Below are positions 1-35,399 of a stretch of 35,399 nucleotides of DNA, in pieces. The notes beneath the pieces are model-generated. The model was given only the letters and a program-made list of their open reading frames with translations, searched no databases and was not told the DNA's origin. How positions within the stretch are numbered: the first letter of the stretch is position 1; each line of letters starts with the position of its first letter. The position numbers and the translations under genes were made by a program. This DNA comes from Ramlibacter sp. (GTDB taxonomy: Bacteria > Pseudomonadota > Gammaproteobacteria > Burkholderiales > Burkholderiaceae_C), in NCBI GenBank assembly GCA_028292245.1, contig JAQGMS010000019.1:1-35399 (forward strand), written 5' to 3'.

Positions 1-31
1 GCCGCGCAGGCCAGCACACTGAATCGGTTGA

Positions 32-2536
32 TCACTTTGAAACTGCGGGTGGAGTCATCTTTTCGCTCAGGGCCAGCGGCACCACGCCCCAGATCTCGGT
101 GGCGTACTCCTGGATCGTGCGGTCCGACGAGAACATGCCCATGCCCGCCACGTTCAACACGCAGCGGCGCGTCCAGTCGGTCGGGTCGCGGTAGCAGTCG
201 TCGACCCTTTCCTGCGTCGCCACGTAATCGGCGTAGTCGGCCATCAGCAGGTAGTGGTCGGCGTCGAGCAGGGTGCGCACGATGTCCGCATAGCGGCCCG
301 GCTCGTCGGGCGAGAAGGCGCCGTCGGCCAACCGGTCGATCGCGTACTTGAGGTCAAAGTTGCCCTCGTAATAGCTGCGCGGCGCGTAGCCCTTGGCGCG
401 CAGCGCCTGCACTTCCTCCGTGCGGTTGCCGAAGATGAAGATGTTGTCCAGCCCGACCTGCTCGGCGATCTCGATGTTGGCGCCGTCCCAGGTGCCGATG
501 GTCAGCGCGCCGTTCAACGCGAACTTCATGTTGCCGGTGCCCGAGGCTTCGGTGCCGGCGGTGGAAATCTGCTCGGACAAATCGGCGGCGGGGATCACGA
601 TCTCGGCCAGCGAAACCCGGTAGTCGGGCAGGAACACCACCTTCAGGCGGTCGCCCACCTTCTTGTCCGCGTTGATGACGCGCGCGACGTCGTTGATCAG
701 GCAGATGATCAGCTTGGCCATGTGGTAGGCCGATGCCGCCTTGCCGCCGAAGATGACGGTGCGCGGCACCCAGTTGGCCTGGGGCTTGTCCAGGATGCGG
801 TGGTAGCGCGTGATGACGTGCAGCACGTTCAGCAGTTGGCGCTTGTACTCGTGCATGCGCTTGACCTGCACGTCGAACAGGCTTTGCGGATCGATCTTCG
901 GCCCTTCCAATTGGTCGGTGATGTACTTGACCAGCCGCTGCTTGTTCTGCTGCTTGGCCAGGCGGAACGCGTTGCGGAACTCCGCCTCCTCGGCCAGCGG
1001 CCGCAATTGCGCCAGCTGGTCCAGGTGCAGGCGCCAGGTCGGGCCGATGCGGCTGTCGATCAGTGCCGCCAGCGGCGGGTTGGCCTGGCCCAGCCAGCGC
1101 CGCGGCGTGATGCCGTTGGTCTTGTTGCAGAAGCGCTCCGGGTACAGCTTGGCGAAGTCCGCGAAGATGGTTTCCACGATCAGCTCGCTGTGCAGCTTTG
1201 ACACGCCGTTGACCTTGTGGCTGGCCAGCACCGACAGGTAGGCCATCCGCACGCGCCGTTCACCGCCCTCCTGGATCAGCGAAACGCGCCCGAGCAGGCC
1301 CGGGTCGTCGGGGAACTTGGCGTGCACGCTGGCCAGGAAGCGCGCGTTGATGTCGAAGATGATGCGCAGGTGGCGCGGCAGCAGGCGCCCCATCATCTCC
1401 ACCGGCCAGGTTTCCAGTGCCTCGGCCATCAGCGTGTGGTTGGTGTACGAGAAGATCCGCGTGCACAGCGACCAGGCGCGGTCCCAGGGCAGCCGGTGCT
1501 CGTCCAGCAGCAGGCGCATCAGCTCGGGGACGGCCAGCGCCGGGTGTGTGTCATTCAGGTGGATCGCCACCTTGTCGGCCAGCGCGTCGAAACTGCCGTG
1601 CTTCTTCAGGTAGCGGCGCAGGATGTCCTGGACCGACGCGCTGACGAAGAAATACTCCTGCCGCAGCCGCAGTTCCTTGCCGTGCTCGGTGCTGTCCTCG
1701 GGGTACAACACGCGCGAGACGTTTTCGGAATGGTTCTTGGCCTCCACCGCGCCCATGTAGTCGCCGCGGTTGAAGGCTTCGAGGTTGATGGCCTTGCTGG
1801 CGCGCGCGGCCCACAGCCGCATCGTGGCCACACTGTCCAGGCCGAAGCCGGGAACGCCGTTGTCGTAGGCCACCGCGATCACTTCCTCGGTGTCCCACCA
1901 GTGCACTACGTCGTTTTCGTCCGAGATCAACTGGCCGCCGAAGCGCACCGGGTAGCAAAGCTCGGGGCGCATGAACTCCCAGGGGTTGCCGGCCACCAGC
2001 CAGTAGTCGGGCTCTTCGATCTGCCGCCCATTGACGATCCGCTGGCTGAACATGCCGTACTCGTAGCGGATGCCGTAGCCCATGCCAGGCAGGCCGATGG
2101 TGGCGATCGAATCCATGAAGCAGGCGGCCAGCCGGCCCAGGCCGCCGTTGCCCAGCGCCGGGTCGGGCTCCTCCTCGATCAGCGCGTCGAAGTCGGCGCC
2201 CAGTTGCGTGCAAGCCTGCTTGACGGTGTCGTACAGGTCGGTGGCCAGCAGCGCGTTCACCAGCGCGCGGCCGGTGAGGTATTCCATCGAGAGGTAGTAG
2301 ACGCGCTTGGCGTTGTGCTCGCGGGACTGCTGCAGCGTTTCGCGCCAGCGCTTGACGATGCGGTCGCGCACGGCGTGGAAGACGGCGAACATCCAGTCGC
2401 GCCGCGTCGCCGACTCCGGGTCCTTGCCCACCGAATAGATCAGCCGTTCCACGATCGAATGGCGCAGCGCCTCCACCGTGTTGGTGGGGGCTTCGTCGTC
2501 GGCGAATAGATGTTGGTTCACGGTAGCGATTTTCAT
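32..2536 (-). CDS. glgP: Glycogen/maltodextrin phosphorylase
   Basis: Cytoplasmic PLP-dependent phosphorylase (GT35) that releases glucose-1-phosphate from the non-reducing ends of alpha-1,4-glucans. The 834-residue length matches the family. The PLP-lysine signature EASGTGNMKFALNG is present, with the Schiff-base lysine near residue 671, and the N-terminal stretch with YYLSMEYLTGRAL and the GNGGLGRLAACF motif is intact. The start at 2536 ([10 protein letters not shown]) is preferred over an upstream in-frame start because it gives a 4-nt ATGA overlap with the glgA stop, as at other junctions of this operon; the upstream extension is low-complexity and lies inside glgA. Last gene of the six-gene glycogen operon. 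No terminator is visible in the 31 bases left before the window edge. Family and role are certain; substrate preference (glycogen or maltodextrin) cannot be read from sequence. Confidence 0.97.
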   Translation of the reverse strand: MKIATVNQHLFADDEAPTNTVEALRHSIVERLIYSVGKDPESATRRDWMFAVFHAVRDRIVKRWRETLQQSREHNAKRVYYLSMEYLTGRALVNALLATDLYDTVKQACTQLGADFDALIEEEPDPALGNGGLGRLAACFMDSIATIGLPGMGYGIRYEYGMFSQRIVNGRQIEEPDYWLVAGNPWEFMRPELCYPVRFGGQLISDENDVVHWWDTEEVIAVAYDNGVPGFGLDSVATMRLWAARASKAINLEAFNRGDYMGAVEAKNHSENVSRVLYPEDSTEHGKELRLRQEYFFVSASVQDILRRYLKKHGSFDALADKVAIHLNDTHPALAVPELMRLLLDEHRLPWDRAWSLCTRIFSYTNHTLMAEALETWPVEMMGRLLPRHLRIIFDINARFLASVHAKFPDDPGLLGRVSLIQEGGERRVRMAYLSVLASHKVNGVSKLHSELIVETIFADFAKLYPERFCNKTNGITPRRWLGQANPPLAALIDSRIGPTWRLHLDQLAQLRPLAEEAEFRNAFRLAKQQNKQRLVKYITDQLEGPKIDPQSLFDVQVKRMHEYKRQLLNVLHVITRYHRILDKPQANWVPRTVIFGGKAASAYHMAKLIICLINDVARVINADKKVGDRLKVVFLPDYRVSLAEIVIPAADLSEQISTAGTEASGTGNMKFALNGALTIGTWDGANIEIAEQVGLDNIFIFGNRTEEVQALRAKGYAPRSYYEGNFDLKYAIDRLADGAFSPDEPGRYADIVRTLLDADHYLLMADYADYVATQERVDDCYRDPTDWTRRCVLNVAGMGMFSSDRTIQEYATEIWGVVPLALSEKMTPPAVSK

Positions 2537-4026
2537 GCAATCCGGTCCGTTTGCGGGATCAGCGAACGATACAACGCGGCGTACTGGCCGGCGGCTTCGC
2601 GCCAGTCGAAGCGTTGCCCCATCGCCGTTCGCTGGACTTTCTTCCACGCGCCGGGCAGCGCATGCAAGTCGAATGCCCGCCGCAGGGCGGCCCGCAGGCC
2701 CTGGGTGCTGAACTCATCGAAAACGAAGCCGGTGGCAGTCCCGGCTTCGAGGTTTTCAGGGGTTGTGTCCACAACCGTGTCGGCCAACCCGCCGACGCGG
2801 TGTACCAGCGGCAGGGCGCCGTAACGCAGCCCATACAACTGGGTCAGCCCGCAGGGCTCGAACCGCGAGGGCACCAGGAGCACGTCCGCTCCCGCCATGA
2901 TGCCGTGAGCCAGGCACTCGTTGTAGCCGACCTGCACCGCGATCTGTCCCGGGTGCTTGGCCGCCGCGCGCACGAAGGCCTGCTCCAGCGGCGCATCGCC
3001 GGCGCCCAGCACGGCCAGTTGCGCGCCCGCGCGCACCAGTTCGTCGGCCACCGCCTCGATCAGGTGCAGGCCCTTCTGTTCGGTGAGGCGGCTGACGACG
3101 CCGAACACCATCGCGTCGGGGCGCTCCTGCAGGCCGATCTTGCGCTGCAGGTCTGCCTTCGCCGTGACCTTTTCTTCCAGCGATTCCACGTCGTACGGAT
3201 GCACCAGTGCGTCATCGCGCGAAGGGCTCCACACCGCGTAGTCCACGCCGTTGAGGATGCCGGACACCACATTGGAGCGGGCGCGCAGCAAGCCGTCCAG
3301 GCCGCAGCCCTGTTCGGCCGCCATGATCTCACGCGCGTAGGCCGGGCTGACGGTGGTGATGCGGTCGGCCGCTTGCAAGCCGGCCTTCATGAACGACACC
3401 TGCCCCCAGAACTCGATGCCGTCGATGCCGAACAGGTAGTCGGGCAGGCCCAGTTGCGGGAACAGCGTGCGCGGAAAGATGCCCTGGTACGCCAGGTTGT
3501 GGATGGTGAACACGCTGGCCGCGCGCGGCGGGCCGGGCATCGCCATCTGGCGCAGGTACAGCGGCGCCAGGCCGGTGTGCCAGTCGTGGCAATGCACGAT
3601 GTCGGGCTGCCAGTAAGCGTCCAGGCCATGGCCGAGGCAGGCGGCCGCCCAGCCGAGCAATGCAAAGCGGATGCCGTTGTCGCCCTGGGTGTCGGCGTAG
3701 GGATTGCCCGGCCGGTTGAACAAGGCCGGCGCGTCCAGCACATAGGCAGCCAGCTCGCTGCCGGGCAAGGTGGCGGGGCGCAGCATGGGCGCTTGCGCCG
3801 GCAGCGCGGACAGCTCGGGGCCGCGCCGCGCCGGCAGCGCCAACGGCTCGGCCTGCTTCAGGTGGCTGGGGCCGACGCCGTCGCGAATGGCCGGAAAGCC
3901 CGGCAGCAGCACCCGCACGTCGCAGCCGGCGTCACGCAGCGCCGGTGGCAGCGCGCCGCTGACGTCGCCGAGGCCGCCCGTCTTGAGCAGGGGGAAGATT
4001 TCGGTGCAGACGTAGAGGACTTTCAT
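2533..4026 (-). CDS. glgA: Glycogen synthase (ADP-glucose dependent)
   Basis: Transfers glucose from ADP-glucose to the growing alpha-1,4-glucan (GT5, GT-B fold). The 497-residue length is typical. The N-terminal ADP-glucose binding motif KTGGLGDV lies at residues 15-22 (lysine 15), and the C-terminal nucleotide-binding/catalytic stretch [18 protein letters not shown] is present. The start overlaps the glgC stop as ATGA and the stop overlaps the glgP start as ATGA, so translation of the three genes is probably coupled. It uses the product of GlgC and supplies linear chains to GlgB. Confidence 0.97.
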
Positions 4027-5306
4027 GCGGCGCCCGTGGCGGGCTGGGTTTCCAGGGCCTGCAGCATGTCACGGGTCACGAGCACGACGCCCTGCGCGGT
4101 GCGGTGGAAGCGCCGCGCATCCTCGACGGCGTCCACGCCGATGTGCATTCCGGGCGGAATCTGGCAGCCCTTGTCGACCACCACGCGGCGCAGCACGCAG
4201 CGCTTGCCGACGTCCACTTGCGGCAGCAGCACCGACTCTTCCACCGCCGCGTACGAATGCACGTGCACGCTGGAAAACAGCACCGAGCGGCGCACCCGCG
4301 CGCCGGAAATGATGCAGCCGCCCGATACCAGCGAGTCCACCGCATGGCCGCGCCGCGCGTTGTCGTCGTGCACGAACTTGGCCGGCGGCAATTGCTCCTG
4401 GTAGGTCCAGATCGGCCATTCCTCGTCGTACATGTCCAGCTCGGGCAGCGGGTCGGTGAGGTCCAGGTTGGCTTGCCAATAAGCGTCCACCGTGCCGACG
4501 TCGCGCCAGTAGGCGACGGCTTCCTGCGTGCTGCGCACGCACGACAGGTCGAACGGGTGCGCCCTGGCGTCGCCCAGCGCCACCATCGCGGGAATCAGGT
4601 CCTTGCCGAAGTCGTGGTGAGAAGCCGGATTGGCGGCGTCCTGCTTCATCGCCTCATACAGGTAGTCGGCGTCGAACACGTACACGCCCATGCTGGCGAG
4701 CGCGCGATCCGGCTTGCCGGGCATGGAGGGCGGCTCGGCCGGCTTTTCCAGGAACTGCAGGATGTTGCGTTGCGCGTCGATGTGCATCACGCCGAAGGCG
4801 GTGGCTTCCGAGATCGGCACCTCGATGCAAGCCACGGTGCAGCGCGCGTCCATCGTCACATGGTCGGCGATCATCCTGGCGTAGTCCATCTTGTAGACGT
4901 GATCGCCGGCCAGCACCAGGATGTACTTGGGGTTGTGGGCCAGCAGGATGTCCAGGTTCTGGTACACCGCGTCGGCGGTGCCGCGGTACCAGGATTCCTC
5001 GTCCATGCGCTGCTGCGCCGGCAGCAGGTCGATGAATTCGTTGAATTCGTTGCGCAGGAACGACCAGCCGCGCTGCAAATGGCGCAGCAGGCTGTGCGAC
5101 TTGTATTGCGTGACCACGCCGATGCGGCGCACGCCCGAGTTCAGGCAGTTGGAAAGCGCGAAATCGACGATGCGGAACTTGCCGCCGAAATACACGGCCG
5201 GCTTCGCGCGCCGGTCCGTGAGGTGCGCGAGGCGCGACCCGCGGCCACCGGCCAGGACCAGGGCGATGGTCCTGCGGGCGAGCTGAAGTGGATTTTGAGT
5301 TTCCAT
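4023..5306 (-). CDS. glgC: Glucose-1-phosphate adenylyltransferase
   Basis: Makes ADP-glucose from ATP and glucose-1-phosphate, the committed and usually allosterically controlled step of bacterial glycogen synthesis. The protein has 427 residues, close to the E. coli enzyme. It shows the nucleotidyltransferase motif LAGGRGSRL (about residues 18-26), the [16 protein letters not shown] segment (about 34-49) whose lysines contribute to effector and catalytic function in the family, and [12 protein letters not shown]. The C-terminal part is the left-handed beta-helix domain. It is separated from malQ by 50 bp, the only real gap in the operon, so it could have its own translation signal or an internal promoter, although none is obvious. 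Its stop overlaps the glgA start. Confidence 0.97.
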
Positions 5307-5356
5307 GGTCGGTCATTCTGATGCGATTGAGGCTCTACAGGGGGACTGGGCGCCAC

Positions 5357-6862
5357 TCATCGACATCGCCCGTGCGCTTTCGTGATGGAAGCCAGCTCGA
5401 CAGCAGGCGTCTCCCCCACCTGCCACCACTCGAACCGCCATTCCCAGCAGCCAACGCCACGGCCGGGCACGTTCATCCGGTGGTTGCCGTCCAGGCCCAG
5501 CACGTCCTGGAAGGGATAGACCACCGTGTTGGCCACCGATTGCGAAAGCGCCCGGATCGCGGCCCAGTGGATCGCCTGGTCCACCTGCGGCCCCAGGTAG
5601 CGGCGCGCAGCTTCCTGTTCGCGCGCGCCCAAGCCGTACCACCAGCCCAGCGTCGTGTCGTTGTCGTGGGTGCCGGTGTAGGCCACCGTGCGCGGCACGT
5701 AGTTGTGGGGCAAGTAGGGGTTGGCGGATGTGTCGCCGAAAGCGAACTGCAGGACGCGCATGCCGGGAAAGCCGCAGGCCTCGCGCAGTTGCGTCACGGC
5801 CGGGGTGATCACGCCCAGGTCTTCCGCGATCAGCGCCAGCGGGCCGAGCTGCGTGCGCAGCGCGTCGAAGAAGGCGGCGCCCGGCCCCGGCAACCACTTG
5901 CCGTTGACCGCGTGCTCCTCATCGGCCGGCACTTCCCAATAGGCCTCGAAGCCGCGAAAGTGATCGAGCCGCACCGCATCGAAGCAGCGCATCAGGTGCG
6001 CCAGCCGCCTGTTCCACCACGCATAGCCGTCGGCCTGCATCGCCGGCCAGTCGTACAGCGGGTTGCCCCAGCGCTGGCCGGTGGCGCTGAAGTAATCGGG
6101 CGGCACACCGGCGACGACGGTGGGTTCGCCGCCGTGGTCCAGCAGGTACTGCTCGGCGTTGGCCCAGACGTCGGCCGAATGGTGCGCGACGAAGATCGGC
6201 GCATCGCCCACCATCTGCACACCCCGCGAGTGCGCGTACGCGCGCAGCCGCGACCACTGCCGCATGAACTGCCATTGCACGAAGCACCAGAAGCCGACCT
6301 CGCCCGCAGCCTCTTCGCGCAGGCGCCGCAACGCCGCCTTCTCGCGCCACGCGAACTCGGCCGGCCAGCGGTTCCACGGCGTGCCATGGCGTTCATCCAG
6401 CGTCATGAAGAACGCGTAGTCGTCGAGCCAGTCCTGTTGCGCGTGTCGGAACTCTTCGAAGTCCCCGCGGTCCGCGGCGTTCGCGCCCCGGTTGAATCCG
6501 GCCCACGCTTCGCGCAGCATGGCCATGCGCGCGGGCGCGACGCTCGCGTAGTCGACCCGGCTGCGCTCGAAGTCGGTTGCCGGCATCGACTGCAGCCAGC
6601 CGCGCTCGGCGAGTTGGTTCAAGTCCACCAGCAAGGGGCTGCCGGCAAAAGTCGAAACGCTTTGGTAGGGGGAGTTGCCGGGGCCGACCGGGTTGAGCGG
6701 CAGCACCTGCCAGATCGACTGGCCGGCCGTCACCAGCCAATCGACGAAGTGATGGGCCTGCGCGCCCAAGTCGCCGCAGCCATGCGGCCCGGGCAGCGAT
6801 GTGGGATGCAACAGCACGCCGCTGCGGCGTGTGTCGAACAGGGTGGGCGTGGCCGCCGTCAT
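5357..6862 (-). CDS. malQ: 4-alpha-glucanotransferase (amylomaltase)
   Basis: Disproportionating enzyme (GH77) that transfers 1,4-glucan segments between maltodextrins, recycling the short chains left by GlgP and GlgX. The protein has 501 residues, with the N-terminal RRSGVLLHPTSLPGPHG motif, the nucleophile region DAVRLDHFRGFEAYWEVPA, the acid/base region LIAEDLGVI and the TGTHDNDTTLGWW region, all typical. The chosen start MTAATPTLF overlaps the glgX stop as ATGA; the long in-frame extension upstream is alanine/arginine-rich and lies inside glgX. Member of the glg operon between glgX and glgC. Confidence 0.96.
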   Translation of the reverse strand: MTAATPTLFDTRRSGVLLHPTSLPGPHGCGDLGAQAHHFVDWLVTAGQSIWQVLPLNPVGPGNSPYQSVSTFAGSPLLVDLNQLAERGWLQSMPATDFERSRVDYASVAPARMAMLREAWAGFNRGANAADRGDFEEFRHAQQDWLDDYAFFMTLDERHGTPWNRWPAEFAWREKAALRRLREEAAGEVGFWCFVQWQFMRQWSRLRAYAHSRGVQMVGDAPIFVAHHSADVWANAEQYLLDHGGEPTVVAGVPPDYFSATGQRWGNPLYDWPAMQADGYAWWNRRLAHLMRCFDAVRLDHFRGFEAYWEVPADEEHAVNGKWLPGPGAAFFDALRTQLGPLALIAEDLGVITPAVTQLREACGFPGMRVLQFAFGDTSANPYLPHNYVPRTVAYTGTHDNDTTLGWWYGLGAREQEAARRYLGPQVDQAIHWAAIRALSQSVANTVVYPFQDVLGLDGNHRMNVPGRGVGCWEWRFEWWQVGETPAVELASITKAHGRCR

Positions 6863-8982
6863 GGGGCGATGTCCTGCACCAGCACGCAGATGGCCGGGCC
6901 CGCGAGTTCGTAGCGCTCGCTCTGCGCGCGCTGCTCGCCCCACTCCGACGTGGACGTGTCCAGGGCAACGCGCCAGGCTCCGTCGGGCAGCACGAACGGA
7001 AGCACCGACGCGCCGGGATGCAGCAGCACCATCACGCGCTCGCGCGCCGGCGCGGGGCCTTCGCCCACTTCGATCACATAGGCGAAGCTGCGCTCCCAGG
7101 GGTTGTTCCAGTCCTGGTCCCACATCGCCACACCGTCGGGACGCAGCCACGCGATGTCGCCGCCGGGCGTGTAGGGATGGCCGGCCTCGTGGTACGGATG
7201 GCCCTCGAACCAGCGCGGGTGGCGGAATGCCGGATAGCGCTTGCGCAACGCGGCCAGTGCGAAAGTGAGCGATGCGAGCGCGTCATCGGCGTTCGGCCAA
7301 TCGAGCCAGCTCGTCGCGTTGTCCTGGCAATACCCGTTGTTGTTGCCCTGCTGGCTGTTGCCGATCTCGTCACCCGCCAGCAATTGCGGAGTGCCCTGCG
7401 CGAGGAACAGCGTGGCCAGCAGCGCGCGGCGCCAGGCGGCGCGTTGCTTCAGCACGGCCGGCAACTGGCTCGGCCCCTCGACGCCGGCATTGGCGCTGTG
7501 GTTGTCGCCGTGGCCGTCGCGGTTGTTTTCGCCGTTGGCTTCGTTGTGGCGATAGCGGTAGGCGGTGACGTCGGCGAGCGTGAAGCCGTCGTGCGCCGTG
7601 ATCAGGTTGACGCTTGCCAGCGGGCTGCGGCCATCGTCGGCGAACAGGTCGTCCGAGCCGGTCATGCGCCGCGCCATTTGCCCTGGCGTGCATTCGTGCC
7701 CCAGCCAGTACATGCGGACGATGTCGCGAAAGCGGTCGTTCCATTCCTGCCAGCCCTGCGCGAACGCGCCGAGCTGGTAGCCGCCGGGCGCGACGTCCCA
7801 GGGTTCGGCGATGCGCTTGACCCGCGCCAGCACCGGGTCTTGCGCCATCGCCGTGAGCAGCGCCGCGCCGCGGTTGAACTGGTGATGCAGCGCCGGGTCC
7901 CGGCCCAGTGTGGCGGCCAGGTCGAACCGGAAGCCATCGACGCCGAAGGCCTGCACCCACCAGCGCAGGCTGTCCAGCACCAGTTGCACCATCCGCTGCT
8001 CGCCGGCATTGATCGCGTTGCCGGTGCCGGTGAAATTGAGGTATTGGCCGTCGCCGCCGAGCGCATAGCTGCTGGCGTTGTCCAGGCCGCGCCAGCTGAG
8101 GGTGGGGCCGCCGGCGCCGCCTTCGGCCGTGTGGTTGTAGACCACATCCAGCACCACCTCGATGCCGTGGCGATGCAACTGGTCGACCATCACGCGGAAT
8201 TCGTCGCGCACGGCCTGCGCATCGGCCGGCGCCAACGCGTAGCCCGGTTCGGGCACGAAGAAGCCCAGCGTGTTGTAGCCCCAGTAATTGGTCAGGCCCA
8301 GCTCCAGCAAGTGCTTCTCGTCGACGTGCAAATGAACCGGCAACAGGCACAGCGTGGTGATGCCCACCTTCTTGTAGTGGACCAGCATCGGCTCGCTGGC
8401 CAGCGCGGCATAGGTGCCGCGGATGGGTTCCGGCACGCCGGGATGCAGGCGGGTCAGGCCCCTGACGTGCGCCTCGTAGATCACGGTGTGCTCGGGCGCG
8501 ACGAGCGGCGGGGGTGCGATGGCCGCGCCGGTCGCCAGTTCGCGCTTGAGGTCGATCACGCGCGCTTTCGGCATGCGTGCGGCGTTGTCTTGCGGATCGG
8601 GCGTTTCGTTCCCCGATGCATCGCGCACGAAAGTCACTTCGTTGGAAAGCTTGGCCACGCTGCCCACCAGCTCGCGGGCATGGGGGTCGATCAGCAGCTT
8701 GGCGGGGTTGAAGCGATGCCCGGCACCGGGATTCCAGGGCCCTTCGGCGCGCAGGCCGTACAGCTGCCCCACTTGCAGGCCCGGCAGGAAGCCATGCCAG
8801 ACGCCGTCGCTGGATCCCCAGAGCGCAACGCGTTCCTCCTCGCCCTTCGCATCGAACAGGCACCAGTGCATCGCCGTGGCATGACGCGAAAAGACGGCAA
8901 GGTTCACGCCTTCCTGTCCCTCCCACGTCATGGGTGTGGCTCCCATCGGCCAGGGCTGGCCCCGCAGACAGGCGTGGGTCAT
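6859..8982 (-). CDS. glgX: Glycogen debranching enzyme (GH13)
   Basis: Hydrolyses alpha-1,6 branches, preferring short limit-dextrin branches left by GlgP. The protein has 707 residues: an N-terminal CBM48/E-set domain (EGVNLAVFSRHATAMHWCLFD), a GH13 barrel with VVYNHTAEGG, the nucleophile motif DGFRFDLAATLGRD, the acid/base region RIAEPWD, and VNLITAHDGFTLADV. The start MTHACLRGQPWP overlaps the glgB stop as ATGA. The GNNNGYCQDN and LLAGDEIGNSQQGNNN stretches are typical of GlgX/isoamylase-type debranching enzymes. It sits directly downstream of glgB. Confidence 0.96.
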   Translation of the reverse strand: MTHACLRGQPWPMGATPMTWEGQEGVNLAVFSRHATAMHWCLFDAKGEEERVALWGSSDGVWHGFLPGLQVGQLYGLRAEGPWNPGAGHRFNPAKLLIDPHARELVGSVAKLSNEVTFVRDASGNETPDPQDNAARMPKARVIDLKRELATGAAIAPPPLVAPEHTVIYEAHVRGLTRLHPGVPEPIRGTYAALASEPMLVHYKKVGITTLCLLPVHLHVDEKHLLELGLTNYWGYNTLGFFVPEPGYALAPADAQAVRDEFRVMVDQLHRHGIEVVLDVVYNHTAEGGAGGPTLSWRGLDNASSYALGGDGQYLNFTGTGNAINAGEQRMVQLVLDSLRWWVQAFGVDGFRFDLAATLGRDPALHHQFNRGAALLTAMAQDPVLARVKRIAEPWDVAPGGYQLGAFAQGWQEWNDRFRDIVRMYWLGHECTPGQMARRMTGSDDLFADDGRSPLASVNLITAHDGFTLADVTAYRYRHNEANGENNRDGHGDNHSANAGVEGPSQLPAVLKQRAAWRRALLATLFLAQGTPQLLAGDEIGNSQQGNNNGYCQDNATSWLDWPNADDALASLTFALAALRKRYPAFRHPRWFEGHPYHEAGHPYTPGGDIAWLRPDGVAMWDQDWNNPWERSFAYVIEVGEGPAPARERVMVLLHPGASVLPFVLPDGAWRVALDTSTSEWGEQRAQSERYELAGPAICVLVQDIAP

Positions 8983-11219
8983 GCGCCGGCCTCGGGTTCC
9001 AGCCACAGCGCGCCCAGCGGCGGCAGGCTCAGGCTGAGCGAGTGCGGCAGGCCGTGCGACGGCACCGCCTCGGCTTGCACGCCGCCCAGGTTGCCGACAT
9101 CGCTGCCCGCGTAGTGGGCCGAATCGGTATTCAGCACCTCGCGCCACTTGCCGCCCAGCGGCACGCCCATGCGATAGCCGTGGCGCGGCACCGGCGTGAG
9201 GTTGCACACCACCAGCATCTTCTGGCCGGGCTCGTGGCCGTGGCGCACGAAGCCATAGACCGAATGCGCGCTGTCATCGACCTCGGTCCATGAGAAGCCG
9301 GCGGGGTCGTCGTCGCGATGCAAGGCCGGGCGGTCGCGGTACAGCCGGTTGAGGTCGCGCACCAGCCGCTGCACGCCGGCATGGCCCGGGTCCTCCAACA
9401 AGCCCCAATCGAGCTCGCCGTCGTGGTTCCATTCATGCTGCTGGCCGAACTCGGAGCCCATGAACATCAGTTTGCGGCCTGGCTGCGCGTACATCAGCGC
9501 GAACAGGGCCTTGAGGTTGGCGCGCTTTTGCCAGGCGTCGCCCGGCATGCGGCCGTACAGCGAGCCCTTGCCATGCACCACCTCGTCGTGCGACAGCGGC
9601 AGGATGAAGTGCTCGCTGTACGCATACATCATCATGAAACTCACCTGGCCGTGGTGATGCTTGCGGTGCACCGGGTCAAGCGCGAAGTAGGCCAGCGTGT
9701 CGTGCATCCAGCCCATGTTCCATTTGTAGTGAAAGCCCAGGCCCTGCATCCAGGGCGGCTTGGTGACGCCGGGGAATGCGGTCGATTCCTCGGCCATCAT
9801 CGCGGTGCCCGGCGTCTGTTCGCCGATCACCTTGTTGGTGTTGCGCAGGAACTCGATCGCTTCCAGGTTCTCGCGGCCGCCGTGCTTGTTGGGCACCCAC
9901 TCGCCTTCGTCGCGGCTGTAGTCGCGATAGAGCATCGACGCCACCGCGTCCACGCGCAGCCCGTCGATGCCGTAGCGCTCGATCCAGAACAAGGCGTTGC
10001 CCACCAGGAAATTGCGCACCTCGTTGCGTCCGTAGTTGTAGATCAGCGTGTTCCAGTCGCGGTGGAAGCCTTCGCGCGGGTCGGCGTGCTCGTACAGGGC
10101 CGTGCCATCGAAGCGCACCAGGCCGTGCGCGTCGTTGGGGAAGTGGCCGGGCACCCAATCGAGCACCAGTTGCAGCCCGGCCGCGTGCACCGCGGCCACG
10201 AAAGCGCGGAACTGTTGCGGCGTGCCGTAGCGCGCTGTCGGCGCGAACAGGCCGGTCGGCTGGTAGCCCCAGGACGCGTAGAACGGGTGCTCGTTGACCG
10301 GCATCAGCTCGATGTGGGTGAAGCCCATGTCGGCGGCGTAGGGCACCAGGTGCTGCGCGAGGTAGTCCCAATCGGGCATCGCGCCGCCGGGGCGGCGCCA
10401 GGAGCCGACGTGCACTTCGTAGATGCTCATCGGCGCAGCGAGCGCGTTGGCTTGCCGCCGCGCGGCCGTGAGGCCCTCGACCGGCTCGGGCAGATCCATC
10501 ACACGCGCCGCATGGCCGGGGTGCAGTTCGGCGCTGAACGCGTACGGGTCGCTCTTGAGCTGCCGATGGCCGTCGGCGCCGAGGATGTCGAATTTGTAGA
10601 GCGCCCCGGGCGCCAGCTCGGGGATGAAGATCTCCCATACGCCGCATTCGCGCCGCAAGCGCATCGGGTGGTTGCGGCTGTTCCAGAGGTTGAAGTCGCC
10701 CGCCAGCGCCACCTGTCGCGCATTCGGCGCCCACACCGCGAAAGCCACGCCTGCCACGCCGTCGATGGTGGCGGGGTGCGCGCCCAGTTTTTCCCAGGGC
10801 CGCAGGTGCTGCCCTTCGTTGAGCAGCCAGGCGTCGGTGTCGCCGAGCCAGGGGCCGAAGCGATACGGATCGTCGATCACGCGACGGCCCAGCAGCGAGT
10901 CGACCTGCAGCAGGTAGCCGCCGCGCTCGGCGAGTGCGACATCGCCAGCGAACAGGCCGCTGTCGTCGATGCGCTTCAGCGGGGCCAGGGGTGCGCGGGT
11001 CTCGCGCGCCAGTACCGTGACGGCTTCACTGCCGGGCACGTAGGCGCGCAATCGGTACAGCGGGGACTTGTCGAGCTGGTGCGGGCCGAGCACGCCGAAA
11101 GGGTCGGCGCAAAGTCCGTCGCGCAAGGCCGCCGCGATGTGGAGCTCGGCTTCAGCGGCGGAAGGTTTTTTTTTGGCGCTGGCTGCTGTCCTGGGACTGT
11201 CTTTCATCGGCACGTCCAT
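8979..11219 (-). CDS. glgB: 1,4-alpha-glucan branching enzyme
   Basis: Cuts an alpha-1,4 chain and re-attaches it through an alpha-1,6 bond (GH13 with N-terminal E-set modules). The protein has about 746 residues. An extra N1 module (residues about 35-130) precedes the CBM48-like domain (VAFAVWAPNARQVALAGDFNLWN). The barrel contains DWVPGHFP, the nucleophile region DGLRVDAVASMLYRDYSR, the catalytic glutamate in MMAEESTAFPGVT and LPLSHDEVVHGKGS. First gene of the operon. The start is uncertain between the ATG at 11219 (MDVPMKDS) and the ATG at 11207 (MKDSPRT); neither has a strong Shine-Dalgarno. The early tail is lysine- and alanine-rich (AASAKKKPSAAEAE). Confidence 0.96.
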   Translation of the reverse strand: MDVPMKDSPRTAASAKKKPSAAEAELHIAAALRDGLCADPFGVLGPHQLDKSPLYRLRAYVPGSEAVTVLARETRAPLAPLKRIDDSGLFAGDVALAERGGYLLQVDSLLGRRVIDDPYRFGPWLGDTDAWLLNEGQHLRPWEKLGAHPATIDGVAGVAFAVWAPNARQVALAGDFNLWNSRNHPMRLRRECGVWEIFIPELAPGALYKFDILGADGHRQLKSDPYAFSAELHPGHAARVMDLPEPVEGLTAARRQANALAAPMSIYEVHVGSWRRPGGAMPDWDYLAQHLVPYAADMGFTHIELMPVNEHPFYASWGYQPTGLFAPTARYGTPQQFRAFVAAVHAAGLQLVLDWVPGHFPNDAHGLVRFDGTALYEHADPREGFHRDWNTLIYNYGRNEVRNFLVGNALFWIERYGIDGLRVDAVASMLYRDYSRDEGEWVPNKHGGRENLEAIEFLRNTNKVIGEQTPGTAMMAEESTAFPGVTKPPWMQGLGFHYKWNMGWMHDTLAYFALDPVHRKHHHGQVSFMMMYAYSEHFILPLSHDEVVHGKGSLYGRMPGDAWQKRANLKALFALMYAQPGRKLMFMGSEFGQQHEWNHDGELDWGLLEDPGHAGVQRLVRDLNRLYRDRPALHRDDDPAGFSWTEVDDSAHSVYGFVRHGHEPGQKMLVVCNLTPVPRHGYRMGVPLGGKWREVLNTDSAHYAGSDVGNLGGVQAEAVPSHGLPHSLSLSLPPLGALWLEPEAGA

Positions 11220-11270
11220 TGTTTGACGACCATTGTGGCCCACTTGCGCGGGCGGCGGGCTCGTTTGAGC

Positions 11271-11350
11271 ATTGTCATGCCGGGCTAGGCCCGGCATCCA
11301 CGGTGGCGAGCGCACCACCAGGGATTGCGGGTCAAGCCCGCAATGACAAC
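11271..11350. repeat. Intergenic hairpin repeat element (REP-like)
   Basis: Two perfect stem-loops sit inside an outer inverted repeat. Hairpin 1 is ATGCCGGGC / TAG / GCCCGGCAT (11278-11298). Hairpin 2 is ATTGCGGG / TCAAG / CCCGCAAT (11324-11344). The outer arms TTGTCAT (11272-11278) and ATGACAA (11343-11349) are complementary. This architecture is that of the dispersed palindromic elements common between genes in proteobacteria. It lies between the divergent glgB and DUF4124-like genes. Only one copy is in this window, so repetitiveness in the genome is inferred. Confidence 0.6.
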
Positions 11351-11418
11351 CCTCACACAGCTGCTAACAATTGGCAACGGCTCTGCACAAGCGCCCCCAC
11401 TAGGATGAGCTCATCAAT

Positions 11419-11431
11419 AGGAGCCATCGTG
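11419..11431 (+). promoter_or_regulatory. Shine-Dalgarno and GTG start deciding the DUF4124-like gene
   Basis: AGGAG at 11419-11423 is followed after 5 nt by GTG at 11429. This is better placed than the in-frame ATG at 11405, which has no upstream purine tract, and it puts the signal peptide at the very N-terminus. Confidence 0.6.
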
Positions 11432-11854
11432 TTCGTCTTCAAGCGGATCGTCTGGATCGTGGGTGCGTTGCTGTTCGCCGGCACTTCGTTGCCGGCGGCG
11501 GCGCAGGCCGTCTACAAGTGCGGATGGCGGTCCTATTCGCAGCAGCCCTGCGCCCCCAAACGTGTCGTCAACACCGCCGACGCGCCGGTGCCTGCCAAGT
11601 CGGACCGCCGCGCGGAAGAAAACCGCGTGTTGGCCCAATCGCTGCGCCGCCTGCCGGGCGAAACCAGCGCCCAATTTGCAACACGCCGCCACCGCGCCAC
11701 GCTGTTGCAGGAAGACCGCCTGGAGTGCTCCAGGCTGGACACGCGCATCCCGTTCGAGAAAGAGCGCATGAAGAACCCGAACCCGGAAGAAGTGCAGCAG
11801 GCCGGAGCGGACCTGGCGGACGCCACCAAGCGGTTCCGCAAATTGCACTGCTAG
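11429..11854 (+). CDS. Secreted DUF4124-like protein
   Basis: Small exported protein of unknown function, 141 residues. It starts with a signal peptide: a short basic N-terminus (VFKR), a hydrophobic core IVWIVGALLFAGTSLP, and AAAQA as a probable signal peptidase I site. The next residues, VYKCGWRSYSQQPC, match the two-cysteine beginning of the DUF4124 family (usually YKC...G...YSD.PC), although the loop between the cysteines is short here. The rest is charged and probably helical, ending KLHC. Transcribed divergently from glgB. No partner is known. Function is not assigned. Confidence 0.7.
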   Translation: MFVFKRIVWIVGALLFAGTSLPAAAQAVYKCGWRSYSQQPCAPKRVVNTADAPVPAKSDRRAEENRVLAQSLRRLPGETSAQFATRRHRATLLQEDRLECSRLDTRIPFEKERMKNPNPEEVQQAGADLADATKRFRKLHC

Positions 11855-11920
11855 AACACGTCGCCGTTCTTCACGCCGGCGTACGCGCCGGTGCCGCCCC
11901 AAATCCGGGAAAATGGCGCG

Positions 11921-12196
11921 ATGACCGAACCCACGACAACACCCGAGCCCACAGCGGCACCAGCCCGCCCCGACCTGCCCGACCGCCTGTCGGTCGACCC
12001 GCGCAGCCCGCATCACAACGCCGCCGCTTGCGAGCACGACATCGGCATCCGCTTCAACGACAAGGAGCGGCATGACGTGGAGGAGTACTGCATCAGCGAA
12101 GGCTGGGTGAAGGTGCCGGCCGGAAAGACGCTGGACCGCAAAGGCAAGCCGCTGCTGATCACGCTGAAGGGGAGGGTGGAGGCGTTTTATCGGTAG
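11921..12196 (+). CDS. DUF3297 family protein
   Basis: Small cytosolic protein of unknown function, 91 residues. Residues about 20-91 match the DUF3297 pattern: LPDRLSVDPRSPHHN, then DIGIRFNDKE, VEEYCISEGWVKVPAGKTLDRKGKPL and a final LKGRVEAFYR. The first 20 residues are a Pro/Thr/Ala-rich tail. The ATG at 11921 is preferred over the upstream GTG at 11891 because the family begins here. A decayed second copy of this gene, including about 17 bp of its 5' flank (ATCCGG..AAAATG..CGATGACCGAA), lies at 14604-14862. A phosphatase fragment follows its stop almost at once. Confidence 0.88.
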   Translation: MTEPTTTPEPTAAPARPDLPDRLSVDPRSPHHNAAACEHDIGIRFNDKERHDVEEYCISEGWVKVPAGKTLDRKGKPLLITLKGRVEAFYR

Positions 12197-12199
12197 GGC

Positions 12200-12439
12200 T
12201 TGTCGAATTCGGCAGGTTTGGCCACGGACGCGGATTCGGTGCTGACCGCGGATCAAGTCGAGTGGGCCGATGTGATCTTCGTGATGGAGAAGGCACATCG
12301 AGCCAAATTGGCACAGCGCTTCAAGATGCACTTGAACGGCAAGAGGATTGTTTGCCTCGACATTCCCGATGACTATGAGTTCATGCAGGCGGAATTGGTC
12401 TCGTTGCTGGAGAAGAAGGTTAGTCTTCATTTGCGTTGA
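12200..12439 (+). pseudogene. Truncated low-molecular-weight protein tyrosine phosphatase-like gene
   Basis: The open frame (79 codons, TTG start) resembles the C-terminal two-thirds of the small predicted protein tyrosine phosphatase family (about 105-110 residues, COG4551-like): SAGLATDADSVLTADQVEWAD, VIFVMEKAHRAKLAQRF, GKRIVCLDIPDDYEFM and the end LLEKKVSLHLR. The expected N-terminus with the phosphate-binding loop (a CX5R motif such as LFVCSRNRLRSPTAE) is absent. The sequence before SAGL is the end of DUF3297, so the gene is cut at its 5' end and cannot encode an active phosphatase of this family. The remaining frame is uninterrupted, which suggests a recent truncation or a reused fragment. 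Confidence 0.72.
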
Positions 12440-12473
12440 GTTGGCCAATTTGCTGCTTCGGCCGCAGGCGGTC

Positions 12474-12496
12474 ATCGACCCCAAATTGGGGTCGAT
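12474..12496. promoter_or_regulatory. Perfect 23-nt palindrome, possible operator or terminator stem
   Basis: Two 11-nt arms (left arm ATCGACCCCAA) around a single central A. It lies in the 211-bp gap between the phosphatase fragment and the glycine-zipper gene, followed at once by a smaller inverted repeat, AACCC/TTCTT/GGGTT (12499-12513). There is no T-tract, so a regulator site or a simple stem is as likely as a terminator. Confidence 0.45.
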
Positions 12497-12650
12497 CAAA
12501 CCCTTCTTGGGTTCGTGACAGAAACGACGGAGTACTGGCGTACTACATCTTTGCGTTCGCTTGGACGCCTCCCCCATGTTGATGATGACTTCCAGTGCAC
12601 GCCAACCCAGAATGCCCTGCTTGTCATAGAAAAACGAAAGAGGGGATTCA

Positions 12651-13028
12651 ATGAAGAAGCTTCTGATTGGCGTCTTGGTGTCGGCAATGGTGGCCGGCTG
12701 CGCAGGTCCGGGCTATGGATCGAGTTGGCAGCCCGTTGTCGACGTGCGGCCCGATCAACAGAGCCAGTACCCAATGGACCTATCGACCTGTCAGCAATAT
12801 GCCAATCAGGTCGCGAACTCGCAGCAAGCCGCGATGGCCGGCGCAATCGGAGGCGCAATTTTTGGCGCGCTACTTGGTGCTGCAGCTGGGAATAGGTACA
12901 CGGCACAACGAACCGCAGGCGTTGGCGCAATCGCAGGCGCTGCGGGAGCCGCTGGCGAAGCCGAAGGCGGTCAGCGCGGCATCATTCGCCGTTGCCTGAT
13001 CGGCAGAGGCTATAGCGTTCTCAATTAG
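12651..13028 (+). CDS. Glycine-zipper lipoprotein
   Basis: Predicted outer-membrane-associated lipoprotein, 125 residues. The signal peptide MKKLLIGVLVSAMVAGC ends in a lipobox (VAGC, cysteine 17). A glycine-zipper segment AGAIGGAIFGALLGAAAGN (about residues 63-81) and a second Gly/Ala-rich run (GVGAIAGAAGAAGEAEGG) follow, as in the many small glycine-zipper proteins of proteobacterial envelopes. The C-terminus RRCLIGRGYSVLN is also typical of this group, where a cysteine pairs with an earlier one in DLSTCQQYA. A purine-rich AGAGGGGA lies just before the ATG. It is followed 22 bp later by the DUF2235 gene. No specific role can be given. Confidence 0.82.
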   Translation: MKKLLIGVLVSAMVAGCAGPGYGSSWQPVVDVRPDQQSQYPMDLSTCQQYANQVANSQQAAMAGAIGGAIFGALLGAAAGNRYTAQRTAGVGAIAGAAGAAGEAEGGQRGIIRRCLIGRGYSVLN

Positions 13029-13050
13029 AGGCGGGGCTCCCCGTAGCCCT

Positions 13051-14607
13051 ATGGCTTCCTCACCTCCCGGAACCACCAAGCCCCACCCACCCACCCGCGA
13101 AGACGTGCTGGCCGAGTGCGAGGCGGCCGACCGCAACTGGGCCGCGGCGCCGGGGCGCAACCTGGTGCTGCTGTTCGACGGCACAGGAAACATCCTGGGC
13201 AACAACCAGGACACCAACGTCGTCAAGATGCTGCGCCTGCTGGTCAAGCACAGCCCGGCCGCGCCGCAGCGGCCCGCCCAGGTGGTGTACTACGACCCCG
13301 GCGTCGGCACCACCAATGAGTTTCCGGCGGCCAGCATCGCCAGCAAGGTGGCGGGCTTCTTCCGGCAGGTGAAGGGGCTGGCGCTGGGCAGCGGCGCTTT
13401 CGAGAACATCACGCAGGCCTACGAGTTTCTCGCGAGCAATCATGAAGAGGGCGATCGCATCTATCTGTTCGGCTTCTCGCGCGGCGCGTTCACGGCGCGC
13501 GCCGTCGGCGGCATGGTCAACATGTATGGCCTGGTCCACGCGCCGGGGCTGCCGCTGATCCGCAACCTGGTGCGCAACTACTTTGCCAAGCCCAGCCCAG
13601 AGCGCGAAGGGTTCACGCAAGACGTGATCGACAACTTTTCGCTGGGGCGCACGCCGCTGGTTCACTTCATCGGCGTGTGGGACACGGTCGAGACCATCGG
13701 CAGCGGCTTGCTCGGCGGCGTTTCGATCAGCAACTCGAAGGACTTCGAGCGCAAGCGCTTTGTGCACGTGCGCCACGCGATGTCGCTGCACGAAACGCGC
13801 AGCAAGTACAAGCCGCGCGGCTACACCGCGCCGAAGTTCACGCCGCAAGAGGAGGCGTGCCGCAGCTTCGACGAGCGCTGGTTTCGCGGCGTGCACAGCG
13901 ACATCGGCGGCTCTTATGCGCGCGACGGCCTGTCGAACGTGACGCTGGCCTGGATGGTCGGCCAGGGGCAAGCGCGCGGGCTGTTGCTGGCCAAGGCGAA
14001 CCCGCATGTGCCCGACGCGAGCGTGCCCATGCACGACCAGACGCTGGACAGCCCGTACTGGGCGTGGACCGGCATGAACGCGCGCGCGAGGGACGGCGGC
14101 GCCGTGATCGACGACAGCGCCAAACCCATCGAGGACGCGAAGCCGGCGGTGCGCTCACCGGGCGCGTGGAAGTGGCAATTGGCCGGCTGGCTGCTGTACG
14201 TGCTGCTGGTGATCCTGCTCTGGCAGGCGTGGCGCGACGGCGGCTCACCCGCACCCATGTGCACCGCGGCCGAGGTGCGCGACGGGCTGTGCCTGGACTG
14301 GGCCATCCTCATCACGATGGCGCTGTGGCTGGCCTACCCGGTGGCGTGGGCGCTGCGCCGGCTGGCGGCGCACGCGATTCTGAAGGGGCAAGAGATCAAT
14401 TGGCTGGCGCGCTATGCGCACCGATGGATGGCCGGCTTCGTGGTCGCTGACGTGACGGAGAACCTGCTGGCCTGGTACGACGAGACTTGGTCGGACATGG
14501 TGGTGCCGTGGCTTTGTGGCGCGAAGTTCGGGTTCTTGGTGGCGCTGGGGGTTGTGTGGGTGATGGGGGTGTTTGCGATGCGTCGATCCGGAAAAATGCC
14601 ACGATGA
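13051..14607 (+). CDS. DUF2235 alpha/beta-hydrolase with C-terminal membrane segments
   Basis: The protein has 518 residues. The first 330 or so match the DUF2235 (Tle1-like) hydrolase family: NLVLLFDGTGN (about 37-47), the nucleophile elbow GFSRG (141-145, serine 143), HFIGVWDTVE, and WFRGVHSDIGGSY (277-289) carrying the predicted catalytic Asp/His region. The C-terminal third has three hydrophobic stretches (about 374-393, 416-436, 490-509), so it is probably anchored in the inner membrane. DUF2235 proteins include type VI secretion phospholipase effectors, but no VgrG, PAAR or immunity gene is near and the membrane anchor argues for a housekeeping or envelope role. The final codons run into the duplicated DUF3297 flank, with the stop overlapping its decayed ATG. 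Confidence 0.88.
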   Translation: MASSPPGTTKPHPPTREDVLAECEAADRNWAAAPGRNLVLLFDGTGNILGNNQDTNVVKMLRLLVKHSPAAPQRPAQVVYYDPGVGTTNEFPAASIASKVAGFFRQVKGLALGSGAFENITQAYEFLASNHEEGDRIYLFGFSRGAFTARAVGGMVNMYGLVHAPGLPLIRNLVRNYFAKPSPEREGFTQDVIDNFSLGRTPLVHFIGVWDTVETIGSGLLGGVSISNSKDFERKRFVHVRHAMSLHETRSKYKPRGYTAPKFTPQEEACRSFDERWFRGVHSDIGGSYARDGLSNVTLAWMVGQGQARGLLLAKANPHVPDASVPMHDQTLDSPYWAWTGMNARARDGGAVIDDSAKPIEDAKPAVRSPGAWKWQLAGWLLYVLLVILLWQAWRDGGSPAPMCTAAEVRDGLCLDWAILITMALWLAYPVAWALRRLAAHAILKGQEINWLARYAHRWMAGFVVADVTENLLAWYDETWSDMVVPWLCGAKFGFLVALGVVWVMGVFAMRRSGKMPR

Positions 14608-14862
14608 CCGAAGTCGCCAGCGGCCAGCTACCCCAAGTCCACTCGATCTATTCGCCTGTCCATCCGTGGCCCCGCGCAACTCACATCACGACGCCGCCGC
14701 AGGCGCGGGCATGACATCGGCATCGCTTCAATGACAAGGCGCGCTACGATGTGGAGGACCACCGCCTCGGCGGGGCTAGGTGGAAGGTGCCAGCAAGACG
14801 GTGTCGAAATGGGAAGCCGTTTTTGACCGCGGCGAAACGGTGGGTGGAGGCGTCTTCGGTAG
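14604..14862 (+). pseudogene. Decayed second copy of the DUF3297 gene
   Basis: Reads as a degenerate copy of 11921-12196. Shared blocks in the same order include GATGACCGAA at the start, CATCACGACGCCGCCG against CATCACAACGCCGCCG, GACATCGGCATC, TTCAATGACAAG against TTCAACGACAAG, GTGGAGGA, TGGGTGAAGGTGCC against TAGGTGGAAGGTGCC, and GGGTGGAGGCGT at the end. Small deletions shift the frame several times and in-frame stops appear, so no protein of the family can be made. The similarity begins about 17 bp upstream of the ATG, inside the last codons of the DUF2235 gene. It marks the left edge of the low-GC island. Confidence 0.75.
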
Positions 14863-14945
14863 CGGCCGGATATCGGACAAACAATGTACGTTGGACTCCT
14901 CCTCGTTATCAACCTCTCTTGGCTTGTCCGTACTCTGAGTCAGAC

Positions 14946-15572
14946 ATGAGCATTCCAGAAAGAATCGAAGTCAAGCAGCACCTCCTCCAGCTCTTAGAGG
15001 AACGAGGCAGCATATCGGTCAAGGAGGCATATGCTGCACTGGCTGCGCAGTGGCGGCTTACCGATCAAGAGATGGCTGTTCGTCGCGCGGGGGGACCGCT
15101 ATACGAGCACGAGATTCGATGGGCCCGTCAAGAACTAGTTGTAGACGGGATCATGGATCGACCAGGGAAGCAAGGCCGAGGTCAATGGAAACTACGTGTC
15201 GATGGAGAGTTTGATATTGCCGGCCCGGAACAGGAGGAGCTGCGCCGATGGCCCGAAGGGGCCGTACTAAAGCTCGTTGTCAATAAGTACGAGCGAAGTG
15301 CTAGCGCACGTCGGCTGTGTATCGCGATTCATGGCGTCGCTTGTAAGGCGTGTGGAGTGCGCCTCGAAGACCTGTATGGCTTGTTAGCGGCAGGCCGGAT
15401 ACATGTCCATCACGTGTCGCCTTTGAGCGCACTCGGTGAAAATTACCAAGTCGATCCGGTCTTAGACCTCATCCCACTGTGTCCGAATTGTCATTTCGTA
15501 GCTCATCTGCAAGAGCCCCCGTTGACAGCCGAACAGCTGCGATCTCTTCTTCAAGGGAAGCAAGTTTCATAA
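14946..15572 (+). CDS. HNH endonuclease with Mrr-N-like winged helix
   Basis: Predicted DNA endonuclease, 208 residues. Residues about 5-85 resemble the Mrr N-terminal winged-helix domain found in restriction enzymes: LLQLLEERGSISVKEAYAAL, a helix with LTDQEM, then LYEHEIRWARQELVVDGIMDRPGKQGRGQWKL. Residues about 128-186 form a zinc-type HNH: C133-X2-C136, H155-H156 in RIHVHHVSPL, then C179-X2-C182-H183 (LCPNCH). The start at 14946 (MSIPERIEV) is chosen because the frame further upstream runs through the decayed DUF3297 copy. Its 3' end overlaps the 3' end of the minus-strand DGQHR gene by 22 bp, so it converges on the modification operon. Likely the cleaving partner of the methyltransferase, which is an inference from position. 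Confidence 0.85.
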   Translation: MSIPERIEVKQHLLQLLEERGSISVKEAYAALAAQWRLTDQEMAVRRAGGPLYEHEIRWARQELVVDGIMDRPGKQGRGQWKLRVDGEFDIAGPEQEELRRWPEGAVLKLVVNKYERSASARRLCIAIHGVACKACGVRLEDLYGLLAAGRIHVHHVSPLSALGENYQVDPVLDLIPLCPNCHFVAHLQEPPLTAEQLRSLLQGKQVS

Positions 15573-17284
15573 ATCTTGTTTCCAAGCGACTTCCACGCGC
15601 TGGACTTGTAGGTTCCAAACCGAACACCATGTATCCCGCTGAGCCTTTGACTGTAGCTTTTGCGACTACGGGTCCTCTTCGACTCGATCAGGAGCCGGAT
15701 GCAGACGAAGAACCCGTTGATCGTTGTCGTACTTAGCAGTTGCCGATCTTTTGGGGTGCTGGGTTTCCACTTATCCGGTCCAATCGCCAACTTTGCCTCG
15801 ATCAGAAAGTCATTGATCTCCTGCGTGCAAAAGCCAATGTAGGCCTGAAGCGTTGCTTTGCGCACCTCAATATCGGCTTGCTTATCCGCGAGAACCGACT
15901 TACGCGGATCCTGCCAGGCGGCAAAGAAGGAATCGTCACCGTCGGTCTTGACGAGCGGTCGCAAACCGTAACTTACGATGGAACTAGTCTTGATTTTGTC
16001 TGGCGGGTCAAAGAAATTTGTTTGTAGCATTCCCGCCAGTGGACCGCTCCTGGACAGTTTGTTGGTAATTTCCTTTGCAATTGCAATCGTCGAAAAGGGA
16101 TTCAACAAGACTTCAATACTCTGCTTGAGCACAGTCTTTGCGCGAGCCTGTGTGTCATTGATTTCTAAGAACAACTTTGCTTCGAACTCTCTTCTTTGGC
16201 TCGCTGTCCATGACGCGGGGAAAATTAGTCCCGTGACAAGCAGATTTTGCCGCGTCCGCTGTTTGCCAATTTCACGATCTAGTGGATCGTTTGGAGCCTC
16301 GTGGTAACAAAAGACGCGGTGCTGACCATCTACCAACCCGATCATATTTGCCTTGAGCGGCACTGAAATCGAAATGGCACGTACGGCAAGCAGCTGCGAA
16401 TTGTCGACATTTCGCCCGGTTTCGGGGTCGTTGATAACAGCTTCGTTGGGGAGGGTCACAACGATGTTATTGACAAAGACCCGCTTCGCATTCGTGAGGT
16501 ATAGCCTCATCTTCCGGATCTTGGACTTGAACAATATTCTCTGATACAGACCGTCTTCATCGCGCCAACTATCCCGCCGCAACACATAGGACATTTCGAG
16601 CATCGTTGCCGGATCAGCGTAGAACGAAACAACCTTGAATCCTCTGGGGTAGCCGCTATTGGTTTCCGGCAATATGTAGCCGTGAAAATTCGTTGTCTGC
16701 AGAGCGCTGCTGTGAATTCGGTCACCCAGACGTTTGAGATCAACTCCTAAGTAATTGAAGAATTCATGTCGGGCTGAATGATGAATCGTCTTGCTCAAGG
16801 CATCAAAGTACCGAAGTCGCGTGCCGTCTAAGAAGCGGTAGTGCGGAAACGCGTCTTCGAGTTGTTGGTCGGCGCCGTGAAGAGACGCATAGCAGACAAA
16901 CACTTGAAACTCGTTGGCATCGAAGCCGCTAGCTTGGATCGCATCACTAAAGCCCAAGTTAAGTCCGCAGTACTCCGTGATCCAGTCCGCACTCCGTTTG
17001 AGTATTTTTTCGTAAAGGATACTTTTCCTGGCCAGATGTGATGTATCAGGGCGACCCGTCGTGTACTCCGCAATTACCAGAATGTTGCGATAGAGTAGAA
17101 CGTCATCGATTTCGCCATCTCGGCCGTCAAATGTGAACTGGACTCCATCTGTCCGTATCCAATCGAAGCCAATTCGCTGAAACACAGCCCTCGTCGACAG
17201 GCGCTGTCGGCGCTGTTCTGCCCTTTGCGGGTCGACATTTCGCTTCAACCTCCGGCTACGACGCTTCTTGGGTGTGCTAGCCAT
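15551..17284 (-). CDS. Large DGQHR-domain protein with nuclease-like N-terminus
   Basis: The protein has 577 residues. It carries a DGQHR motif at residues 319-323 (context GLVDGQHRVFCYH), the signature of the DndB-related family (TIGR03187). After it come an aromatic/hydrophobic stretch and LFLEINDTQARA, the counterpart of the family's F..IN..A segment. The N-terminus is basic (KKRRSRRLKR). Residues 57-78 read GEIDDVLLYRNILVIAEYTTGR, resembling the core of a PD-(D/E)XK nuclease (acidic E58/D60, then E73-Y-T75 where E-X-K is expected), so it may be a degenerate or lysine-shifted nuclease domain. The start overlaps the methyltransferase stop by 8 nt and follows a strong GGAGGAG, so the two are translationally coupled. 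Exact function unknown. Confidence 0.83.
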   Translation of the reverse strand: MASTPKKRRSRRLKRNVDPQRAEQRRQRLSTRAVFQRIGFDWIRTDGVQFTFDGRDGEIDDVLLYRNILVIAEYTTGRPDTSHLARKSILYEKILKRSADWITEYCGLNLGFSDAIQASGFDANEFQVFVCYASLHGADQQLEDAFPHYRFLDGTRLRYFDALSKTIHHSARHEFFNYLGVDLKRLGDRIHSSALQTTNFHGYILPETNSGYPRGFKVVSFYADPATMLEMSYVLRRDSWRDEDGLYQRILFKSKIRKMRLYLTNAKRVFVNNIVVTLPNEAVINDPETGRNVDNSQLLAVRAISISVPLKANMIGLVDGQHRVFCYHEAPNDPLDREIGKQRTRQNLLVTGLIFPASWTASQRREFEAKLFLEINDTQARAKTVLKQSIEVLLNPFSTIAIAKEITNKLSRSGPLAGMLQTNFFDPPDKIKTSSIVSYGLRPLVKTDGDDSFFAAWQDPRKSVLADKQADIEVRKATLQAYIGFCTQEINDFLIEAKLAIGPDKWKPSTPKDRQLLSTTTINGFFVCIRLLIESKRTRSRKSYSQRLSGIHGVRFGTYKSSAWKSLGNKIYETCFP

Positions 17285-18596
17285 GTGGCTCCTCCACTTC
17301 GAGTTTTATGGGGCTAAAGAGGTAGTCCTCGCTGTCCCAGGCGGTTTTGAATGAGACCTCGCCCGTTTGAAAGTGTGAGTTGGTCCGAGAATACGTGAAG
17401 TAGATGAGCTTGCGTCGTACCGGACTGATTTCATTCGCAGATTCAATAAATGTGAACGTGGGTTGCACACCAAATTTTGATAACGGCGGCTTCTTGATCG
17501 CTGTCTCGGTCAATTTCATCGCTTCTTTTCGCTGTCGTGCCATCGGTAGATAGACGACGTACTCTGCCGAATAGTGTTTGAAATTCTCTGTCGGCTTGGT
17601 CGGTAACTCAAAGACATAGACCTGTATGCCCGCGTCCGGATACTCAGCAAGCAATGTGCGCAAAATCAGGCGCCCGAACTTGAGAATCCGTAGGGCGCCG
17701 ATGGTTGATTCGAAGTCGGCCACCGAGCGCGAGTGGGGAGATCGGAGCCGACGTTGCCCTTGTGTGGCCAACTCTTGCGCCAGATGCTTCTTGAACATCT
17801 TGACGTACTTGGCGTTGAGTTCGCTTCCAATATAGGAGCGTCCGAGCAACTTGCTGACAGTGGGCACGGTGCCAGAGCCCGAAAATGGATCGAATACCAC
17901 TCCATTTTTGGTCGTCGTAAGTTGGACTATTCGGGCAACCAGGTCGCTCGGTAACGGACAAAAGTGGCGGATGTAACTATCGCCCCATGAGCCCTGAGTT
18001 GGAATGTCATAGCTCCAAATCTCCTCCGGCGCCTTTCCTCTGGGGTTATATCGTTCCGGATACCGAACCCACCAGCGCTTTAGGTCATCTCTATCTCGGT
18101 ACTTGTCCAAGTCGTACTTGAACTGATCGACGCTCTTCGACAGCACCAATATGTACTCGAATATCTTTCGCGTCGCTCCGTTGCGAACCCATGGGACGGT
18201 CCGCTCTTTTTTCCAAATGACGATGTCGCGTAGGACCCAGCCTAGGCCCTTGAGCCTGCGAGCAATATCGAAAGGAAGCGGATAGACTACTTGTCCCTTG
18301 CGGAAGGTATCGACGATGATCCACAACGACCCATTCTTCTTGGTGGCCCGATAAACTTCGCTGAATACTAACGCGAGGTCATCCAAGTATCCTTCATAGT
18401 CTTGGCCGAAGCCGATTTGATTGGGCCGGTCATAGTCTTTGAGGTCGAAATATGGAGGTGATGTGATAGTCACATTGACGCTGTTGTCTGGCAACCAAGT
18501 TGTAATCTCTCGGGCGTCACCAACGTGCACTTCATCAAGCAATTCAGATAGCGACTTCCGTCCCTCATTTGCGGCAATTTTTTTCTTATCCGTCAT
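17277..18596 (-). CDS. TSPPY-type DNA methyltransferase
   Basis: S-adenosylmethionine-dependent DNA amino-methyltransferase, 439 residues. Catalytic motif IV TSPPY lies at residues 45-49 and precedes the AdoMet-binding motif I FDPFSGSGT (235-243), followed by YIGSELNAKYV. This is the beta-type order, shared by N4-cytosine and N6-adenine enzymes of restriction-modification systems. TSPPY is found in both, so the modified base is not decided. Residues 280-439 form an extra C-terminal part that the core fold does not need; it may hold target recognition or a partner contact. Located between an unknown gene (64-bp gap upstream) and the large DGQHR gene (8-nt overlap). Confidence 0.93.
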   Translation of the reverse strand: MTDKKKIAANEGRKSLSELLDEVHVGDAREITTWLPDNSVNVTITSPPYFDLKDYDRPNQIGFGQDYEGYLDDLALVFSEVYRATKKNGSLWIIVDTFRKGQVVYPLPFDIARRLKGLGWVLRDIVIWKKERTVPWVRNGATRKIFEYILVLSKSVDQFKYDLDKYRDRDDLKRWWVRYPERYNPRGKAPEEIWSYDIPTQGSWGDSYIRHFCPLPSDLVARIVQLTTTKNGVVFDPFSGSGTVPTVSKLLGRSYIGSELNAKYVKMFKKHLAQELATQGQRRLRSPHSRSVADFESTIGALRILKFGRLILRTLLAEYPDAGIQVYVFELPTKPTENFKHYSAEYVVYLPMARQRKEAMKLTETAIKKPPLSKFGVQPTFTFIESANEISPVRRKLIYFTYSRTNSHFQTGEVSFKTAWDSEDYLFSPIKLEVEEPHG

Positions 18597-18660
18597 GTAT
18601 TCTGTCTTCGGTGGTCGAGGATGTGCAAAGGTGACGATGCACGCAGGAGTTCGTTAAGTG

Positions 18661-19587
18661 CTAAAAGATCGAGCCGCCTTGGGCGTATTCGAAGTCAGTG
18701 CGCAGTACCAGGCGATCGGGGGCGCACGCTGATGCAAGCAGCTCCTTCTCCGATGCAATGGCCGGGGCATGGGTGGCGAGAGCGGATAGCAAGCCGACAC
18801 TGCTTGAAAACAGCAAAGTCGCCAGGACCAAGCTGAAGTCTTCATTGTCAACATCTAATCGGTCGAGAAGCGGCGGTGGGGTGCGGAATCTACAGTAGGT
18901 CAAACTCGATGTTGAGGTGTGAAGGTCCCCAAAAGTCCAAGACGTCTTGTACTGAAGTCGGTTTCGTTGGCGGGCGAACTCCTTGTCATCAATTTCTTGA
19001 AGCGCGTTGATCAAACCAGCCTCAATCGGAGCATTGGACAACGTGCGTAGAACGCGCTTGAAGACTGCCCATCGGTGATAGTGATCCACCCTATTGATGT
19101 GCAGCAGGTGAACCTCGGAGCCGAGAATGTAGCTTTCGCGATTCTTTCTAGAGAGGCGCTGCTCAACCGAAGGCCAGAGATCGACCAACATTGTTCGGTC
19201 GCTGATTTCGACTATGCCAACGCCTAAGAGTTGGAGCAATGCCTCCATCGAGAAGAACGCGGATTGATATGCCGTTGCGACACTCCAGGTAGGAAATCCG
19301 CCCAGTGCTTGGGTTTGGGCTCCGACCAGAACGTTTGCGGCTTTGTGCAGGAGAAAGATGGACTCATGCAGCATGGCAACCGCCACACCGGAAACGGGAG
19401 TTCGTATCTCTGAATGGGCAGGGACACTTGCAAACGCCTGCGCTAGCAAGTAGACGTCCTCGACTGCTTCAGCGGGCGGCTTTCCCGGATATTCGATATT
19501 CAGGCCTGCAACGGCAGGTATCCAAGCTCCCTGGACGGCATTCCAATCTCGATGGCTGAGGCGTTTCAGTTGCGTCTCGAAAGACAT
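18661..19587 (-). CDS. Island protein of unknown function, possibly HEPN-like
   Basis: The protein has 308 residues; no family is recognised with confidence. It is mostly alpha-helical by composition, with no signal peptide or clear membrane segment. One helix, SVATAYQSAFFSMEALLQLLG (about residues 98-118), resembles the AYY..F..A.ALL helix of HEPN proteins, and a later RNRLQYKTSW resembles the R-N-X3-Y end of that fold; this is weak and unproven. The start MSFETQLKRL at 19587 is chosen because it follows the preceding stop by 4 nt; the longer open frame upstream lies inside that gene. Second gene of the island operon. Confidence 0.75.
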   Translation of the reverse strand: MSFETQLKRLSHRDWNAVQGAWIPAVAGLNIEYPGKPPAEAVEDVYLLAQAFASVPAHSEIRTPVSGVAVAMLHESIFLLHKAANVLVGAQTQALGGFPTWSVATAYQSAFFSMEALLQLLGVGIVEISDRTMLVDLWPSVEQRLSRKNRESYILGSEVHLLHINRVDHYHRWAVFKRVLRTLSNAPIEAGLINALQEIDDKEFARQRNRLQYKTSWTFGDLHTSTSSLTYCRFRTPPPLLDRLDVDNEDFSLVLATLLFSSSVGLLSALATHAPAIASEKELLASACAPDRLVLRTDFEYAQGGSIF

Positions 19588-19591
19588 CTTT

Positions 19592-20614
19592 CTAGCCCAA
19601 ATCGAGCAGTTGGGTTTCTCCCGCGCCATCCATGAACGCGGCCAGCAACTCGGTTCGCAGGTCTTCGCCAGCCTGTGTTTCAGCGGCACTTCCTGTGCCG
19701 AGATTTTCCCAACCTGCGAAGTCGAAGTGCTTGACTTGGCTAAACACTTTCGCGACGTCTTCAACTTTAAACGCTTTGTACTTCTTAATGCAAAGGCCAA
19801 GGAAAACCGGAAGCGCATTCATGAGTGCCCCGAAACCCAAAGTTTGATAGAACAAATTAGCGTGCTTCTGAAAGACCTGCGGAAACGCTACTTGTAGGCC
19901 CTTGTAATAATTTGCGATCACGAGCTTTTGTTCCGTGACCGAATATGGAGCCAAGACCCGCCCATCAAGCAGCAGTGGGTAGACCTTGCGCACGAAGTTA
20001 TTTAAGGATATTTGTCCCTTTTTCGGGGCCGACGTAATGACGATCCTCCCGGAAAATGGGGAATCTTCTTCTTTGCGCAATTCTGCTGCGATATCTGCGG
20101 CTCGTTCCTTTGCCCGTTCGGCAGGCGATTTGTCAGGCAAGTGACTTAGAAGGTCATAGTAAAGCGAGGTAGGAACGCCTTTAGCCTCCTTATTGATGGT
20201 GACAAATTGCTGGATCTGGGCGTCCACATCCAATCCAACAAAAGCAATCACGGGCAGTTCAATATCCTTGGATGATTGATGTGCCCCTGCAAGTCGATGC
20301 TGACCATCAATTACCCAACCGGCGTTGGCCTTTGTGGGTACTGCAATCTCTGTTCCCGTCGCGTTGATCGTTGCTTTCGAAAACGATACTAGGATACTTG
20401 TCGGAATTGGGTTCTTGGCGGATATGTACTTTGCGATGGAACTCACGCGCGACGGGGACAATATTCGCTGATAACCTTTGTCCTTATCGGGATCGCGAGT
20501 GTTGATCTGCACCAACTTCCACAAGGACTTTGCCGACGCGGCAAAGGCGTAGAGCGTAGTGGTTCCCTGTTTGATCGGGATGCACTTGAACTTTGTAGTC
20601 TTTGGCTGCGCCAT
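19592..20614 (-). CDS. DndB-like DGQHR-domain protein
   Basis: The protein has 340 residues, close to DndB length. It shows a ParB/DndB-like N-terminal part with KGYQRILSPSRVSSIAKYI (about 46-64), the DGQHR motif at 103-107 (VIDGQHRLAGAH), and FVTINKEAKGV about 30 residues later, the second conserved motif of the family. In phosphorothioation systems DndB represses the dnd operon and binds DNA; here no dndA, C, D or E gene is present, so a regulatory or nucleic-acid sensing role next to a methyltransferase is inferred. It is the first gene of the four-gene operon, where an autorepressor would be expected. The 85-bp upstream gap to glnS must contain the promoter. Confidence 0.85.
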   Translation of the reverse strand: MAQPKTTKFKCIPIKQGTTTLYAFAASAKSLWKLVQINTRDPDKDKGYQRILSPSRVSSIAKYISAKNPIPTSILVSFSKATINATGTEIAVPTKANAGWVIDGQHRLAGAHQSSKDIELPVIAFVGLDVDAQIQQFVTINKEAKGVPTSLYYDLLSHLPDKSPAERAKERAADIAAELRKEEDSPFSGRIVITSAPKKGQISLNNFVRKVYPLLLDGRVLAPYSVTEQKLVIANYYKGLQVAFPQVFQKHANLFYQTLGFGALMNALPVFLGLCIKKYKAFKVEDVAKVFSQVKHFDFAGWENLGTGSAAETQAGEDLRTELLAAFMDGAGETQLLDLG

Positions 20615-20699
20615 CTAATTGCTTTCTAAGGGCGGTGCTTTGCGATCGGCTGCTACGTTGGCAATTGGGTTTGAATATCACAACCGCGGCGAGTGCCCG

Positions 20700-22505
20700 T
20701 TACTTTCCCCAACTATCCTTCATCCCCGCCACTCTGTTAAACACGGGCTTACCCTCTCCCCCATTCGGAGGAAGCGATAAGTGGTCCTTTCTGTCCGCCA
20801 CAAAGTACCCATGCCTCTCAAACTGAAACTTCTCATCCCCCTTCGCTGACGCCAGCGACGGCTCTACATACGCCGCCACCACCTTCAAGCTGTCCGGGTT
20901 CAGTTCCTCGTGAAAGTCCTTCTCCGTCGTGTCCGGCTGCGGCACTGAAAACAATCGGTCGTACAGCCGCACTTCGGCCTTCAGTGCATCGGCCACGGCC
21001 ACCCAGGTGATCACGCCTTTCACTTTCACTGCGTCGCTGCCGGGCGTGCCGCTCTTGGTGTCGGGCACCAGCTCGGCCTGCACTTCGGTGACGTTGCCGG
21101 CTGCGTCCTTGGTGGCGCCCTTGCACACGATCACGTGGCCGTACTTCAGGCGCACCTTGTTGCCGGGGTACAGGCGGTTGTAGCCCTTGGGCGGCACTTC
21201 CTCATAGTCGGTGCGCTCGATCCACAGAGAGTTGCCAAACTTGAACTCGCGCCGGCCCAGCTCGGGGTTGTGCGGATGCACGGGGGCGGAGCAGGCGTCG
21301 AGAAAATCTTCCGAGCCCATCACCTCGCCCCAATTGGTGATGACCAACTTCACCGGGTCCAGCACCGCCATCGCGCGCGGGGCCTTCGGGTCCAGGTCGT
21401 CGCGCAGCGCCGCTTCCAGCGTGCTGTAGTCGATCCAGCTGTCGCTCTTGGTGACGCCGATGCGCTCGGCAAACAGCTGGATGCTCTCGGGTGTGTAGCC
21501 GCGCCGGCGCAGGCCCACGATGGTGGGCATGCGCGGGTCGTCCCAGCCCGCCACGCGGCCCTCGTCCACCAATTGCTTCAACTTGCGCTTGCTGGTGATC
21601 ACATAGGTCAGGTTCAGCCGCGCGAATTCATATTGGCGCGGGTGCGGCTTGTTGGTCAGCCCGCCTTCGCTCAGCGCGTCCAGCAGCCAGTCGTAGAACG
21701 GCCGCTGGTCCTCGAACTCCAGCGTGCACAGGCTGTGCGTGATGTTCTCCAGCGCGTCCTCGATCGGGTGCGCATAGGTGTACATCGGGTAGATGCACCA
21801 CTTGTCGCCGGTGTTGTGGTGCGTGGCGCGGCGGATGCGGTAGATCGCCGGGTCGCGCATGTTGATGTTGGGGCTGGCCATGTCGATCTTGGCGCGCAGC
21901 ACAGCGGCGCCGTCATCGAGCTTGCCGTCGCGCATGTCGCGAAAGCGCTGCAGGTTCTCGTCGATGCTGCGGCTGCGGTACGGGCTGTCGGTGCCGGGCT
22001 TGCCGAAGTCGCCGCGGTTGTGGCGCATCTCCTCGGCGCTCTGTTCGTCCACATAGGCCAGGCCGGCTTCGATCAGATACTCGGCCGCGCGGTACATGAA
22101 GTCGAAGTAGTCGCTGGCGTGGTACAGGTGCTCGGTTCCGTTCGCGTCCCAGCTGAAGCCCAGCCACTTCACCGCGTCGAGGATGGAGTCGACGTATTCC
22201 TTGTCTTCCTTCTCCGGGTTGGTGTCGTCGAACCGCATGTGGCACACGCCGTTGTAATCGCGCGCCAACCCGAAGTTGATGCAGATGCTCTTGGCATGGC
22301 CCACATGTAAGTAACCGTTGGGCTCGGGCGGGAAGCGGGTGCGGATCTTCGCGGGGTCGCCCTGGCCCTGTTCATGCTGCGCTGCGTCAGCGGGGCGGCC
22401 GGCCCATTTGCGTTGGGCGTAGGTGCCTTGCTCCAGGTCGCGTTCGATCACCTGGCGCAGGAAATTACTGGTTTTTAGGGGTTCTTTGTCAGCAGCGGAA
22501 GTCAT
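20700..22505 (-). CDS. glnS: Glutaminyl-tRNA synthetase
   Basis: Charges tRNA-Gln with glutamine in the cytoplasm (class I aminoacyl-tRNA synthetase). The protein has 601 residues. It has the class I HIGH-type motif in PPEPNGYLHVGHAKS, the FDDTNPEKE segment, and VITSKRKLKQLV as the KMSKS-type loop. The C-terminal anticodon-binding beta-barrels are present (LWIERTDYEEVPPKGYNRLYPG). Core gene on the right side of the island; its 3' end faces the island operon's promoter. High GC like the rest of the chromosome. Confidence 0.97.
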   Translation of the reverse strand: MTSAADKEPLKTSNFLRQVIERDLEQGTYAQRKWAGRPADAAQHEQGQGDPAKIRTRFPPEPNGYLHVGHAKSICINFGLARDYNGVCHMRFDDTNPEKEDKEYVDSILDAVKWLGFSWDANGTEHLYHASDYFDFMYRAAEYLIEAGLAYVDEQSAEEMRHNRGDFGKPGTDSPYRSRSIDENLQRFRDMRDGKLDDGAAVLRAKIDMASPNINMRDPAIYRIRRATHHNTGDKWCIYPMYTYAHPIEDALENITHSLCTLEFEDQRPFYDWLLDALSEGGLTNKPHPRQYEFARLNLTYVITSKRKLKQLVDEGRVAGWDDPRMPTIVGLRRRGYTPESIQLFAERIGVTKSDSWIDYSTLEAALRDDLDPKAPRAMAVLDPVKLVITNWGEVMGSEDFLDACSAPVHPHNPELGRREFKFGNSLWIERTDYEEVPPKGYNRLYPGNKVRLKYGHVIVCKGATKDAAGNVTEVQAELVPDTKSGTPGSDAVKVKGVITWVAVADALKAEVRLYDRLFSVPQPDTTEKDFHEELNPDSLKVVAAYVEPSLASAKGDEKFQFERHGYFVADRKDHLSLPPNGGEGKPVFNRVAGMKDSWGK

Positions 22506-22563
22506 ATAGAGCCATTCTATTGACTTGGGCGCAGGCCGCTGGCCGCGCGGGTGCTGACGGCCG

Positions 22564-22587
22564 CCAGGGCGCGCTCGCGCGCCCTGG
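22564..22587 (-). terminator. Strong hairpin downstream of the EF-hand gene
   Basis: Perfect 10-bp stem (CCAGGGCGCG against CGCGCCCTGG) with a 4-nt loop, starting 25 nt after the EF-hand stop. There is no T-tract, so it may act as an mRNA 3' stabiliser or a weak terminator. Confidence 0.5.
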
Positions 22588-22612
22588 GGCCACTGTCACG
22601 GGGAAGGCTGGC

Positions 22613-22954
22613 TTAGTTCGGGCCGCCGCTCATCGCAGCTTCCATATCGGCCATGGTGACCTTGCCATTGGTCTGCTTCATGGTGCTCCAGCGGCTGGTG
22701 TGGAAGGCCATGTACTCTTCTTGCGACACCATGCCGTCGCCGTTGGTGTCCATCTTGCTCCAGCGGCTGGTCTTGCCGGCAGCGCCCATGGTGGTGGTGC
22801 CGTCCTTCTTGGCGTCGGCATTCGCAGCCGCCATGCCACCGGACTTGGCCGAGTTGGCTTCCTGGGCGGTGCGGCCGGTGGTGCTGGCGGGGGCTTGCGC
22901 CATCGCGGCGGTGGAAGCGATCGTGACGAGCGCGATCATGAGAAGCTTTTTCAT
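22613..22954 (-). CDS. Secreted EF-hand protein
   Basis: Exported small protein, 113 residues. The signal peptide MKKLLMIALVTIASTAAMA has a probable cleavage after AMA. It contains one canonical 12-residue EF-hand calcium loop at residues 69-80 (DTNGDGMVSQEE) and a second, degenerate one around 94-106 (TNGKVTMADME). The region between is Ala/Ser/Gly-rich. The start at 22954 has a GGAG six nt upstream; the in-frame TTG four codons earlier is less likely. Calcium binding in the periplasm is plausible; the role is unknown. Divergent from the Tyr/Pro-rich protein gene. Confidence 0.85.
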   Translation of the reverse strand: MKKLLMIALVTIASTAAMAQAPASTTGRTAQEANSAKSGGMAAANADAKKDGTTTMGAAGKTSRWSKMDTNGDGMVSQEEYMAFHTSRWSTMKQTNGKVTMADMEAAMSGGPN

Positions 22955-23264
22955 AAAAATCTCCAAGGAATAGAGGCAAAACGCCTGGGTCTCATGTTCG
23001 ACTCGTTAGCGTGCCAACTTGTAGGCCCCCATCGTCTGAATTGACGGACAAAGCGCCACGTATGGATGTGTTTCACGGGTGTTGACGAGGTTCGGGCGGC
23101 AGCTCTGCGGGCCGGGCCGATGTGATCCTGGTCACATTCGAGGCCCTATGGGTTACGTCTGGCAACGGCTTTGACTGTGCAGTGGGTAGTCATCCCGGCC
23201 CCTGGTGCGTTTAATCAAAGGCAAGGGCCTATTTGGGAGCGCCCTCAACAACAGGAGAGCAGTC
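22955..23264. other. 310-bp divergent intergenic region
   Basis: Separates the EF-hand gene (minus) from the Tyr/Pro-rich secreted protein gene (plus). It holds one clear element, a CRP-type palindrome at 23121-23136, and a Shine-Dalgarno AGGAG at 23253-23257 for the rightward gene. No small open frame with family resemblance and no RNA gene was recognised in it. Confidence 0.6.
23121..23136. promoter_or_regulatory. CRP/FNR-family binding palindrome
   Basis: TGTGA-TCCTGG-TCACA matches the canonical CRP-type TGTGA-N6-TCACA half-sites without a mismatch. It is centred about 137 bp upstream of the ATG at 23265 and about 175 bp from the divergent EF-hand start, so either gene or both could be controlled. 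Confidence 0.6.
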
Positions 23265-23609
23265 ATGAAGTTCAGCAGTTCAGTTTTCGGCAAGGCAGCA
23301 GCGGTGGCGCTGGTCTTGGCAGCGGCCGGCACCGCCTCGGTGGCACAGGCCCGCGGCAATGTGTATTTCTCGGTCGGCGCCAACGTGGCCCCGGGCGTGA
23401 ACATCGGCGTGTCGAATGGCCCGATGTTCTACCCGCCGGTCTATGCGGCTCCGGTCTATTACCAACCCGCCCCGGTCTACTACGAGCCGGGTCCGATCGT
23501 CTACAGCACGCCGGTCTATGTGCGCCCGTCGCGGGTGTACTACGGCAACTACTACGGCCGCCGGCACTTCAACCGGCACCCCCATCAAGTGGCGTACGTC
23601 CGCTACTAA
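23265..23609 (+). CDS. Small secreted Tyr/Pro-rich protein
   Basis: Exported protein of 114 residues. The signal peptide MKFSSSVFGKAAAVALVLAAAGTASVAQA is followed by GNVYFSVGANVAPGVNIGVS and then a region dominated by Tyr, Pro and Val with repeating PVYY units (PVYYQPAPVYYEPGP). It ends RHFNRHPHQVAYVRY. Similar small proteins are widespread in Burkholderiales with no assigned function. The start at 23265 is set by AGGAG at 23253-23257 and by the signal peptide; an upstream in-frame start would bury it. A clear terminator follows the stop, so it is a single-gene transcript, perhaps under the CRP-type site upstream. Confidence 0.82.
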   Translation: MKFSSSVFGKAAAVALVLAAAGTASVAQARGNVYFSVGANVAPGVNIGVSNGPMFYPPVYAAPVYYQPAPVYYEPGPIVYSTPVYVRPSRVYYGNYYGRRHFNRHPHQVAYVRY

Positions 23610-23628
23610 GTACCGATCTCCAAGGCTG

Positions 23629-23663
23629 GGCCCCAGTGCATGAGCACCGGGGCCTTTTTTTTT
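23629..23663 (+). terminator. Rho-independent terminator
   Basis: Stem GGCCCC-A-GTGC, loop ATGA, GCAC-C-GGGGCC, followed by nine T residues (23655-23663). It lies 20 nt after the stop of the Tyr/Pro-rich protein gene. Confidence 0.9.
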
Positions 23664-23694
23664 GGCCAAGCGCGAATCCGGCGGGGCGCGCCCG

Positions 23695-24249
23695 TCAATT
23701 GGTCCGCGTGAGCAGCATCACGTGGGCCGTGCCATCGCTCGAGGTGCTGCCAACCTTGATGAGGAGGCGTCCGCCTGCCACCACGGCCAGCGTCCCGCCG
23801 AGCATGTTCACGACACCACCGGAGTAGCTCCAGGTGATCGGGCCGCTGCTTCCTCCAGCGCCTGTAAAAGGCGCCACCGAGCGGGTTTGCACGTTCAGCT
23901 GGGTGCCGGTCTCCGCAGGCCCGATGAACGTGCCAGTGCCGTCAGCCACGAGCGTGAGCGTGCCGCCTGCGACGTACACAGCCACGTGCGAGCCTGGGTC
24001 GCCCCCAAGCTCCGCCTGGAATCGCTGGATCGAGTAGGTGCCGGCAAGGTCGGCCTGCGTGATCTGGCCCTCGAGCTTGGACACGCGCGCGCCCACGGCG
24101 TTGATGGCGTTGACGAGCGCAGTGAAATTCGCATTGACGTCCGCGGCCTTGGCCGGCGAGCCCGCCGAAAAGGTATAGGGCACGGACGCGTCGGCAAAGA
24201 CGCAGGGCGCGGCTACGGCCACGAGAAAAGCGACGAGAGTGTTGCGCAT
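23695..24249 (-). CDS. Secreted protein of unknown function
   Basis: The protein has 184 residues. The signal peptide MRNTLVAFLVAVAAPCVFA is followed by SVPYTFSAGSPAKAADVNANFTALVNAINAV, a short coiled-coil-like motif that recurs in many unrelated secreted proteobacterial proteins (the F.AG.PA.A.EVN.NF pattern). The C-terminal 110 residues look beta-rich (GTYSIQRFQAEL, VAVYVAGGTLTLVADGTGTF) and end in ITWSYSGGVVNMLGG, as in a small beta-sandwich. The start at 24249 was chosen for the signal peptide; GGAG lies 10 nt upstream. It follows the lipoprotein gene by 35 bp, so the two are probably cotranscribed. Confidence 0.75.
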   Translation of the reverse strand: MRNTLVAFLVAVAAPCVFADASVPYTFSAGSPAKAADVNANFTALVNAINAVGARVSKLEGQITQADLAGTYSIQRFQAELGGDPGSHVAVYVAGGTLTLVADGTGTFIGPAETGTQLNVQTRSVAPFTGAGGSSGPITWSYSGGVVNMLGGTLAVVAGGRLLIKVGSTSSDGTAHVMLLTRTN

Positions 24250-24284
24250 GGTGAGTGTTCTCCGGATGTTGTGTAGGGCGTTGT

Positions 24285-24716
24285 TCATTGCCAGGGGGTC
24301 TGGTCCCAATTGGCGCCCGCCGTGTCCCAGGCGAAGACGAATTCACCAAGCTGCCCGACGTACATCGGGCTGCCGCCAAAGGCGCCGCCCATCACGTACA
24401 CACCGCTGGCGGTATACGTGTTCGACGGTTGCACGACCACGCCCAGGTAGGTGTTCGTGGCGGAGTAGTAGCGAAACAAAAAGGGCGGGTACGACGATTG
24501 CGTCGGCTGGTGGCTGGGGAAGTACTGCGAGTACCCCGCTTCGCCGAAATTCATGAGGAGGTCCGCGGCGCTGGGGTCGGGCAAGGCGGCCGCCCGCAAG
24601 GGCGGCGCGGCCAATGGCGCTTGCGCCTGGCCAAGCCCCGCGTCGGACCCGCCTCCGCACCCCGCCACCAACAAGGCCAGCGATGCGGCAGCGGCAGGGC
24701 CTCGCCATCGGGTCAT
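24285..24716 (-). CDS. Lipoprotein with a repeat-type domain of unknown function
   Basis: The protein has 143 residues. The signal sequence MTRWRGPAAAASLALLVAGC has a lipobox (VAGC, cysteine 20), followed by GGG and an Ala/Pro-rich linker to about residue 50. The domain FGEAGYSQYFPSHQPTQSS...FRYYSATNTYLGVV...VYVMGG...MYVGQLGEF resembles a module I know from secreted Burkholderiales proteins with unknown role (YP.FFP.....Q....Y.YR.Y..T..Y.GV..). The longer open frame upstream crosses a noncoding region. Probable first gene of a two-gene unit with the secreted protein downstream. Confidence 0.75.
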   Translation of the reverse strand: MTRWRGPAAAASLALLVAGCGGGSDAGLGQAQAPLAAPPLRAAALPDPSAADLLMNFGEAGYSQYFPSHQPTQSSYPPFLFRYYSATNTYLGVVVQPSNTYTASGVYVMGGAFGGSPMYVGQLGEFVFAWDTAGANWDQTPWQ

Positions 24717-25077
24717 AAGGTACTGCAGCACGTCGCGGCTCCTGTGGTGGGCGGGGAGCCCCAGTTTCCACGGGCCGGCCTTGTGCACGCTTGGGACTTG
24801 ACCCGTTGCCTGCGGCCAACGAATGGTGTTAACCGCGCGCGAGTGCCCAGAAACGCGCGTAGCTTGCCTTAATCGTTCGCTCCAAAAAAAGAACCCCCAA
24901 GCCTTTCGGGCTCGGGGGCAATATGCCAGTCGCGGGACGGAGGGCCGGACCAGCTCACCCCGGAGGAGGAGGGGACTCAGAGGAGTCGGGGTGATTGCTA
25001 GGAAGTAGACGCTGAGCCTTCGCTTTTTGTTGTAGGACGGCGCCCACAAAGGCTGACAGACGGGGTCGAAAGTCTGC
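24717..25077. other. 361-bp intergenic region without a gene
   Basis: Lies between the lipoprotein gene and the LytTR regulator, both on the minus strand. It contains the operon terminator at 24883-24918 and, closer to the regulator gene, an inverted repeat CACCCCG (24956-24962) / CGGGGTG (24987-24993) enclosing GACTC/AGAG/GAGTC (24973-24986). The stretch 24717-24880 should hold the lipoprotein promoter, but no convincing -35/-10 pair was recognised. Confidence 0.55.
24883..24918 (-). terminator. Rho-independent terminator of the LytS/LytTR operon
   Basis: On the minus strand: CCCCCGAGCC, loop CGAAA, GGCTTGGGGG, then TTCTTTTTTT. It lies about 160 nt downstream of the response regulator stop. 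Confidence 0.85.
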
Positions 25078-25884
25078 TTACATCGCCTTGAACAGGTGCG
25101 CGTAGAGCCGGCTGACCGGCAGCTTGTCCTTACGGCCGCGCAGCAGCAAAAACAACTTGCCGGCTTCGTCGCGGGTAACGCTGTCGATGGCGTCGGCGCG
25201 CACCACGGTGCCGCGATGCACCTGCCAGAAGCGCTGCGCATCCAGTTGCGGCAGCAACTCCTTCAGCGGTGTGCGGATCAGGTACTCGTGGCCCTCGGTC
25301 AGCACCCGCACGTACTTGTCGGCGGCTTCGAAGTACACGACTTCTTCCACCGGCACCATGCGGATGCTGGTGCCAACGCTGACCTGGATCAGTTTCAGTG
25401 GGCCTTGCAATTGCGAAGGCGCGTTCACCGTCCCCAGCAGGCTGCGCAACTGCCCCAGCGTGGCTTCGAAATCGCCGCCGCCCTGCGCGCGTTTGGCCAG
25501 CACTTCTTGCACCTTGGCCACGGTTTTTTTCAGGCGCGCGCTTTGCACCGGCTTGAGCAGGTAGTCCACCGCCTGCGTCTCGAACGCCTGCACGGCGTAC
25601 TGGTCGTACGCGGTCACGAAAACCAGCACGGGGAAGGGCTGGTCCTGCGGCCATTCGTCGGCCAGCTCGACGGCAGCGTCCAGCCCGCTTTGTCCCGGCA
25701 TGCGGATGTCGAAGAACAGCACGTCGGGCCGCAGCGCCAGGGCCTGCGTGACGGCCGAGGCGCCGTCGCCCACGGTGCCGGCAATGCGCAACTCGGGCCA
25801 GGCCCGCGCAAGTTCGGCTTGCAGCGCCGCTGCCAGCAGCGGCTCGTCTTCGGCGATCAGCGCGCTGGCGGCGGGCGTGGTCAT
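25078..25884 (-). CDS. LytTR-family response regulator
   Basis: DNA-binding response regulator, 268 residues. The receiver domain (about 8-125) has the acidic pair E12/D13, phosphoacceptor D59 in VLFFDIRMPG, the conserved T in FVTAYDQYAVQAF and the K in YLLKPV. The LytTR DNA-binding domain (about 165-265) shows VPVEEVVYFEAADKYVRV, LIRTPLKEL and FWQVHRGTVVRADAI, typical of the AlgR/LytR/AgrA group. The start at 25884 overlaps the kinase stop as ATGA, so this is the cognate regulator. Targets are not known; in this group they are often a few envelope genes, including neighbours. Confidence 0.93.
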   Translation of the reverse strand: MTTPAASALIAEDEPLLAAALQAELARAWPELRIAGTVGDGASAVTQALALRPDVLFFDIRMPGQSGLDAAVELADEWPQDQPFPVLVFVTAYDQYAVQAFETQAVDYLLKPVQSARLKKTVAKVQEVLAKRAQGGGDFEATLGQLRSLLGTVNAPSQLQGPLKLIQVSVGTSIRMVPVEEVVYFEAADKYVRVLTEGHEYLIRTPLKELLPQLDAQRFWQVHRGTVVRADAIDSVTRDEAGKLFLLLRGRKDKLPVSRLYAHLFKAM

Positions 25885-26927
25885 GTCGGTTGCAGCGGCA
25901 GGCGAAGGATGGTGCGCGCGCCGCCTTGCTCGGCCGCCGCGAAGTCGATGCTGGCGTCCGCGCCGTGCAAGGTGGCCAGGCGCTCGCGCACCTGTGTCAT
26001 GCCGAAGCCCTGGTCGCCCTTGGCCGCGCCCGAAGGCCCGACGCCGGTGTCGGACACTTCCAGCACCAATCGATTGCCGTCGCGCCGCGCGCTCACGGTG
26101 ACCCTGCCGCCTTCCACCTTCGGCTCCAGGCCATGCTGGATCGAGTTTTCCACCAGGGGCTGCAGCAGCAGCGCGGGCACCGGGTGCTGCGCGAGGTCGG
26201 GCGGCAGCTCCAGCGAGTAAGCCAGCCGCGGGCCCATGCGGATCGCCATCAGCTCCAGGTAATCGCGCAGGCGGTCGAACTCGGCCTGCAGCGTATGCGT
26301 GGCAGCGCGCGAGGCGTTGAGCGTGGTGCGCAGGTACGCGATCATGTGGTCGAGCATGCCCTGCGCCCGCTGCGGGTCGACGCTGATCAGCGCGCGCAGG
26401 TTGGCCAGCGTGTTGAACAGCATGTGCGGCTCGAGTTGCGTTTCCAGGAGCTTGAGCCGCGCCTCGTTGGCGTGCTTGCGCGCCTCGCCCATCTTGCGTT
26501 CCAGGTAGGCGCTCTTGTTGACGCTGTAGAAGTAGTAGCTGCCGGCGATGCCCGCCATCGCGGTGATGAGGATCGAGGTGCGCAATTGCGCTTCCCGGTC
26601 CGGCGCCGGGCCGGACGGGTAGAAGCCGAAGTACAGGCACAACATGTCGCCGATGAAGTTGCCCGCGAAATAGCCCACCACGATGCCGCCCAGCACCAGC
26701 GCCAGGCCGGCGAAGCCGCGTGGCCATCCGGTCTCGGCGCTGGAAGGGAACAGCTCGCGGCCCAGGTCGATGATGGCCCAGGTGAACATGCCGATGAACA
26801 CCGAGTACACCACCGGCGGGCCATAGGGCCGCTCGGGCTGGAAGGCGTACTGGATGGTGGCGATGACCAGGCAAAAGGCCAGCACCTGCAGCATGTGCCG
26901 CAGCTTGGCGACCCAGTCGGTGTTCAT
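25881..26927 (-). CDS. LytS-type sensor histidine kinase
   Basis: Inner-membrane histidine kinase, 348 residues. Four or more hydrophobic segments fill residues about 10-135. The His_kinase domain (PF06580) follows with phosphoacceptor H168 in LETQLEPHMLFNTLANL. The ATPase domain has the N box LLLQPLVENSIQHGL and the G box GDQGFGMTQVRERL. It lacks the extracellular sensor domain of classical kinases, so the stimulus is probably detected within or near the membrane. The start overlaps the upstream 2TM gene as ATGA and the stop overlaps the regulator start. Confidence 0.92.
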   Translation of the reverse strand: MNTDWVAKLRHMLQVLAFCLVIATIQYAFQPERPYGPPVVYSVFIGMFTWAIIDLGRELFPSSAETGWPRGFAGLALVLGGIVVGYFAGNFIGDMLCLYFGFYPSGPAPDREAQLRTSILITAMAGIAGSYYFYSVNKSAYLERKMGEARKHANEARLKLLETQLEPHMLFNTLANLRALISVDPQRAQGMLDHMIAYLRTTLNASRAATHTLQAEFDRLRDYLELMAIRMGPRLAYSLELPPDLAQHPVPALLLQPLVENSIQHGLEPKVEGGRVTVSARRDGNRLVLEVSDTGVGPSGAAKGDQGFGMTQVRERLATLHGADASIDFAAAEQGGARTILRLPLQPT

Positions 26928-27229
26928 ACGCGGTTGGAGCTGTCGTTCTGCTGGCGCAGCAGCCGTTCGCGCTCCTTACGCACCAGCTGCTCGCGCAAGC
27001 CGCCGCCCGCGCCCAGCAGGAACACCGAGATGCCGTGCAGCACCACGCCCAGGCCCCAGCCGAGCACCGGGTACATCGACCACGGACGTGAACGCAGGCC
27101 GAAGTAGGTCAGCGCCAGCATGAAGCCGTTGACGGCCACATACACGGCCAGGTGGAAGTACCAGCCGAGCTTGGCGCCGGCGCGCTTGTGCGCGAGGCGT
27201 TCGATTTCTTCGGGGGACAGCTGCGTCAT
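26924..27229 (-). CDS. 2TM domain protein (copy 1)
   Basis: Small membrane protein of 101 residues, 2TM family (PF13239). It has an N-terminal amphipathic part IERLAHKRAGAKLGWYFH, two membrane segments (about 22-43 and 53-74) joined by a short loop with SRPWSMYPVLGWGLG, and a charged C-terminal helix LREQLVRKERERLLRQQ. 2TM domains are often found fused to or next to LytS-type kinases, and this one overlaps the kinase gene, so it is a likely accessory subunit. A close paralogue lies at 28289-28585. Confidence 0.9.
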   Translation of the reverse strand: MTQLSPEEIERLAHKRAGAKLGWYFHLAVYVAVNGFMLALTYFGLRSRPWSMYPVLGWGLGVVLHGISVFLLGAGGGLREQLVRKERERLLRQQNDSSNRV

Positions 27230-27256
27230 GGGGGAGTGGAGGCGGACAAGGGCATT

Positions 27257-28282
27257 CTAGGGCAGCAGATGCTTGCTGAAGAAGGCGGTGATCTTGCGAT
27301 CCACCTCGGGCATGGCGGCGCGGTCGAAGCCCGGCGGGTCGGACAAGAGGTCGGTCGCGATCTCGCCCAGCATCTCCATCGGCGGCGGCGGCGACAAGAG
27401 CGCGCCGTGGCCGGCGGTGGGCATGTCGGCGACCAGCTCGCAGGTCTTGCAGGCCGCCAGGATGCGGTCGCTGTGGAAGCGCGGGTTCAGCCACTTGTCT
27501 TGCCGCGCCGTGACGAAGCCCAGGGGCACCGGCGGGTTGGCCAGCGAGGCGGCGTCGAAGTCGGCGGCGGAGGGCACGCCCGCGACGATGGCCTTGATGC
27601 GCGGGTCGGTGTGGGTGTACCAGGCCTCGTCGCCGAAGCGCTGGCGGATCACGCCGACGGCCACGGTTTTCTTGACGCCGTCGAGGAAGTCGCCGCGCAA
27701 TTTGGTGGCCAGGCCGACGCAAGAGGGGAAGTCGTCCGCGATGTCGGCTTCGCAGTGCCGGCGGAATTCTGCCGGTGACCAGCGCCCGCCGGCCAGGCTG
27801 AGCGCGGTGTGGCCGCCGGCCGACATGCCGTACATGCCGACCTTGTCGAACGACAGGAGCGCGGCGAAGCGCGGCTCTTGCGCAACGGCGTCGATGGCGC
27901 GCGAGACTTCCGCGGGGCGCAATTTCCAGCTTTCGGGGCCGGGCGTGGACGGGTCGCGGGCGTTGTCGCCACGGTGCTCGGGCATCGCGACGATGAAGCC
28001 GGCTTGCACCAGCGTGCGCGCCAGGTTGCTGTGGACCCAGGCGTTGCCGCCCGAGCCGTGCGAGATGACGACCAGCCGGCCGTTGCCGCGCACGGCTTGC
28101 GCGTTGGCCGCGAGCTGCAGCGTGAACGGGCCACGCTGAACCGCGGTGTCTTGCCCAGCGGCCGGGTAGTAGACCGTGACCGGGCCCTCGCCCGGGATGC
28201 CGGGCAGTTGGGCCAGCCCGACCGCCGCTTGCGCGCACGCCGCGGCGAAGGCCAGGACGCAGACTATGAGGTACTTGTACAT
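27257..28282 (-). CDS. Secreted alpha/beta hydrolase (PAF-acetylhydrolase/dienelactone hydrolase-like)
   Basis: Exported serine hydrolase, 341 residues. The signal peptide MYKYLIVCVLAFAAACAQA precedes an alpha/beta-hydrolase fold: oxyanion-hole segment VVISHGSGGN (about 71-80), nucleophile elbow GMSAGG (serine 154), and the acid/histidine region near FVTARQDKWL and PTAGHGALLSP. The pattern resembles the predicted dienelactone-hydrolase/PAF-acetylhydrolase group; the substrate is unknown. It lies between the two 2TM genes (27 bp and 6 bp gaps) in the same operon as the two-component system. Confidence 0.85.
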   Translation of the reverse strand: MYKYLIVCVLAFAAACAQAAVGLAQLPGIPGEGPVTVYYPAAGQDTAVQRGPFTLQLAANAQAVRGNGRLVVISHGSGGNAWVHSNLARTLVQAGFIVAMPEHRGDNARDPSTPGPESWKLRPAEVSRAIDAVAQEPRFAALLSFDKVGMYGMSAGGHTALSLAGGRWSPAEFRRHCEADIADDFPSCVGLATKLRGDFLDGVKKTVAVGVIRQRFGDEAWYTHTDPRIKAIVAGVPSAADFDAASLANPPVPLGFVTARQDKWLNPRFHSDRILAACKTCELVADMPTAGHGALLSPPPPMEMLGEIATDLLSDPPGFDRAAMPEVDRKITAFFSKHLLP

Positions 28283-28288
28283 ATGCGC

Positions 28289-28585
28289 TTACCAGGGGTC
28301 CCGCTGCAGCGACAGGCGATTGCGTTCCGACTGCACCAGCCGCTCGTGCAAGCCCGCGCCGCCGGTGACCAGGAACACGACGGCGCCGTGGATCGCCAGC
28401 CCCAGGGCCCAGCCCATCGCGGGGAACATCACCCAGTTGCGGCCGCTGGTGGCTGCGACCAGGGCGAACATCAGGTTGACGGCGATGAACACGGTGGCGT
28501 GGATGTACCAGCCCAGTTTGGCGCCGGCACGCTTGCGGGCGATGCGTTCGATGTCCTGGCCGCGGGAGTCGAGTGCTGCGTTCAT
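28289..28585 (-). CDS. 2TM domain protein (copy 2)
   Basis: Small membrane protein of 98 residues. It shares IERIARKRAGAKLGWY with the copy at 26924-27229, and the same two-helix layout (about 28-47, 55-78) with GWALGLAIHGAVVFLV. A strong AAGGAG lies 7 nt before the ATG. The two copies flank the hydrolase gene, probably from duplication. Function unknown; a membrane partner role for the nearby sensor kinase is possible. Confidence 0.88.
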   Translation of the reverse strand: MNAALDSRGQDIERIARKRAGAKLGWYIHATVFIAVNLMFALVAATSGRNWVMFPAMGWALGLAIHGAVVFLVTGGAGLHERLVQSERNRLSLQRDPW

Positions 28586-28609
28586 GAGGGTTCTCCTTGA
28601 TCGAGAGGT

Positions 28610-29164
28610 TCAGGTGTTGAAGGCGAGAGTGGAAGGCCGGCGGGCCAGCAGCCACAGGCGGGCGGCGCGGCCGGTGAAGATGCCGCTGAACAGGCCGTAG
28701 AGCGTTCCGACCACCAGCGTGTACTGGCCGTCGTGCGCGAGGCTGGGCTTCATGGCCAGTTCCACGCCCACGATGTACTTGGTCAGGAAGATGCCCAGGA
28801 TCAGCAGCATCGGGATCCAGCTGCCGCGCATGCTGTAGGTGCGCGTCGCGGCGTCGTACTCGGTGCCGCGCGGCACGGCCATCGGCGTGATCACCGCCAG
28901 CATCACGGCCGCGGCGAACATCCAGGCCAGCATCACGTAGCCGAACATCGGCGACTTGCCGAAGGCCGCGACGATGCCCCAGAGCGACAGCGTCGTCATC
29001 ACGACCGGCATGACGCTGACGCGCGCCAGGCCGGCGGTGCGCGCCCTGGCTTGGGACAGGCCCAGCCAGATCAGGGCGACGAGCATCCCCCAGACCCAGG
29101 ACGGTGTGTTCTTGAGGACGAGGCCCAGCATCTGCGGCTGGTTGATGAGCATTTCGATCAGCAT
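28610..29164 (-). CDS. Multi-pass membrane protein, DUF6622-like
   Basis: The protein has 184 residues with about five hydrophobic segments. The opening NTPSWVWGMLVALIWLGLSQAR and the following VSVMPVVMTTLSLWGIV resemble an uncharacterised membrane family (DUF6622-like; from memory, moderate certainty). Its second half contains LLILGIFLTKYIVGVELAM and YGLFSGIFTGRAARLW. The start at 29164 follows AGGAG by 6 nt; a longer open frame upstream is not needed. Part of the small-membrane-protein operon. No enzymatic residues are evident. Confidence 0.72.
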   Translation of the reverse strand: MLIEMLINQPQMLGLVLKNTPSWVWGMLVALIWLGLSQARARTAGLARVSVMPVVMTTLSLWGIVAAFGKSPMFGYVMLAWMFAAAVMLAVITPMAVPRGTEYDAATRTYSMRGSWIPMLLILGIFLTKYIVGVELAMKPSLAHDGQYTLVVGTLYGLFSGIFTGRAARLWLLARRPSTLAFNT

Positions 29165-29201
29165 GGTTTTCTCCTGGAAGGAATGTGCAAAGGGAAGGAA
29201 A

Positions 29202-29615
29202 TCAGGCAATGCCGAGCCATTGGCCCAGCACGAGGTGGCCCAGGAAGCGGTTGGGCAGCAGGGTGAACGAGCCGGCCACCACGCAGGCGCCGATGTACAG
29301 GCGCTGCATCACCAGCCGGTGGCCGGTGATGTTGCCCTTGGCCAGCAGGTAGAAGCTGGCGAACAGGGCCACCAGGGTGACGGGAACCAGCAGGTGGATC
29401 GGCGAGAAGCCGGCGATGTTGGGGAGCCGGCCGCCCTGGATGAAGAGGGCGGAAATGGCCGTGACGATCATCAGTGTGACCCAGGCGTAGCCGAACGCGC
29501 GGTGCAGCTTCGGGCGCTGCAGGCGGCCCCTGCGGGCCCACAGCGCGATCGGGCCGGTCACCACTGCGCCGATGGCGGCGGTGACGTGGATGGCGATTTC
29601 GGGCGCGAGTGGCAT
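29202..29615 (-). CDS. DUF2306 family membrane protein
   Basis: The protein has 137 residues, four hydrophobic segments (about 8-24, 42-60, 68-90, 105-125). The IHVTAAIGAVVTGPIALWARRG start, KLHRAFGYAWVTLMI and GHRLVMQRLYIGACVVAG patterns fit the DUF2306 membrane family, in which conserved histidines in the second and fourth segments occur. The start at 29615 follows AGGAG with 6 nt spacing. Upstream of the DUF6622-like gene in the same operon (37-bp gap). Confidence 0.8.
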   Translation of the reverse strand: MPLAPEIAIHVTAAIGAVVTGPIALWARRGRLQRPKLHRAFGYAWVTLMIVTAISALFIQGGRLPNIAGFSPIHLLVPVTLVALFASFYLLAKGNITGHRLVMQRLYIGACVVAGSFTLLPNRFLGHLVLGQWLGIA

Positions 29616-29748
29616 GGTCTTCTCCTGGGCTGGCAGTCGTTCGATGGATGGACTGTGCCGACGGGGGCCGCGCCGGGCCACCGGGAAAAGACGAAAACGC
29701 CGGAATGCGGCGCGAAATGCAGCCGCCGGGGCGTGAAATGCAGGCTTG

Positions 29749-30015
29749 CTAGATCGGGCGGACGCGGTACAGGTTGGCCAGCCACTGGCGCCGGGTGTCC
29801 GGCTGCTCGATGCCGAGCAGGCGGCGGGCCTGCTTCAGCGAGGGAAGATCGACCTGCTGGTCCTTGGCCAGCGCCAGCTCGGCCTGGAGCAGTGCTTGCG
29901 CGATCAGCGGCCGCACGTCGGCGGGCACAAGAAGGTCACCATTGGGCTGCTCGACAGCCCGGGGGGCATCGCCCGGCGCGGCTTCGATACGGTAGATGGT
30001 GCGTTCCGTGGACAT
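29749..30015 (-). CDS. Small cytosolic protein of unknown function
   Basis: The protein has 88 residues, no signal peptide or membrane segment, no family recognised. The start at 30015 has GGGAG 6 nt upstream. The sequence begins MSTERTIYRIEAAPGD and contains a Leu/Ala-rich helix LIAQALLQAELALAKDQ and a second helix near SLKQARRLLGIE. It follows the ChrR-like gene by 78 bp and may be the end of the sigma factor unit or the start of the membrane-protein operon. Confidence 0.6.
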   Translation of the reverse strand: MSTERTIYRIEAAPGDAPRAVEQPNGDLLVPADVRPLIAQALLQAELALAKDQQVDLPSLKQARRLLGIEQPDTRRQWLANLYRVRPI

Positions 30016-30093
30016 GGTTGGCTCCCGCTTGTGACGAGTCCACTGTGCACGCGCGCGCATGGCGGATTTGTCGGCGCCAGCCGCGACCGGAAG

Positions 30094-30561
30094 TCAGACC
30101 AGATGCTCTGCCTTGGGCGAGGCGCCACGCAGGTAGATCACGCAGCCGTCGTCCGACGCGATATCGGCATGCAGCACGTCTTGCCGGACCATGTGGAAGC
30201 TGCCCGGGCCCAGCGTCAACTCGCCGACGCGCAGCCGGCCTTCCAGCACGACGCACTCCTCGTCGTGCGGGTGCCGATGCGCGGGCAGCACGGCGCCCGA
30301 TGCGAACTTCAGCAGATAGGACATCACACCGCCCTGCTCATGCAGCACCTTGCGCTGGATGCCCGGCAGGAAGCCGTGCCAATTGCCGGCGTCGGCGGGA
30401 ATGGTGAGGTGATGCGGCGCCGAATCGGCCGCGATGCGCTGCATGACACGCGAGCGCACCCGCTGCAACGCCGCCGCATCGCCGGTGTCCTCGGGCGCCT
30501 GCGCCGCCGCCAGCGCTTCGACGATGTCGGGGTCGAGGGCGGAGTTGTGCTGTTCGCTCAT
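30094..30561 (-). CDS. ChrR-like cupin, probable anti-sigma factor
   Basis: The protein has 155 residues. The C-terminal half is a cupin with a metal site: H95, H97, H99 and E101/E102 in PAHRHPHDEECVVLEGRL, and H131 in VLHADI. This is the ChrR-type layout (anti-sigma domain followed by cupin). The N-terminal 45 residues lack the H-X3-C-X2-C zinc motif of canonical ChrR, so it either uses another contact or is not zinc-dependent there. Its start overlaps the sigma factor stop as ATGA, the usual sigma/anti-sigma arrangement. Confidence 0.82.
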   Translation of the reverse strand: MSEQHNSALDPDIVEALAAAQAPEDTGDAAALQRVRSRVMQRIAADSAPHHLTIPADAGNWHGFLPGIQRKVLHEQGGVMSYLLKFASGAVLPAHRHPHDEECVVLEGRLRVGELTLGPGSFHMVRQDVLHADIASDDGCVIYLRGASPKAEHLV

Positions 30562-31148
30562 TGCAGGGTCTCGCGCAACTTGTGCTGCGCCCGGTTGATG
30601 AGGGACTTCACGGTGCCCAGCGGCAGGCCGGTGAGGGCGGCGATTTCGCTTTGCGTGTGGTCGCGGAAAAAGGCCAGCCCCAGCACCCAGCGCTCGTTGG
30701 CCGAAAGTTGCGCAAGCGCACCGTGCAGGCGCGAGGATGACTGCAGGCTTTCCAGCAGTGCGTCCGGCCCGGGATCGGGTGTGGCTTCCGTGTTGTCGGC
30801 ATCGAAAGCAGGCGCGCCCGCCAGGCCGCCGTGCCGCACCATCTCCTGGCGCATCCGGTCCAGCGCCCGGCTGCGCGCCATGCTCAGCAGCCAGCCGAGC
30901 GCGCTGCCGCGCTGCGCATCGAACTGCGCGGCGTTGCGCCAGGCCTGGAAATAGCAGTCGGCCAGGATGTCCTCGGCGTGCGTGCCGCCGGCGACGCGGC
31001 GCACCACGGCCATCGCATAACGCACGGTGCCGCTGTAGAAGGATTCGAAGGCGCGCGCGTCGCCGCCGGCTGCCGCCGCCAGGAGGGCAGCCCACTGCCG
31101 GTCGCGTACTTCGGCGGCGCCGGGAGGGTCGAGTACGGGCTCTTGCAT
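30558..31148 (-). CDS. ECF RNA polymerase sigma factor
   Basis: Extracytoplasmic-function sigma factor, 196 residues. Region 2 covers about 30-100 (FYSGTVRYAMAVVRRVAGG, AEDILADCYFQAWRNA, ALGWLLSMARSRALDRMR) and region 4 about 140-192, a helix-turn-helix with LSANERWVLGLAFFRDHTQSEIAALTGLPLGTVKSLINRAQHKL. The start at 31148 (MQEPVLDPP) fits family length; an in-frame ATG at 31211 would add 21 residues. Paired with the ChrR-like cupin, this resembles the oxidative/singlet-oxygen-responsive RpoE-ChrR group (ECF11), though the inducing signal is inferred. Confidence 0.9.
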   Translation of the reverse strand: MQEPVLDPPGAAEVRDRQWAALLAAAAGGDARAFESFYSGTVRYAMAVVRRVAGGTHAEDILADCYFQAWRNAAQFDAQRGSALGWLLSMARSRALDRMRQEMVRHGGLAGAPAFDADNTEATPDPGPDALLESLQSSSRLHGALAQLSANERWVLGLAFFRDHTQSEIAALTGLPLGTVKSLINRAQHKLRETLQ

Positions 31149-31236
31149 GCTTCGCTGGAAGGCTAGCACGAAAGTTAAAGGGGTCGCGGTGGCGTACGCC
31201 AGGGCTGTCATATGTCGACTACGCGCCGCCCGGCCC

Positions 31237-31252
31237 GCTGGATGCATCCAGC
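31237..31252. promoter_or_regulatory. Perfect 16-bp palindrome in a divergent promoter region
   Basis: GCTGGATGCATCCAGC reads the same on both strands. It lies between the ECF sigma gene (minus) and the SRPBCC gene (plus), with a related half GAATGCATC further right. A dimeric regulator site is the simplest reading, but the regulator is not known. Confidence 0.45.
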
Positions 31253-31299
31253 AGACGCGCTGGGTCGTATTGAATGCATCGAACTCAACAGGAGCCGCC

Positions 31300-31782
31300 A
31301 TGTCCCGTACTGTCGAAGTCAAGCACCAGATCTGGATCAAGGCGCCGCTGCCGGCGGTGCGGTCGCAATTCGCCGACCTGTACCACCACATCGACACCAA
31401 CGTCCACCCGAAACTGAAATTCGAAGTGCTGGCGCAGGAGCCGCAGCGCGCCCGCTTCACGCAGGAGGTCAAGCTGCTGGGCATCAGGCAGCGTGACCTG
31501 TTCGAACGCACGATCGCCGACGACGGCAGCATCCACGACGTGTCGGTGCAGGGCTTCAACAAGGGCGGCTCGCTCGACTTCGCATTCAAGCCGGCGGCTG
31601 CGGGCGGGCAGGACGGCACCGAGGTGGACATCACCATTCGGCTGCCGCTGCCGTTCCTGATGGGGTGGCTGGCGCCGGTGCTGACGTCGCAAGTCAGGCG
31701 CGAGGTCACGGCCGCGGCGCTGGAAGACAAGTACGACCTGGAGCAGCGCGGCTATCCGGCAAAGTCATTGCAAGCCGCCTGA
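31300..31782 (+). CDS. SRPBCC family protein
   Basis: The protein has 160 residues and appears to take the START/SRPBCC beta-grasp fold: VEVKHQIWIKAPLPAVRSQFADLYHH at the start, a beta-rich middle (FEVLAQEPQRARFTQEVKLLG, DVSVQGFNKGGSLDFAF, EVDITIRLPLP), and a long C-terminal helix EVTAAALEDKYDLEQRGY. Such proteins bind hydrophobic ligands, but no ligand can be named here. AGGAG precedes the ATG by 6 nt. Transcribed toward uppP, 43 bp upstream of it, and divergent from the ECF sigma factor gene. Confidence 0.75.
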   Translation: MSRTVEVKHQIWIKAPLPAVRSQFADLYHHIDTNVHPKLKFEVLAQEPQRARFTQEVKLLGIRQRDLFERTIADDGSIHDVSVQGFNKGGSLDFAFKPAAAGGQDGTEVDITIRLPLPFLMGWLAPVLTSQVRREVTAAALEDKYDLEQRGYPAKSLQAA

Positions 31783-31814
31783 CAGCGCGCGGCGGCGATA
31801 ATGCGCGCTCTTTC

Positions 31815-31828
31815 AAGGAGCGCATGTG
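31815..31828 (+). promoter_or_regulatory. Shine-Dalgarno and GTG start of uppP
   Basis: AAGGAG at 31815-31820 lies 5 nt before GTG at 31826. The overlapping ATG at 31824 is in another frame and gives no UppP sequence, so the gene uses a GTG start. Confidence 0.7.
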
Positions 31829-32650
31829 GACGTCGTGTTGCTGGCCAAGGCCGCGGTCATGGGTGTGGTCGAGGGCCTCACCGAATTTCTCCCGATTTCA
31901 AGCACCGGCCACCTGATCCTGGCCGGCGCCTTGCTGGGCTTCGATGACGAGAAGGCCAAGGTCTTCGACATCGCCATCCAGACCGGCGCGATCCTCGCGG
32001 TGATCATCGTGTACTGGCAGAAGATCCGCGAGACGCTGGTCGCGCTGCCCACCCAGGAAAAAGCACAGCGCTTCGCGCTCAACGTGCTGATCGCCTTCCT
32101 GCCCGCTGTCGTGCTGGGCTTGCTGTTCGGCAAGGCGATCAAGGAGAACCTGTTCACGCCGGCCGTGGTGGCCAGCACCTTCATCCTCGGCGGCTTCATC
32201 ATCCTGTGGGCCGAGAAGCGCCAGCAGGCGGTGGTCCGCGTGAACGAGGTCGACGAGATGACCTGGAAGGACGCGCTCAAGGTGGGCCTGGTGCAGTGCC
32301 TGGCGATGATTCCGGGCACCAGCCGCAGCGGCGCCACCATCATCGGCGGCATGCTGCTGGGGCTGTCGCGCAAGGCAGCGACGGATTTCTCGTTCTACCT
32401 GGCGATCCCGACGCTGATCGGCGCGGGCGTCTACAGCCTCTACAAGGAACGGGCCCTGCTGTCGATGGCCGACCTGCCGATGTTCATCGTGGGGCTGGTG
32501 TTCTCGTTCGTCAGCGCCTGGCTGTGCGTGCGCTGGCTGTTGCGCTACATCTCCACCCACAGCTTCACGCCGTTCGCGTGGTACCGCATCGCGTTCGGCA
32601 TCGTGGTGCTGGCCACCGCCTGGAGCGGCGTGGTGACCTGGGCGGGCTGA
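31826..32650 (+). CDS. uppP: Undecaprenyl-diphosphatase
   Basis: Integral inner-membrane phosphatase (BacA/UppP) that recycles undecaprenyl diphosphate to the monophosphate carrier used for peptidoglycan and other wall polymers; also linked to bacitracin resistance. The protein has 274 residues and about eight membrane segments. It has the (E/Q)XXXE-type motif in [19 protein letters not shown] and the second signature [13 protein letters not shown]. It starts with GTG. Its stop is directly adjacent to the stop of the convergent hydrolase gene, with no bases between. Confidence 0.96.
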
Positions 32651-33412
32651 TCAGCCGCGGCCCAGGCGCTCGCTGCGCTTGAGCGGCCGCCATTGGCCTT
32701 CGGGCTGCGCCAGCCGGTTGGCGACGATGCGCAACACTTCCGGGTGGGTGCCCATGCCCAGGTGGCTTGCCGCGACCTCCACGCTTTCGGAGCGGCCGGT
32801 CCTTTTCTCGATGCAGCCGCGCCACGACACGATGCCGTCGGTCTTGCTGTAGATCGAGGTCGTGGGCACCGGCGGGCACTGGCGCAGCCGTGCTTCCAGT
32901 TCGGGCGTGAGCGGCTCGGCATCCCGCTTGAACAATTTGTAGACGGCGCCGGCGTGGTTCGCGCCGCCGAGCGCGCCGAAGGGTGTGCCGAGCGTGACGA
33001 CCTGGCGCACCCGGTCCGGACATCGCTTGGCGATTTCCCGCGCGTAGACGCCGCCCAGGCTCCAGCCGACCAGGCTGACCCTGCGGCCATGCGAGCGGTG
33101 CAGGTCCTGCACGCGCTGTTCCAGTCCGGCCAGCCATTCGTCGAGGACTCCCTCGGGGCCGGTGTTGATGCCGCCGGCCCAGTCGTGAACGGTGAAGCCC
33201 GAGTCTTTCAGGAAGCGCCGCAGGTGAAGGGTGGTCATGGCCCCGCCCGCGAGCCCGGGATAGACCACGACAGGATGGCCGTCGCCGATCGGCTCGGCGG
33301 GACGGCCCACGCGCGCCGCGACATAGTCCAGGAAGGCGCGCAAGGGTTCGGTCGCCAGCAGGGACAGCGGCGGGGCGCGTAAGGTTGATCCGAGTGCTTG
33401 TGTTGAGTCCAT
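32651..33412 (-). CDS. Alpha/beta hydrolase, PGAP1/esterase-like
   Basis: The protein has 253 residues with no signal peptide. It has a lipase-like fold: PVVVYPGLAGGAMTTLHLR (about 47-65) with the oxyanion-hole region, nucleophile elbow GWSLGG (serine 118), REIAKRCPDRVRQVVTLGTPFG, an acidic stretch in SIYSKTDGIVSWRGC and the catalytic histidine in VAASHLGMGTHPEVL. The pattern is of the PGAP1-like/triacylglycerol lipase group, cytoplasmic or membrane-associated; the substrate is not known. It is convergent with uppP. Confidence 0.85.
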   Translation of the reverse strand: MDSTQALGSTLRAPPLSLLATEPLRAFLDYVAARVGRPAEPIGDGHPVVVYPGLAGGAMTTLHLRRFLKDSGFTVHDWAGGINTGPEGVLDEWLAGLEQRVQDLHRSHGRRVSLVGWSLGGVYAREIAKRCPDRVRQVVTLGTPFGALGGANHAGAVYKLFKRDAEPLTPELEARLRQCPPVPTTSIYSKTDGIVSWRGCIEKRTGRSESVEVAASHLGMGTHPEVLRIVANRLAQPEGQWRPLKRSERLGRG

Positions 33413-33464
33413 GCCCTCAATATGGGGTGCCGGACAGGCCCGCACTGTAGGACAGGGCCACAAT

Positions 33465-33479
33465 TGCTGCACTGCAGCA
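33465..33479. promoter_or_regulatory. Perfect 15-nt inverted repeat upstream of the hydrolase gene
   Basis: TGCTGCA-C-TGCAGCA, centred about 60 bp upstream of the hydrolase start. Possible operator; no regulator is assigned. Confidence 0.35.
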
Positions 33480-33501
33480 GTGCCGATGAAAACTTTGGAG
33501 T

Positions 33502-33521
33502 TCAGTGCGCAGGCGCACTGA
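33502..33521 (-). terminator. Terminator-like hairpin after the Anbu gene
   Basis: Stem TCAGTGCG / CAGG loop / CGCACTGA (8 bp, perfect), starting about 11 nt beyond the protease stop. On the minus strand it is followed by ACTCCAAAGTTTT, a weak T-tract. Confidence 0.55.
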
Positions 33522-33531
33522 CAGCCTCCCG

Positions 33532-34362
33532 TCAGATCAGGCGTTCTTCCGGCCGGGTGATCTTTTTCAGCGGCTTGCTGCGGCCGTCTGCGACTTTCAG
33601 CGGCGTATCGGTCGCGGCGTCGTCCCACACCGGGTCTTCCAGGCTGTCGAACACCTCGCGCAGCTTCTGGCCCCAGCTGCCGTGCAGCATGCGGTAGTAG
33701 GGGTTGTGCATGTCGATGCTGACGATCTTGTCGGTCTCGAAACGGTTGGTTTCGTACACCACCAGGTCCAGCGGCGGGCCGACCGACAGGTTCGACTTCA
33801 TGGTCGAGTCCATCGACACCAGCGCGCACTTGGCCGCTTCGTCCAGCGGCGTATCGGGCGTGATCACGCGGTCCAGCACCGGCTTGCCGTACTTGGATTC
33901 GCCGATCTGGAAGTACGGCGTCTCGGGCGTCGCCTCGATGAAGTTGCCGGCCGAATAGACCAGGAACAGCCGCATGCCCTCGCCGCGGATCTGACCGCCG
34001 AAGATCAGCGACACGTTGAACTCGACGCCGGAGTTTTTCAGCGACTCGGCGTCGCGGTCGTACACGTGGCGCACCGCGTTGCCCAGCACGCGGGCCGCAT
34101 CGAACATGCTCTTGGCGTTCCAGATGGTGATCGGCTCGGCGTCCTCGCCGCGCTCCTTGAGCTGCTCGACCTGCAGGATTTCGCGCACCGACTGCGAGAT
34201 GCTGAGGTTGCCGGCCGACAGCAGCACCATGAAGCGGTCGCCGGGCCGCTCGTAGATGATCATCTTGCGGAAGGTGCTGATGTTGTCCACGCCCGCGTTG
34301 GTGCGCGAGTCGGACAGGAACACCAGCCCCGCGTTGAGTTTGATGCCGACGCCATAGGTCAT
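33532..34362 (-). CDS. Proteasome-type protease (Anbu family)
   Basis: The protein has 276 residues, an Ntn-hydrolase related to the 20S proteasome beta subunit, of the ancestral beta-subunit (Anbu) group. It starts [20 protein letters not shown] with Thr2 as the predicted N-terminal nucleophile, then [30 protein letters not shown] and [19 protein letters not shown]. Members assemble as large rings; proteolytic activity has been hard to show for the family. The usual Anbu neighbours (alpha-E, ATP-grasp and transglutaminase-like genes) are not in this window. The start overlaps the mutS stop as ATGA, so it is coupled to mismatch repair expression. Confidence 0.92.
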
Positions 34363-35399
34363 GACTTATCTCCAAGCTTCTTCAAAGCGTACAGGGCATC
34401 GAGCGCTTCGCGCGGGCTCAACGCGTCGGGGTTCAGGGCCGCCACGGCTGCTTCGACGGCGCTGTGCGCGGGCGCTTCGGCGGCGGGCGGGGCTGCGAAC
34501 AAGTCTACCTGCTCGCGGCTCAACGTTTGCTGGGTTTCCAGCGCGGCCAGCGCGTGCCGGGCATGGTTGACCACGGCCGCGGGCATGCCGGCCAGCCGCG
34601 CCACCTGGATGCCGTAGCTGCGGCTGGCCGGGCCGGGCTGGATTTCGTGCAGGAACACGATGTCCGAACCGGACTCGGCGGCGCTGACGTGCACGTTGAC
34701 GGCGGCGTGGTGCTTGGCCGGGAATTCGGTCAGTTCGAAGTAGTGCGTGGCGAACAGCGTGTACGCCTGGGTCTTGTCGTGCAGGTGCGCGGCGATGCCC
34801 GAAGCCAGTGCGAGCCCGTCGAAAGTGGAAGTGCCGCGGCCGATCTCGTCCATCAGCACCAGGCTCTGCGGCGTGGCGGCGTGCAGGATCTGCGCCGCTT
34901 CGGTCATCTCCAGCATGAAAGTGGATTGCGCGTTGGCCAGGTCGTCGGCCGCGCCGATGCGGGTGTGGATGGCGTGGATCGGGCCGAGGCGGCAGGCGCT
35001 GGCGGGCACATACGAGCCCATGCCGGCCAGCAGGCAGATCAGCGCCACCTGCCGCATGTAGGTGGACTTGCCGCCCATGTTGGGCCCGGTGATGACTTGC
35101 ATGCGCTGCCTGGGGCCGAGGCGCGTGTCGTTGGCGATGAAGGTGCCGGCCGACGTTTCGGCCAGCCGCGCTTCCACCACCGGATGGCGTCCTCGTTCGA
35201 TCTCGATGCCGGTCTCTTTCATGAACTGCGGGCGGCACCAGTTCAGCGTGAGCGAGCGTTCGGCCAGCGCGCACAACGCGTCGAGCGACGCCAGCGCGCG
35301 GGCCAGGCGCGTGAGCGCGGGGACGAAGGGCTGCAACTGGTCCAGCAGCTGCTCGTACAGCCACTTCTCGCGCGCCAGCGCGCGGTCTTGCGCCGACAG
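34359..35399 (-). CDS. mutS: DNA mismatch repair protein MutS (C-terminal part)
   Basis: C-terminal 346 residues of the mismatch-recognition ATPase; the N-terminal part lies beyond the window edge. It shows the end of the lever/clamp region ([18 protein letters not shown]), Walker A in [15 protein letters not shown], Walker B in [19 protein letters not shown], the signature ATHYFELTE, and the helix-turn-helix [13 protein letters not shown]. The final 60 residues include the linker and the small tetramerisation-type C-terminus ([15 protein letters not shown]). It begins the mutS-Anbu unit. The reading frame is open to the last base of the window. Confidence 0.96.

What the first reader, a model, noticed from the sequence alone, without database searches (positions are those of the whole stretch)
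14946..20614. Candidate undescribed modification/defence island: two DGQHR proteins, methyltransferase, unknown protein and HNH nuclease
Seen: five genes between a decayed DUF3297 copy and glnS, visibly less GC-rich than both flanks. Four form a tight minus-strand unit (4 nt, 64 bp, then an 8-nt overlap) and an HNH nuclease converges on it with a 22-bp tail overlap. Known: DGQHR proteins (DndB, TIGR03187) are linked with phosphorothioation and 7-deazaguanine systems, TSPPY enzymes methylate DNA, and Mrr-N plus HNH is a restriction architecture. No dndACDE or 7-deazaguanine genes are present. Inference: a restriction-modification-like system in which two DGQHR proteins replace or control the usual specificity and regulation parts. 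I do not know a named system with this gene set.
Basis: partly seen in the sequence, partly recalled or inferred. Interest (0 to 1): 0.85.

Follow-up and report, generated by a model that had tools for sequence, protein, structure and literature searches.

The report
Two stacked methylase-linked defence modules
Between two ordinary genes this bacterium carries two different gene sets that pair DNA-marking and DNA- or RNA-cutting proteins around the same little-known 'DGQHR' switch domain; phage sequences carry such sets too, so they look like unnamed self/non-self defence systems, but nothing has been tested at the bench.

Summary
The five genes are real, but comparison splits them into two modules plus a separate HNH gene. 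Module A: a TSPPY methyltransferase followed by the large DGQHR protein, a pair kept in 11 of 11 full-length loci compared. The large protein's first 185 residues model as a PD-(D/E)XK nuclease. Module B: the small DGQHR protein followed by the 308-residue protein; in 12 of 12 close viral-contig loci, one bacterial contig and one phage record a TSPPY methyltransferase stands directly upstream. In the window that gene is missing and module A's methyltransferase follows instead. The 308-residue protein models as a HEPN fold with a changed active-site motif (R-N-x3-Y and an upstream His). No HNH homologue was found in the 29 other loci. Likely roles: methylation-gated restriction (A) and methylation-gated release of a HEPN effector (B); neither is shown. 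A 2013 table row already notes another HEPN family in operon with ParB and methylase genes, so the theme is not wholly new; my searches found no named system. 'No dnd genes' holds for the window only: the assembly has a dnd cluster elsewhere, with its own DGQHR protein.

The parts
19592..20614 (-). Module B, gene 1: small DGQHR protein (ParB/DndB-like), 340 aa; keeps the QR (49-50), DGQHR (103-107) and F-x3-N (137-141) motifs
   Evidence: TIGR03187 140 bits over cut-off; 63% identical to the L031 viral-contig protein over its whole length; motifs invariant in the 11 rows of A6
18661..19587 (-). Module B, gene 2: 308-aa HEPN-like protein, candidate effector; R208-N209-x3-Y213 in place of HEPN Rx4-6H, H169 upstream, E75 and K82 invariant
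17277..18596 (-). Module A, gene 1: TSPPY beta-class DNA methyltransferase, 439 aa with a C-terminal extension of about 130 aa
   Evidence: PF01555 140.8 bits; motif IV TSPPY at 45-49 before motif I DPFSGSGT at 236; own subclade with L002, L003, L029, L053
15551..17284 (-). Module A, gene 2: 577-aa protein, N-terminal PD-(D/E)XK-like nuclease domain (about 16-185) fused to a DGQHR domain (about 217-400) and a helical tail
14946..15572 (+). Mrr_N + HNH nuclease, converging on module A with a 22-bp tail overlap; probably a separate gene, not part of A or B
   Evidence: Mrr_N 35.3 bits, HNH 19.8 bits below cut-off; no homologue in the 29 other loci compared; plasmid matches: 189 records, none covering 80%, the 20 rows shown match only its HNH half
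20700..22505 (-). glnS, the anchor gene: in 9 of 34 regions fetched from the genus an AT-richer frame follows its 3' end
14608..14945 (.). remnant resembling the DUF3297-type neighbour, left edge of the island
   Evidence: six-frame comparison, 45 residues 49% E 6e-8

Best explanation
The island is two stacked, separately inherited self/non-self modules built on the same switch, a DGQHR (ParB/sulfiredoxin-type, nucleotide-binding) protein. Module A is a two-gene restriction-modification-like system: the methyltransferase marks the host DNA at a short sequence, and the 577-residue protein uses its DGQHR part as a nucleotide-driven DNA sensor that lets the attached PD-(D/E)XK nuclease cut DNA lacking the mark. 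Module B couples a second DGQHR protein to a separate HEPN-fold effector; in its complete form a third gene, a TSPPY methyltransferase, supplies the mark. When the DGQHR protein meets unmarked invading DNA (or the mark is lost) it would release the HEPN protein, which most likely attacks RNA and stops the cell or the phage. In this genome B has no methyltransferase of its own kind and was probably added between glnS and an A pair already at that site, so it either borrows A's methyltransferase or works without one, as on some plasmids and phages. Shown: gene content, separate conservation, co-divergence of DGQHR and HEPN, mobile-element context; predicted: folds and motifs. Inferred: methylation gating, nucleotide use, DNA and RNA cleavage, anti-phage role.
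For: A: adjacent methyltransferase in 11 of 11 full-length large-DGQHR loci (window, L002, L003, L004, L005, L073, L028, L056, L029, L030, L053), from two methyltransferase subfamilies. The pair alone is a low-GC insert in G402 (genes at 0.50 and 0.39 GC, most neighbours 0.60-0.64); it overlaps the end of glnS in Polaromonas L003 and follows a second, partial glnS copy about 1.1 kb from glnS in Hydrogenophaga L002. N-domain nuclease fold with invariant D60, E73, K87. B: methyltransferase-DGQHR-HEPN in 12 of 12 close viral-contig loci (10 distinct; L039-L041 give the same scores and coordinates), contig G471 and phage record L054. DGQHR and HEPN distances correlate at r 0.925 (Mantel p 2e-4), methyltransferase-DGQHR at 0.465 (p 0.007), methyltransferase-HEPN at 0.576 (p 0.001), n = 10 loci (L035 left out for its uncertain methyltransferase start, L040, L041, L054 as duplicates). 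The effector parts diverge most: L038/L039 are 90% (methyltransferase), 45% (DGQHR), 25% (HEPN) identical. Repressor-type genes lie near B in L033, L037, L038, L039 (neighbours picked by eye) and L054 (annotated). Contrast: 11 other DGQHR proteins in 8 relatives have no such methyltransferase in the 12-17 kb fetched. Precedents: DndI, a ParB-like NTPase-HNH nuclease whose ATPase responds to phosphorothioation, and SspE (PMC11662687, passages); a DndB-like protein binds ATP and GTP (PMC12704722, passages).
Confidence: 0.6

Rival explanations
1. One composite four-gene system: the two DGQHR proteins, the methyltransferase and the 308-aa protein act together, possibly with HNH.
For: Tight operon-like spacing 4 nt / 64 bp / 8-nt overlap and similar GC, 0.50-0.55; B in the window has no upstream methyltransferase and P0003 is the only match to a B-type methyltransferase in this assembly (32%), so sharing is possible here.
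Against: The four-gene order was seen in none of the 29 other loci; A and B recur apart. L002 and L003 have A near glnS without B.
Confidence: 0.15
2. Module B is a toxin-antitoxin or superinfection-exclusion pair: HEPN toxin held by the DGQHR protein, the methyltransferase being an optional passenger.
For: Pairs without methyltransferase on a Leptospira plasmid, a Providencia plasmid, the filamentous Pseudomonas phage PfAC19 and genome G144, and in the window itself; DGQHR and HEPN co-diverge more tightly than either does with the methyltransferase.
Against: Among viral-contig DGQHR proteins at least 44% identical to P0005 the methyltransferase is upstream in 12 of 12 loci, in the same order; the pairs without it are, the window apart, more distant (E 8e-7 to 1e-5 for three of their partner proteins against the A4 profile in a search of five sequences).
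Confidence: 0.3
3. The DGQHR proteins are transcriptional regulators or modification helpers (as reported for DndB, or DpdB), and the methyltransferases act as orphan or anti-restriction enzymes of mobile elements.
For: DndB has been described as an ATP-dependent repressor of the dnd operon (PMC10853773 and PMC12704722, passages); methyltransferases on temperate phages often protect them (recalled).
Against: The large protein carries an N-terminal nuclease-fold domain with invariant acidic residues, not expected of a plain regulator; B carries the HEPN-like partner in each B locus compared.
Confidence: 0.15

Closest known systems
DndI / SspE / GmrSD: ParB-fold (DUF262, DGQQR) NTPase with an HNH nuclease
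   Same: A ParB/Srx-type domain with a DGQxR motif joined to a nuclease, and (DndI, SspE) activity set by DNA modification (PMC11662687, passages); the similarity of DGQHR to DUF262 is stated in PMC4619093 (passages)
   Different: Here the nuclease is N-terminal and PD-(D/E)XK-like, no DUF262 or DUF1524 match was found at E up to 0.1, and the mark would come from a TSPPY methyltransferase next door instead of phosphorothioation or glucosylation
HEPN family MAE_28990 (PMC3710099, Table 1; passages only)
   Same: HEPN gene reported 'in operon with a ParB nuclease and DNA methylase genes': the same three-part theme as module B
   Different: That family is listed as keeping Rx4-6H; ours has Tyr for His in 11 of 11 rows, and seven proteins of our family or its distant pairs gave no HEPN match in Pfam at E up to 10
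PrrC with its type I R-M host system
   Same: An HEPN RNase kept in check by a DNA restriction-modification complex and released when that is disturbed (PMC3710099, passages)
   Different: PrrC has an ABC ATPase domain and hsdMSR neighbours; B has a DGQHR protein and a single methyltransferase
PD-lambda-5 (PMC9519451, passages)
   Different: P0004 has no PADLOC match at E up to 0.1 and P0005 only DpdB/DndB matches
Dnd (DndB) and Dpd (DpdB) systems
   Same: DGQHR/DndB-family protein
   Different: P0005 scores 105 bits against the DpdB cut-off of 300 and 82 against 450 for DGQHR_dnd_1; no dnd or dpd genes among the five; the host's dnd cluster is on another contig and has its own DGQHR protein

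Membership tests
Type II restriction-modification (module A) | DNA methyltransferase gene beside its nuclease gene, conserved as a pair | tested here: met
   11 of 11 full-length loci; methyltransferase PF01555 140.8 bits
Type II restriction-modification (module A) | partner has a restriction-nuclease fold with a PD-(D/E)XK site | tested here: inconclusive
   fold supported; D60 and E73 invariant but Thr replaces the Lys of E-x-K
Type II restriction-modification (module A) | cuts unmethylated DNA at a defined sequence | not testable with these tools
   needs biochemistry and methylome data
Dnd phosphorothioation system | dndC/D/E beside the DGQHR gene; DndB-type equivalog score | tested here: not met
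   none among the five island proteins; P0005 82 bits against 450 for TIGR04172; separate dnd cluster on C402
Dpd 7-deazaguanine system | DpdB equivalog score over cut-off | tested here: not met
   105 bits (P0005) and 27.9 bits (P0002) against 300
GmrSD / SspE / DndI | DUF262 plus DUF1524 HNH in one protein or pair | tested here: not met
   no such Pfam match in any of the five proteins at E up to 0.1
HEPN superfamily (308-aa protein) | HEPN fold | tested here: met
HEPN superfamily (308-aa protein) | Rx4-6H RNase motif | tested here: not met
   His replaced by Tyr in 11 of 11 rows (N after R in 10 of 11); an upstream His is kept in 9 of 11, Gln in 2, as reported for AF0298 and AbiV types
HEPN MAE_28990 family | sequence membership | tested here: inconclusive
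   no HEPN model matched in Pfam at E up to 10; I did not check that this family's model is in the copy used
PD-lambda-5 | match to its PADLOC models | tested here: not met
   P0004 no family, P0005 only DpdB/DndB, at E up to 0.1
One conserved four- or five-gene system (finding) | gene order recurs in other genomes | tested here: not met
   0 of 29 other loci hold both modules, and none holds HNH (some loci are short or end at a contig edge)

The most novel reading that the evidence does not exclude
DGQHR proteins are general, nucleotide-fed readers of DNA base methylation that can drive different weapons: a fused PD-(D/E)XK DNase (A), a separate HEPN RNase of a new active-site type (B), and others seen in passing (D12 methyltransferase with a NERD-like-DGQHR fusion, L075; D12 methyltransferase with a predicted membrane protein and DGQHR, L125). 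They would form an unnamed class of modification-gated immunity in which loss of a methyl mark can trigger RNA cleavage instead of DNA cutting.
Probability: 0.35. Interest if true: 0.82.

Novelty: new variant of a known kind. Interest (0 to 1): 0.62.

Why it matters
If right, it explains what some DGQHR proteins outside Dnd and Dpd do, adds a methylation-based counterpart to DndI/SspE, and gives temperate phages a compact restriction-plus-abortive-infection cassette whose methyltransferase stays much more alike than its effector. It is directly testable: two genes (A) or three genes (B), under 3.5 kb each, in E. coli K-12.

Tried and rejected
One conserved four-gene system: rejected because the order recurs in none of 29 other loci. 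HNH as a part: rejected, no homologue beside A or B there; the 20 plasmid rows shown (of 189 records) match only its HNH half. Dnd or Dpd dependence: scores far under equivalog cut-offs; the host's dnd cluster has its own DGQHR protein. Solved-structure sequence searches with A4 and A5 gave nothing at E up to 1; with A6 two ribosomal-protein matches at E 0.09, taken as chance. Repeats around the island: only short or imperfect matches. Promoter and terminator scans: no more than in shuffles. E. coli genomes: no DNA match for a Providencia B-like pair or for the L039 triad. MAE_28990 in the paper library: only the 2013 paper. The VIA-align list shows no row that I recognise as ParB or sulfiredoxin for the large protein; the list is filled by the N-domain and the DGQHR part is poorly modelled, so this says nothing about that fold. 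I did not build a separate tree of DGQHR proteins.
Full report
OBSERVATION. The 308-aa protein can also be read from an upstream start (385 aa, frame to 19818); homologues in other loci can start just after the DGQHR gene, which favours 19587. The HNH frame can extend to GTG 14751. The large DGQHR protein is just under the TIGR03187 cut-off (54.4 against 58.85 bits), but keeps the three DGQHR-family motifs named in PMC4619093 (QR pair, DGQHR, F-x3-N; passages): Q248-R249, 319-323, F372-x3-N376, invariant in A1 and A5.

TWO MODULES. Searches with the large protein found 2 loci in genome contigs, 3 plasmid records, 1 phage record, 3 viral contigs and one more from a second query, and in a draw of 299 genomes of the phylum one full match beside its own plus one DGQHR-only match; in 147 relatives only its own. 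Each full-length one has a TSPPY methyltransferase beside it: 11 of 11 counting the window (L056 in 127 only). In ten they run head-to-tail, methyltransferase first; in Akkermansia phage Chantilly they converge. The Spirosoma plasmid has only the N-terminal domain, next to a methyltransferase and an annotated BglII/BstYI-type enzyme; I do not count it among the 11. In a Polaromonas MAG (L003) the pair overlaps the end of glnS; in Hydrogenophaga sp. A37 (L002) it follows a second, partial glnS copy, about 1.1 kb from glnS itself; neither has the small DGQHR and 308-aa genes. In G402 the pair is an AT-richer insert (0.50 and 0.39 GC) between genes mostly of 0.60-0.64 GC.

Searches with the small DGQHR family (A3) gave 21 viral-contig loci. 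The 12 with matches of 44-63% identity over most of the protein all have methyltransferase-DGQHR-308-aa homologue in that order, overlapping or within about 10 bases; L039, L040 and L041 give the same scores and coordinates, so I count 10 distinct. The other 9 matches are weaker (27-40% identity, 8 of them partial) and show no 308-aa homologue; one (L049) has a methyltransferase-like frame about 3.6 kb away. The same triad is on a contig of another family of the order (G471, L072) and in an Acinetobacter phage record (L054), whose three proteins are 100% identical to those of L039. Pairs without methyltransferase in the stretch read occur on a Leptospira plasmid (L007), a Providencia plasmid (L008), filamentous phage PfAC19 (L052) and genome G144 (L074). 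Three of their partner proteins match the A4 profile weakly (E 8e-7 to 1e-5 in a search of five sequences; the G144 partner was not in that search) and keep R-N-x3-Y; the G144 partner matches the Providencia one (64 bits). The 308-aa protein itself gave no plasmid match, 1 of 147 relatives (its own) and, as a profile, 2 of 300 genomes of the order (own and G471).

Contrast set. P0005 matched 11 of 147 relatives, own included. Of the ten others, eight (L146-L153, 11 DGQHR proteins) have no methyltransferase of the four kinds queried in the 12-17 kb fetched; G144 has a B-like pair without one; G016 has a D12 methyltransferase two genes upstream of its DGQHR gene, directly after glnS (L125). So the link to a TSPPY methyltransferase marks these two clades and is not general, but other methyltransferase pairings exist; G343 (L075) has a D12 methyltransferase beside a 761-aa protein with a DGQHR domain and a sub-threshold NERD match (19.1 bits, cut-off 22.1). 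Other methyltransferase families were not looked for.

HNH has no homologue in any of the other 29 loci.

HOW IT EVOLVES. Ten B loci: distances of DGQHR and HEPN correlate at 0.925 (Mantel p 2e-4), methyltransferase with DGQHR 0.465 (p 0.007), with HEPN 0.576 (p 0.001); mean distances 0.39 (methyltransferase), 0.52 (DGQHR), 0.76 (HEPN). L035 was left out (uncertain methyltransferase start), as were the duplicates. Example: L038/L039 90, 45 and 25% identity. DGQHR and HEPN look like an interacting pair; the methyltransferase is conserved or exchanged (inference). Of ten neighbours picked by eye for PHROGs, those in L033, L037, L038 and L039 best match a transcriptional repressor family (PHROG 4); others were UmuD-like, a repressor, an integrase and tail genes. 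An annotated cI stands upstream in L054. Neighbours in L031, L032, L035, L036 and L042 were not classified.

THE glnS SITE. Of 41 genomes of the genus, 40 gave a match to glnS, at least three of them only weak and partial; I fetched 34 downstream regions, some short at contig ends. Frames were chosen by length, not proven genes. In 9 of 34 (L107, L111, L114, L119, L124, L125, L127, L130, L136) the frame after glnS has GC of 0.56 or less. Of those nine, five carry Pfam or PADLOC matches typical of defence or toxin-antitoxin genes: HEC-01A/B (L107), OLD/GajA-like (L114), MqsA (L111), D12 methyltransferase with DGQHR (L125), D12 methyltransferase with an HTH protein (L136). A second, partial glnS 3' end lies close by in G005, G020 and Hydrogenophaga L002, as integration events could leave. 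I ran no comparison with other chromosomal sites. In the window, B sits between glnS and A; since L002 and L003 have A there without B, B was probably added later (inference). The only match in this assembly to a B-type methyltransferase is module A's, 32% identical; the assembly is 85.6% complete.

MECHANISM. Best reading: A is restriction-modification with a nucleotide-fed DGQHR-nuclease, the methylation counterpart of DndI, whose ATPase and nuclease activities respond to DNA modification (PMC11662687, passages). B is a methylation-linked trigger for a HEPN effector, comparable in logic to PrrC beside a type I system (PMC3710099, passages) and to PD-lambda-5, said to appear to be a compacted prophage RM+Abi system (PMC9519451, passages). 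A DndB-like protein binds ATP and GTP (PMC12704722, passages). None of this was tested on these proteins.

NOVELTY. 'DGQHR' occurs in six papers of the library; I read passages of one (PMC4619093) and saw the other five only in listings, whose titles and abstract openings do not describe these gene sets. Further searches and passages of PMC10853773, PMC12839542 and PMC13092281 gave no named system with these parts. The nearest statement is the 2013 table row on MAE_28990 HEPN with ParB and methylase genes. PADLOC (2023) gave no match for the 308-aa protein and only a DpdB match, outside the nuclease domain, for the large one. Most subscription papers and preprints were not searchable.

VERDICT. 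Real, split into two modules and better explained than at first reading; an unnamed variant of modification-gated defence, untested.

Noticed in passing
G000 contig C402:82000-101000 (L141): The same assembly carries a dnd cluster: DGQHR/DndB-like, dndC (642 bits) and, by size and look, dndD and dndE, then 806-, 434- and 479-aa frames, with an integrase-like frame next to it.
   Followed up: partly
G005:C65:33350-33772, G020:C66:18985-19353, L002:1138-1614: Second, partial glnS 3' ends close to glnS, suggesting repeated integration at the glnS 3' end.
   Followed up: partly
L125 (G016:C39), 442-3108: D12 methyltransferase, 211-aa predicted membrane protein (by eye) and DGQHR protein directly after glnS: a third DGQHR combination at the same site.
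   Followed up: partly
L075 (G343:C45), 3143-6311: D12 methyltransferase beside a 761-aa protein with a weak NERD-like nuclease match and a DGQHR domain.
   Followed up: partly
L006 (Spirosoma plasmid), 14398-16495: TSPPY-type (SSPPY) methyltransferase, annotated BglII/BstYI-type enzyme and a stand-alone N-terminal nuclease-like domain without DGQHR, running to the record's end.
   Followed up: partly
window 22375-22463 +: ARAGORN calls a tRNA-Ala inside glnS on the other strand; probably a false positive.
   Followed up: no
L003:9935-12817: A 960-aa frame that by eye looks like a type IIG or MmeI-like enzyme follows module A in Polaromonas.
   Followed up: no
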